The translations under genes and the position numbers were made by a program. Of a DNA stretch of 46,168 bases, positions 1 through 46,168 are shown piece by piece (within the stretch, counting starts at the first letter, position 1; the number at the start of each line of letters is the position of its first letter). Source of the stretch: Terriglobia bacterium. GTDB lineage: Bacteria; Acidobacteriota; UBA6911. The DNA is taken from the NCBI GenBank assembly GCA_020072565.1, contig JAIQGI010000049.1:1-46168 (forward strand), read 5' to 3'. The notes beneath the pieces are model-generated. The model worked only from the letters and a program-made list of their open reading frames with translations, was not told where the DNA came from and did no database searches.

Positions 1-433
1 GGCCCTGTTGCGCCGCGTTCAGGACCTCTTCGGGCGTATGCTCCCCGGCGAAGCATTTCTGTATCGCCTCGTTCGCGACGTGAATGGTCCGTCGCAGGGC
101 AGCCTTGTCTTTGACAATCCGCGCATAGTGCTCGACGTTTAGTGCGCGCGGCATTCCGTCTGTCAGGGAAGCTATGTAGACAGCTCCGCCGGCCTTGTCC
201 AGGGCGTCCATCCTTTCGAGCTCGTTCTTGACCGTAATCATCTCGATCGGCCGACCCTGAACGGCCAGGACGCTCATTGCCTCAAAGATGCGACGGTGAG
301 CCTCGGGGTAGAACTCCTCGGGTGTGAGTAGCGCCCGGGCCGTATAGATCGCCTTGTCGTCAAGAAGCGCGACGCCCAGGACCGCCTTCTCGGCTTCGAG
401 GCTGCAAGGCATTGCCGGACGAAACGACCTCAT
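1..433 (-). CDS. dnaB: Replicative DNA helicase DnaB-type, N-terminal part (cut by window edge)
   Basis: The reading frame runs off the left end of the window. It reads MRSFRPAMPCSLEAEKAVLG and continues through LLDDKAIYTARALLTPEEFY, with a later stretch GRPIEMITVKNEL. This is the helical N-terminal domain of DnaB-family helicases, which mediates hexamer assembly and primase binding; the RecA-like ATPase domain would lie outside the window. Two in-frame ATG starts are possible, at 433 and 412; the second puts the conserved LEAE motif almost at the N terminus. Family members usually have a short lead (PPxxLEAEQAVLG), so either fits. The copy could be chromosomal or from a plasmid or phage; nothing here decides. 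No origin or single-strand-binding gene is visible beside it. Confidence 0.85.
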   Translation of the reverse strand, partial: MRSFRPAMPCSLEAEKAVLGVALLDDKAIYTARALLTPEEFYPEAHRRIFEAMSVLAVQGRPIEMITVKNELERMDALDKAGGAVYIASLTDGMPRALNVEHYARIVKDKAALRRTIHVANEAIQKCFAGEHTPEEVLNAAQQG

Positions 434-592
434 CCACTTCACGCCAGTCGTCGCTGTAAACGAACATCAACGGCAGAGTGTCAACGTTCGTCGACATCGT
501 GCCAAAGACCACGATCGACGACATTGGCAAAATGTCACCGATAGGCGATTTTTCTCCTCGGAGAAAAATGAACGTTGCCGAGTCGGCATTCA

Positions 593-1756
593 TCAATCAA
601 TTGGGGCCGGCGCGTCTGGAAACAGATTTTTAAGAAACTCTTCGCAGGGCAAACAGAGTACGTCATTGATCATTATGCGTTCTCTACCCCCGTACAGCAG
701 GCAAGCTTTCGCTTGTGGATAGTCTTCCCGAAAAGCCCGCAATGATCGGACATCCTTGCTGGAAACCACCCTTGATCGCTTGACCTCGATAGCGAGGAAT
801 GTATCTTCACCATAAACGATAAAATCAACCTCGAGGCCGGCCCTGGTGCGCCAAAAATACAGCGTTTTTTCCCCTTTGCTGTATGCAATCCATGCTCTCA
901 GGTGTTGGGCCACAAGGCCTTCTAAACAAGCGCCGCCGATCTCTTCCGGAGAATCCAGGGGGCCTTTTGGACGAAGGGATCGAAACACACCCGCATCCAT
1001 GTAATAAAATTTTGGGTGTTCAACCAGTTTTCGCTGCGCTCGCTTCGTGAAGACCTGTAAGCGGAAACCAAGCAGCAAGTCTTCCAGTACCTCTATGAAA
1101 CCTTCCACGGTCTTCCGGTTGATTTGGCACTCTCGGGCTACCTGGGATGTGTTTAGCAGTGATGCGTGCGAGAAACTCATTGCCTCTAAAAATCGAGCAA
1201 AGTTTCCGATGTTGCGGACCAAGCCCTCGGCTTGCACTTCCTCACGCAAATAGAGCGAGGCGTACGTTTTCAACCTCTCCGTCGGCTCGGCTGAGTTCAA
1301 GACCAGCGGAAGCATTCCGTATTCGAGACTTCGTGCGAATTGGAACTTGGGGCCGAGTTCTGCTGCCATGAAGGGATGCAGGGCTTTCAGGATTGCCCGA
1401 CCGGCAAGAAGATCCGTCCCGCCTCGCTTGAGTTTGCGAGCGCTGGAGCCAGTGAGTATGAATTGCACTTGCCGGCCGATGGCTAACTCCATTAACCGGT
1501 GAACTTCATCAAGGAGACTCGGAACCTTCTGAATCTCATCCAATATGACCGTTTTGGTCTGACTGCTGCCCGAGAGCACATCTCCGAGCCGTTCCGGTCC
1601 GGCGAGATATTTCCGGAAAACCTCCTGATCAAGCAAATCAAGATAGATGGCATCGGGGTAACTCTGCCTGAGCCAAGTCGATTTTCCGGTGCCTCTAGGT
1701 CCGAACAAGAAGTAGCTATCCTTGGGAGCGGTGAAAAGTCGGCTTATCAGTTCCAT
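593..1756 (-). CDS. ATP-binding protein, AAA_14 / DUF4143 family
   Basis: A 387-residue protein with a P-loop at about residues 19-27 (GPRGTGKST), a Walker B motif VILDEIQKV near residue 70 and a sensor-like ILTGSSARKL. The C-terminal DUF4143 half carries EVDFIVYG followed by AIEVKRS, the pattern of a PD-(D/E)XK-like nuclease fold seen in this family. Family members are common, patchily distributed ATPases without a firmly assigned role, often near mobile DNA. Length is typical, and the Walker and EVDF/EVK motifs are intact. It stands alone: about 100 bp separate it from the helicase start and a 370-bp gap separates it from the transposase remnant. A weak purine-rich stretch precedes the ATG. 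Confidence 0.85.
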   Translation of the reverse strand: MELISRLFTAPKDSYFLFGPRGTGKSTWLRQSYPDAIYLDLLDQEVFRKYLAGPERLGDVLSGSSQTKTVILDEIQKVPSLLDEVHRLMELAIGRQVQFILTGSSARKLKRGGTDLLAGRAILKALHPFMAAELGPKFQFARSLEYGMLPLVLNSAEPTERLKTYASLYLREEVQAEGLVRNIGNFARFLEAMSFSHASLLNTSQVARECQINRKTVEGFIEVLEDLLLGFRLQVFTKRAQRKLVEHPKFYYMDAGVFRSLRPKGPLDSPEEIGGACLEGLVAQHLRAWIAYSKGEKTLYFWRTRAGLEVDFIVYGEDTFLAIEVKRSRVVSSKDVRSLRAFREDYPQAKACLLYGGRERIMINDVLCLPCEEFLKNLFPDAPAPID

Positions 1757-2128
1757 AAATCCCGCCTTTTTGGAGTTAGCGATGCCATTATAGCCATTTC
1801 AGGGATATTGTCCAGTGACCTTTGGGACGCAACTTGGGTAATCTCCGGGGACTGCTTTTCGTCAAGGACGCATCAATCCGGGAGGTGAATTCGCAAACGC
1901 GTAAGGTGAAGTTTCTCGGCCGGCCTATATCTGTGCAAGGCTGGTGTCAGTTGGAGTCGCCGGCAAGGCGTGATTTCGGGCGAAGCAGAGCGCGTAGCAA
2001 CCGGCATCGCGGCGGCAGCACTGTACCGGACCCGATGTTCAGGACAGGGGGTGAGGGCGTGACTGGTTCGCTGACGACACCTGTCGCGGTCATCCGGAAT
2101 TCCATTCACAACGAGACTCTGGCTTGGA
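1757..2128. other. Intergenic stretch without recognised gene
   Basis: I see no convincing coding frame here. Short open frames on both strands lack family motifs and look like chance. The stretch probably includes DNA flanking or belonging to the adjacent transposase remnant, but I could not find its terminal inverted repeats. Confidence 0.5.
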
Positions 2129-2865
2129 TCAGGCCGCCTCCCGGTAGTAGTACCGGAGCATGCCACCCAGTCGCTCGCGACACACCACGTCGCCGGTCGT
2201 TCGGGCCGCTTCTTCCCCCGGTTCTATCAGCCGGTTGCCGAGCCCTTGGTGGTTGCGCTCGGCGTGAAAATGTCTCAGGAACTCAGCTGCGGCAGCCTGC
2301 AGGGATTTCTCTCCGAAGAAGATCATGCGCCCCAGACACTCCTCCTTCACCGATCGGATGAAGCGTTCGAGATTCGAATTCAAATTCGGAGAACGCGCCG
2401 GTAACCGCACGGCATCCACGCCGGCTTGCTTAAGCGTAGCTCGGAACGCTTGAGAGAACTTCGCGTCGCGATCCATCAAGAGGTACTTCTTCCCGCGCAA
2501 GAATCCCTCTTGGCAATCCGAAGCACCAGGTCGACGATCTCCGGGGTAGCCGGGGGACGTCCAGTGGCTTTCCGGCGATTGCTGTAGTCCCAGTGACGGG
2601 CAATAAGTTCACGATGCCACCGGAGGATCGTGTCCGGAGTCACGATGGTGGCCAACTGCTCGAGCATCTTGCGCCCGAGGATTTTGCCTTTGACAGCCAG
2701 GCGTCTCCGCTGGTTGTCGGTGAGCAGGATTCTCTTCTTCCCGAGCTTCTCTCTGAGAACCCGATTTTCCGTCAGGAGATACTCGATGGCGTCCTGCTGC
2801 CGGCGATTGATCCAGCCCGCAAGGATCAGGAGCAACAACTGCCACGGCTGCAACAGTGCCTTCAT
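2129..2865 (-). pseudogene. DDE (rve-type) transposase, internally deleted and frameshifted
   Basis: The 5' part, starting MKALLQPWQLLLLILAGWIN, contains the N-terminal HTH region (TPDTILRWHRELIARHWDYS) and ends after DLVLRIAKR. The sequence then jumps, in another frame, to FLRGKKYLLMDRDAKFS, the second catalytic Asp region, and NSNLERFIRSVKEE, which carries the Glu. It finishes at the usual C terminus GMLRYYYREAA. Relative to full-length relatives of this integrase-like transposase family, roughly 100-120 codons containing the first catalytic Asp are missing, with the junction near 2500-2515. The element cannot encode an active transposase. It lies between the ATPase and the RND operon, and clear IS ends were not found. 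Confidence 0.85.
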
Positions 2866-3012
2866 GTTCCTCCGGATGCGCGGTGAGAATCTGGAGCATC
2901 CGGGAAATCGACCCTTCCTGTCAAGCGTCCCAAACAGTTGCGCAGGCGGGGCACACAATAATCGTCCTTTCAGCCACTTACAGTTCGGCTGACTTTCTTT
3001 ACCCTACGCCCG

Positions 3013-6000
3013 TTATGGATTCCCGGACAGTTCCTGCCCCGCTCCGGGTTGAAGCCGGCGGTGCTTCAGCAGGTAAAACAGCACGGGGGTGACCAGGAGT
3101 GAGAGTATCATCGAGATGCTCACGCCGCCGATGACCGCGATCGCCAGGGGCTGCAGCACCTCTGCTCCCGAACCAATCCCCAGAGCCAGGGGAAGCATGC
3201 CGAAAATGGTGGCCAGCGCTGTCATTAATATCGGGCGCAAGCGTCGCCTCCCGGCCTGAAAGATCGCTTCCCTGAGCGGGTACCCCTGCGCCGCAAAATG
3301 CTTCTCCGAATCGAGCATCAGGATGCCGTTCTTCTGTACGATGCCGACAACCATGATCGCCCCCATGAAGGAGGAGATGTTCAAGGCCGTGTGCGTCAGG
3401 AAAAGGGCCAGCAAGGCGCCGGAGCCGCACAGAATCGTCGCCGCGAGAATGGCGATCGGATGCGAGAACGAGCGGAACTCGAAGACCAAGACGACAAAAA
3501 TGAGCAGGATGGCGGTCAACAGGACCTGGGTCAGCCCAAGAAAGGATTCCTGTTGGATCTTGTACAGTCCTCCGAACTCGATCTCGGCGCCGGGAGGTAA
3601 CGAGATCTCCTTATACAGACGCTGCTGGATCTCCTTCATGGCGGAGCCCAGGTCCCTGTTTTCCAGGCGCGCCGTAACCACGGCATCATTGCGCAGGTTA
3701 TCCCGATGGACTTCCGTTTGCAGTTGGTCCATCTCGACGGAGGCAACGCTCGAAAGCGGAACGGTTACTCCCGTGGGGGAGGTGATCAGAAGCGATTTCA
3801 ACTTATCGATCGAGGATCGGTACTCCTCGGGATAGCGAACGCGAATGCCGACGAGGCGATTGCCGCCCTTGATCATGTCTGAGGCCACTGCTCCATCAAG
3901 GATTGCCGCCTCCAGGTCCGCGATGTTTTGCACGCTGAAGCCGGCGAGCTGAGCCTTCTGCAGGTCCACTCTGAAATTTGCCGCAGGTCCAATCACGAAG
4001 GTCTGGTTGACCACATCCACCACTCCGGGAACCTTGGGGAGCCATTCCTCGATGCGGTGCGCGACCTCCTTATACACCGCCTCATCGTCATGGTAGACCT
4101 TGATTTCAATGGGTTGCGGGGACCAGGCGAGATCCCCCACCAGATCTTCCAGAATGTGCGGGAACTCGACTTCGATGGCCTGTTCGGAACTCGTGATCTT
4201 ATCCCTGAGCTCGCCAATGACCTCCTCCACGGATCGCTTGCGGTCACGCCTGAGCTTGACCAGAAAGTCGCCGGTGTTAGGTTCCGCGATGGCCAGCGCC
4301 AGCCGTGCGCCCGTGCGCCTGGAGTAGCTCTCCACCTCAGGAGTGTCTTTCAGGATATCCTGGATATGCCGCAGCACCCGGTCGGTCTCCTGGAGCGACG
4401 TGCCCGCCGGCATCACGTAGTCGAGCACGAACGCGCCCTCGTCCATCTCAGGCAGAAACCCGCTGCCCAGCTGGTAGTAGAGAATAACGGAGCCGATGAT
4501 AATGCCAAGCGCGGCGACCAGGACGGTTCTGCTGTGCGAAAGGGCCCAGCTCAGCGCCGCTTCGTAGCGGGCCGTCAGCCAGCGCAAAATGCGCCCTTCT
4601 CCCGCCTGCTCGGCCTCTTTGAAATCCGCGGCCGCAACTCTCTTCACGTTCTTAAGGAAAATGCCCGCAAGCACCGGCGTGAAAAAGATGGCCAGCAACA
4701 GTGAGGCCAGAAGCGCGGTCGCCATCGTGAACGCCAGGGCGCGGAAAAACACAGCCGTAATGCCGCCCAGGAACACCAGGGGAATAAACACCATAATGGG
4801 TGTAAGAGTAGATCCAATCAAGGCTGGGGTGAGTTCGTGGATCGCGCTCTTGGACGCTTCGCGCGGAGTCTGCCCGAGCGAGAGGTGCACGATAATGTTT
4901 TCCACCATTACGATGGCGTCATCAATGACGATGCCGATACAGGCCGCCAGCCCCCCGAGCGTCATCAGATTGAAGCTCATGTTGAAGAGCTTCATGAGCA
5001 CAATCGCCATCAGAATCGCGATCGGGATGACCAGTGCGGCAACCGCCGTCGTGCGCCAGCTCTTCAAGAAGCCGACCAGGACGGCGATCGAGAGCAAGAG
5101 CCCGATGATGATGCTGTCGCGCACGCTGTCGATCGAGTCGCGCACGAGAACCGACTGATCGTAGAAAATCGACATCTGGACGTCGCGCGCCAGGGTCTTG
5201 CGGATTTCCACCAGTTCGCGATTGACGGCATCCGCAATCGACACGGCGTTGCCGTCCGGCTGCTGCAGTACATTCACGAGCACGGCCGGGCTGCCGTTGG
5301 CCGTGACGATGTTATAAACCGGCTGCTCGCCCGGCACCACACGGGCAATGTTCTTGATCAGAACCGGCGTGCCCTTGATGACGTCGATGACGGTATCTTC
5401 AATCTGCTCCTTTTTTCGCATCAATCCGGTCACCGTGGTCAGGTAGAGATGGTAATTTTCCTGGACCATCCCGGAGGAAGCGATCAGGTTGGTGTTTCGT
5501 ATGGCATCGACTACCTTGGTGACGGGGAGGCCGTAACTATTCAATTTGCCGGGATCGACGAGAACGTGATATTCCGTCGGCCGCCCTCCGACGATGCGGG
5601 TTTCGGCAACGCCCGGCAGGCGATAGAGGCGAGGGGCTATGTCATAGTAGGCGAGATCCCACAGTTCCGCCGTGCTTCGAGTGGGCGAGGTGATGCTGAA
5701 CCCGACCATGGGAAAGACAGAAAAGGTCAGGCGATTGATGTAGAAGTGAGTGTTTGAAGGAAGGGTGGGCAGGATTTGTGTGATTCGCCCTTGCACGAGG
5801 TGGAGCGCATCGTGGATGTCCACATCCCAGCGGAAGAACACGCTGATCTCGCTCGAACCGCGCGCCGTGACCGACCGCACGTCCGTGATGCCCGGAACGA
5901 GACGTATGGCTTGCTCGATCGGACGCGTCACGGTGAGCATCTGCACGTCGACCGGAGCAATGCCATTGTCGATGAGGATGACGATCCGGGGGAAATCCGT

Positions 6001-6123
6001 CTGCGGGAAAATCGAAATCGGAATCTGGAACATGAACACGATACCGGCAAGGGCAAAGCTGATGACGACGAGGACCAGAGCTCTGCCGTGGCCTTCAATA
6101 AAATCTCCGAGACTGGAAGTCAC
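3013..6123 (-). CDS. RND efflux transporter, inner-membrane permease (AcrB/CzcA type)
   Basis: A 1036-residue RND pump, normal length. The N-terminal transmembrane helix is followed by the porter domain (IFPQTDFPRIVI, PIEQAIRLVPGITDV). A transmembrane block around residues 335-480 includes GIVIDDAIVMVENI near 396-409, whose paired Asp form the proton relay. The second half repeats the layout and ends with the final helices at TPVLFYLLKHRR. The start is a GTG overlapping the upstream gene's TAG by one base (TAGTG), so the pump is translationally coupled to the adaptor. It is the last gene of a three-gene operon (outer-membrane factor, adaptor, pump). Substrate cannot be told from sequence; the nearby CusRS-like regulators suggest metals or toxic compounds (inference). 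Confidence 0.93.
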   Translation of the reverse strand: MTSSLGDFIEGHGRALVLVVISFALAGIVFMFQIPISIFPQTDFPRIVILIDNGIAPVDVQMLTVTRPIEQAIRLVPGITDVRSVTARGSSEISVFFRWDVDIHDALHLVQGRITQILPTLPSNTHFYINRLTFSVFPMVGFSITSPTRSTAELWDLAYYDIAPRLYRLPGVAETRIVGGRPTEYHVLVDPGKLNSYGLPVTKVVDAIRNTNLIASSGMVQENYHLYLTTVTGLMRKKEQIEDTVIDVIKGTPVLIKNIARVVPGEQPVYNIVTANGSPAVLVNVLQQPDGNAVSIADAVNRELVEIRKTLARDVQMSIFYDQSVLVRDSIDSVRDSIIIGLLLSIAVLVGFLKSWRTTAVAALVIPIAILMAIVLMKLFNMSFNLMTLGGLAACIGIVIDDAIVMVENIIVHLSLGQTPREASKSAIHELTPALIGSTLTPIMVFIPLVFLGGITAVFFRALAFTMATALLASLLLAIFFTPVLAGIFLKNVKRVAAADFKEAEQAGEGRILRWLTARYEAALSWALSHSRTVLVAALGIIIGSVILYYQLGSGFLPEMDEGAFVLDYVMPAGTSLQETDRVLRHIQDILKDTPEVESYSRRTGARLALAIAEPNTGDFLVKLRRDRKRSVEEVIGELRDKITSSEQAIEVEFPHILEDLVGDLAWSPQPIEIKVYHDDEAVYKEVAHRIEEWLPKVPGVVDVVNQTFVIGPAANFRVDLQKAQLAGFSVQNIADLEAAILDGAVASDMIKGGNRLVGIRVRYPEEYRSSIDKLKSLLITSPTGVTVPLSSVASVEMDQLQTEVHRDNLRNDAVVTARLENRDLGSAMKEIQQRLYKEISLPPGAEIEFGGLYKIQQESFLGLTQVLLTAILLIFVVLVFEFRSFSHPIAILAATILCGSGALLALFLTHTALNISSFMGAIMVVGIVQKNGILMLDSEKHFAAQGYPLREAIFQAGRRRLRPILMTALATIFGMLPLALGIGSGAEVLQPLAIAVIGGVSISMILSLLVTPVLFYLLKHRRLQPGAGQELSGNP

Positions 6124-7352
6124 TACTTCTTCTCCTCTGCCAGACGAACTTCCGTTCCGTCCGGAAGCCCATAGCCGCCTTCTACAATGACGAGTTCGCC
6201 GGGATTGATCCCTTTGGTGATCTGGACCATGTTGTTGGCGATCTCGCCGGTTTCGACCTCTCTCTTGCGCGCTGCATGCTTGTCATCAATAACCATCACG
6301 AACCCGCTCCGAGTCCCTTCCTGAAACTGGACCGCGGGCAACGGGACCATAATGCTTTTGGGTGCCGTGCCGGTAATAATGGTCGCGTTGCCGAATGCGC
6401 CGGCCCGCAGTGCAGAACCGGAACGCGAAATCTCGCACCAGACCTCGATCGTGCGCCGGGCGGGATCCACCGCGCGATTGACCACCGACAATTTGCCCTC
6501 GAATGTGGATGTTGGGGAATCCGCGGGCGTAAACGAGCACGCCTGCCCGATGCGCACGGCCCCGGACTGCCCTTCCGGAATCTGGGCACGAGCTATGGCA
6601 ACGGACAGATCCATCACGGCAAAAATGGGCGCATCCGGTTTGGCCATATCTCCCGCATACATGAATTGTTCGACGATCGTGCCGTCGAACGGGCACTGGA
6701 TTTTCGCGAATTGAAGCTGCGCGTCGAGCAAGCTCAGCCTGGCCTTGGCCTGATCGAACCGGCTCTGGGCAATGCGAATATCCTGGTCGCGCGACTGGTT
6801 CAAGAGCAGATCGAGAGATTTCTTAGCGACTTCGTATGAAGTCTTCGCATGTGACAACTCGGTTTCGCTGGTCAGCAGATCCCGGTTGGGAATGGCGCCC
6901 TGTGCGAACAGTTCGCGGCGCCGGTCGTACATTTTCTGCGCCTGGTTCAGCGACGCCTCGGCATTGGCCACCTCCCCGCGGGCTCGCTCCACGTCGGCGG
7001 GCAGAGTCCCTGCGGTTGTTTTCTGCAGGCTGGCCTCGGCATCGATGACTGCGGCGGCGGCCTCACTCCTTTGGGCGGCCAGATCCCGGTCTTCCTGTTC
7101 GGCAAGCACCTGTCCCGCCCGGACGTTGTCCCCCTTACGAACATGCAGTTGCCGGATCGGGGCGGTCAGGCGCGCGGCGATATTTGCCTCCTGGCGCGGG
7201 TATATGGTGGCGGATGCACCCACTGAGATCAGCACGTCCGCGACCTCGGCTCGCACCGCCTTTACATTGACGACCGGCGTTGGGGATGATTCTTCTTTCG
7301 CAGAGCAGCCTGCCATAAGCAGGCATATTCCAAAGATAAGTGGCGTTTTCAT
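6123..7352 (-). CDS. RND efflux periplasmic adaptor lipoprotein (HlyD/MFP family)
   Basis: A 409-residue membrane fusion protein. A lipoprotein signal ends at LLMAGC with the acylated Cys at 16. Next come the first half of the barrel-sandwich motif (ASATIYPRQEANIAARLTA, VRKGDNVRAGQVLAEQEDRD), a long alpha-helical hairpin (about residues 75-215) that docks the outer-membrane channel, and the second lipoyl half (KIQCPFDGTIVEQFMYAGD). The beta-barrel and membrane-proximal domains end near LPDGTEVRLAEEKK. The start ATG overlaps the stop of the outer-membrane factor by 4 bp (ATGA) and its own stop overlaps the pump start, so the three genes form one tightly coupled unit. It bridges inner-membrane pump and TolC-like channel. 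Confidence 0.93.
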   Translation of the reverse strand: MKTPLIFGICLLMAGCSAKEESSPTPVVNVKAVRAEVADVLISVGASATIYPRQEANIAARLTAPIRQLHVRKGDNVRAGQVLAEQEDRDLAAQRSEAAAAVIDAEASLQKTTAGTLPADVERARGEVANAEASLNQAQKMYDRRRELFAQGAIPNRDLLTSETELSHAKTSYEVAKKSLDLLLNQSRDQDIRIAQSRFDQAKARLSLLDAQLQFAKIQCPFDGTIVEQFMYAGDMAKPDAPIFAVMDLSVAIARAQIPEGQSGAVRIGQACSFTPADSPTSTFEGKLSVVNRAVDPARRTIEVWCEISRSGSALRAGAFGNATIITGTAPKSIMVPLPAVQFQEGTRSGFVMVIDDKHAARKREVETGEIANNMVQITKGINPGELVIVEGGYGLPDGTEVRLAEEKK

Positions 7353-8641
7353 TTGCCTGTGGCGACCTCCAGATCAACTTTGGCGTTCCAAAAGCTGGCC
7401 AGCGCCGTGTAATAATTGATGCGCGCCAGGGCCAGTTGATTTTGCGCGGCGACGACCTCGAGCGCCGCTCCTTCCCCACCTTCGTAACGCACGCGACTCA
7501 TGCGCAGGTTTTCTTCCGACAGCTTCACCTGCTTCTCTGTCAAGGCGACTTGCTGGGCCAGTGATTTCAAGCGCGAGATAGCATCCTGGTATTCCTTCGA
7601 AAAGGACCGGGTGGCCATCTCGCGGTTGACTTGAACCTGTTGTGCCTTGAGCTGAAACTGCCGTGCCAGATTCTGCGTCTTGAACCAGTCAAAGACGGGG
7701 ATGTTCAGGCTGACAAATGCCGCATAACCACGATCACTGATGTGCAGGTGCAGCGAGTCGATCCCGTACTGAAAAACAATGCTGGCCTGCGGGAGCAAGT
7801 CGGCCCGAATCCGCCTGGCGTCCGCCAGAAATCCCTGCCGTTGCGCATCCAACAAGCTGAATTCAGGCCGCCGCAGGTATAGAGCTCCCGTGGAAGGAGC
7901 AGCGCCGAGTATCGATTCGAGGGATGGAAGCGGTTGAGATAGAGGATCCTCAAGGGAAAGGCTGTCGCCCGTCGCATCGGTCCAGAAAGAGGCGAGATCG
8001 TGATTGGCAACTTCCGCGTCCAGTTGCGACGCATTGAGATTTTGCTCCAGGAAAGCGATATCGGATGCGGCCTTCAAAACGTCGGCCTGGGCGGCTTCCC
8101 CTTTCTCGAAAAGAAGCCGGGTCCGGTCCGCGAAGGCCTGCGCCTCGACGAGAGTGTCTTTGGCCGACTGAACCAGGTGACGCGCGAGCAGGACTCGGTA
8201 AAAACTGGCGGACACGGCGCGCTTGAGGTCGCGCTGGCTCAGGTTGAGACTGGCCGCCGCAGCGTCACGGTCCGCCCGGGCCCGGGCCAGTTCCGCTCTG
8301 AGCCGGCCGGCGACATCCAGGTCCTGAACCGCCGTCAGTTGCGTGTTGTATTCGCGGATCCCATTCAATGCGACGAATGAGAACTCTCCAGGATTGCCCA
8401 GTTGCGGGCTGTTATAGGTAAAGGCGTTATTCACCTGGACCTGGGGGAGAAATCCCGCTTTTGCGCGGTCTACACCATAACGCGCGATCTCCGCTTCCTG
8501 GCGGGCAATGCTGATCGAGGACTGGGCGCCCTGTGCCAGGCGGATGCAGTCTTCCAGTGAGAGGGGCTTGGCCGCAGTTTGCGGGAAAGCCTGGGCAGCC
8601 GAGACGATCAATAGGATGGTGGTGTGGAATAGGGGACGCAC
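7349..8641 (-). CDS. TolC-family outer membrane efflux channel
   Basis: A 430-residue outer-membrane factor, first gene of the efflux operon. It has a Sec signal peptide (MRPLFHTTILLIVSAAQAF), then SLEDCIRLAQ, the typical opening of the OEP family. Two homologous repeats rich in Ala/Gln/Glu form the long coiled helices of the periplasmic tunnel. The second repeat contains RRPEFSLLDAQRQGFLADAR and QVNREMATRSFSKEYQDA. Length is typical. Upstream, 8642-9023 is non-coding and contains the inverted-repeat site at 8902-8922, so this gene probably carries the operon promoter. Confidence 0.92.
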   Translation of the reverse strand: MRPLFHTTILLIVSAAQAFPQTAAKPLSLEDCIRLAQGAQSSISIARQEAEIARYGVDRAKAGFLPQVQVNNAFTYNSPQLGNPGEFSFVALNGIREYNTQLTAVQDLDVAGRLRAELARARADRDAAAASLNLSQRDLKRAVSASFYRVLLARHLVQSAKDTLVEAQAFADRTRLLFEKGEAAQADVLKAASDIAFLEQNLNASQLDAEVANHDLASFWTDATGDSLSLEDPLSQPLPSLESILGAAPSTGALYLRRPEFSLLDAQRQGFLADARRIRADLLPQASIVFQYGIDSLHLHISDRGYAAFVSLNIPVFDWFKTQNLARQFQLKAQQVQVNREMATRSFSKEYQDAISRLKSLAQQVALTEKQVKLSEENLRMSRVRYEGGEGAALEVVAAQNQLALARINYYTALASFWNAKVDLEVATGK

Positions 8642-9023
8642 AAATCAGCCCTCCCGAGTTTTAATATTCATTCATGGGTACTCCGTGCATAGGAACCAAT
8701 CTGCACAAGCTTCAAGCGTGCCATGTTTGTTCCACAATCCCTGGAAGGCAATCCCTTTCCACCAGGTCGACTGCCATAACTGCGGGCACAAGCCGCAGCG
8801 ACGGCACACAACTGGCCTTTTGCGACATCCTCAAGAGATTTTCTAGCGACGGCGCGCAATCCCCTTTATAGGCTTTATGCACACGCTAGGCCACTGACAT
8901 TTTCCTGAATTATTTTTCAGAATAGAGCGGCCTCAACCATACGTTGAACTCCTGGCCGTAGCAGCCATCGCGTTTGCCATCTCGCTCACGGTGGGCATAA
9001 CTGGCTTCCGACCTGATAGCGGT
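8642..9023. promoter_or_regulatory. Leader and promoter region of the RND efflux operon
   Basis: No supported gene lies here; a 63-codon minus-strand frame at 8668-8859 has no family features. On the minus strand an AT-rich element CCTATAAAGG at about 8864-8873 could be a -10, lying just downstream of the CTGAA-N6-TTCAG site (8902-8922), with no good -35. That arrangement is typical of activator-dependent promoters. Assignment is by inspection only. Confidence 0.4.
8902..8922 (-). promoter_or_regulatory. Candidate response-regulator binding site upstream of the efflux operon
   Basis: The bases read TTCCTGAA, six spacer bases, TTCAGAA: perfect arms CTGAA (8905-8909) and TTCAG (8916-8920). The same arrangement with the same spacing occurs at 13360-13380, upstream of the two-component genes. 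It lies about 260 bp before the outer-membrane factor start. That the regulator at 12599-13282 binds here is inference from the shared motif. Confidence 0.6.
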
Positions 9024-10325
9024 TCATGCCGCTTTGCCCAGGATGGAGCTGAGCAAGCCGACCAGCGCCCCGCCCAGCACGAGCCATGCTGAATTGAAGC
9101 GAAAACGGAGGAGCAGAATCAGACTTGCTGCCAGGAGAGCTAGTGTCACCAGATCAACCAACGCCGCCCGGCCAAGCTGATAAGTCACCACCGCCATCAA
9201 CGACAAAGAAGCTGCGTTAACGCCATCCAGAAACGCACCTGCCGTCGCGGATTTCCTGATTCGAGGCACGATAGGGCCACTCATGGCTACGAATAGGAAC
9301 GCAGGGAGAAAGATTCCGATGGTGGCAACGGCTGCTCCTGAAGGGCCGCCGAGCACGTAGCCGATGAAGGTGGCGGTGGTAAAGACCGGTCCAGGCGTGA
9401 CCTGCCCAACGGCGATGGCGTCCAGCAGTTGCCCTTCGTTCAACCAATGCCAGCGCGTGACCAGATCAGCGCGCAGGAAGGCCAGGAGCACGTAACCGCT
9501 ACCGAAGAGCACGGAACCGACTTTTAAAAAGAATAGCAAGAGCGGCCATAAACCGAATGGAGCAGCCGTCGCCCCAGCCGTGGCGGTTGCCTGCATGAGG
9601 ACGGCGAGCGGCGCGCCCTGAACGAAGGAGAGAAGGCTTTTGCCCTGCTTTCTGTTTTTGACCAGCCAGTTCCCAAGGCCAACTATCAGCCCTCCTCCGA
9701 AGAGGATGGCCAGTTCGTTGACCCCGAGAAAGCTGAGAACAACTCCTGCAGCTCCGACGATTGCCAATGACCTTGTCCGGAGTGCGGCCCGTCCAAGTCC
9801 CCATAGAGCTTGCAGGACGACGGCAATGATCACGGGTTTCACCCCGTATAGAATGGCGCCCACCTGCGGGAGCGAGCCGAAGCGGACGTAAGCCCAGGCG
9901 AACCCTGTGACGATGAGCACTGCCGGCAGGATGAAGCAGCTTCCTGCAACCAAGAGGCCCGGCCACCCTGCTCGCCGATGTCCGACATGGATCGCCATTT
10001 CGGTCGAGTTCGGACCCGGGATCAGGTTAGTTGCACCAAGCAAATCGAGGAACTCCTCTCGCGACAACCACCGGCGGCGCCGGACAACCTCATCCTCCAT
10101 CATCGCGATGTGAGCAGCCGGCCCGCCAAAGGCAATCGTCCCAAGTTTCAGGAATAAGAACGCCAGCTCAAGAAGGGGTGCGCGTTTCTGACGCGCAGGC
10201 GGTTCCTTCCCGATCGTTGGAGGAGAAGCCATTTTCATTCCGGCCCCATCACCAATAGGATGGATTCCCGACGCTTGTTTGTATTCATGTCCATACTCTT
10301 CATCCTCTCTCTGGCGGTCAGACAT
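9024..10325 (-). CDS. chrA: ChrA-family chromate transporter (two CHR domains)
   Basis: A 433-residue membrane protein with two homologous CHR domains. The first starts at FLKLGTIAFGGPAAHIAMME and includes LLGATNLIPGPNSTEMAIHV. The second has FLKVGSVLFGSGYVLLAFLR and IAVGQVTPGPVFTTATFIGY. The repeated P-G-P and FG(G/S) motifs are family hallmarks. ChrA proteins export chromate from the cytoplasm, driven by the proton-motive force; many relatives have untested substrates. The first 45 or so residues are hydrophilic and atypical, and a downstream ATG (near 10236) would give a more usual N terminus. No strong ribosome binding site separates the two options. It lies between DoxX and the efflux operon on the same strand. 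Confidence 0.9.
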   Translation of the reverse strand: MSDRQREDEEYGHEYKQASGIHPIGDGAGMKMASPPTIGKEPPARQKRAPLLELAFLFLKLGTIAFGGPAAHIAMMEDEVVRRRRWLSREEFLDLLGATNLIPGPNSTEMAIHVGHRRAGWPGLLVAGSCFILPAVLIVTGFAWAYVRFGSLPQVGAILYGVKPVIIAVVLQALWGLGRAALRTRSLAIVGAAGVVLSFLGVNELAILFGGGLIVGLGNWLVKNRKQGKSLLSFVQGAPLAVLMQATATAGATAAPFGLWPLLLFFLKVGSVLFGSGYVLLAFLRADLVTRWHWLNEGQLLDAIAVGQVTPGPVFTTATFIGYVLGGPSGAAVATIGIFLPAFLFVAMSGPIVPRIRKSATAGAFLDGVNAASLSLMAVVTYQLGRAALVDLVTLALLAASLILLLRFRFNSAWLVLGGALVGLLSSILGKAA

Positions 10326-10425
10326 CCCTGGGCCAATAATGACCTCTTATGGGCAGCTTCCTCCGCAGGATGATGAGGGTGAGCCGGAAGCGGCCACCGC
10401 CCAGCGTCCGAGTCCGGCGTTATCG

Positions 10426-10896
10426 TCAGACGTTTCCCCCTCCGGTACTTCGTATAAGCCTCCGCGAGAGCCGCACCATGTCCAGCGACCATCGCCCGCC
10501 ACCCACAATCAGTAAGAACAGCAGGCTCATGAACATGGAGTAGTCCGTTCGTGCGGGATCTTCCATTGCAAAGAAGCCGCTCTTCAGAAGGATGGGCACC
10601 TTGGTAGTGGCGATAGCCACGCTGATGTCGATGAGCAATAGTATGGCTCCGAGCCTCGTAAGCAGGCCCATCAGGAGCATCAGCCCGCAAACAATCTCAA
10701 CTCCGCCCACAAACGGACCGGTAATGTCCGGCAGGGGGATGCCTATCTTGGCAAAACGCCCGGCGCCCCACTGAGCGGCAAGAAGGAACTTCTTGACCCC
10801 TTCGATGAAGAACACGCCGCCGGCAAGGAACCGGATGACGATCACGGCCGGTGAATCATGGCTTTGGACGAGTCGCTGGATCAAAAGCGTAGGCAT
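10426..10896 (-). CDS. DoxX family membrane protein
   Basis: A 156-residue protein with four predicted membrane segments and the DoxX pattern RFLAGGVFFIEGVKKF, IGIPLPDITGPFVGGVEIVC and GLMLLMGLLTRLGAILLLID. DoxX-like proteins include a subunit of archaeal thiosulfate:quinone oxidoreductase and bacterial proteins linked to oxidative or thiol stress, so a redox role in the membrane is plausible but unproven. A good ribosome binding site (AAAGGAGA) sits about 7 nt before the ATG. About 175 bp of non-coding DNA precedes it, containing a small inverted repeat GCCAA/TTGGC. Confidence 0.85.
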   Translation of the reverse strand: MPTLLIQRLVQSHDSPAVIVIRFLAGGVFFIEGVKKFLLAAQWGAGRFAKIGIPLPDITGPFVGGVEIVCGLMLLMGLLTRLGAILLLIDISVAIATTKVPILLKSGFFAMEDPARTDYSMFMSLLFLLIVGGGRWSLDMVRLSRRLIRSTGGGNV

Positions 10897-11072
10897 GTCG
10901 CATCTCTCCTTTCAGACACAATTCAGCCAAATATGGTTGGCCAAGTTCCGGCCCAGAGGTCCAGAGTCCGGAACCTACGTTCCCTCGTCAGAAAATGTCT
11001 GTTTTTCTCCCCGTCGTTTCTTTCATGTTATGGACTTCCTCTGTGCCGTCGGCGCGTGGAATGGCCGCTCAA

Positions 11073-12602
11073 TCATGACGTTCTTTCGCTTGCCGCTCCC
11101 TGGGTGCATGCGTCTCGCTGGCGCTCCCGAAGGGCTTGCTGAGCAAGAAAGCGATTGCCTCCTTCATCTGGAAGTGTGGCCCGGTTTTCGTTATTCGATC
11201 CGGATGGTGGCAGAAGCAGGCGGAAGATGCATCCGCCTCTTGCTGGGCAATCGAGCTCAAGGCGTCCGCCGTGTGCCTCGGCACCCCACTTCGCGATGGC
11301 CAGACCAAGGCCTGCTCCGCCTGTTTGGCGCGAGCGTCCCTTATCCACGCGATAAAATCGATTGAACACTTTGTCCCGGTGTTCTGCAGGAATCCCCGGC
11401 CCGCTGTCCTCCACTTCGACCGCGACCGTTTGATTGTCTCTTTGAAAGACACGGATCGAAACAGTGGCAGCGTTAGGAGAGTGCTTGATGGCGTTATCGA
11501 GCAGGTTGATCAAGACCTGACGCAGAATCGCGCGGTCCACTCGAACCTCCGCGCTGTTATCACCTGCAAGCGAGAGTTTCTGGTCCTTTTCCTCGGCAAG
11601 CACTTCGAGAAGAGAGACCGCCTCGCGCACAAGGGGTAGAATGGGAATGCTCGTCCGTTCGGGCTTGATTTGGCCAGCGTCGCCACGAGCGACCATTAAG
11701 AGGCTGTCTACTAGATGACTCAGCCGCCCGGTTTCCTCGAGCATGCTGCCGATAACCTCCCGATAATGCTCAATGCCGCCCTGCTTTTGAAGCCCGACCT
11801 CACCGACACTGCGGATGGCTGTGAGAGGAGTGCGGAGTTCGTGCGAGACGTCCGAGGTGAACCGACGCAGTTGCTCGAACGAGCTCTCCAGCCTTGAGAG
11901 AGTTTCATTGAATGAGCGGGCCAGGAGACCGAGCTCGTCTACAGGATTTTCAACGTCCAGGCGCGCGCTCAGCCGCTCCCCGTTGATTTCGTGTGCCCGG
12001 CGCGCCATGCGCGCGATCGGACTCAGAGCGTGCTTGGCCAAAAAATAGCCGCCCACCCCGACCAGCGCAAGCGCAAGCGGCAATCCGGCGATCAGGCTAA
12101 AGGTAGACCGCCGGAAGCCCTGCCACATGACCTCCTCACTAAATCCGACCCTGATTAATGTGGGACGGCCCTCGATCATGTGTCGTTTGCTGACCACGCG
12201 CACGCGCGTTCCATCGGACAAGCGGATCGAGCGCGGCGAATAGGAGCCGACGCCTTCCTCCGGGTCAGGAATCCCGGCCAAAGCGCGATTTTCCAGAGAT
12301 TCACTGCGATACAGAAGGATTCCATTCTCGGCTCGCACTTCCATAAACCGCTCCAGCATGGTTGCCGGATAGGGATGATCGTGGTGGTCGTTCCGTAGGA
12401 TGAGTTTCCCCTTCGAGTCGAAGCTCAGGAAGCCTTCGACGGTTTCCAGGTCTTCGATGGCAAGGTCGTCCAGCTGCCTGCGCAACTGGAAGAGCGACAG
12501 CGCTGAGCTGCTGATCCCGTAGATCAACAGTACCCCGGCAAGAACGGTCACGTACCAGAGGGTGAGGCGCGTACGCACGTTCCGGGGCCGAAATCGCTTC
12601 AT
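11073..12602 (-). CDS. Heavy-metal-type sensor histidine kinase (CusS-like)
   Basis: A 509-residue membrane sensor kinase. An N-terminal transmembrane helix (residues about 10-30) precedes a periplasmic domain to about 160. A second helix (LIAGLPLALALVGVGGYFLA) is followed by HAMP, HisKA with the phosphorylated His in SDVSHELRTPLTAIRS (about residue 252), and HATPase_c with DNAIKHSPNAATVS, VEDSGPGIP and GGAGLGLAIAKW. The C-terminal tail after FRLLLPPSG is about 45 residues longer than usual and low in recognisable features. The start overlaps the response-regulator stop by 4 bp (ATGA), so the pair is co-translated. Domain order matches CusS-type kinases, which sense periplasmic metal; the actual signal is unknown. 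Confidence 0.92.
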   Translation of the reverse strand: MKRFRPRNVRTRLTLWYVTVLAGVLLIYGISSSALSLFQLRRQLDDLAIEDLETVEGFLSFDSKGKLILRNDHHDHPYPATMLERFMEVRAENGILLYRSESLENRALAGIPDPEEGVGSYSPRSIRLSDGTRVRVVSKRHMIEGRPTLIRVGFSEEVMWQGFRRSTFSLIAGLPLALALVGVGGYFLAKHALSPIARMARRAHEINGERLSARLDVENPVDELGLLARSFNETLSRLESSFEQLRRFTSDVSHELRTPLTAIRSVGEVGLQKQGGIEHYREVIGSMLEETGRLSHLVDSLLMVARGDAGQIKPERTSIPILPLVREAVSLLEVLAEEKDQKLSLAGDNSAEVRVDRAILRQVLINLLDNAIKHSPNAATVSIRVFQRDNQTVAVEVEDSGPGIPAEHRDKVFNRFYRVDKGRSRQTGGAGLGLAIAKWGAEAHGGRLELDCPARGGCIFRLLLPPSGSNNENRATLPDEGGNRFLAQQALRERQRDACTQGAASERTS

Positions 12603-13282
12603 GGCTTTTCCGCTCTCAATACAAATCCGACGCCGCGAACCGTATGCACAAGCTTGGTCGAAAATCCTTCGTCGATCTTGCGACGCAGCCGGACCATGTG
12701 CACATCAATGACGTTATCCAGCGGAGTGGGTCGCATGACTTCTTTCCAGACATCCCGTGCGAGCATCTCACGAGAAACGACCTCTCCTTGATGCTGAAGA
12801 AGGAATTCAAGGAGCTCGAATTCCCTGGCCGTGAGCTCGACGGTTTGGGTTCCGCGTGTCACTGTTCGGCTCATCAGATCTACCTGCAAATCCTGGATTT
12901 TCAGCACGACTGGACGCTCTGGTTTCCCCCGACGCAGCAGCGCACGAATGCGCGCCAAGAGCTCTGGGAAGGCAAAGGGCTTTACGAGGTAGTCGTCGGC
13001 GCCGACATCAAGCCCGAGCACGCGATCTTCGACGGCATCTTTAGCGGTCAGCACTAGAACGGGAATCTGTATATCTTGCCGCCGCATCGTGGAGAGCACT
13101 TCGATCCCGCTCCTTGCAGGGAGCATAATGTCCAGCACCACGAGATCGAACCGCTCGGAACTGACCCGAAAGAATCCTTCTTCGCCGGTAGGAGCGACTG
13201 CGACGGAATATGATTCGGCTTCGAGGCCTTCCCTCAGAGCCTTTGCGACCTTTGGCTCGTCTTCCACCACAAGGATTCGCAA
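12599..13282 (-). CDS. OmpR/PhoB-family response regulator (CusR-like)
   Basis: A 227-residue regulator. The receiver domain has acidic residues EDE at 7-9, phospho-acceptor Asp51 in VVLDIMLP and the conserved Lys in VLTAKD. A winged-helix DNA-binding domain follows, with ELTAREFELLEFLLQHQGEV and VDVHMVRLRRKID-like recognition elements. The start is TTG, with AAGGAG 8-9 nt upstream, and the gene is the first of a two-gene operon with the kinase. An upstream inverted repeat (13360-13380) matches one before the RND operon, which points to autoregulation and pump control (inference). Confidence 0.92.
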   Translation of the reverse strand: MRILVVEDEPKVAKALREGLEAESYSVAVAPTGEEGFFRVSSERFDLVVLDIMLPARSGIEVLSTMRRQDIQIPVLVLTAKDAVEDRVLGLDVGADDYLVKPFAFPELLARIRALLRRGKPERPVVLKIQDLQVDLMSRTVTRGTQTVELTAREFELLEFLLQHQGEVVSREMLARDVWKEVMRPTPLDNVIDVHMVRLRRKIDEGFSTKLVHTVRGVGFVLRAEKP

Positions 13283-13350
13283 GCGTCATCTCCTTCCTAT
13301 AAACATACAAAGCATACGCCCTCGCCAACAATGACGGCTACTGACGACAT

Positions 13351-13380
13351 CCTGAATTCTTCCTGAACGGTTGTTCAGAA
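13351..13380 (-). promoter_or_regulatory. Candidate autoregulatory site of the two-component system
   Basis: TTCCTGAA-N6-TTCAGAA at 13360-13380 is identical in arms and spacing to 8902-8922. An extra CCTGAA half-site at 13351-13356 lies 11 bp from the next CCTGAA (13362-13367), the one-turn direct-repeat spacing typical of OmpR-family regulators. The site lies about 70-100 bp upstream of the regulator's TTG start. Confidence 0.6.
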
Positions 13381-13509
13381 AAGCCGGCCTGTGGGGATTC
13401 CTTCCAGGCGCGGCCATGAACAACCAGGGATCAAAACTGGGTCCGCGAAGACAGTTCGGGAGCAGTCGCTCCCAGGCGGGCCCCACCACCGACGTGGCAA
13501 ATTTAACAC

Positions 13510-14199
13510 TCAACTGCGGATTGTTTTGATGGATCTCACGGCAATGAATGCCGCTCCGTATGGACGCAAGCGGGCAGAGGATCCCTCGATGCAACCCATC
13601 AGCCTGGATAGAATCTCGGACGGCGGATAATACACTGCGCCGCGGACATCTTCAGCTCGTAGTCCGACGCCTGCCAGGAGCTCACGGAGTTCCCTGGCGG
13701 TCCAAAAATGAGCTCTCTTCCAAGTGCCGGCGCCCAGCCAGCCCCGGAATCTTCTCGCAAGGCCCCAGAGACTCCAGCAACCAAGTTCTCCAACGATTAC
13801 AGCTCCGCCCGGGCGAAGTACCCGGTTCATCTCCTTGAGAGCCACAACTGGTTCTGTAATCCAGCACAGTGCTGTGACCGCGAGGACCAGGTCAAACGAG
13901 GCGTCGCGAAAGGGCAAAGATTGGGCCGCACCCTGGCACCACCTGACGCAAGCACCCGATGAGATTGCCCTCGTCCGCGCTGCCTCCAACATGGGAAGCG
14001 ACCGATCCAGGCCAAAGACTTTGCCCCCTCTTCGCTATACCTCGACGGCATAGACTCCGTCTCCGCATCCGATGTCCAGGACCCTCAGTCCGCTGGGATC
14101 GCCGACGAGTGAAAAGATGGCTCTTTGTTCCATCTGCTCGGTTAGAGTGCCGAGGGCAGATTCTCTCCATCGAGCGTAGGTCTCCGGGGTGATGTTCAT
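13510..14199 (-). pseudogene. SAM-dependent methyltransferase interrupted by an in-frame TAG
   Basis: The frame begins MNITPETYARWRESALGTLT and has the class I methyltransferase motif I VLDIGCGDGVYAVEV. It then meets TAG (minus strand, 14037-14035) and resumes in exactly the same frame with RRGGKVFGLDRSLPMLEAAR, motif LPFRDASFDLVLAV and RVLRPGGAVIVGEL. Relatives have an Ala or similar residue at this position (ARRG), so one codon has become a stop. Total length is 230 codons, normal for the family. It ends the ArsR-rhodanese/cysteine desulfurase operon, 32 bp after the DsrE gene. Options are a true nonsense mutation, a sequencing error, or reinitiation at the internal ATG (13992), which would lack the SAM-binding motif. 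Confidence 0.85.
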
Positions 14200-14231
14200 A
14201 GCGCTCCGGGGCGACTCAGCCGGGATCGGCA

Positions 14232-14582
14232 TCAGAACACGAGGACCTTGTCGGCTGCTACGGTCCAGCAGGTAAGTTCGTCCATCGAGCTGCGGTGGGC
14301 TCCCTCGGCAAGCATCTCCGGCTTGATGCCACGAGCATCCATGCAGGAGCCGCATACGCCAACCTGCGCTCCCTTGGCCGCCAGATGCTTCAGCATCCGT
14401 TCTATGTTGTAGTAGCCGTTGGGTGTCGTTTGCCCGGTAACTGCGCAGGAAGCAGCGTCTCCGATCAAGAAAACGGATACGCCGGTTCCCTCTGATTTGG
14501 CGAGGGAGGTCGCCAACCGGAGACCGTTGTAGCTGCGTTCCGAGCCGTAGGGTGGGTCGTTCAGGATAATCAAATATTGCAT
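14232..14582 (-). CDS. DsrE-family sulfur-relay-type protein
   Basis: A 116-residue cytoplasmic protein of the DsrE/DsrF/YchN superfamily. It has MQYLIILNDPPYGSERSYNG, SVFLIGDAASCAVTG and a cysteine pair in GVCGSCMDARG (about residues 77-83), the position of the sulfur-carrying Cys in sulfurtransferase members. It sits between the SQR-like flavoprotein (27 bp away) and the methyltransferase on the same strand. In this context, next to a cysteine desulfurase and rhodanese domains, a role as acceptor or carrier of persulfide sulfur is reasonable, but this is inference. Confidence 0.88.
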   Translation of the reverse strand: MQYLIILNDPPYGSERSYNGLRLATSLAKSEGTGVSVFLIGDAASCAVTGQTTPNGYYNIERMLKHLAAKGAQVGVCGSCMDARGIKPEMLAEGAHRSSMDELTCWTVAADKVLVF

Positions 14583-14609
14583 GAGTGTATCCTTCGAAAC
14601 TCTGGTTTT

Positions 14610-15851
14610 TCAGACCGTGATGGGAATGGCGTATAGCCTGCCGCCCATCTTCAACATGGCTCCGTATGTCGCCCGCCTCCACCCAGGCGGTGAGAGCCAC
14701 CATCGCTCAAATAACACTTTTCCGATATGCCAGGCCTTGCCGATTTGCCGCAGGTTGACCTGAGGCGATGGCTCTGCAAAGAAGTTTCCGTAAGCGAATC
14801 CTGCCAGGTCCTCACCCGTTTCCAGCATGCAGTACCCATTGCCGCAGAAAGTCTCATCCGGCTTCCGGCCTTCGATTTCAGCGGAAATTCGCGCTGCTAC
14901 TACCTCAGCCTGCACGTGGGCGAACACGCCGGCTTTCGGCAGCATCAGGGGGACATCCGGCTTCCAGCGTCCAGGGATGGGAATCGCGGTCACATCTCCG
15001 ATCGCAAACACGCCGGGATGTTCGGTTGCGAGCGTCTGGGGATTGACCGGCACCCAACCCGCGGCATTGGTTAGACCCGCCTCCCGCACCAGGCGCGGCG
15101 CACGATGCGGTGGAATAGCTACGAGCAGGTCGTATCTCTCGCTGTTGCCTTGTTGGAATCGCATGACCCGCTCCGCCGGGTCGACGGCCGCCAGGGTGTG
15201 GAGAGGCTGGAAGCGGATCTGCTTGCTTTCGAGCATCTCCACAACTGCCGCGCCCAGTTGTGGCCCAGCCACGGGCATGGGTTGTGGTTCGGGGGTGAAA
15301 AGTTGAATGTCAATACCGGTCCGGCGCCCATTTCGGTGGAAATAGTCGGCGATCAGCATCGCCCCTTCGTGCGGCGCGCCTGGGCACTTGTATGGCATGG
15401 CGGCTACCACGACCGCGATGCTGCCGCGAGCAAAGCCCGCTAAGGCCTTGTAGAGGCGCGAGGCGCCCTCAAACGTGTAGAATGTCTGTGAAGCCTCCGG
15501 CAAACCTGGAACTGCATCCGGCGCCAGTTCCGCGCCGACGGCCAAGATGAGGTAATCGAAGGGGATTTCGCCGGCACTCGTGAACACTTTCCTCGTGGTC
15601 AGGTCCAGCGCTTCCGCGTTGCCATGAATGCACTCGACCCCTCGACGCAGCAGATTTGCCACGGGGCGGCGGACCTGATGGGGTTTTCGATCGCCGGTCA
15701 TCAACCACAGAAACGAAGGCGCGAACGCGTGCTCGAGGTCGCGTTCCACGAGCACCACGCGGTGATCCGCAGTCAGGCGCCCCCTCAACCGATTGGCGGC
15801 GATCATCCCGCCGACGCCACCACCGAGGATCACTACCATCTTTGACGGCAT
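14610..15851 (-). CDS. FAD/NAD(P)-binding oxidoreductase, sulfide:quinone reductase-like
   Basis: A 413-residue flavoprotein. The N-terminal FAD Rossmann motif GGGVGGMIAANRLR is at about 10-23, a second glycine-rich stretch DYLILAVGAEL follows, and the late FAD motif VFAIGDVTAIPIPG is about two-thirds through. The stretch MPYKCPGAPHEGAML carries the Cys of the KCPGAP(Y/H)E motif found in sulfide:quinone reductases and flavocytochrome c sulfide dehydrogenase. A second conserved-type region is CGNGYCMLETG. Such enzymes oxidise sulfide at the membrane and pass electrons to quinone. Placement 15 bp downstream of the cysteine desulfurase and 27 bp before dsrE supports a sulfur role. Not every catalytic Cys of type I SQR can be assigned by eye. 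Confidence 0.87.
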   Translation of the reverse strand: MPSKMVVILGGGVGGMIAANRLRGRLTADHRVVLVERDLEHAFAPSFLWLMTGDRKPHQVRRPVANLLRRGVECIHGNAEALDLTTRKVFTSAGEIPFDYLILAVGAELAPDAVPGLPEASQTFYTFEGASRLYKALAGFARGSIAVVVAAMPYKCPGAPHEGAMLIADYFHRNGRRTGIDIQLFTPEPQPMPVAGPQLGAAVVEMLESKQIRFQPLHTLAAVDPAERVMRFQQGNSERYDLLVAIPPHRAPRLVREAGLTNAAGWVPVNPQTLATEHPGVFAIGDVTAIPIPGRWKPDVPLMLPKAGVFAHVQAEVVAARISAEIEGRKPDETFCGNGYCMLETGEDLAGFAYGNFFAEPSPQVNLRQIGKAWHIGKVLFERWWLSPPGWRRATYGAMLKMGGRLYAIPITV

Positions 15852-15865
15852 GCTGGTTCTCTCCT

Positions 15866-17023
15866 CTATTCCGTGCGGCGTAGCCTGCGCACAGCATCCC
15901 CGATCGCGATTACGGCGTCACGCACTTCCTCACGGGTCGTGTGTCTTCCGGTAGAGAGCCGGAGGGTGCCACGAGCCCAATCTTCTGGGACTCCCATCGC
16001 GCAAAGAACATGGGAGGTCAGAACCTCGCCGGAATGGCAGGCGGCTCCCGCTGATGCGGCAACATGGGGCTCGATCGCGGTGAGAAGCTCATGGGCGTTG
16101 ACGCCGCGGATGCTGAGACTTAGAGTATTGGGCAGGCGCCGCTCCGGCTGCCCGTTGACCCGAACGTCACCGATTGTCTCGCGGAGCCTCCGCTCCAGCT
16201 CATCCCGGGTTTCCGTCATACACGCCATGTTCTTTGCCAAGTCACGCCTGGCAACTTCGCAAGCCGCGCCGAGGCCGACAATCTCGAGGACGTTCTCAGT
16301 CCCCGGCCTGCGCCCATGTTCCTGCCCGGCCCCGTGCATCAGCGGGTGCAAGGTAATCCCATCACGGTTATAGAGGGCACCGACGCCCTTGGGCGCGTAA
16401 AGCTTGTGTCCGGCGATCGACAAGAGATCGATGCCGAGCTCGTGAACGTCGGTGGGGATCTTGCCGGCCGATTGTGCAGCATCGGTATGGACAATGATTC
16501 CGCGCCGCCGCGCGACCTCCGCCACAGCCCGGATCGGCTGGATGGTTCCGACTTCGTTGTTCGCATGCATGAGCGTAATGAGGATAGTATCCGGACGAAC
16601 CGCCGCCTCCACCTCTTCGACACGCACCAGCCCATTTTCATCTACGGGGAGCCACGAAACTTCGAAACCCTCCGTCTCTAATTTGCGGCACACCTCTGTC
16701 ACTGCCGGATGCTCAATCAGCGTGGTAATGATGTGGCGTCCCCGCTGCGCACCAGCCAGGGCAGCTCCGCGAATAGCGTAATTGTTGGATTCCGTCCCTC
16801 CGCTGGTAAACACAATTTCGTCCGGTTTCGAGTTGAGGATCTCGGCAATTTGGGAACGGGCTTGACCAACAGCAGCGCGTGTGACTGCGCCATATCGGTG
16901 CGCGCTGGACGGATTTCCGAAGTGACCTTCAAGGAACGGTCTCATGGCCGCCACAACCTCAGGTGCATGCGGTGTCGTAGCGTTGTAGTCCAGGTAAATC
17001 GGCCATTTGTCCCAAATGCCCAT
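15866..17023 (-). CDS. Cysteine desulfurase (NifS/IscS family)
   Basis: A PLP-dependent enzyme releasing sulfur from cysteine as an enzyme-bound persulfide. It has YLDYNATTPHAPEVV at the N terminus, FTSGGTESNNYAIRG, the PLP-binding lysine in SIAGHKLYAPKG (about residue 207) and the loop Cys in AGAACHSGEV (about 328). The ATG at 17023 (MGIWDKWPIYLDYN) is chosen because it lies 4 bp after the upstream stop, with GAGG before it; a longer in-frame start at 17092 would overlap the ArsR gene. About 385 residues, normal. It is the second gene of the ArsR-rhodanese operon, so it probably feeds sulfur to the rhodanese, DsrE or detoxification steps rather than being the housekeeping Fe-S enzyme (inference). 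Confidence 0.92.
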   Translation of the reverse strand: MGIWDKWPIYLDYNATTPHAPEVVAAMRPFLEGHFGNPSSAHRYGAVTRAAVGQARSQIAEILNSKPDEIVFTSGGTESNNYAIRGAALAGAQRGRHIITTLIEHPAVTEVCRKLETEGFEVSWLPVDENGLVRVEEVEAAVRPDTILITLMHANNEVGTIQPIRAVAEVARRRGIIVHTDAAQSAGKIPTDVHELGIDLLSIAGHKLYAPKGVGALYNRDGITLHPLMHGAGQEHGRRPGTENVLEIVGLGAACEVARRDLAKNMACMTETRDELERRLRETIGDVRVNGQPERRLPNTLSLSIRGVNAHELLTAIEPHVAASAGAACHSGEVLTSHVLCAMGVPEDWARGTLRLSTGRHTTREEVRDAVIAIGDAVRRLRRTE

Positions 17024-17027
17024 ATGC

Positions 17028-17705
17028 CTACCGTTCCTCGCCTGCGGCGACAGGCAGGCCCTCCGCCCGCCAGTCGGGGACGCTCTCCTCAAGGCGGAAA
17101 GCGCTGAATCCGCGCGACCGAAGGAGTTCTACTGCCTGCACTGCCAGGACACAATAAGGGCCTCGGCAGTAGGCGACAACTTCGCGATCCCGCGGCAGGT
17201 CCGAAAGACGGCGCTCGAGATCCTTGAGAGGAATCGAAAGCGCCCCTGGTATGTGACCAGCCTTGTATTCCTCCCCTGGACGAACATCCAGAACTGTGAC
17301 GTCGCCGCTCCTCACGCGAGCCAGGAGTGCCTTCCGATCGATAGGTTCCATGCCTTCTCGGCCCTGCAGGAAGTTGCGCGTGATTTCGCGAACCTCTGTC
17401 AAGCGCGTTTCGGCCAGTACGCGCAGCGAGCGGAAGAATTCACAGACCGTCTCGTCAGCCAGGCGGTAGGTCACGAAAAGCCCTGATTTTTCGGCTTCTA
17501 TCAAGCGAGCTGCGCGGAGCACTTTTAGGTGCTGTGATGTGTTGGCTACACCAAGGCTGGCTTCCTTTGCCAGGACATCCACGGTCCGAGGAGCCTGGCA
17601 CAGAAGGTCCAAAAGCTCCAACCGGCTTGAGTTTGAGATGGCTTTGCCAATGCGGGAGAATTGTTCGTAAATTGCGGTTTTGTACTGACGATTTGGGCTC
17701 GGCAT
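17028..17705 (-). CDS. ArsR-type transcriptional regulator fused to a rhodanese domain
   Basis: A 225-residue two-domain protein. Residues about 10-105 form an ArsR/SmtB winged helix (SRLELLDLLCQAPRTVDVLA, NTSQHLKVLRAARLIEAEKS). Residues about 120-222 form a rhodanese domain with VLDVRPGEEYKAGHIPGALS and active-site Cys180 in VVAYCRGPYC. Such fusions are usually thiol- or sulfur-responsive repressors in which the persulfidated rhodanese or regulator Cys transmits the signal (family knowledge). It is the first gene of an operon with cysteine desulfurase, SQR-like, DsrE and methyltransferase genes. An inverted repeat (17743-17766) lies over the likely promoter. Confidence 0.92.
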   Translation of the reverse strand: MPSPNRQYKTAIYEQFSRIGKAISNSSRLELLDLLCQAPRTVDVLAKEASLGVANTSQHLKVLRAARLIEAEKSGLFVTYRLADETVCEFFRSLRVLAETRLTEVREITRNFLQGREGMEPIDRKALLARVRSGDVTVLDVRPGEEYKAGHIPGALSIPLKDLERRLSDLPRDREVVAYCRGPYCVLAVQAVELLRSRGFSAFRLEESVPDWRAEGLPVAAGEER

Positions 17706-17742
17706 GTGGTTATGGCTCTTTGTTAGATCCTGTTCTCATTCG

Positions 17743-17766
17743 TTCATTATTGAGCAAGGCAATGAA
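17743..17766 (-). promoter_or_regulatory. Candidate ArsR operator and promoter
   Basis: TTCATT, 12 bases, AATGAA is a perfect 6-bp inverted repeat 38-61 bp upstream of the regulator start. On the minus strand it falls between a plausible -35 (TTGAGT, 17776-17771) and a -10 like TCAATA 17 nt further on, so a bound repressor would block RNA polymerase. Autoregulation is inference. Confidence 0.5.
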
Positions 17767-17784
17767 TGCGACTCAAGGCTAGTG

Positions 17785-18333
17785 TCATTGTTCCTTTTGG
17801 ACAGGAAATCCCCTATTAACCCAGCTCTGTCTGAAGTTGGTCGGAAGATACAGAACCTTTACTTTCTTGAACCCCATGTCTTGCAGCACCTGGAATGCCG
17901 GACGGACATTCGGACACACATTCCATGGGCAGCAGCCGCAATAAATGACAATTTCCGTATCTTTCCACAGATTCATCACCTCTTTTTGCAGATTTTTCGG
18001 TCCGTCAGGCTCGGATAGTGGCCCTATTAGTTTCGCGCCAGGTACATGCTCTCTCTTAAAGAGCACGGCGGGGCCAAAATTAAGAATCAGCGGCTTGCTG
18101 TTGCCTGGATCGGAAACGATCCTTGCCAGCCGCTCCGCTTCTAACAGCCGGTTAGCCGTCCACGGATCGACAGACTCCGGTGCTCGCTGCAGGCTGTTGA
18201 CGAATGCCTGCCCGGAGTATTCAGAAGCAGAGCTTTTCCGCTCACTCCCCGTGAGCCACACAACAAACACCGTCAAGGCGAAAATAGTGGCCCAAGCGAT
18301 GCCGTATTTGGTAAACCCCCTGAAAGTGTACAT
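17785..18333 (-). CDS. Membrane-anchored rhodanese-like protein
   Basis: About 182 residues from the ATG at 18333, chosen because AGGAG precedes it by about 11 nt; a longer in-frame start at 18423 would overlap the operator. An N-terminal transmembrane helix (YGIAWATIFALTVFVVWLTG) exports or anchors a rhodanese-like domain. The domain has PLILNFGPAVLFKREHVPGA and a Cys-rich active loop VIYCGCCPWNVCPN. Three or four cysteines in the loop are unusual compared with the single catalytic Cys of classical rhodanese and could bind metal or handle persulfide. It ends 80 bp before the ArsR-rhodanese gene and has its own promoter, so it is probably a co-regulated sulfur-handling protein facing the periplasm (inference). 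Confidence 0.8.
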   Translation of the reverse strand: MYTFRGFTKYGIAWATIFALTVFVVWLTGSERKSSASEYSGQAFVNSLQRAPESVDPWTANRLLEAERLARIVSDPGNSKPLILNFGPAVLFKREHVPGAKLIGPLSEPDGPKNLQKEVMNLWKDTEIVIYCGCCPWNVCPNVRPAFQVLQDMGFKKVKVLYLPTNFRQSWVNRGFPVQKEQ

Positions 18334-18426
18334 TGGAAATCGAATCTCCTGATCTCTTGTGACTGTGGGACTCGGGCTCGCCAGTACCCGCCAGATCGAT
18401 CTGAAAGTTCGCTTCTCTGCCACCAG

Positions 18427-18465
18427 ATATTTTAGTATTTCAGCATATACTTAAATATTTGTCAA
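18427..18465 (-). promoter_or_regulatory. Promoter overlapped by a 12-bp inverted repeat, for the rhodanese gene
   Basis: ATATTTTAGTAT (18427-18438), eight bases, then ATACTTAAATAT (18447-18458) form a 12-bp inverted repeat with one mismatch. On the minus strand a perfect -35 TTGACA (18465-18460) lies directly upstream, with a -10-like TGAAAT 17 nt later inside the repeat. The repeat therefore covers the promoter spacer and -10, the expected place for a repressor of the ArsR class. Confidence 0.6.
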
Positions 18466-18825
18466 TGACGAAGAATACTTTTTGATGGAGACTCCAAGAC
18501 CAATAAGATCCCGGAAGAGTAAGGCCGAAAGGGGCTTGGTGAAAATCCCCTACTTTACCTGCCCGGCGGAATGATTGTGGGTGATTCCCACCCCAGGTGC
18601 TGCTAACCTTCTCCTACCCCCAAAAAGTGAATTATCTCTCTGTGGGCCGTGACAGAGGAACCGCAGGCGCGATGGCCTGCGGGTTTTGCTGCGGTGGTTT
18701 AATGCGGATCATTGGTGGGAATTATTGCAATCGGACAGTTTGTTTCGGGGACCTCCTTTCGATCATGACTGCAAATGCCTGTTCAGCGGGCGTCCGAGCA
18801 CTCGATTCTGCTGCCCCGCGCATCC
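18466..18825. other. Non-coding stretch with several RNA-like hairpins
   Basis: No gene is recognisable. On the plus strand there are successive hairpins: GGGG/CCCC around GGTGAAAAT (about 18536-18555), GTGGG/CCCAC (about 18578-18592), CTCTGT/ACAGAG (about 18638-18657), then a terminator-like stem at 18661-18682. The order suggests a short structured transcript or a remnant of one, but no known RNA family matched by eye. Confidence 0.35.
18661..18687 (+). terminator. Rho-independent terminator-like hairpin
   Basis: CCGCAGGC (18661-18668), a six-base loop, GCCTGCGG (18675-18682), then GTTTTG. The eight-base-pair GC-rich stem followed by a short T run reads as a terminator on the plus strand. 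No plus-strand gene lies just upstream, so it would end a non-coding transcript or be a relic. Confidence 0.5.
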
Positions 18826-19095
18826 TTAGCTCACGTGGGCGACTTCCAGGCGCTTATGGCCCCATTGGAGAACGAGCGCGGAGTGGTGTCCGGGAATGAT
18901 TTCGCGGGATTCGCCGAATTCGCCGCAGTAGATACCACTCACTACGTCGGCTGCGTCCTCGCCCAGGTGCTTCTGGATGATCTCAATCGTCCGGCCAATG
19001 CCGGTTCCGAGATCCGGGTTCGTGTGGGTCAAATCGAATAGCTCGCGGTTGATCTGGCGTCTCGTTCTTGCATCCATTTTGATCACCGTTCCCAT
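18826..19095 (-). CDS. Hypothetical protein, third of a three-gene accessory cluster
   Basis: An 89-residue protein beginning MGTVIKMDARTRRQINRELF and containing GIGRTIEIIQKHLGEDAADV. I do not recognise the family. It is predicted soluble with an amphipathic helical middle. It follows the 64-residue gene by 3 bp on the same strand, so the two are surely co-transcribed. The cluster (18826-19520) abuts the tRNA-fragment repeat at 19831 and looks like plasmid or integrative-element cargo (inference). Confidence 0.65.
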   Translation of the reverse strand: MGTVIKMDARTRRQINRELFDLTHTNPDLGTGIGRTIEIIQKHLGEDAADVVSGIYCGEFGESREIIPGHHSALVLQWGHKRLEVAHVS

Positions 19096-19098
19096 GTC

Positions 19099-19293
19099 TT
19101 ATGTCCGTCCGCAGTAGGGGCAAAAATCCTCTCTGGTCGACGCCTCTTCTGCATTGTTGGCGAATGTTCCGTCGCTCAGTTTGTAGGGACCGTAGATCAG
19201 GCCGGCCCGCCGGTCCTCACGGAACCCGCCGATGCATTCCGGGTGCCAAAGCACCTGTCTGCCCTGAACTTGATAACGTCGCAACGCATTCAT
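19099..19293 (-). CDS. Small protein with Cys pattern, second of the accessory cluster
   Basis: A 64-residue protein from the ATG at 19293 (MNALRRYQVQGRQVLWHPEC), whose start overlaps the previous stop by 4 bp (ATGA). It ends FCPYCGRT. His-Pro-x-Cys in the middle and the terminal CPYC suggest a small zinc ribbon. Family unknown to me; the coupling to its neighbours is clear from the overlap. Confidence 0.7.
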   Translation of the reverse strand: MNALRRYQVQGRQVLWHPECIGGFREDRRAGLIYGPYKLSDGTFANNAEEASTREDFCPYCGRT

Positions 19294-19520
19294 GAAAGGT
19301 CTCCCGCAATGCTGTTGTAGAGCAAACCGAGAAGCGCCTTGAGGGCGGCCGGCTCGCCTTTGATCACCAGAGGAGCACTGTCGCCCTGCCTCCTGGAGTA
19401 GAAGCAAATGTCGGCGTACTTCCCGTCCTCGGTGGCGAAGGCCACGGCGCGCGCCACCTTGAAGTAGCCGTTGCGGCGCTTGGCCTCAACCTCAGTAACT
19501 GGGTCAATTGCGCGAATCAC
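19290..19520 (-). CDS. Hypothetical protein, first of the accessory cluster
   Basis: About 76 residues from a GTG at 19520, preferred because AGGAGG lies about 8 nt upstream; an ATG at 19571 lacks such a site. The product begins MIRAIDPVTEVEAKRRNGYF and contains VAFATEDGKYADICFYSRRQ. It looks like a compact alpha/beta protein and I cannot assign a family. Its stop overlaps the next start (ATGA). Confidence 0.65.
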   Translation of the reverse strand: MIRAIDPVTEVEAKRRNGYFKVARAVAFATEDGKYADICFYSRRQGDSAPLVIKGEPAALKALLGLLYNSIAGDLS

Positions 19521-19830
19521 TCGCCTTCCCTCCTGTCGCCTACACACTGCGGGTGCAGATACAGAATCCAATCGTTACTGACTTCTTAGTTGAGGGCAAA
19601 GACGACAGTTGAGCCGCAAAATGGCGCGAGCTTTTCACGTCGTAGAACGAACGAAATGACCGTCGAAATCCGGCGGCGAATCTGTTCGTTTTGGGCTGAT
19701 TCGAGAAGCCTCCAACCTTGAATTTGTCAGAAATTTGTCAGAAAGGTCGAAAACGGCGGTTTTTGGCCCAATCTTCGGGTTGCCGAATCCGACTGCAAAA
19801 CCGTGATTATGTTATGGTTGGAGGAAAGCA
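19521..19830. other. Intergenic region with an 11-bp tandem repeat
   Basis: No gene recognised. AATTTGTCAGA is repeated back to back at about 19721-19742. This may be a regulatory or recombination-related sequence next to the tRNA fragment, but nothing firmer can be said. Confidence 0.4.
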
Positions 19831-19879
19831 GGTTTGGTAGCGACGGGTGGAATCGAACCACCGACCTTGGGGTTATGAA
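19831..19879 (-). repeat. 49-bp tRNA 3'-half fragment, copy 1 (candidate att site)
   Basis: Read on the minus strand it runs from a CAT anticodon loop (TTCATAACCCC) through the T-arm (GGTGG, TTCGATT, CCACC) to an acceptor 3' strand ending CTACCA. It is identical over 49 bp to 27369-27417. No matching acceptor 5' strand (expected AGCGACG) or D-arm follows on either copy, so it is a 3' half, the usual footprint of a site-specific integration event in a tRNA gene. Parent gene would be a Met- or Ile2-type tRNA. Confidence 0.8.
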
Positions 19880-20124
19880 TCCCTAAAGTGCCTTACCTCA
19901 TCAACATACCGTATAAAAAAAGCCAATAAAAACGCGGATTCCTTGAAGTTGCTTTAGGACCGTTTGTGCTGCTGTCTGCAACAGGACAGCCCCACAACAG
20001 CCCCACTGGCTGCTCCCGGACAACTTGTGCCAGGGGCAGTACAGGTGGATCCGCGAGTGCATCGTGACCGCTGATTTCACAGCGGTCGGCTTCGCTCGCG
20101 CCCATTTTAACTCAAGGAGACGCT

Positions 20125-22125
20125 ATGGCACACATCTCTACTCTCACGAATGCAAAGGGCGGCTGCGGCAAGACCACAGTCGCCCTCAACCTCGCTGTCT
20201 GCTTCGCCAGAGCAGGCAACCGGACACTTGCCATCGACCTGGATCAGCAGGGGAATTTGAGCGCCGGGCTCGGGGTCGATCTCAACAAGCTCAACTTGAC
20301 GGCGCATCGCTTGTTGATCAACGAGGTGCCGGAGATCCGCCGCTTCCTCGTCGAGATCCGTCCTCAGCTCCATCTTCTGCCGAATTCGATCGACATCGAA
20401 GCCGATGACCTGCTGGAAGCGAAGAAAGTCAATCGAGAGCTTTTGCTTCGTCGCCAGCTGAAGCCGGTCCTGCCAGATTTCGATGTCGTCGTCATCGATA
20501 CCCCGCCGGCCATGCGGGCCGCTACCGTCAACGCGCTGGTCGTCGCCGATTCTGTGATCATCCCGATCGATTCTTCATCGTTTGCCCTGCTCGGCATGAA
20601 CCAGCTCCTAAAGACCATTGCCGCGATCAGCGAGACCCACAACCCTTCGCTGAAAATCAATGTTCTGACCACGATGTTCAACAAACGGCAGAACCTGGAC
20701 AAGATAATTCGCCAGCAGGTCGAGGAATTCTTCGGTCCCAGCCTGGTCCTGGAATCGGTCATCCATCGTTACGTCGGTGTTGCCGAAGCCACCGCCATGA
20801 GGAGAGGAGTCGTGGAGAGTTCCGGGACGAGTTCCGCAACTTTCGACTTCATGAAACTGTTCAACGAACTCAAACGGGAAATGAGCCATGAACAAAAGAG
20901 ACCGGCAGCAGTTGAAAGCATCATCGCTAGAGATCTCATCCAGGGGCAGGGCGAGCATACCGCTAGAAGAGAACTGCTCAAGCAATATGCCCCGCTCGAG
21001 GGCGTTATTACCATGCCGACGGGCGGCACGTCACGGCGACCGAGACCAGCTCCACCTGTGGAAAAAACCCTGGCACACAATGCCACGGTGGCACCAAAAG
21101 GCGACTCACCATGGCACTCTGCCACGGAGGCACCGCCCGCCACCATGGCATCAGATGCCACCGTGGCATGGCTTGCCATGGTCAAAGGGGAGTTGCGTGT
21201 CCCGAATACGATCAATTTCAGCCTGTTTCCTACCCTCGATCCGTTCGCAAAAGCCGTCTATTATCAACTGTACCTACTCTCCAACGGCTTCCGGCGCGAC
21301 ACCTGTGTTGTGGGCCTGGCAAAGTTGGCAAAATCAGTCCTCATGTCGCAGAGAAAGGTTCAGGACACAATACTTTACCTGGAGAGGAGAGGATTGATCC
21401 GTCGACTGCGTGCGAACCTCGGCCGACCCTCAAAAGGGAACGTCTACCAGGTGCCGATCCCTGCCGCAGAGACGGCTCCCGGCTCCACGGTGGCAAATGA
21501 CACCACCGTGGCAGAAGGTGCCACCATGGTGCGTCGTGCCGCCGTAGCACCCGGAGCCTGCGCGGCGCCACATGCCACAAATAAAGATGATGATTATTAT
21601 AAAAAACAATCATCATCAAATGGCGGTAAAACCTCGGTCGGTGCTGCCACCCGAGTGGAAAACCACAGCGGCGCGGCTGCGCCGCGAGAAATGCACGAGA
21701 TTTCGAGCCACGATTTTGCGGCTGTCCGGGCTGCCTACGAAAAGGTGACGGGAAACCGATGGAGCCAGTCCGATTCCGAAACCTATGCGGAACACGGTCT
21801 CGACCATGTTCCCGTCGAGAAAATAATTGCAGCTCTGGAAGCCGTCAGCCAGCGATCCCCTATCAAAATCAACAGTCTCAAATATTTCGTCAAAGAAATC
21901 ACTACGTTCCCCGATCCGCGTACCCGAGCTCGGCAAAAGAAGCAGCTTGGAAACATCGTGCGAAGAATCCGGGAGAATTCCGTGGGACGAGCGGACTACT
22001 CGGAGACCGATTTCCGCGAGGACGTAAAATGCGCATGTGCCCACGAGGGAGTTCGCTTCGACAACGATATCTATGACGAATTGGTCGGTGGCCATTCACC
22101 TGCCGAAGTTTGCGCCCGTCTGTGA
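20125..22125 (+). CDS. ParA-like ATPase fused to a replication-initiator-like protein
   Basis: A 666-residue product. Residues 1 to about 255 are a ParA/Soj ATPase: deviant Walker A NAKGGCGKTTVALN (about 9-22), IDLDQQGNLSAGLGV, VVVIDTPPAMRAATVNALVV. The rest matches a separate gene in the second module: a linker encoding repeated AT(V/M)A motifs, a winged helix about 355-445 (LAKLAKSVLMSQRKVQDTIL then RRGLIRRL), an acidic/Lys/Ser tract and a C-terminal helical domain (KIIAALEAVSQRSPIKINS). In copy 2 the genes overlap by 44 bp in different frames; here one base is missing near 20923 (TCATCG against TCAATCG), merging them. Start has AAGGAGA upstream. A Rep role is inference from domain order and intragenic repeats. 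Confidence 0.85.
   Translation: MAHISTLTNAKGGCGKTTVALNLAVCFARAGNRTLAIDLDQQGNLSAGLGVDLNKLNLTAHRLLINEVPEIRRFLVEIRPQLHLLPNSIDIEADDLLEAKKVNRELLLRRQLKPVLPDFDVVVIDTPPAMRAATVNALVVADSVIIPIDSSSFALLGMNQLLKTIAAISETHNPSLKINVLTTMFNKRQNLDKIIRQQVEEFFGPSLVLESVIHRYVGVAEATAMRRGVVESSGTSSATFDFMKLFNELKREMSHEQKRPAAVESIIARDLIQGQGEHTARRELLKQYAPLEGVITMPTGGTSRRPRPAPPVEKTLAHNATVAPKGDSPWHSATEAPPATMASDATVAWLAMVKGELRVPNTINFSLFPTLDPFAKAVYYQLYLLSNGFRRDTCVVGLAKLAKSVLMSQRKVQDTILYLERRGLIRRLRANLGRPSKGNVYQVPIPAAETAPGSTVANDTTVAEGATMVRRAAVAPGACAAPHATNKDDDYYKKQSSSNGGKTSVGAATRVENHSGAAAPREMHEISSHDFAAVRAAYEKVTGNRWSQSDSETYAEHGLDHVPVEKIIAALEAVSQRSPIKINSLKYFVKEITTFPDPRTRARQKKQLGNIVRRIRENSVGRADYSETDFREDVKCACAHEGVRFDNDIYDELVGGHSPAEVCARL
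21081..21549 (+). repeat. Palindromic iteron-like repeats inside the rep coding region, copy 1
   Basis: Near-identical palindromes of the form TGCCAC-N-GTGGCA occur at 21081-21093, 21120-21132, 21139-21150 and 21156-21168. Further partial copies lie at 21504-21513, 21519-21529 and 21537-21549, on either side of the winged-helix segment. They encode AT(V/M/E)A in the protein. Repeated palindromes next to an AT-rich hairpin are what an initiator-bound origin looks like; this is inference. Confidence 0.65.
21586..21617 (+). repeat. AT-rich hairpin inside the rep coding region, copy 1
   Basis: GATGATGATT (21586-21595), a 12-base AT-rich loop, then AATCATCATC (21608-21617): a perfect 10-bp inverted repeat. 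The same element is kept in copy 2 (28692-28726). Conservation in both, just downstream of the palindromic repeats, suggests a DNA-level function such as duplex opening. Confidence 0.6.
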
Positions 22126-22237
22126 CCGCCAGGCGCAAACGCACATGGCAAGATCTCAATAGAGGACCGAGACTGGTGCATAGTTCGTCTGCCGGTAAAG
22201 CCGCGCTTGCCGACACCCATTTCAGGAGGTTATTTTC

Positions 22238-22876
22238 ATGGAACGCTGTTGCATACTGACGCCTGCGGCTACTAATTGTAGCAATAAAACCGGGGAACGC
22301 TTATCGGTGATCAAGCTGAGAAAGAGGAGTTGTTCGATTGCAGCCGGCGGCCTCGTGACTGCCATTTCCGATTGCCTTTCAGCGGAGTCATTCGTTAGGA
22401 TGCCGAGAAAGAAAGTGAAGAGCCCCAACATGCAGAAGCAACGATGTCTACTTGCGACCATAACCGGTGAGCCGTTCCAGCCGGTGCGGCTTTATTATTC
22501 GATCCCGGATCGTTTGTTCGTGGTCAAGAAGCTCCGGGCGATGAAGTGCATGCTCGAAGTTCCTCCGGAGCGATGCTGGCAGTGGTTGTTTCAGAGTGAG
22601 GCAGCGGCACTCCGATTCCCGGGCGAATATGACGCCGTACCGAAGGAAGAACGCCCCATCGTCCTCGGCCGCATTCGCTTTCCGCAAAAAGACGGCATGA
22701 CCCTGCAGACGAATTCCATCCCGCGGGCGATCGAGGGAGCGCGGTTCTTTGGAACGCGTCTCGGGCCCGAGGTCGTCGCCATGCGGTGCCGCGTGGTCAA
22801 CCGGTGTTTCGCTGCCGACGAAGGCAGGCTTGATGAACTGATGGAGACCCCTCGACCGCGACGTTACTGTGATTGA
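22238..22876 (+). CDS. Hypothetical accessory protein
   Basis: A 212-residue product, ATG preceded by AGGAGG at 8 nt, so this start is well supported; an alternative is the ATG of MQKQRCLLATITGEPFQPVR (about 22432). The second half contains RLYYSIPDRLFVVKKLRAMK, RFPGEYDAVPKEERPIVLGR and SIPRAIEGARFFGTRLGP. I do not recognise the family. It follows the ParA-Rep gene by 112 bp on the same strand and overlaps the next gene by 8 bp, so it probably belongs to the same element and transcript. Confidence 0.65.
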   Translation: MERCCILTPAATNCSNKTGERLSVIKLRKRSCSIAAGGLVTAISDCLSAESFVRMPRKKVKSPNMQKQRCLLATITGEPFQPVRLYYSIPDRLFVVKKLRAMKCMLEVPPERCWQWLFQSEAAALRFPGEYDAVPKEERPIVLGRIRFPQKDGMTLQTNSIPRAIEGARFFGTRLGPEVVAMRCRVVNRCFAADEGRLDELMETPRPRRYCD

Positions 22877-23186
22877 GCCACGCGAGGCTGAGGAAGCTAT
22901 GAGGCGGGAATTCGCGGGCGTCCGGATGCCGCAGGATGCTGAGCGAGCCGCCGAGGAATTCGTGGAGCGGAAGCTAAAGAGTAAGGAGGACGTCCCCTTG
23001 GTTGAAGATTTTCCTCTTGTCCCCGAAGAAGACACGCCCGAGTTCCGCGAACTCGCGACCACCTTGCAACTGCGCGGGGTGCGAGCGCTCGAGCACTGGC
23101 AGGGCAACACGCACCTGACGCTGGCCGCAATCATCGTGCGGACCATTAAGGGAAACATGCGCCGCTCCCGCCACACTCAAACGTAG
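22869..23186 (+). CDS. Hypothetical accessory protein
   Basis: A 105-residue acidic product from a GTG that overlaps the previous gene by 8 bp. It contains REAEEAMRREFAGVRMPQDA and DTPEFRELATTLQLRGVRAL. Predicted mostly helical and soluble; no family recognised. The tight overlap indicates co-translation with the preceding gene, a pair that is likely functional together. Confidence 0.6.
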   Translation: MIEPREAEEAMRREFAGVRMPQDAERAAEEFVERKLKSKEDVPLVEDFPLVPEEDTPEFRELATTLQLRGVRALEHWQGNTHLTLAAIIVRTIKGNMRRSRHTQT

Positions 23187-23221
23187 CCGCCGGCTTCAGC
23201 TAACTCATCCAGGTGGAAACG

Positions 23222-23608
23222 ATGCAAGAGCTGATTCCATCCGAATATCGAGGTTGGTGGCGGATCGTCGAGACTTCCCAGTGGGTGAGCGACAGACTTG
23301 ATTTCCTCGGCCCTGCCCTGATTTCGCTGACGGGCACGGGCGACCGCCTGCGGATGCATGCGCTCCTTGCCTATGTCAACTGCAAGCCGACCAAGTCCGG
23401 CGTGTCATTTACTTGGCAAGGAGCGTGGGAGTTCGACCAGATGTCTGGTTCCGGCCGGGTGACTCTGGGAAGGGACGGCCGGCTCAGAGGTGTCATCAAG
23501 ATCAAGGGTGGAGACTCGAGCAATTTCATAGCAGAACGGTCGGTCGAGCCGAACGTGCCGATTCCGGATCCCCCGAGCTACCGAGACAAGTGGCGAAAGC
23601 GTTGGTAA
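23222..23608 (+). CDS. Hypothetical protein of a small conserved-looking family
   Basis: About 128 residues from the ATG at 23222, with AGGTGG 5 nt upstream; an in-frame GTG at 23213 is the alternative. It reads MQELIPSEYRGWWRIVETSQ, then LDFLGPALISLTGTGDRLRM and GVSFTWQGAWEFDQMSGSGR. The alternating hydrophobic pattern and repeated glycine turns suggest an all-beta, lipocalin-like small domain. I have no function for it. It is third in the plus-strand cargo run after the ParA-Rep gene. Confidence 0.65.
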   Translation: MQELIPSEYRGWWRIVETSQWVSDRLDFLGPALISLTGTGDRLRMHALLAYVNCKPTKSGVSFTWQGAWEFDQMSGSGRVTLGRDGRLRGVIKIKGGDSSNFIAERSVEPNVPIPDPPSYRDKWRKRW

Positions 23609-23707
23609 GTCAGGGAGGTTGGATAGCCTTCCCACCCGAATTCCGTTCCGCGCCAGCACCCAGTTTGGGGAATTGACGAAATTCTCTGGAGCCGAGTCAT
23701 CCCGATC

Positions 23708-24484
23708 TCAGTGAATCGTTTCGGGCCCGCCATTCTCCTCTTCGTCCTCGAAAAAGGGTTCGAGCGGCTTTGCTTCAGGCGGCGGAGGCGAGTAGCGGAT
23801 CCAATTCCCGAGTTCGGCGACGCTGCTGATCCACTCTTCCAATGCCATCTTGAACCGTCGCGCGAGACGAGCGAGTTCCTTACTGTTACCCCTTTCGGCA
23901 TCCCGACGGTCAGGGTCATCCCAGACGCGCGGCACTTGAGCCAGCTGAAACGCCGAGACACTAAGGCCAGTGAGAGAGAGCTCGCCTTCAGGTTTGCATT
24001 GAACCTCGAGCTTAGCGTCTTCCCGGCATCCCGTCACGGCAACGATTTGCCCTTCGCGCTCCTGGATATCGGTCAGCAGCTTGTCGAGTTTATCGCCAAC
24101 GGTAGCGGACCAGGAACCGAGAAGCTGTGGGTCCGGTATCCGAGCTGTTGAACCATACGGAAGAGACGCGTGGAGCTTGAGATCGACTCGTACCCAGCGC
24201 CGCTGAGTCTTCGGATTGCGTACTCTCCTCCCAAGCATCTCTGTGAGAACGTCTTCCTCGCAAGTGTGTCCGCGAGCGGCGTTGACTGAACTCCAGCGGA
24301 AGGCGATCTCGGCTGAGACGCCAAAGGGTTCCGTGCTCTTACGCTCACCTCGCCAAGTGTAGACTTGCCAGTTCCGGTCCATGCTCTCAATGTCGACAGT
24401 CTCGCTTGGGCTTTCGACCCCGATAAGCAGCCCGACGGCGCGAAGAGCATCTTGCAGTTGATCGCGAAACTCATCGTAGCGCAT
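23708..24484 (-). CDS. Hypothetical protein, 258 residues
   Basis: Starts MRYDEFRDQLQDALRAVGLL with AAAGGGG about 6 nt upstream. It contains STEPFGVSAEIAFRWSSVNA, RRWVRVDLKLHASLPYGSTA and GSWSATVGDKLDKLLTDIQE, and ends in an acidic tail. No family recognised; it reads like a soluble alpha/beta protein. It is the last minus-strand gene after the AbiE pair, separated from the toxin by about 330 bp, so it may be a third component or unrelated cargo. Confidence 0.6.
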   Translation of the reverse strand: MRYDEFRDQLQDALRAVGLLIGVESPSETVDIESMDRNWQVYTWRGERKSTEPFGVSAEIAFRWSSVNAARGHTCEEDVLTEMLGRRVRNPKTQRRWVRVDLKLHASLPYGSTARIPDPQLLGSWSATVGDKLDKLLTDIQEREGQIVAVTGCREDAKLEVQCKPEGELSLTGLSVSAFQLAQVPRVWDDPDRRDAERGNSKELARLARRFKMALEEWISSVAELGNWIRYSPPPPEAKPLEPFFEDEEENGGPETIH

Positions 24485-24813
24485 GTGATTCCCCTTTGGA
24501 GTCCATGAGTTCCACCCTCGTGGCGGGCATCCATGCCGGTTAGTAGCAGAACCGCGTCATAGGGTCGGAGCCCACTCGCATCTGATCGGAGACCCATAAT
24601 AGCGCAACCAGCGCATTTCCGCCGTCACGTAGTCGATGCCGGGGAGAATCGGGAAGATGACCCGTCAACAAGCGGCCGTCGTGGACCAGCCGGTGGTCAT
24701 CTATGGCGAGCGCGGGGCTGCTGCTGAGGCAGAACTCAAGCCGCCATCTCCAATCCTGATTCGCCCAGTAGTCACCCCGATCCGCGAATGGGCGAGCAAG
24801 TGGTCTTACGTGT
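24485..24813. other. Gap between the AbiE toxin and the 258-residue gene
   Basis: No supported gene. A minus-strand frame of 100 codons (24540-24842) overlaps the end of the toxin gene and has no ribosome binding site or family motif, so I did not call it. It could hold the promoter of the 258-residue gene. Confidence 0.4.
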
Positions 24814-26265
24814 TCAATATCTGGTCGTGACATAGGATCCAATGCGACTCGAGCAGGGGTAGCCGCTCTTGGTTTTGTGCGCCCTCAATGTCGAATCATA
24901 CTGCGAATGCTCGAACCTCTTGCCGCAGGAGACGCACTGAAAAACGTATCGGAGCTGTCCAGAGCGGCGTACAGAATACATATTTGGTCTTGAGGTTCGG
25001 GTTGGCCTCACAGAAGGAGATGACGTTCGCACCGCTCGAGAAATCTCCGGCACGTGTAGAGGGGCGGCGAGGCTGAGTTCCACTTCGTATCGCGGCCTGA
25101 ATGGCTGGCTGGTCGCGCGCGCTCCTAGGATTCGATCCACGCGATATGATCGATCCTGACCGTTGTCGCTACGAACGGCATAAAGAAGAATGTCCCCTGC
25201 CTTGGTGCGCCGCAGCGAATACGGTTCAATGAGCCTGGAGCCAACCCTGCCCTGCTCGTCGCGGTATTCAAGATCCACACAAAGACGGTTGGCGGCAGCA
25301 AAACGGACAATCTCGACAGGCGCTGCAATGCCCTCGGCACGCCACGAATGTGCCATTGTCGGCACACGCCATGCGGTGTCAATGTCGGTGCCGAGCGTTC
25401 CTATAGTTGGACGGCGCGGCGCGATCTCTTTGCGTTCGAGCCATGCGAAGACCGACGGCAGCTCATTCCAGAACGAGTCGAATGGCGGCAATCCTGCCAG
25501 CTGGTGTGCAAGCATTTGTTCCCAATCAGCACGCAACTCAGGGTGTTGAGGGCTTGAGAGCAAACTCGCGACCGTAGGGATCGCTATACCCTTGAATTCG
25601 CATTTGGCCGCAAGCGTAGTGCGGATTGACGCCCGGTTGATGTCCACGGCACGACGATAAAGGTGCACTACGTCGTACAGGTCGCGCGGCCGCTGGCGTT
25701 CCGCGAGCGCGCGCAGTTTTTCGGCAAACACCTCTTCAAAACAATACGCAAGCACTTCGATTCCACCCTCAGGTTCGTCGGTATAGGGGTGGTGGACGTG
25801 TCTGCGCTCGCCTTTGAGAACGACCCGCTCGTCATCTGTCAAGTCGAACCGGATCCGGGGCAAACTGGCCTGGCGCTGCATGGGTCCCCTGTAACCCAGT
25901 CGGCCCTGTGCCGACTTCTTGGCCCGAGGGTTTATGTACACTTCGAACACGCGCTCATTCTCCGGTAGTTCGATGCCCGATTGGTCATACACCCACTGCG
26001 TGATTTCCGAAAACAGCTGGCGCAGAACTGCGTCGTCCACATGGGAGCTGTCGAGCAGAGTGAAGTCGAGGTCTTCCGAAAACCGATAGGTCTCGAAGTA
26101 GCACTTCTTCAGACATGTGCCGCCCTTAAACAGCCAAGTATCCCGAGTTCTCGGATGGGATGAAATTCCAGCCAACATCCACCCGAGAACGTAATCCTTC
26201 TCTACCACGTTTGGGTCGATCCCCACCTCCCGGGCAAATCCTAGAATTTCTTCCTTGCCGATCAC
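24814..26265 (-). CDS. abiEii: AbiEii nucleotidyltransferase toxin with C-terminal WYL domain and zinc ribbon
   Basis: About 483 residues from a GTG that overlaps the antitoxin stop (GTGA). The N-terminal nucleotidyltransferase has FKGGTCLKK and SEDLDFTLLD (about residues 46-70), the catalytic motifs of the AbiEii/DUF1814 toxin family, and a later helical part FAEKLRALAERQRPRDLYDV. Unusually, a WYL-like domain follows (VEIVRFAAANRLCVDLEYRD to SYRVDRILGARAT), then a Ser/Arg-rich linker and a zinc ribbon with CVSCGKRF, a His and YPC. Classical AbiEii is about 300 residues without these additions. WYL domains usually sense ligands or nucleic acid, so the toxin may be regulated beyond its antitoxin (inference). 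Function expected: abortive infection or element maintenance. Confidence 0.88.
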   Translation of the reverse strand: MIGKEEILGFAREVGIDPNVVEKDYVLGWMLAGISSHPRTRDTWLFKGGTCLKKCYFETYRFSEDLDFTLLDSSHVDDAVLRQLFSEITQWVYDQSGIELPENERVFEVYINPRAKKSAQGRLGYRGPMQRQASLPRIRFDLTDDERVVLKGERRHVHHPYTDEPEGGIEVLAYCFEEVFAEKLRALAERQRPRDLYDVVHLYRRAVDINRASIRTTLAAKCEFKGIAIPTVASLLSSPQHPELRADWEQMLAHQLAGLPPFDSFWNELPSVFAWLERKEIAPRRPTIGTLGTDIDTAWRVPTMAHSWRAEGIAAPVEIVRFAAANRLCVDLEYRDEQGRVGSRLIEPYSLRRTKAGDILLYAVRSDNGQDRSYRVDRILGARATSQPFRPRYEVELSLAAPLHVPEISRAVRTSSPSVRPTRTSRPNMYSVRRSGQLRYVFQCVSCGKRFEHSQYDSTLRAHKTKSGYPCSSRIGSYVTTRY

Positions 26266-27074
26266 CGCACTGCCTCCTTCGAAAATCCTGCAGGCACCCA
26301 CAGCCGCCAACTGCTTACGAGCCGGTTTGCGGGAAGCTTAGGATCCAGCTTGGCGTTTCCCGCCGACAGGCGCGCCCGGCAAGCGTCGATGATCTCCTGT
26401 TCTCCTTCGAAAAACACGGAGGACAAATAGCCGAGTCGCTTGAACACCGCCTTGTTGCCGAGCTGGTCGGCATAACGAATTAGCATCTGCGTATCGCGAT
26501 GCTGAGAGCCGTAATAAGATTTGAGCACATCTATAACAGATCGGATACCCCCACCAAGAGCCGGCGTGTCGAGCATGTCCAGAATAGTTCGCGTTGGATC
26601 TGAAGTGTTAACTCGGACGGGCCCTCTCCAGACAGGTTTGAGGCCAAACATCGCGCGCTTTCTCACACTGCGCACGACGAATGAAGTTCCCTGAGCATCA
26701 ATCCGGCGTGCTCGCGGCCGACGTGAGGTAATGACCAAGGTTGAACGGAAAACTTGTTCGGTGAAGCCCCAGTATTCCGCGGCACTCCAACCTCCGATGT
26801 AGCATGGAGCGAAAATCTTGTCTGCCACCACCCACGCATCTTCCACTGCGATGTCCGGTGTGGATGATTCTAGCGGAACGGGGAGAAATAGACCTCGACG
26901 TACTCGCGTCAGCCAGCCGCGTGTTGCCCATCCAGCAAGCAACCGCGTTGCTTCCTTCCGGCTGACGCCCAGCGCTCTTGCGGCGTCATTGGCGGCAATA
27001 ACGCCTCTGATTTGGCGAAGGACCCTCGCCAGCCGATCGCGCGATGCACCCCTGAGGCCACCAAACTGGTCCAT
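26262..27074 (-). CDS. abiEi: AbiEi antitoxin / transcriptional regulator
   Basis: About 270 residues from the ATG at 27074 (MDQFGGLRGASRDRLARVLR). The N-terminal winged helix (GVIAANDAARALGVSRKEAT, then LAGWATRGWLTRVRRGLFLP) matches the AbiEi_4 antitoxin domain. The C-terminal AbiEi domain has YIGGWSAAEYWGFTEQVFRS, TRTILDMLDTPALGGG and the helical end. AbiEi proteins neutralise AbiEii and repress their own operon by binding inverted repeats at the promoter. The stop overlaps the toxin GTG by 4 bp, the standard antitoxin-first order. A longer in-frame start (27206) is less likely because the family begins near MDQF. Confidence 0.9.
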   Translation of the reverse strand: MDQFGGLRGASRDRLARVLRQIRGVIAANDAARALGVSRKEATRLLAGWATRGWLTRVRRGLFLPVPLESSTPDIAVEDAWVVADKIFAPCYIGGWSAAEYWGFTEQVFRSTLVITSRRPRARRIDAQGTSFVVRSVRKRAMFGLKPVWRGPVRVNTSDPTRTILDMLDTPALGGGIRSVIDVLKSYYGSQHRDTQMLIRYADQLGNKAVFKRLGYLSSVFFEGEQEIIDACRARLSAGNAKLDPKLPANRLVSSWRLWVPAGFSKEAVR

Positions 27075-27368
27075 ACTATATCCTGTGCAACGATACGATC
27101 TCCGTAAAAGAACTACGTTGCACATAATATACCATGAGAGGCTGAAATGTGACGGTTTTTTTCTCAATTTGTGATTCCCACCCTCCATAGCTCCGTCACG
27201 CAGCATTCTCTGAAGTGCTTTCTAAACAACAACTTATAATGACGTTTTGAAGCGGAGAAACCTGGTGCCACTTTGGGCCGTGGGGTTGTGCTTGCCAAGG
27301 TGGTCGGGAAACGGCGTCCAACCGCCTACGTGAACATTCCGTTATGTAATTAGGAAACAATATTTTGC

Positions 27369-27417
27369 GGTTTGGTAGCGACGGGTGGAATCGAACCACC
27401 GACCTTGGGGTTATGAA
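27369..27417 (-). repeat. 49-bp tRNA 3'-half fragment, copy 2 (candidate att site)
   Basis: Base-for-base identical to 19831-19879 and in the same orientation, 7538 bp away. Bases just outside the 49 bp differ on both sides. As with copy 1, there is no matching tRNA 5' half. The two copies bracket a unit containing ParA-Rep, hypothetical genes and AbiE, as expected for an integrated element bounded by direct repeats. Confidence 0.8.
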
Positions 27418-27529
27418 GGACAAAACGGCCGCAACCACAGCCTACAGCATCACATCCCAACCATAAGAATCAGGCATTTTCGCGCATTCGAGTCGGCTGG
27501 TCTTGGGTCTCTTCCGCTGCGGAACTGAC

Positions 27530-27597
27530 ACAAAACTAGCACAGCCTCGAATTAGCACAGTGGACTGACACAGCCGTTTGACACAGTCGGTTTGGCC
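27530..27597 (+). repeat. Five short direct repeats upstream of the second parA
   Basis: TGACACA, TAGCACAG, TAGCACAG, TGACACAG and TGACACAG occur in a row within about 65 bp, 70-135 bp upstream of the parA start. Spacing is roughly 11-16 bp. Such clusters before parA genes often serve as centromere or operator sites for partition proteins. No such cluster precedes the first copy. Confidence 0.5.
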
Positions 27598-27664
27598 GTG
27601 CCTTGTTCGGGCAGAACAACTTATACGGCCAGACCGATAACCTTCATCATGGAGATGTGAACCC

Positions 27665-28471
27665 ATGGCATACGTCATCACGCTTGCCAACGCCAAAGGT
27701 GGCTGCGGCAAGACCACCGTCGCCCTCAATCTCGCCATCTGCTTTGCCCGGGCGGGACACCGTACACTCGCGATCGACCTCGACCAGCAGGGAAATCTCA
27801 GCGCCGGCCTCGGCGTCGATCTCAACAAGCTCAGTCTAACGGCCCATCGCCTGATCATCAATGAGGTCTCCGAGATCCGCCGCTACCTCGTCGAGATCCG
27901 GCCTCAGCTGCATCTCGTGCCTAACTCCATCGATATCGAAGCCGACGATCTTCTGGAGGCGAAGAAAGTCAATCGGGAACTGCTTCTTCGCCGGCAGTTA
28001 AAACCAGTCCTGTCGGACTTCGATGTCGTATTGATCGACACGCCGCCGGCGATGCGGGCAGCCACAGTGAATGCCCTGGTCGTCGCGGACACAGTCCTGC
28101 TACCGATAGATAGTTCGTCGTTCGCCCTGCTGGGGATGAATCAGCTCCTTAAGACAATCGCTGCCATCAGCGAAACTCACAACCCGTCTCTAAAGATTCT
28201 CGTTCTGACCACTTTGTTCAATCGCCGACAAAATCTCGATCGCATGATCCGTCAGGAAGTCGAAGAATTTTTTGGAGCGAGCCTTGTACTCGAGTCGGTC
28301 ATTCACAGCTACGTCGGCGTCGCCGAGGCCACCGCCATGAAGAAAGGCGTGGTCGAGAGTTCCACGACGAGCGGGGCCACGTTCGACTTCATGAAACTGT
28401 TCAACGAATTGAAAAGGGAAATGAAACATGAACAAAAGGGACAGGGAGCAGTTGAGAGCATCAATCGCTAA
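27665..28471 (+). CDS. ParA-like partition ATPase (second copy)
   Basis: 268 residues, nearly identical to residues 1-255 of the 20125 product: NAKGGCGKTTVALN (deviant Walker A), IDLDQQGNLSAGLGV, VLIDTPPAMRAATVNALVV, ESVIHSYVGVAEATAMKKGV. ParA-family ATPases segregate plasmids or element copies by ATP-driven patterning on the nucleoid. The ATG follows GGAGATG. Its last 44 bp overlap the start of the next gene in another frame, so the two are co-translated. No parB-like gene is visible; the downstream protein may supply that function (inference). Confidence 0.9.
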   Translation: MAYVITLANAKGGCGKTTVALNLAICFARAGHRTLAIDLDQQGNLSAGLGVDLNKLSLTAHRLIINEVSEIRRYLVEIRPQLHLVPNSIDIEADDLLEAKKVNRELLLRRQLKPVLSDFDVVLIDTPPAMRAATVNALVVADTVLLPIDSSSFALLGMNQLLKTIAAISETHNPSLKILVLTTLFNRRQNLDRMIRQEVEEFFGASLVLESVIHSYVGVAEATAMKKGVVESSTTSGATFDFMKLFNELKREMKHEQKGQGAVESINR

Positions 28472-29231
28472 GGATCTGATCGAGGGCCAGGGCGAGCCTT
28501 CTCCGACGAGGGAACTGCTCATGCAGTATGCTCCCCTCGAAGGGATTGTCAGGGGCCCGGCCTGGGATGAAACGCCTCATCCCCGGCGCGCGCAGCCTGT
28601 GGAAAAGACCTTGGCACCACGTGCCACCGTGGCACGGAACGACAACTCAGCATGGCACGGTGCCACGGTGGCACGAGGTGCCAACAACAAAGATGATGAT
28701 GATAAAAAGAAAAGACAATCATCATCAAAGGGCGGAAAACTCGCTCGCTGCATTGACCCTGTGGAAAACCACAGTGGCGCGGCTGCGCCGCGCGAGAGAC
28801 AGGAGAATGCCGACAGGCATTTTGCGCTTGTTCGCGACGCCTACGAGAACGCCACCGGAAACACATGGAGCGACTCCGATTCCGGTGCCTATGAGGAAAA
28901 CGGCCTGGAGAAAGTGTCAGCGGAGAAAATCGTTTCAGCGATTGCTGCCGTAGCCCGGCGAACTCCAACAAAGATCAACTCGTTTCGCTATTTCGTGAGG
29001 GAGATTATGGCGCTCCCCGACCCGCGCAGCCGTGCCTGGCAGAAGACGCAGCTCGAAAAGGTCGTCCGCAGAGTTCGGGATAGCGCTGTCGGGCGTGCCG
29101 ACTACTCGCCTGGCGATTTCGTGGAAGACGTCAAGCGCGCCTGCGCCCGCGAAGACGTCCCATTCGACAACGATCTATTCTCTGAACTCGCGGGGTGCGG
29201 CAGTTGTCACTCCCGATCAACATCGATATAA
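28428..29231 (+). CDS. Rep-like protein, short version lacking the winged-helix segment
   Basis: 267 residues, starting MNKRDREQLRASIAKDLIEG with AAAAGGGAA upstream. It aligns to the second part of the 20125 product (DLI-GQGE, ELL-QYAPLEG, VEKTLA-ATVA) and the shared tail KINSFRYFVREIMALPDPRS, VGRADYSPGDFVEDVKRACA. The winged helix of copy 1 is absent: the sequence passes from one palindromic repeat cluster straight to the acidic/Lys/Ser tract. The repeats themselves may have mediated the deletion. The last ten or so residues differ from copy 1. It may be defective for DNA binding, or a different functional form. Confidence 0.8.
   Translation: MNKRDREQLRASIAKDLIEGQGEPSPTRELLMQYAPLEGIVRGPAWDETPHPRRAQPVEKTLAPRATVARNDNSAWHGATVARGANNKDDDDKKKRQSSSKGGKLARCIDPVENHSGAAAPRERQENADRHFALVRDAYENATGNTWSDSDSGAYEENGLEKVSAEKIVSAIAAVARRTPTKINSFRYFVREIMALPDPRSRAWQKTQLEKVVRRVRDSAVGRADYSPGDFVEDVKRACAREDVPFDNDLFSELAGCGSCHSRSTSI
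28612..28683 (+). repeat. Palindromic iteron-like repeats, copy 2
   Basis: Overlapping palindromes: TGGCAC-CAC-GTGCCA (28612-28626), TGCCACCGTGGCA (28622-28634), TGGCACGGTGCCA (28653-28665), TGCCACGGTGGCA (28661-28673) and TGGCAC-GAG-GTGCCA (28669-28683). The same motif marks copy 1, within coding sequence in both. Confidence 0.65.
28692..28726 (+). repeat. Inverted repeat hairpin, copy 2
   Basis: GATGATGAT (28692-28700) and ATCATCATC (28718-28726) with an A-rich loop. It is the counterpart of 21586-21617 and lies just after the palindromic repeats, as there. Confidence 0.6.
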
Positions 29232-29282
29232 TCGCATCTGGGTATTGAAGACCAACCCGTCTCAGAAAGGACTACTGACCGC

Positions 29283-29570
29283 ATGGGAGACTCCGGAGAA
29301 GGACTTGTCGACGCAAATTCGCGGCTTCAAGAACGAATGGAAGAGATCCAGGAAAGCCGCCGTATGATGAAAAAGGGAGGATCGAGTCTCGATCCCGAGA
29401 GGATTCGTGCACTGGAGTCGCTGCGCCTAGCCAAGGTCGATCTCGAACGGCAACTCTCGACGACTGTGCATGAAGCACGGCGCCTGCATTTACTGAACGC
29501 ACTCTCCGAGATCGACCGCCGTATCAGTGATTTCCAGACGGCTGTCGCGTCTAATTGCGAATCAAGATAA
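29283..29570 (+). CDS. Small coiled-coil hypothetical protein
   Basis: A 95-residue product beginning MGDSGEGLVDANSRLQERME, with a long run of charged heptad-like sequence (RIRALESLRLAKVDLERQLS, then LLNALSEIDRRISDF) that predicts a coiled coil. No family recognised. It lies 51 bp after the Rep-like gene and 9 bp before the YchJ gene on the same strand, so it may be co-transcribed with either. Confidence 0.55.
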   Translation: MGDSGEGLVDANSRLQERMEEIQESRRMMKKGGSSLDPERIRALESLRLAKVDLERQLSTTVHEARRLHLLNALSEIDRRISDFQTAVASNCESR

Positions 29571-29579
29571 GAAAAAGAG

Positions 29580-30068
29580 ATGGCCGATTGCCCCTGCGGA
29601 AGTGACAAACCATTCCCTGAGTGTTGTGAACCTTTTCTCAACGGCATAGCTAACGCCCCAACGGCAGAAGCTTTAATGCGCGCGCGGTATTCTGCTTACG
29701 TCACGGTAAATATCGACTTCATCGAGCGAACCTTTCATTCCAGCACCGGGGCTCAATTCGATCACGAGAGCGCGCGCAAATGGGCCGAAGGATCCCAGTG
29801 GCATGGTCTGGAGATACTCAAGATTATCGGCGGAAAAGAACAGGATGCCGAGGGAACCGTCGAGTTTATCGCGACATATTCCCAAAAAGATGAGGAGGTC
29901 AAGCACCAAGAGGTCTCTACATTCCGCAAAGAAGCTGGAGCCTGGACCTTCGTCGATGGCCGCATGTCGCATCGGCCATTTCGCCGAGATCAACCGAAAA
30001 TCAGCCGGAACGAGCTCTGCTACTGCGGCAGTGGGAAGAAATATAAAAAGTGCTGCGGGCTGAAATAG
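29580..30068 (+). CDS. ychJ: YchJ family protein with two SEC-C zinc-binding motifs
   Basis: A 162-residue member of the UPF0225/YchJ family. The N-terminal motif is CPCGSDKPFPECCEPF, the middle is an NTF2-like domain (TAEALMRARYSAYVTVNIDF, WHGLEILKI), and the C-terminal SEC-C motif is ELCYCGSGKKYKKCCG. The CxCx(8)CC pattern binds zinc and in SecA contacts SecB or ribosomes; the function of YchJ is not established. Length and all Cys residues are normal, so this is an intact gene. AAGAAAAAGAG precedes the ATG. Confidence 0.9.
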   Translation: MADCPCGSDKPFPECCEPFLNGIANAPTAEALMRARYSAYVTVNIDFIERTFHSSTGAQFDHESARKWAEGSQWHGLEILKIIGGKEQDAEGTVEFIATYSQKDEEVKHQEVSTFRKEAGAWTFVDGRMSHRPFRRDQPKISRNELCYCGSGKKYKKCCGLK

Positions 30069-31149
30069 GGCAATCGGTAGTTGAAAGAGAGAGGCCCCAT
30101 CTGTGATCGTCGAGGTCCAGCAGCGTGGCCAGGAACGCGCGGGTTACGGCGAGGAGCTCATGAACCGGCTCGCCGAGCGTCTCACCGCCAGGTTCGGTAA
30201 AGGCTTCGGGCCGCGCACCCTGCGCCGCGTGCGCCTCTTCTATCTCACCTTTCCCAAGGGTTCCGCGCTGCTTTCCGATCAGAGCGCTGTCGACAAATGG
30301 ACAGCGCTGTTGTCCAAATCCGCGACCATCGAGAGCGCCCTCTTCCCGCCTCATCTCGGCTGAACCCACTATCTCGTCCTGATGCGCATCGAGAACCCAG
30401 CAGCCCGTGGCTTCTACGAAATCGAGGCTGCTCGCGAGAACTGGGCCAGCCGTGAGCTCGAGCGCCAAGTGGCTTCGCTCCTCTTCGAACGCCTTGCCAG
30501 AAGCCGCGACAAGGACAAGGTCTTGGCTCTCGCGAAAAAGGGCCACGAGGTGGTCGTCCCGGGCGAGGTCAATGAACTTCCAGATCAGCCAATCGACCAC
30601 TTTTTCATCTGTGTGCGCAGACACGGGCGGCAGCGCCCGGCGGAAGGCGCCAATGGCCGGGTCCAGAAGCCCTGCTACGAGAATGCGGGCATACTCTCTT
30701 TTGAGAAAATCGAGCCATTGTGCGCATTGCGCCAGGCGTTTCTCCAGATTGTTTGAACCGGAAGCTGCCGGGAGGAAGTAAAAGCTGCTGATCATAGCGT
30801 CGTAGATGGGCAGGTGGGGATCGACCATGTGCGCCAGCTTCGTCGCGAAGGAGAACTCCAGCGTCTGACGCCCTCCACGGGTCGGATAAGCATACAGTTC
30901 GCGGGCAATGGCTACGGGATCCACCCCAGAGCCATTCTTGCAGTGCTCTAGCCGATCGAAGAAAGCAGTGCCATACGGGTCCCCGCAACGCATTCTCCAA
31001 AACGCTCGGAACCTCCGTTGATAATCGTCCAAGTCCGAAACATCCCTGTCATGAAGCGCGGAAAGGAGCCAATTGTAGCTCTCCAGGTCTCCTGAATTCT
31101 TGAACGCCTGAATGATGTCCTCGATTCGGGTGTTTATCATTCGATACAT
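30001..31149 (-). CDS. Hypothetical protein; genuine N-terminal part, C-terminal part reads antisense through a pseudogene
   Basis: The frame gives about 382 residues, but only the first 200 or so look native: MYRMINTRIEDIIQAFKNSG, RRFRAFWRMRCGDPYGTAFF, EFSFATKLAHMVDPHLPIYD, IWKFIDLARDD. Beyond about 30550 the frame is merely the reverse complement of the YhcG remnant and the end of ychJ, so the true C terminus was lost at a deletion junction. The FATKL-PxLPIYD pattern resembles a class of uncharacterised bacterial proteins; no function known to me. GGGAGGA lies just before the ATG at 31149; ATG 31140 is the alternative start. Confidence 0.55.
   Translation of the reverse strand: MYRMINTRIEDIIQAFKNSGDLESYNWLLSALHDRDVSDLDDYQRRFRAFWRMRCGDPYGTAFFDRLEHCKNGSGVDPVAIARELYAYPTRGGRQTLEFSFATKLAHMVDPHLPIYDAMISSFYFLPAASGSNNLEKRLAQCAQWLDFLKREYARILVAGLLDPAIGAFRRALPPVSAHTDEKVVDWLIWKFIDLARDDHLVALFRESQDLVLVAASGKAFEEERSHLALELTAGPVLASSLDFVEATGCWVLDAHQDEIVGSAEMRREEGALDGRGFGQQRCPFVDSALIGKQRGTLGKGEIEEAHAAQGARPEAFTEPGGETLGEPVHELLAVTRAFLATLLDLDDHRWGLSLSTTDCPISARSTFYISSHCRSSRARSG
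30103..30550 (+). pseudogene. YhcG/DUF1016 (PDDEXK nuclease family) remnant
   Basis: In frame: QQRGQERAGYGEELMNRLAE, RFGKGFGPRTLRRVRLFYLT, then TGA (30361-30363), then THYLVLMRIENPAARGFYEI and RELERQVASLLFERLARSRD. Relatives read LSWTHY here, so the conserved Trp codon TGG has become TGA. The first 40 or so residues and everything after KKGHEVV, including the nuclease domain, are missing. At the right edge it runs into the antisense gene at 30540-31149, suggesting a deletion junction near 30550. Confidence 0.85.
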
Positions 31150-31261
31150 CAATCCTCCCGGCGAAGGCTTTATGCTTGAGAAAACGCATGGATAGAATCC
31201 TGCAAAAGCCGGGAAATTTGCAATGATAATGCGTTAAAATTAAACGAGTGCACATATACGT

Positions 31262-31519
31262 ATTGGGCTCATCCACCCATACGAGATCCGCAAACTGACC
31301 ATCCCGGAAATCAAGGCGCTGGCCTCGTATCCGGAACGGTTCCAGTTTCTGGGCAGTTATCGCGACAGATGGGCGCGTGCAGGCAGCAGCGTGCCACCAC
31401 TGCTCATGAGGGCGATTGCAGAGCGGATCCGCTACGAGCTCCTCTCAAGTAGAAACATGAGGGGGCGACTCATGGAACAACCCGTCGGGCCTTTCATCTT
31501 AAATCCACAGTCCTTCTAA
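31262..31519 (+). pseudogene. C5-cytosine DNA methyltransferase, 3' remnant
   Basis: Without a start codon, the frame reads IGLIHPYEIRKLTIPEIKAL, ASYPERFQFLGSYRDRWARA, GSSVPPLLMRAIAERIRYEL and ends at TAA 31517-31519. The R(K/R)LTIPE, YxxRWxRxGxSVPP and MRAIAE blocks are motifs IX-X of Dcm-type C5 methyltransferases. The catalytic and SAM-binding parts are absent. It is a leftover of a restriction-modification or solitary methylase gene. Confidence 0.85.
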
Positions 31520-34095
31520 AACAAGAAGCGCAACTCCGCCTGATAGGTTCTTGGTTGCACGAAGTGCGTGCCGCTGAAGGTCGATAAAAAGTTGTACAGG
31601 GCCTCCTTATTGGTCAGGTTCACAACACTGAACCGCAGCGCGGTTCGAACTCTCTCAGTGGATCGGAAGAGATTGTCGGTCCCGACCGCGAGATCGAAGA
31701 GGTGCCTGGAAGCGACGCGAGCCGAGTTCGTGTCGGGATTGAACGTCCCTGGCGCCGGGATGACAAGCCGTGTGGAGCCGAAATTCAGGCTACTGCATGA
31801 CGAAATGGCGTTCCCGAGGGAAGCTGATTGACTGCCGCAGAAAAATCCAATGGCCGCCTGCTGGGCCGCCGTGAGACTAAGCGCATCGGCAAGGCTGGTT
31901 ACGGCGCCCGCCACTTCGCCGGAGTCAAAACGCCAGGTGAATGAAAACCACGCGCCATTTTTCGGACGCTGATAGCGCACGTTCGTGGTCTGCTGGAATG
32001 CCTGGTCGTGATCGATGCGGAATACCTCGGCGTCGATCGGTGAATTGAATATCACCCCGCCGACTTCGGGGCCGAAGAAGCGCGCCCGCGTGTGACCGAT
32101 AGTCGTGTAAGCCTGCAAGCCGTGGACATTGGTGGTCCCAAACCGCAACGATACTCCATCAATCTTCGACTTGCGCCAGGAAATGGGGAAGGTGATGGGG
32201 GTGCTGAACAGCGTGTCGAAGTCGTAGGCGTTGTTTGTGTACTTCCAGAGGTAGTCGCCGTCAAAGATAAAGTAACGGCCAAACGATTGTTGCAGACCGG
32301 CGTTGAACTGATTGCGCCGGCCCGGTTGGAGAGGTTGGTCGCCGAAGGCGCCGAAGACGTTGGTTGCGAGTCCGCCCGCGCCCGTGGCGCTCGAGAGGAT
32401 CAGGTTTTCGTTGTACTGCGTTTCCATCGTTCTTGAATACGAGAGCCGGAGCACCGTAGATGTCGGCTTTACCAGATAAGAGATGCCAAAACGCGGCTGA
32501 ATGCCCGTGGCCTTGCTGATGCCGTCATAGCGATCGATCCTCAGGCCGGGCGAAATCGTAAAGCCTCCAACCGAGATCGCGTCCTGGGCGTAAAATGCGA
32601 ACTGATTGATGTTTGCCTGCCCGGCGAAATCGAAAAGCGTGCCGCCTCGCGTCAAGTCGTAGGGAATAAGTCCGGGCTGGAAATCGCGATTAGGCAGAAA
32701 TCCCGAGCCGGCGCATTGGGTTGGGTCCGTGACGCCGGGCAAAGCCTGAGGATTTCCTGAGCTGTCCACGCAGACCGCATTAAAACCCGGATCCGTAATG
32801 CCCAGGTTAAACTGTTCGCGCAAGCGCGTCTGCATGATCTGGGTGCCGACTTTCAAATTGTGATGGCCTTTGACGTAGGAGATGTCGCCTTTGAACCCGT
32901 AATTGGTTAGGCGTCTCGTCTGCGCGATCGTCGCCGGCGTATCCAGGAACGGATCGCTGCTCGGGTAGTAGCTGATCTGATCCTGGCGGAAAAAGGCGTT
33001 CACATTCAGCAGCATGGCCGGATTGAAGATGTGCTGATAGTTGGGAGAGACGTTGAATGTGATCGTCTTCTGGCGCTGGTCCTGGCCGGGCTGGTCATAC
33101 GAGTCCGGCACCTGAAACCAGTTGCGCGCGCCCATCAGGTCAAGGTGAAAGATGTCCTTGTTGTTGGGCTTAAAATCGAAATGATCGAAAAACGTCTCGT
33201 TGTTTCCGATGTCGTGGATGGGCTGAAACTCTGGTGTATCCAGGAACCTGCCCGAGCGACTGGTATTGGCCACGATGAAGTTGCCGTACTTGGCATTTCC
33301 CCAACCAATCGATGCCTCCTCCGACGGCGTGCCGAACGAGCCATATTGCAGGCCGATGCTTCCGAATGGTTTGTTTCTCCCGAGGCCGGACTGGGTCACG
33401 GCATTGACGACAAGACTGGTCTTGTCGCCGTATTCAGCGGCAGCGGCGCCGGTAATCAGTTCCATTGAAGCGATCGCATTCAGCGGCAGCTGGGTCGAAA
33501 ACAGCTTGCTCTGCTGGTCGCTGATAGGCTGGCCGTCAATTGAAAAACTCGTCTGGGCATGATCCCCCAAGGGATGAAAGAAACCATTGGAATCAGCCAC
33601 AACGCCGGGAGTCGTAAGCGTGATCGCATCGCTCAATCCGGCGCTCGGCGAAAGTGTTGGTAGTTTGAGGAATACCTCCTTGCTCAAATCACTGTGCGCC
33701 GTCGGAACATTTTCCAGGACATCCGCCGCGGCTTGGACGTTGACTGTGATGGTAACCCCGGCCACCTTCAGTGAAACCTTCAAAACGATGGGTACCGAGG
33801 TGCGGACATCGACATCCTGCTGGAAAGGCTCGAATCCTTGAAAACTCACTTCCACACGGTAGGGATTTTGGGGAAGGTTGGAAATCACAAAGGCCCCATG
33901 GTCGTCAGTCGTCGTCGATTGCTGATAGCCGGAGAGCGCATTCCGAACCGTCACGGTCGCTCCAGGGATGACGGCGCCGGTGGGATCCAGGACCGTTCCC
34001 TGGATATTACCTCCTTGACCGTAGACGGTGTTGGCGGCCGATATCCAAAATACAACGGGAACCGCGAAGCTTAATATTTTCATTAGTCGAAGCAT
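31516..34095 (-). CDS. Oar-like TonB-dependent receptor with carboxypeptidase-regulatory domain
   Basis: About 859 residues from the ATG at 34095, which follows GGAGGAG; a longer in-frame start lacks this. Signal peptide to about VYGQ, then a CarboxypepD_reg beta-sandwich (GTVLDPTGAVIPGATVTVRN, RVEVSFQGFEPFQQDV). The plug has SFSIDGQPISDQQSKLFSTQ and SMELITGAAAAEYGDKTSLV, and a long outer-membrane beta barrel ends in the terminal aromatic LRFLF. Receptors of this layout import large substrates or metal chelates using TonB energy and are expanded in Acidobacteriota. It lies 129 bp downstream of a small secreted protein gene and probably shares its transcript. Ligand unknown. Confidence 0.9.
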   Translation of the reverse strand: MLRLMKILSFAVPVVFWISAANTVYGQGGNIQGTVLDPTGAVIPGATVTVRNALSGYQQSTTTDDHGAFVISNLPQNPYRVEVSFQGFEPFQQDVDVRTSVPIVLKVSLKVAGVTITVNVQAAADVLENVPTAHSDLSKEVFLKLPTLSPSAGLSDAITLTTPGVVADSNGFFHPLGDHAQTSFSIDGQPISDQQSKLFSTQLPLNAIASMELITGAAAAEYGDKTSLVVNAVTQSGLGRNKPFGSIGLQYGSFGTPSEEASIGWGNAKYGNFIVANTSRSGRFLDTPEFQPIHDIGNNETFFDHFDFKPNNKDIFHLDLMGARNWFQVPDSYDQPGQDQRQKTITFNVSPNYQHIFNPAMLLNVNAFFRQDQISYYPSSDPFLDTPATIAQTRRLTNYGFKGDISYVKGHHNLKVGTQIMQTRLREQFNLGITDPGFNAVCVDSSGNPQALPGVTDPTQCAGSGFLPNRDFQPGLIPYDLTRGGTLFDFAGQANINQFAFYAQDAISVGGFTISPGLRIDRYDGISKATGIQPRFGISYLVKPTSTVLRLSYSRTMETQYNENLILSSATGAGGLATNVFGAFGDQPLQPGRRNQFNAGLQQSFGRYFIFDGDYLWKYTNNAYDFDTLFSTPITFPISWRKSKIDGVSLRFGTTNVHGLQAYTTIGHTRARFFGPEVGGVIFNSPIDAEVFRIDHDQAFQQTTNVRYQRPKNGAWFSFTWRFDSGEVAGAVTSLADALSLTAAQQAAIGFFCGSQSASLGNAISSCSSLNFGSTRLVIPAPGTFNPDTNSARVASRHLFDLAVGTDNLFRSTERVRTALRFSVVNLTNKEALYNFLSTFSGTHFVQPRTYQAELRFLF

Positions 34096-34223
34096 GTCTC
34101 CTCCACAGAAAGCTGGGCTGCACAAGGGATGTCATGCAACATGCGTGACCCCCAGGGCAGCGATCCAAGGCCATAACTCAATTAGATTGCGGGTATAGAA
34201 CCTTGAACGTCGCCGTGCTGTGA

Positions 34224-34592
34224 TCAGGCGCTGGGAGGGCCGCGATTTTCGTCCCGAGGTGATTCGGTTTGAATCAGGGTAATAGGCTGGATGTTGATAG
34301 GCAGGATGACGTAGAGAGAAGCAACAATACAGTGTGTCGTGGGGATCAGGCTATGACGCAGGAGCCTGAAGCTTAGACAGATGCCGCAGAAAGGATCATC
34401 CTGTACGACTTCGAGGCGAGTAAGGTGAGGGCCGGGGGTTGTGTTGGCGATCCGGTATGGCCCAGGGCCGGCTTGCTCGTCATGAGTGTGCCCCAGGATC
34501 CCGTGGATTTCCGTCGTCAATAATCCCCAGGAAATGAGGAGCAGGAGAATGCCTGAACCCCACCTGGTTTTGCCGCCAAACCCGAGCACCAT
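34224..34592 (-). CDS. Small secreted or membrane protein, DUF2946-like
   Basis: A 122-residue protein with an N-terminal hydrophobic segment (GSGILLLLISWGLLTTEIHG), a His-rich stretch HGILGHTHDEQ, a Cys pair in DDPFCGICLSF and a hydrophobic C-terminal segment (VASLYVILPINI). DUF2946-type proteins share this short layout and are often beside TonB receptors and metal-handling genes. That family match is by pattern, not alignment. Upstream of the TonB receptor on the same strand. Confidence 0.55.
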   Translation of the reverse strand: MVLGFGGKTRWGSGILLLLISWGLLTTEIHGILGHTHDEQAGPGPYRIANTTPGPHLTRLEVVQDDPFCGICLSFRLLRHSLIPTTHCIVASLYVILPINIQPITLIQTESPRDENRGPPSA

Positions 34593-34672
34593 ACTCTTTC
34601 AAAGTTACGCCTGATTGGCTGTTATGCAAGAGCGACCCCGTGGAATCGAATCCGCTGACAGTCGGAACCGCT

Positions 34673-35206
34673 AAAGGCTGGAAAGATCGCGCAGCTCAAC
34701 GTGCCATCGACAAGCGGGCTCCCTTTCATAGACAGCTCAACGGCGTCGATGACGCTATATTAATGTAGACTTATGCCGATGAAATTGCAGCGAAGGCCAC
34801 AGGAACGCGCTTTGCCTTCGTTACCCACAAAACGAAGGACCTCAGCCATCCGAACGCCAGTGACAAACTCCCACACCCGGACATAGGGACTTGCTTTTCT
34901 CGCGTGAAATTACTCTACTTCACCACGTTGGGCGAGGCGCTTCGTCGCCTCAATCCAACCGAATTTTCAAACCTGATGATTGAACGGCAATGGGTTGAGG
35001 GTCCGCGGCGGCACTCAGAAATCCTAGAGGCGTTGGATCCACTGTTCCACCAGGTCTGGTACAACCGGCACATTACCTACGGAATCTACATCGAACAAGA
35101 GCTCATCAACTCCGGCGCGAGCCAAGATGACAACGACATGGCGAAGGAAGGGAACATCGGCCAGGTCATCGGCAATCCGATGCATGGATTTTCGAACTCC
35201 GAGTAG
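34673..35206 (+). pseudogene. PIN-like (DUF4935-type) protein, broken by an in-frame TAG
   Basis: One frame reads KGWKDRAAQRAIDKRAPFHR, GVDDAILM, then TAG (34766-34768), then TYADEIAAKATGTRFAFVTH, KTKDLSHPNASDKLPHPDIG, LLYFTTLGEALRRLNPTEF and a tail to 35206. The APFHR-(K)N-x-DAILIETYAE and FVTHNTKDFS blocks belong to PIN-like proteins that are often in defence or toxin loci. The E of IETYAE is the TAG here. A 100-codon downstream part (from GTG 34904) could be translated alone but lacks the domain core. The 5' end is unclear. Confidence 0.75.
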
Positions 35207-35422
35207 AGCACTATTGGGCTGAAAAACGGCAGGGTCTTCGGAAATAAGACGAGCATATGCGCTGCCTTGGAGCTAAAATGCACCATGGGTGCGGCGACCC
35301 GCAATGGGTCGGCGCAGGACTTCACCGGGTGGTCGGGCCGCCATCCAGATCTCGCGATGCGCGTCTGTGGACGTCGAGTCGCGTGCAAGCCCCGAACAGT
35401 ACGCGGGTATCTGGAGGTGGGA

Positions 35423-35773
35423 ATGACCAGTCTGCAGCGCCAAGAAGAACAAAAATCTCAAACTGAGCTTACAGGGTGCATGCCTTTATTCCTCCGGCTT
35501 ACCTGGATGGCATTGGGCAACGCCGCTTTGTTTCTCTGTGCGGCACTTGTTGCCAAGGGAACAGCGCCGGTGGTGATGGACATCATCTTCTTCGCGGTGA
35601 CCATCGTACTCATTGTGGTTCGTTACATTGACATCACCAGATTCAAGGGCCAAACGTCCGAGGGCAAGCCCGCGACCCTCGCTCATTGGCGGCGATATGC
35701 GCTTTTGACGGCGGTTATTTCGACCGGCATTTGGGTGCTCGCGCGAATCGCCTACTTCCATAAATGGTTATAG
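35423..35773 (+). CDS. Small membrane protein, unknown function
   Basis: 116 residues from ATG 35423, preceded by GGAGGTGGGA. Three hydrophobic segments: LTWMALGNAALFLCAALVAK, VVMDIIFFAVTIVLIVVRYI and YALLTAVISTGIWVLARIAY. No family I can name. It precedes the cation:proton antiporter by 43 bp and is probably co-transcribed with it, perhaps as a small accessory subunit (inference). Confidence 0.7.
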   Translation: MTSLQRQEEQKSQTELTGCMPLFLRLTWMALGNAALFLCAALVAKGTAPVVMDIIFFAVTIVLIVVRYIDITRFKGQTSEGKPATLAHWRRYALLTAVISTGIWVLARIAYFHKWL

Positions 35774-35816
35774 GGACCGGGACCCATCGACAACGATTCC
35801 CTTGGAGGTCCTCTCG

Positions 35817-37121
35817 GTGAAGATTCTGCTGCTTTGCGCAATGGTACTCTTGCCGCAATTCGCCATGGCGAGCGATGCCGGCAGTCATCTCGATCCCGTA
35901 GGCGGCATTGCCCTGGCCCTGGTCATTATCCTCGTTGTGGCCAAACTTGGCGGCGACCTCGCGGTTCGACTTGGACAGCCTGCTGTGCTTGGCGAGCTGA
36001 TCGGCGGAATTTTGGTGGGCACTCTCCCGCTTCTGGGCGTCTCCGATCTTGAATGGCTGAAGACCGATCCGAATCTTGACATGCTGGCCAGGATCGGCGT
36101 GCTGATTCTGCTCTTCGAGGTCGGCCTCGAATCCACCGTAGGTCAGATGTTGAAGGTGGGATACTCATCCCTTTTGGTAGCGACACTGGGTGTGGCCGCG
36201 CCCTTCGCTCTCGGGTGGGGGGTGGGCGCATGGATGCTGCCGGAGCAAGGTCCCTATGTGCATGCATTCCTGGGCGCCACACTCACTGCAACGAGTGTCG
36301 GCATCACGGCGCGAGTACTGAAGGACCTGGGCAGTTCCAAGAGCAACGAAGCGCGCGTGGTGCTCGGCGCCGCGGTCATCGACGACGTGCTTGGTCTCGT
36401 AATCCTTGCGGTTGTCACCGGAATCATCACTGCCGCGAATAGTGGGGAGTCATTAGCGGCAGGAGAGATCGCCTTCATCCTTGCAAAGGCAATAGGTTTC
36501 CTGGTCGGAGCGCTTGTCCTGGGAGTTCTCTTCTCAAAACGGTTTTTTTCTCTTGCGTCCAAACTTCGTGCCCGTGGTGTCTTGCTCGCCACCGGACTCG
36601 TATTCTGCTTTTTGCTCTCCTGGCTTGCAGGTGTCATCGGACTGGCTCCGATCGTCGGCGCATTCGCCGCCGGGCTTATCCTGGAGGACGTCCACTATCG
36701 CGATTTCGTGGAGCGGGGCGAACATGGTCTGGAAGACCTGATCCACCCGATTTCCTCGTTTCTGGTCCCGATCTTCTTCGTCGTGATGGGCATGCGGGCG
36801 AATCTAGGATCCTTTCTTCAGCCTGGAATCATTGGCCTGGCCGTTGCTCTCACCGTCGTTGCCATCCTCGGGAAGCAGGCGTGTTCGTTGGGCGTCCTCG
36901 GCAAGGGTGTCGATCGCCTCACCGTCGGCATTGGGATGATTCCCCGAGGTGAGGTCGGGCTCATCTTTGCAAACATCGGTGCAACACTGACCATTGGCGG
37001 CCATCGAGTCATCAGTGAATCGACGTTCTCTGCGGTGGTCGTCATGGTAATTATGACAACCATGGCGACGCCTCCTGCTCTCAAATGGAGCCTGGGGCGA
37101 TTGAGGCCCGCCCGAGGATAA
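35817..37121 (+). CDS. Cation:proton antiporter (CPA2, KefB/NapA-like)
   Basis: 434 residues from a GTG at 35817 with GGAGG 8 nt upstream; TTG 35802 is possible. A signal-like first helix is followed by about 12 transmembrane segments: GQPAVLGELIGGILVGTLPL, FEVGLESTVGQMLKVGYSSL, ATSVGITARVLKDLG, and the ion-binding Asp pair VIDDVLGLVILAVVTG. A later stretch is IGLAPIVGAFAAGLILED, and GMIPRGEVGLIFANIGA ends the transport core. No C-terminal RCK/TrkA-N domain, unlike KefB/KefC. It exchanges Na+ or K+ for H+ across the inner membrane. Fluoride-riboswitch regulons elsewhere include Na+/H+ antiporters, but no riboswitch precedes this gene. Confidence 0.9.
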   Translation: MKILLLCAMVLLPQFAMASDAGSHLDPVGGIALALVIILVVAKLGGDLAVRLGQPAVLGELIGGILVGTLPLLGVSDLEWLKTDPNLDMLARIGVLILLFEVGLESTVGQMLKVGYSSLLVATLGVAAPFALGWGVGAWMLPEQGPYVHAFLGATLTATSVGITARVLKDLGSSKSNEARVVLGAAVIDDVLGLVILAVVTGIITAANSGESLAAGEIAFILAKAIGFLVGALVLGVLFSKRFFSLASKLRARGVLLATGLVFCFLLSWLAGVIGLAPIVGAFAAGLILEDVHYRDFVERGEHGLEDLIHPISSFLVPIFFVVMGMRANLGSFLQPGIIGLAVALTVVAILGKQACSLGVLGKGVDRLTVGIGMIPRGEVGLIFANIGATLTIGGHRVISESTFSAVVVMVIMTTMATPPALKWSLGRLRPARG

Positions 37122-37193
37122 GGGAATCAGGGATTGACAATGGCAACTCTGTTAAACAGCTGCTCTGATCGCCTGTGGTCGGGGCTACGAATG

Positions 37194-37350
37194 TTATCTC
37201 TTGCCATCCATCGTGGAGTTGATGTTTCGAATTCTACCTTCGATCAGAACGCGGCGGACGTTTTGGATCATCCGGTATAGTGCGCGCCCTGCGATCACTG
37301 CGGGGATTCATAAAATGGTGCCGGGATTACCGCCGGTCAGGCGGTACAAT
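37194..37350 (-). pseudogene. 3' fragment of a second copy of the AAA ATPase gene
   Basis: Reverse-strand reading gives LTGGNPGTIL, a stop, then RVLIEGRIRNINSTMDGKR and TAA. This parallels LTGGNPGAISQT and RMLIEGRIRNIASAMGGEK of the AAA gene at 39950-40690. DNA similarity to 39946-40098 extends over about 150-170 bp, in the same orientation. The fragment and the AAA gene therefore flank the rph-like gene as imperfect direct repeats. Confidence 0.8.
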
Positions 37351-37441
37351 GCGTTCACAGCACAGGTTTAAAATGCGGCCGCACCCGGGCCCCGATGTCG
37401 CAGTCGGCGAATTTGGGCAGGCCCACACCGGTGGAGCACCA

Positions 37442-39925
37442 ATGAAATACATCGTCCGGCTTGACGAAATCACGATGGCCGATTTTGACCTCGTCGGAAG
37501 CAAGGCAGGGAGGCTCGGAGAGCTGGCGCGCGCGGGCTTTCCGGTGCCACCCGGCTTTTGCGTGACCGTGGCCGCATTCCAGTCGTGTTACCGTCCGCAG
37601 CCGAGCAACGGCCGACTGGAAATTGGAGAGATTCCATCCGACATTGCCCGCGAGATTATCAATGCCTACACTTCGCTCGGTCACCCCACCGTAGCCGTAC
37701 GCTCCTCGGCAACCGCGGAGGACACGCGCGAGTTTAGTTTCGCGGGTCAGTACGAGAGCTTCCTGCAGATTGTCGGCACCGACAGACTGCTCCGCGCCAT
37801 TTGCGATTGTTGGGCGTCGCTATGGTCCCCTCGTGCCGTCGCCTACCGGGAGCGCGTGGCGCCGAGCGGGGCGCCGCCGGCGATGGGCGTCATCGTGCAG
37901 GCGATGGTGCCGGCGCGCACCTCCGGCGTCATGTTCACCGCCAACCCCGTCACCAGCGACCGCGAAGAGATCGTCATCACGGCCAATCCGGGCCTGGCGA
38001 CGCTCGTGGTGTCGGGGCGGGTGATGCCGGACACGTACCGGCTCGACAAAGACAAAGTGAAAGTGCGCGTTCGCTTCATCGCCGAGAAGGTCGAAATGGA
38101 AGTCGCGGAGGACGATGCAACTCGCGTCGTCCCGGTGCCCGAGAAGCGGCGTCGCGCCTCGACGTTGACGCCGCGTCAGTCGTCTGAACTCGCCCGCCTG
38201 GGCCTACGAATCGAAGGGCATTTCGGCGCGCCCCAGGACATCGAATTCGCCCACGACGGCCGGCGGTTCTTCATCGTCCAATCGCGGCCGATCACCGGGC
38301 TGGTGTCGTGGGGGGACCAGAAGAAAGGGACCATGCTGATACGCAGCAGCATGCTCGAGTTGATGCCCCGGCCCGTTTCTCCGCTGTTCGAAACCACCTA
38401 CCTGCCGCTCGGCGCTGAGGTCCTGAGGCAAATTACGAGGGAGTTCGGGATAGCCCTCCCACCAGATGCGGGTCAGGTGGTCACCATCAACGGTTACGTC
38501 TTCGCCCGCGCCGACCGGAGCAGATTTCACATACTCTCGGCGGTGCGCCTGCCGTCCCCGCGTGGGTGTCTGCGCTATCTCAGCGACCTGTGGAGGCACG
38601 GCTGGCGCCGCACCGAGCTCGCGCAGTACCAGCGGATTGTCGCGAAGTGGAAAGATCTCGCCGCGCAAAGCCTCGACCCGGCAACGCTGTGGCTGGCAAT
38701 CATCGAAATTTGTCGCGCGAATGCGGACTACTTTCGCGCCGTGATGTGCAACCGCATGAGCGGTCAGATCGAGGCGTTCTTCACCCGGATGTATCCGTTC
38801 GTGGTTCCGGAACGGCACCTCTTGCCGCTTGCGTTATTACTGCGCGGCCATGACAGTGAAGTGACGAGAGCCGAAAAGGAGCTGCACGCGCTCTCCGAAG
38901 CGGCCCGCGAGGATGCCGGGCTCCGAACGGTACTCGTCGAAACGCCGGCCGGCGAGGTCGAGGCCAGATTGGGACAGAGCGTGGCCGGACGCGCGTGGCT
39001 TTCGCGCTTTCACGAGTACCTGGATCGGAACGGTTTCCAGATTTCGAACCTCGACTTCATGGAACCGACGCTCGGCGAGTGTCCCGCCCTGGTGCTCGCA
39101 CGGATCAAACTGTTCCTTGCCGACGAGTCGCCGCTTCCGCGGGTCGAGCAGGCGCGGCGCGACCGGCTCGCCGCCGAAGCCCGCTTGAAGGCCTCGGTCG
39201 GTCCCGTGCGACGCGCGGTGGTGTCGTCGATGCTAGCGCTTCTCGACTACGGCCTGGTGTTCCGCGAGGATGTGCTGTTCTTCTTCGGGCGCGGTTGGCC
39301 AACCGTCCGGCGGTTCATTCTCGAACTCGGCGCCCGGATGGTGCGCGCCGGTTTCCTCGAAGATCCGGCGGACGTGTTCTTCGTCACCGCGACGGAGCTC
39401 CAAGAGGCGTTCGGCGCGCAACCCGACGTCGATACGGAGCAGATGAAGCGGAACGTGCACGAGAGACGCGAACGCTGGAAGCGGAACCAGGTGCTGAAGC
39501 CGCCGGTCCTGCTCCCGGGTCTGTTCAAGGTCTTCGGCCTTCGCCTGAGCCGCTGGATGCCTGAGTACGGCGCGGCGGGCGCCGGCAACGGAATCCGCGG
39601 CATCCCGGTGAGCCCGGGACGTGTGACCGCTCCAGCTTCGGTCATCCACTCGATCAAGGAATTCGATCGGATGAAGGCCGGCAATGTGCTGGTCGCGCCG
39701 ATGACATCCCCAGCCTGGACGCCTCTGCTCGCCATGGCCGTGGCCGTCGTCACCGACATCGGCGGCGTGCTCTCTCACGCGTCGATCGTGGCACGAGAGT
39801 ACGGGATTCCCGCGGTCATCGGAACAGGCGTCGCCAGCCATCGAATCGCGGACGGTCAGGTCGTCACCGTCGACGGCGACGCGGGGCGAGTCTCTATCAA
39901 CGACCTGGGCGACAAGCCGTACTAG
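37442..39925 (+). CDS. Phosphoenolpyruvate-synthase-like phosphotransferase, rifampin phosphotransferase (Rph)-like
   Basis: 827 residues from ATG 37442, preceded by GGTGGAG. The ATP-grasp N-terminal domain has GSKAGRLGELARAGFPVPPG, AVRSSATAEDTREFSFAGQY and SGVMFTANPVTSDREEIVIT, up to about residue 300 (EFAHDGRRFFIVQSRPI). A large central domain (SMLELMPRPVSPLFETTYLP onward) follows. The C-terminal swivelling phosphohistidine domain has GGVLSHASIVAREYGIPAVI with the His at about 779. Domain order ATP-grasp, central, His domain fits rifampin phosphotransferase rather than PEP synthase, whose His domain sits in the middle. Actual substrate unproven. It is convergent with the AAA gene (25 bp apart) and flanked by AAA 3'-end repeats. 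Confidence 0.82.
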   Translation: MKYIVRLDEITMADFDLVGSKAGRLGELARAGFPVPPGFCVTVAAFQSCYRPQPSNGRLEIGEIPSDIAREIINAYTSLGHPTVAVRSSATAEDTREFSFAGQYESFLQIVGTDRLLRAICDCWASLWSPRAVAYRERVAPSGAPPAMGVIVQAMVPARTSGVMFTANPVTSDREEIVITANPGLATLVVSGRVMPDTYRLDKDKVKVRVRFIAEKVEMEVAEDDATRVVPVPEKRRRASTLTPRQSSELARLGLRIEGHFGAPQDIEFAHDGRRFFIVQSRPITGLVSWGDQKKGTMLIRSSMLELMPRPVSPLFETTYLPLGAEVLRQITREFGIALPPDAGQVVTINGYVFARADRSRFHILSAVRLPSPRGCLRYLSDLWRHGWRRTELAQYQRIVAKWKDLAAQSLDPATLWLAIIEICRANADYFRAVMCNRMSGQIEAFFTRMYPFVVPERHLLPLALLLRGHDSEVTRAEKELHALSEAAREDAGLRTVLVETPAGEVEARLGQSVAGRAWLSRFHEYLDRNGFQISNLDFMEPTLGECPALVLARIKLFLADESPLPRVEQARRDRLAAEARLKASVGPVRRAVVSSMLALLDYGLVFREDVLFFFGRGWPTVRRFILELGARMVRAGFLEDPADVFFVTATELQEAFGAQPDVDTEQMKRNVHERRERWKRNQVLKPPVLLPGLFKVFGLRLSRWMPEYGAAGAGNGIRGIPVSPGRVTAPASVIHSIKEFDRMKAGNVLVAPMTSPAWTPLLAMAVAVVTDIGGVLSHASIVAREYGIPAVIGTGVASHRIADGQVVTVDGDAGRVSINDLGDKPY

Positions 39926-39949
39926 GGCTTTCCTGTGCGCCTCTGAATG

Positions 39950-40690
39950 TTACTTCTCGCCACCCATCGCGGAGGCAATGTTTCGAATTCTACCTTCGAT
40001 CAGCATGCGGCGGACGCGAATGGGATCGTCCAGCGGAGTGCGCTCCAGGCGAATCACATCGAGGGTTTGTGATATGGCGCCGGGATTGCCGCCGGTCAGA
40101 CGGAGCAGTTCGTTCCCGATCGAATTCCTGAGCGTTCCGTGGTAGCCCATAAGCTGGAGTTCTTCATCGATCCACGGAAGAGCGCTCTCCTTGGGCAGGT
40201 CGCGTATTTCCATCAAGTCGAACTTCCAATAATAAAGATCGTAACTATCCCGCGATGCGGTAACCCCGAAGGCAAGAGTGCAATGCTCTTCGAGCATTTC
40301 CAAAAGGTGTTGCATCCTAGAGCGGATCCTCCTCGGGTGATCCAGAATGAGGCAGATGGGTCGTTCACAGCTGATCCGGATGAGTGCGTTTCGCAGGTCT
40401 CTGAGAAGGTAGCCTCCGCGCTCCACGGCGGGATCCGCCTTCGCTGACACAGATGCTCTAAGATCCACTGCCAACGCTTCAAGCGCATTCTGGAGCAAAA
40501 CTCTCCGAGTGCTGCAGTCGCCCACATAAGGAGCAAGCCTTGAAGCATCATGGTTGGACGAAAGGCGCCGGGCGGCCTCGCGGAGCAGGATGCTCTTGCC
40601 AACCCCTGCTGCGCCGAAGACGAGGGTGTGCACTCCCTGTTCTAAGTTTGTTACAAGCCTTTTGATTTCCCTCTCTCTGCCGTAAAGCAT
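39950..40690 (-). CDS. AAA+ ATPase next to the dynamin-like gene
   Basis: 246 residues with Walker A FGAAGVGKSILLREAARRLS (about residues 24-43) and Walker B PICLILDHPRR (about 110-120), plus arginine-rich ALIRISCERP. The C-terminal part has LLRLTGGNPGAISQTLDVIR, the helical lid typical of STAND/ORC-like ATPases. No DNA-binding or other domain is seen. Its ATG lies 27 bp after the stop of the dynamin-like gene, and both are downstream of the leftward fluoride riboswitch, so they form one operon. Possible roles include a loading or regulatory partner of the GTPase (inference). Confidence 0.85.
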   Translation of the reverse strand: MLYGREREIKRLVTNLEQGVHTLVFGAAGVGKSILLREAARRLSSNHDASRLAPYVGDCSTRRVLLQNALEALAVDLRASVSAKADPAVERGGYLLRDLRNALIRISCERPICLILDHPRRIRSRMQHLLEMLEEHCTLAFGVTASRDSYDLYYWKFDLMEIRDLPKESALPWIDEELQLMGYHGTLRNSIGNELLRLTGGNPGAISQTLDVIRLERTPLDDPIRVRRMLIEGRIRNIASAMGGEK

Positions 40691-40717
40691 GGTTACTCTA
40701 CCCGATCGCAGGTAAGA

Positions 40718-42772
40718 TCAACTTCGCGTCGTCTCGATTTCCGTTTGTGGACCGCCTGGGACTTCTGCTTGGACCGCCTGCCCGCGCAGAAACTCGATAT
40801 CTACCATAAGAGAGCTATCGCCTGCGGTTGAACCATTGGATGCCCGCACCGGTTGACGGTATCTCAGAGGATCCGTCTGCAGGCGAAAGCTCTCGCGGAG
40901 AGCGTTGATCGTCGCCACAAACCAGTGCCGAAGCCGCGGGCGGAGCTCGTCCAATAGTTGCTGTAAACTGCGTCCGGCCATTTCCTCGAGGTCTCTGCGA
41001 AAATGCCTCTCGCGGAGCGCCTGGCTCATTCGCATCAGGGGGCCGGGATCCGATATCGAGACGCCGTCCAACAGCGACACGACAGGCGATGGGAGCGCGG
41101 AGGGTCGCGGAAGCTCGTAGGCTTCAACAGCCCGTGCGGACGGATCTTCCTTTCTTAACTCATCCAATTCCTGGCGAATGCGGCCGGCGAGGGACTCGTA
41201 TTCTTGCAAGAAGGGGTGGTAGCGCGATGCGGCGACTTCTATGACGGCATCCGCAAGCGCGGTTACCTTTTGGCCGGGTTGATCCAGGGCATCCCCGGAA
41301 GCTCGGGCCAATCTTGAAGAGGCCTTTCCGAGCGCTTCTTCCGCCCAATCGTCCATCGTTTCCAGATTATCCTGCCAGCGTCGGGCGAATTCATCCAGAC
41401 TCTCATCGAGGGGCCGCAGAGCCCGTTCCGCCTCCTGCGACTGGTTCTCCCCTCCGCTGCCGCGGCTCGCCCGCATCTCCAGAGTCACAAGAATGGACTC
41501 GCGCAATGATTGCGCCTTCCGGTTCAGTGAGATTGTCAGAGACTCGCGAGCACGCTGAAGCGAGGGTGCAATGGTCTGTTCGAACCACGCATGGATTTTC
41601 GGAACCCACGAATCCACAGAACTGATCGGGATCACCTCAAGTGAGGCGCCTAGGTGCTCGGCAACAGCAGCGCGGGTATACGAAACGACCTTCTCAATGT
41701 CATCCGGGGGGAGCAGGTCGCATTTGCTGATCAGCACGATCGATGGAATGCCGGCGGCATGAAGCGATCGAAGAAGATCCAGGTCATCGCGTCCCAGAGA
41801 CGAATGACCGTCCACCAACACTACTCCGAGATCGGAGTCCGGAAGATAGGCGTAGGAGAGTTTAGTCCCGCTCGTGGCGAGCGAGGCGATACCCGGCGTA
41901 TCCACAAACGCTACGCCTTCCTGAAGCCGCTTTGCCGGAACGGCCACCTCGATGCCGACGACCCGTTTCGAGTTCGCCGGATTCCCCTGCTCGGTGGCAA
42001 ACTCAGGAAGGCGCTCGACGGGAAGGTCCTTGATTCCTTCGGGAAACGATACCTTCAATTGCGGCCTATCGCCGGCGATGATGTGAATAGGAACCGCAGT
42101 GATAGGGGTGGACCCCACAGGCAGCAACTGGATTTCCAGAAGCCGGTTGATCAGAGACGACTTCCCGCAGCTTACCCTTCCGAAGACCGCTATCTCGTAG
42201 CGATGGGATTCGAGCTTTCGAATGATTGAATCCAAGGCCGAGAGATATTCGACCAAGCCGTGTCGCGCAATGATCTGAGACAAGCGTTCGAGCTGGCGAC
42301 CGAGTGCCGGTTCAGCCTGAATTCGGGCGAGGCGTTTCTCCTGGGCTCCGCTAGCCTCCGCCAGGAAGGCCAATAGCTGGCTGACCAGCCTGCGAACCTC
42401 CTGAAGCGTCCAGGTAAGATCTCCCCCTGCCGCCGGATCCATTTCACCGTAACCGCGCATTTGTCCCGGGTACAGATCTTCCAGAGCGATATCGAGGGAC
42501 ATGAGTTTGGTGCGCAACGCCCAGCTCGAAAGGGTATTCGGAGGGGAAACGGTAATTTCAAACCGTTCCAAAAGCCGCGACATCTGCTCTCGAATCTTGC
42601 CGGCGTAGCTCTCAACCCAGTGAGACTCCGATGTGGATACATCCCTGACGAAGCGGGGACGGAGAGCGCCGCCAGTGGCTCCAAGGAGATTCAGGCTCTC
42701 GCTCAGCAATTCATCCGCATACTGTATGGTGGTGAGTATCTTTCGCCTGTGGTTTTCGTTCAGACCCGCCAT
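40718..42772 (-). CDS. Dynamin-like GTPase under a fluoride riboswitch
   Basis: 684 residues from ATG 42772, with GAGGTGG 4 nt upstream. After a helical N-terminal region of about 190 residues, the GTPase domain has G1 GRVSCGKSSLINRLL, G2 threonine in PVGSTPITAVPI, G3 VDTPGIASLATSG and G4 LISKCDLLP. A long helical stalk region follows (QSQEAERALRPLDESLDEFA, LAGRIRQELDELRKED). No clear transmembrane paddle is evident. Bacterial dynamin-like proteins remodel or stabilise membranes and often come in pairs; a degenerate partner is divergent at 43340. The gene is preceded by a promoter, fluoride aptamer and terminator (42899-43014), so it should be induced by fluoride. Confidence 0.9.
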   Translation of the reverse strand: MAGLNENHRRKILTTIQYADELLSESLNLLGATGGALRPRFVRDVSTSESHWVESYAGKIREQMSRLLERFEITVSPPNTLSSWALRTKLMSLDIALEDLYPGQMRGYGEMDPAAGGDLTWTLQEVRRLVSQLLAFLAEASGAQEKRLARIQAEPALGRQLERLSQIIARHGLVEYLSALDSIIRKLESHRYEIAVFGRVSCGKSSLINRLLEIQLLPVGSTPITAVPIHIIAGDRPQLKVSFPEGIKDLPVERLPEFATEQGNPANSKRVVGIEVAVPAKRLQEGVAFVDTPGIASLATSGTKLSYAYLPDSDLGVVLVDGHSSLGRDDLDLLRSLHAAGIPSIVLISKCDLLPPDDIEKVVSYTRAAVAEHLGASLEVIPISSVDSWVPKIHAWFEQTIAPSLQRARESLTISLNRKAQSLRESILVTLEMRASRGSGGENQSQEAERALRPLDESLDEFARRWQDNLETMDDWAEEALGKASSRLARASGDALDQPGQKVTALADAVIEVAASRYHPFLQEYESLAGRIRQELDELRKEDPSARAVEAYELPRPSALPSPVVSLLDGVSISDPGPLMRMSQALRERHFRRDLEEMAGRSLQQLLDELRPRLRHWFVATINALRESFRLQTDPLRYRQPVRASNGSTAGDSSLMVDIEFLRGQAVQAEVPGGPQTEIETTRS

Positions 42773-42898
42773 CAATCCACCTCATTCAGAGCAGAAGCTG
42801 AAGTCGAATGCGCTGGAAGCACGGAGGGGCAGGTTGCCTGACATGTCACGACTGCCGTTATTTCCCGTTTCTGCACAATCTTGGGATCCGGCAATCAC

Positions 42899-42936
42899 AA
42901 AAAAACTCCTACCGGATCCGTGCTCCAGTAGGAGTT
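42899..42936 (-). terminator. Riboswitch-controlled intrinsic terminator, leftward
   Basis: On the minus strand AACTCCTAC (42936-42928), a 15-base loop, GTAGGAGTT (42912-42904), then seven T. The 5' arm is the same segment that forms the aptamer's pseudoknot strand AACTCC, so ligand-bound aptamer and terminator are mutually exclusive. This is the expected fluoride ON switch. Confidence 0.9.
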
Positions 42937-42977
42937 ATCAATCTCTTGGGAGATGGTTAACGGCGAACTCCATCGCC
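42928..42977 (-). ncRNA. Fluoride riboswitch (crcB motif), leftward
   Basis: The minus strand reads GGCGATGGAGTTCGCC, then GTTAACC, a stem ATCTC/GAGAT, TGAT and AACTCCTAC. Every conserved piece of the crcB/fluoride aptamer is present: P1 GGCG/CGCC around ATGGAGTT, the AAC linker, P2, TGAT, and the pseudoknot GGAGTT (42971-42966) with AACTCC (42936-42931) before TAC. It is directly followed by the overlapping terminator and then the dynamin-like/AAA operon. The aptamer binds fluoride through Mg2+ ions (family knowledge). Confidence 0.92.
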
Positions 42978-42985
42978 TGCCATTT

Positions 42986-43014
42986 ATTCTAACTTTCGCC
43001 CGCTAACGAGTCAA
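42986..43014 (-). promoter_or_regulatory. Sigma70-type promoter of the leftward fluoride operon
   Basis: TTGACT (43014-43009), a 17-bp spacer, TAGAAT (42991-42986). Both hexamers are close to consensus and the aptamer begins 8 bases downstream of the -10, as expected for a riboswitch starting at the 5' end of its transcript. Confidence 0.85.
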
Positions 43015-43132
43015 TGCGCATGGTGGTCTGAGTGCTCGAACTGCTCGCTCATGAAATTGCATCTCTTGGCTTTGGCTGCCGCCAAAAGACGGGTCGGAGC
43101 CCACAAATCCAACCAGCACAATGGCAACCAGC

Positions 43133-43161
43133 TTGCGCCCACAACTTGGCATTGGTATCAT
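43133..43161 (+). promoter_or_regulatory. Sigma70-type promoter of the rightward fluoride operon
   Basis: TTGCGC (43133-43138), 17 bp, TATCAT (43156-43161), with the aptamer starting 12 bases later. The -35 is weaker than that of the leftward promoter. Position relative to the aptamer mirrors the other side. Confidence 0.7.
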
Positions 43162-43173
43162 GAATCCGCTATT

Positions 43174-43222
43174 GGCGATGGAGTTCGCCGTAACCGGCCG
43201 GCCCGGCCTGATAACTCCTACC
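43174..43222 (+). ncRNA. Fluoride riboswitch (crcB motif), rightward
   Basis: GGCGATGGAGTTCGCC (43174-43189), GTAACC, a GGCC/GGCC stem, TGAT and AACTCCTACC. P1, the AAC linker, TGAT and the pseudoknot GGAGTT (43180-43185) with AACTCC (43213-43218) all match the fluoride aptamer and the leftward copy; P2 sequence differs, which preserves structure rather than sequence. CTCCTACCT (43215-43223) can alternatively pair with AGGTAGGGG (43237-43245), giving a hairpin that excludes the pseudoknot. It leads the gene pair dynamin-like remnant plus enolase. Confidence 0.92.
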
Positions 43223-43267
43223 TCAAAGGAAGATCCAGGTAGGGGCCAGTAATCTGAATTCGAAGAG

Positions 43268-43298
43268 ACCCGCCTGGGACCATTCAGGTGGGTTTTTT
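43268..43298 (+). terminator. Intrinsic terminator in the leader of the rightward fluoride operon
   Basis: ACCCGCCTG (43268-43276), an 8-base loop, CAGGTGGGT (43285-43293), then a T run. It lies between the aptamer and the first coding region, so it is the likely control point, acting through the alternative hairpin 43215-43245 rather than by direct overlap with the aptamer. Confidence 0.85.
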
Positions 43299-43339
43299 GA
43301 TTTGGGCGCAATTTCCTGTTTCTCGGCTAAAAAAATCAG

Positions 43340-44192
43340 ATGATTGGCAAAAGCACCACAGTCGCAATGCAGCAGTTACTATCGACCGCAATTGACCGCG
43401 TCCGGACGATCCGAACGAAGTACCGGATGGCGGCAATCGATCCACACCTGGAAGCGTGCGGTGCCCTGTTGGAGGAAAGGGGCCTGATCGACGTCGGCAT
43501 CTTCGGCCGCTTCAAAGCCGGCAAGAGCTCGCTTCTGAACCTTCTCGCGAAGAGGAACGTCCTGCCGGTGGGCGTGACCCCGGTAACCACCGTCATTACG
43601 CGGCTCCGTTACGGCCAGAAGGAACAGGCAACAGTCAAATATTCGGATGGCCGGACGGAAAGTACTCCCATCTCGGCGGTTGCGTCATATGTTTCTGAAG
43701 CCGAAAATCGCCAGAACACAAAAGGGGTTGCCGCGGTTACCGTGGAATTGCCCGCGTTGGAGCCCTATCAGGGCCTCCAGTTTGTAGACACCCCGGGCCT
43801 GGACAGCGTGTCCCAGCATAATACGGACGCAGCTCTCGGATGGCTGCCCAAGGTGGGGCTGGCACTGGTTACGATGAAACTGGTTCATCATTCCCATGAG
43901 CGTGTTCCGCTCCTGGGCGGACAGGCATTTTCTGAAGCGCATTCCTGACGAGGTCGAGGAAAACCTGGCGCGCGTGGCTTCGCAGTGGACAGAGAGAATC
44001 AATGCCGCAATCCAGACCATTCAGAGAGAGGCCGAAAAGAGCATCCGCGAGCAGGTTTCGACGGTGGAATCACTGCTCTCCAGTACGCAATCCGAAGTCG
44101 AAGGCATCAGATCCGCAATCGTAGAAATCGAGTCACTGAGTTCGTATCAGCCCTTATCAGAATATTTCACTACTACAGAGGAGAAAGCATGA
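43340..44192 (+). pseudogene. Second dynamin-like GTPase, internally deleted and frameshifted
   Basis: The first frame (43340-43948) has an intact GTPase front: G1 FGRFKAGKSSLLNLLAKR, G2 PVGVTPVTTVIT, G3 FVDTPGLDSV, then ALGWLPKVGLALVT. After this the sequence jumps. The G4 motif and stalk are gone, and a different frame (43896-44192) gives a C-terminal coiled coil, [20 protein letters not shown] to [14 protein letters not shown]. The two frames are pieces of one gene of about 600 residues; several hundred codons are missing between about 43870 and 43896. The second frame stops at TGA overlapping the enolase ATG, so the ancestral gene was coupled to eno. Both parts could still be translated; activity is doubtful. 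Confidence 0.82.
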
Positions 44193-45475
44193 ATCCCAAA
44201 ATTGTTTCGGTTCGAGCATTGGAAATCCTGGACTCTCGTGGCAATCCCACCTTGAAGGTTTTTGTGGCCCTGGATAACGGAACGGTGACCAGCGCTTCCG
44301 TCCCTTCGGGGGCGTCCACGGGAGAAAACGAAGCCTGCGAACTGCGCGATGGCGATCAGAACCGGTATGGCGGCAAGGGCGTGTTGAGAGCCGTCGCCAA
44401 TGTCATCGAGACGATTGCGCCCGCATTTGTAGGAATGGACCCTGTCCGGCAGGCCGCGATTGACCGTAAGATGATCGAGCTCGACGGTACTCGCAATAAG
44501 AGCCGGCTCGGCGCCAATGCCATCCTTGGTGTTTCCATGGCGGTTGCCAGAGCGGCGGCTGCAACCTGCGGTCTGCCGCTTTACTCCTACCTGGGAGGTC
44601 CGGGTGCTGTGCGCATACCCGTTCCGATGATGAACATCATCAACGGCGGCAAGCATGCCGACAACAGCGTAGACTTTCAGGAATTCATGGTAATGCCCAT
44701 CGGCGCGCCGAGCTTTGCCGAGGCGCTGCGCTACTGCGCCGAGGTCTTCCAGTCCTTAAAGAAGATCCTCAAGGGGCGTGGCGATGTCACCGCGGTCGGC
44801 GATGAGGGAGGATTTGCCCCCAACCTGAAAAGCAACGAAGAGGCTTGCGAGGTCATTGTTAAAGCCATAATCAGTGCCGGCTATAAGCCCGGCAAGGATA
44901 TTGCCATCGCGCTGGATCCCGCGGCCAGTTCGTTTTTCGAAGACGGCGCCTACGACCTCTCGAAGTCGCGCCAGGGAAAAAAGACCAGCACGGAAATGAC
45001 GGCTCTCTATCAATCCTGGATTGACAAGTACCCCATCATCTCGATCGAGGATGGCCTGGCGGAGAACGATTGGGATGGATTCCGCGAGCACACGGAAAAG
45101 TTGGGGTCGAGGATCCAAATTGTCGGCGACGACCTCTATGTCACCAATACCCGCTTCATTGCACGAGGAATCGCCGAGAAATCCACCAACGCGGTACTCA
45201 TCAAACTGAACCAGATCGGCACCGTCACGGAAACTATTGAGGCGATCCAGCTGTGTCGCAAGGCAGGATGGGGATTTGTCATCTCCCATCGTTCCGGTGA
45301 AACCGAAGACACCTTTATGGCCGACTTCGCCGTCGCCATGAGTGGAGGCCAGATCAAGAGCGGCTCCGCCTGCCGCAGCGAGCGGATCGCCAAGTACAAC
45401 CGGCTTGTGGAAATTGAGGCCGAGCTTGGGAAGTCAGCCGTTTTCGAAAATTCCCTCTCTGCGTTCAAGAGATAA
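44189..45475 (+). CDS. eno: Enolase, in a fluoride-riboswitch operon
   Basis: 428 residues, the normal length, with ATG 44189 preceded by GAGGAG and overlapping the dynamin-like remnant's stop (ATGA). Motifs: [67 protein letters not shown], the metal-binding acids in [21 protein letters not shown] and VGDDLYVTN, and the signature [16 protein letters not shown], then [15 protein letters not shown]. It interconverts 2-phosphoglycerate and PEP; fluoride with phosphate inhibits it, and eno genes are known members of fluoride-riboswitch regulons. It lacks no catalytic motif. It may be a second, stress-induced enolase, but the window cannot show whether another exists. Confidence 0.96.
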
Positions 45476-45652
45476 AAATGCCTTTGGGCGACCAAGGAGT
45501 ACGCAGGTTTTATGTTCGCGGCAGCAATTGAATGGACTGTGTAGAACCGCGGACCCTGCGCAACATTCGCATCAGATCCCATTTGTCGCTGGAGCCGGCC
45601 TTTCACTCTTGCGCGGCGCAGACGCTGATGAAGAGCAAACCGGGAAGGCATC

Positions 45653-46040
45653 ATGAATGAAACACCGCAGGACAGGGGTTGGCTGAACCGCAATGTCATT
45701 GGCATGGGCATTACCAGTCTCCTCTCTGATGCGAGCCATGAAATGGCGACAGCAGTACTACCCGGATTTCTCGCTGTCATTGGTGCGCCTCCATCGGCGC
45801 TTGGCCTCATTGAGGGAGTTTCGGATGCAGTCGCCAGCTTTGTAAAACTTTGGGGCGGTTGGATCTCTGACCGGCTCGGCCATCGGAAGACTCTTGCTAC
45901 TGTCGGGTATTTCCTGACCGGCCTGGCGATGGCGCTGTTTGCATTTGCCGCAACATGGCTCCTTGTGCTTGTCGGTCGTGTCGTTGGCTGGTTTGGTCGC
46001 GGGTTCCGTGGACCGATCCGCGATGCGATGCTTATGGTGT
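45653..46040 (+). pseudogene. MFS transporter, 3' part removed by an IS3-type insertion
   Basis: The start MNETPQDRGWLNRNVIGMGI and the first four transmembrane segments, with the loop motif WGGWISDRLGHRKTL and RVVGWFGRGFRGPIRDAML, are those of a 400-residue major facilitator protein. After RDAML the frame runs into the element end and stops at 46066, so about two-thirds is lost from this side. It follows enolase by 177 bp on the same strand and may have belonged to the fluoride-controlled operon, perhaps as an exporter (inference). Confidence 0.85.
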
Positions 46041-46168
46041 ACCCCAAAAACTGGACAGGTGATTAAGGTGTAAAATCGCTGCCGCCTCGGAGGAGCGAGC
46101 GATGAAAAGAGAGCGGAAGCGGTATGATGGGACACTCAAGGCCAAGGTAGCGGTGGAAGCGATCAAAG
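46035..46168 (+). mobile_element. IS3-family element, left end
   Basis: The element seems to start about 46035 with TGGTGTACCCCAAAAACTGG, the TG...CCCC-AAAA-CTGGACA style of IS3-family left ends, exactly where the MFS gene loses similarity. It continues past the window edge, so the right end and target duplication cannot be seen. Confidence 0.75.
46102..46168 (+). CDS. IS3-family transposase OrfA, N-terminus (cut by window edge)
   Basis: ATG 46102 with GGAGGAGCG upstream, giving MKRERKRYDGTLKAKVAVEA and IK before the end. The KRY-(S/D)-x-x-x-KAKVA-EA pattern is the start of the HTH_Tnp_1 domain of IS3-family OrfA proteins. Confidence 0.85.
   Translation, partial: MKRERKRYDGTLKAKVAVEAIK

Follow-up and report, generated by a model that had tools for sequence, protein, structure and literature searches.

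Why should a bacterium without a recognisable fluoride exporter carry two fluoride riboswitches back to back, and what do they control? The question arises from a 46,168-nucleotide contig of a Terriglobia bacterium (hereafter the window), in which two divergent aptamers face two operons. The locus can probably be read as a fluoride-induced unit of paired, membrane-acting dynamin-like GTPases (dynamin-like proteins, DLPs) with a replacement enolase, in which one partner, DLP-B, has decayed in this lineage; we consider this reading of the sequences likely.

Two fluoride riboswitches in a genome without a known exporter

An Rfam scan of the whole window matched the fluoride riboswitch model RF01734 (gathering score 34 bits) once on each strand, with a minus-strand copy at 42986–42922 (51.4 bits, E = 1.8e-11, model positions 1–64) and a plus-strand copy at 43165–43227 (50.3 bits, E = 4.3e-11, model positions 1–64), separated by 178 bp. 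An earlier note, made from the sequence alone, had proposed two such riboswitches, and its coordinates for the aptamer cores agree with the Rfam matches on both strands. The features it listed, P1 (GGCG/CGCC), P2, UGAU and the GGAGUU/AACUCC pseudoknot strands, are present in the alignments and folds of both copies, and the RF01734 alignments show AUGG conserved in both as well. P2 varies between the copies with pairing kept (AUCUC/GAGAU and GGCC/GGCC), as the note had observed. A duplicate-assembly artefact was rejected, since P2 and the leader differ between copies and both lie well inside the contig. Judged by sequence and predicted structure, the paired RNAs are fluoride riboswitches of the ordinary, known kind. 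A search of the 7.46-Mb assembly found no fluoride riboswitch besides this pair.

The absence of crcB and CLC-F from the window, also noted earlier, extends to the whole 98%-complete assembly, in which CrcB gave zero matches. The motifs GSGIP and GREGP are those of chloride-transporting CLCs, and CLC-F proteins differ there; the sole CLC in this genome carries both and is hence of the chloride type. A hidden exporter elsewhere in the genome was rejected on these grounds, and so was a classical exporter-linked regulon, as no CrcB/Fluc or CLC-F was found under either riboswitch or in the genome. The overall picture is thus supported: two divergent operons, each under a fluoride riboswitch, with no exporter found. 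The identity of the RNAs had been recognised correctly in the earlier note; the genes under their control, the decay of DLP-B and the architecture of the plus platform had not.

Promoters and expression platforms

A promoter with 17-bp spacing had been assigned to each copy. This stands for the minus unit, where the scan returned a sigma-70-like site (TTGACT-17-TAGAAT, 42986–43014, minus strand; 10/12 matches, a consensus match only). For the plus unit the case is weaker: the promoter scan returned none, and the site read by eye (TTGCGC-17-TATCAT, 43133–43161, plus strand) is weak and promoter-like at 8/12.

Both leaders have the intrinsic terminator described for them, but only that of the minus copy overlaps its aptamer (42936–42904, minus strand; 13-bp stem and T-run). 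The 5' arm of this terminator is the 3' pseudoknot strand of the aptamer, AACUCCUAC, and a U run follows the stem. The hairpin forms in the free fold; when the pseudoknot strands are held unpaired, seven stem pairs remain. Terminator and pseudoknot are predicted to be mutually exclusive in this copy, as is typical for a transcriptional platform. An overlap of this sort is the standard arrangement by which fluoride switches a gene on, and by its predicted folds the minus leader is a textbook ON switch.

The plus leader is built differently. In its free fold the pseudoknot strand pairs with AGGUAGGGG, giving an anti-aptamer hairpin (43215–43245, plus strand) that overlaps the pseudoknot strand and is not followed by a U-tract. 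A strong intrinsic terminator (43263–43298, plus strand; 15-bp stem ending in a U-run) lies downstream, separate from the aptamer, and forms equally in free and aptamer-constrained equilibrium folds. In folds, an antiterminator can arise in transcripts of 110–120 nt in which the aptamer is formed. A simple antiterminator was rejected for this leader, as it exists only in the shortened transcripts and is out-competed by the complete terminator. Since the plus terminator is independent of the aptamer and the antiterminator transient, we infer ON logic for the plus copy instead of reading it from the folds.

Gene content of the two units

The minus unit opens with DLP-A (40718–42775, minus strand; 685 aa, Dynamin_N 74.3 bits), a dynamin-like GTPase of the long type with an N-terminal extension of about 150 aa. 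Its Dynamin_N domain, with G1, G3 and G4 motifs, places it in the dynamin superfamily. In alignment the GTPase motifs are intact (G1 GRVSCGKS, DTPG, SKCD), and the invariant residues are G199, G204, K205, S206, D292–G295, K351 and D353. The closest sequence-profile matches among solved structures are BDLP, Cj-DLP1/2, IniA and mitofusin. The predicted fold likewise matches IniA, BDLP, mitofusin and Cj-DLP, with low confidence outside the G domain (pLDDT 59.7 in a first AlphaFold model; mean 65 in a second, low outside the G domain). For the neck/trunk region, fold alignments cover DLP-A residues 155–675, where pLDDT is low. The second gene encodes an AAA_16 ATPase (39950–40690, minus strand; 54.5 bits), relatives of which recur in other fluoride islands.

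In the plus unit, DLP-B has decayed. An N-terminal remnant (43340–43948, plus strand; Dynamin_N 84.3 bits, profile positions 6–174 of 572) keeps G1 and DTPG and lacks G4 and the remainder; a C-terminal remnant lies in a different frame (43896–44192, plus strand; profile positions 472–559 of 572). A complete GTPase and helical region are no longer present. A programmed frameshift was considered and rejected, the gap between the two frames amounting to about 297 profile positions. DLP-B is intact in Methanoregula and other relatives.

Behind DLP-B stands a second-copy enolase (44189–45475, plus strand; Enolase_N/C), full length and with a strong ribosome site. It is up to 77% identical to enolases in fluoride islands of other families, against 58% to the other enolase of this genome, which marks it as a distinct island copy. 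An MFS transporter follows near the contig end (45653–46066, plus strand; MFS_1 positions 3–110 of 347), of which only the N-terminal third is in frame. Genes for MFS transporters are also met repeatedly in fluoride islands.

A relative from the same family (G011) has kept a sub-threshold aptamer and the AAA gene, but of its two GTPases only an N-terminal part (DLP-A) and a C-terminal piece (DLP-B), both having lost their G domains. With DLP-B broken in the window and both G domains lost in G011, the system may be decaying in the lineage, which seems to be losing the DLP pair, while DLP-A, the AAA gene and the enolase are still intact here. DLP-A is presumably still useful alone. The C-terminal remnant of DLP-B is 63% identical to its G011 counterpart with a dN/dS of 0.24, and may be a stand-alone gene. 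The DLP-B breakpoints differ between the window and G011, hence selection on this remnant may predate the loss. In G011 (L044, 8653–10268) the N-terminal domain of DLP-A is an ORF of its own, with a stop, followed by the AAA gene; this ORF pair lies under the sub-threshold fluoride aptamer, and the G domain is gone.

Dynamin-like genes recur behind fluoride riboswitches

A forward census of 138 fluoride riboswitches in Acidobacteriota recorded the first sense gene within 800 nt. This gene encoded CrcB (n = 36), CLC (n = 29), a DLP (n = 25), a Na+/H+ exchanger (n = 22) or enolase (n = 6). On the other sides of the same riboswitches DLP genes were scarce, with none downstream in antisense, one upstream on the same strand and three upstream and divergent. 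The reverse census was an unselected Dynamin_N scan (E ≤ 1e-15) of 396 Acidobacteriota genomes, which detected 45 dynamin genes in 37 genomes. Three quarters of these (34/45) lay in a fluoride-riboswitch unit, ten lay outside and one was cut by a contig end. Among the 34 linked genes, 28 were first in their unit, three of them on riboswitch scores of 30–34 bits, at or just under the threshold. The other six stood further down operons with CrcB, DUF190, MFS, enolase or DLP-A. When 26 genomes were checked singly, nearly all strong dynamin matches were the riboswitch-linked ones. About 170 riboswitches are spread over some 1.6 billion bases, from which we estimate that chance adjacency would produce far below one such case. 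As forward and reverse censuses agree, the link between dynamin and riboswitch is not due to chance.

Two further recurrences were seen in these islands. DUF190 follows CrcB in many Acidobacteriota fluoride operons (for example L046, L104 and L120), hinting at a partner role. Furthermore, ATP-binding proteins resembling LptB-type ABC ATPases were found by eye beside enolase, MFS or dynamin genes (for example L045, 402–983, and L051, 8966–9784).

The link also extends beyond the phylum. An aptamer pattern scan of 84,980 species genomes listed at least 122 aptamers at no fewer than 119 loci, and among the 122 aptamers listed a DLP was the first gene at ten. Among these matches were four methanogen-type archaea (Methanolinea, Methanoregula, another member of the Methanomicrobiales and a euryarchaeote) and bacteria (two Deltaproteobacteria, Syntrophorhabdaceae, a planctomycete and Gaiellales, the last with two tandem aptamers). 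Dynamin_N was confirmed in all ten cross-domain proteins tested. Other matches listed place the DLP inside a fluoride operon: after a Na+/H+ exchanger in Bacteroidales, as CrcB-DLP-enolase in Chitinophagales and as CrcB-CrcB-DUF190-DLP-exchanger-Usp in Hungateiclostridiaceae. The dynamin link hence recurs in Archaea, Planctomycetota, Actinobacteriota, Deltaproteobacteria, Bacteroidota and Firmicutes.

Long and short partners and the divergent layout

In a tree of the G domains the DLPs fall into a long type A and a short type B. Type A comprises DLP-A of the window and copies in G032, G086, G153, a planctomycete and Methanoregula, while most other DLPs, including DLP-B of the window, are of type B. 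The window DLP-A is 40–41% identical to the planctomycete and archaeal (Methanoregula) DLP-A proteins. Both types co-occur in the window, G086, G153, G032, Planctomycetota and Methanoregula, and the long and short genes adjoin each other, as in a pair of the Cj-DLP1/2 type. Their layout varies: in G086 a single riboswitch precedes the two in tandem, in G153 they are neighbours, in the planctomycete they converge, each with its own riboswitch, and in the window and Methanoregula they diverge. The two Methanoregula aptamers, likewise divergent, lie 95 bp apart; one drives enolase followed by DLP-A, the other DLP-B. The same Methanoregula locus (L289, 1–19501) holds six fluoride riboswitches in about 14 kb, an extreme fluoride island.

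The divergent aptamer arrangement is rare. The earlier note had called it unusual, which is right in number (divergent pairs within 1 kb: three among 133 riboswitch-bearing Acidobacteriota genomes), although it is no one-off, as it recurs in other genomes including Methanoregula. In all three Acidobacteriota pairs and in the Methanoregula pair, a DLP gene lies downstream of at least one aptamer. Together with the co-occurrence of types A and B, this makes the layout look like a way of co-expressing two GTPases. Bacterial DLPs occur mostly in pairs, and Cj-DLP1/2 need both partners (PMC6104087). By analogy, we propose that DLP-A and DLP-B are two halves of a heterotypic membrane-remodelling GTPase pair.

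A putative membrane arm of the fluoride response

The 400-bp region between the operons would act as a fluoride-inducible control element working in both directions, with two promoters that each read into their own fluoride aptamer. As fluoride rises, the aptamer, bound to Mg-fluoride, would hold its pseudoknot and the operon would be transcribed. The minus operon would then yield the long GTPase DLP-A and the AAA ATPase; the plus operon would formerly have made the short partner DLP-B, now broken, and still carries the second enolase, which would replace the fluoride-inhibited enzyme. Fluoride gets into the cell as HF, acidifies the cytoplasm and inhibits enolase (PMC11139923). Relatives of the DLPs act on membranes under stress (PMC6104087, PMC8844932). 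On these grounds, the most likely role of the DLP pair, which across bacteria and archaea belongs to fluoride-regulated gene islands, is maintenance or repair of the membrane at a time when pH and energy collapse under HF and fluoride. It is possible, though here our doubt somewhat outweighs our confidence, that the conserved DLP-A/DLP-B pair forms a dedicated membrane-acting fluoride-tolerance system that could serve genomes without a known fluoride exporter.

The DLP could alternatively be a victim of fluoride and not a protector, over-made, like enolase and pyrophosphatase, to offset inhibition of the GTPase by fluoride (as AlFx, BeFx or MgFx with GDP). Enolase, encoded in the same unit, is an established target of fluoride that is produced in excess (PMC11139923), and GDP.AlF4 and GDP.BeF3 states are known for dynamin-family proteins (PMC6104087). 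A housekeeping target would occur without riboswitches, however, whereas the DLP is accessory (37/396 genomes) and found mostly alongside them, and no translation GTPase family appears among the large first-gene clusters. Since the gene is accessory and seldom without a riboswitch, we regard compensation for an inhibited target as improbable.

Decay of the locus invites another explanation, in which both riboswitches are left over from an island being lost in the family and only the aptamers persist. The broken DLP-B, the shortened MFS frame, the plus terminator without aptamer coupling and the loss of both G domains in G011 are consistent with such a remnant, yet both aptamers are fully conserved at 50 bits and the minus platform is intact. 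DLP-A also keeps all its GTPase motifs, and the enolase, with its strong ribosome site, is full length. In comparison with G011, dN/dS is near 0.24 for the AAA gene and for the N-terminal part of DLP-A, so that a mere remnant is doubtful, if less so than target compensation. A specificity variant sensing another ligand might account for the missing exporter, but it is highly improbable given that both aptamers match the fluoride consensus in full and that DLPs elsewhere share operons under the same RNA with CrcB, Na+/H+ exchangers and enolase. We therefore retain the paired, fluoride-induced GTPases as the preferred reading.

To our knowledge, bacterial dynamin-like proteins are widespread and their triggers mostly unknown. 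Fluoride-controlled DLP genes point to a little-noticed part of the microbial fluoride response, and if most DLPs in whole lineages are fluoride-switched, the function of the family becomes directly testable and membrane remodelling joins export, pH control and enzyme replacement as an arm of the fluoride response. This would also suggest a way in which microbes that have neither CrcB nor CLC-F might cope with fluoride.

Other ion-stress genes on the contig

An nhaA-I RNA (Li+-I riboswitch, RF03057, 48.3 bits) was detected at 35287–35346 (plus strand), 7.6 kb from the fluoride pair. It precedes a small membrane ORF and a CPA2 antiporter (35802–37121), the latter giving no match to the exchangers of fluoride islands. 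Between the lithium and fluoride units lies a PEP-synthase-like protein (37280–39925, plus strand; PPDK_N and PEP-utilizers domains), which could supply PEP when enolase is inhibited. It was rejected as a fluoride-island member, as there were no matches in related loci. Further away are an RND efflux set (3013–10325, minus strand; AcrB-type pump, HlyD/CusB and outer-membrane protein) adjoining a chromate transporter, which gives the contig the look of an ion-stress island, and, at 20125–26310, a ParA-like ATPase with a nucleotidyltransferase resembling the AbiEii toxin, which hint at mobile-element content.

Comparison with known systems

No report linking a dynamin-like gene to a fluoride riboswitch was found in the literature searched, the supplements of the founding papers lying outside it, and the co-mention of dynamin and fluoride resistance there concerns chromogranin. 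GTPases are absent from the 2024 review of fluoride responses (PMC11139923).

The window shares with known fluoride riboswitches (RF01734) the consensus aptamer, the position in the 5' leader and, in the minus copy, the overlapping terminator. RF01734 is reportedly the crcB motif of Weinberg 2010 and Baker 2012. The window departs from it in having two copies back to back, a plus terminator not coupled to the aptamer, and a cargo of dynamin-like GTPases and enolase with no exporter. Enolase under fluoride control is also found in the FRM operon of E. cloacae (PMC11139923), whereas the window enolase is a second copy behind a broken dynamin gene on a divergent arm.

Among DLPs, the best profile and fold matches are Nostoc BDLP (2j68), mycobacterial IniA (6j72), B. 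subtilis DynA and ETEC LeoA, for which fluoride regulation is not reported in the literature covered; in DynA, two DLPs are fused in a single chain. Campylobacter Cj-DLP1/Cj-DLP2 (5owv/5oxf) resemble the window pair in combining a long partner with an N-terminal extension and a short partner, and in their dynamin-like G domain and, as predicted for the window protein, helical region (PMC6104087). They differ in that Cj-DLP1/2 are about 15% identical to DLP-A in fold alignment, and that the window pair is riboswitch-controlled and split into divergent units, with DLP-B broken.
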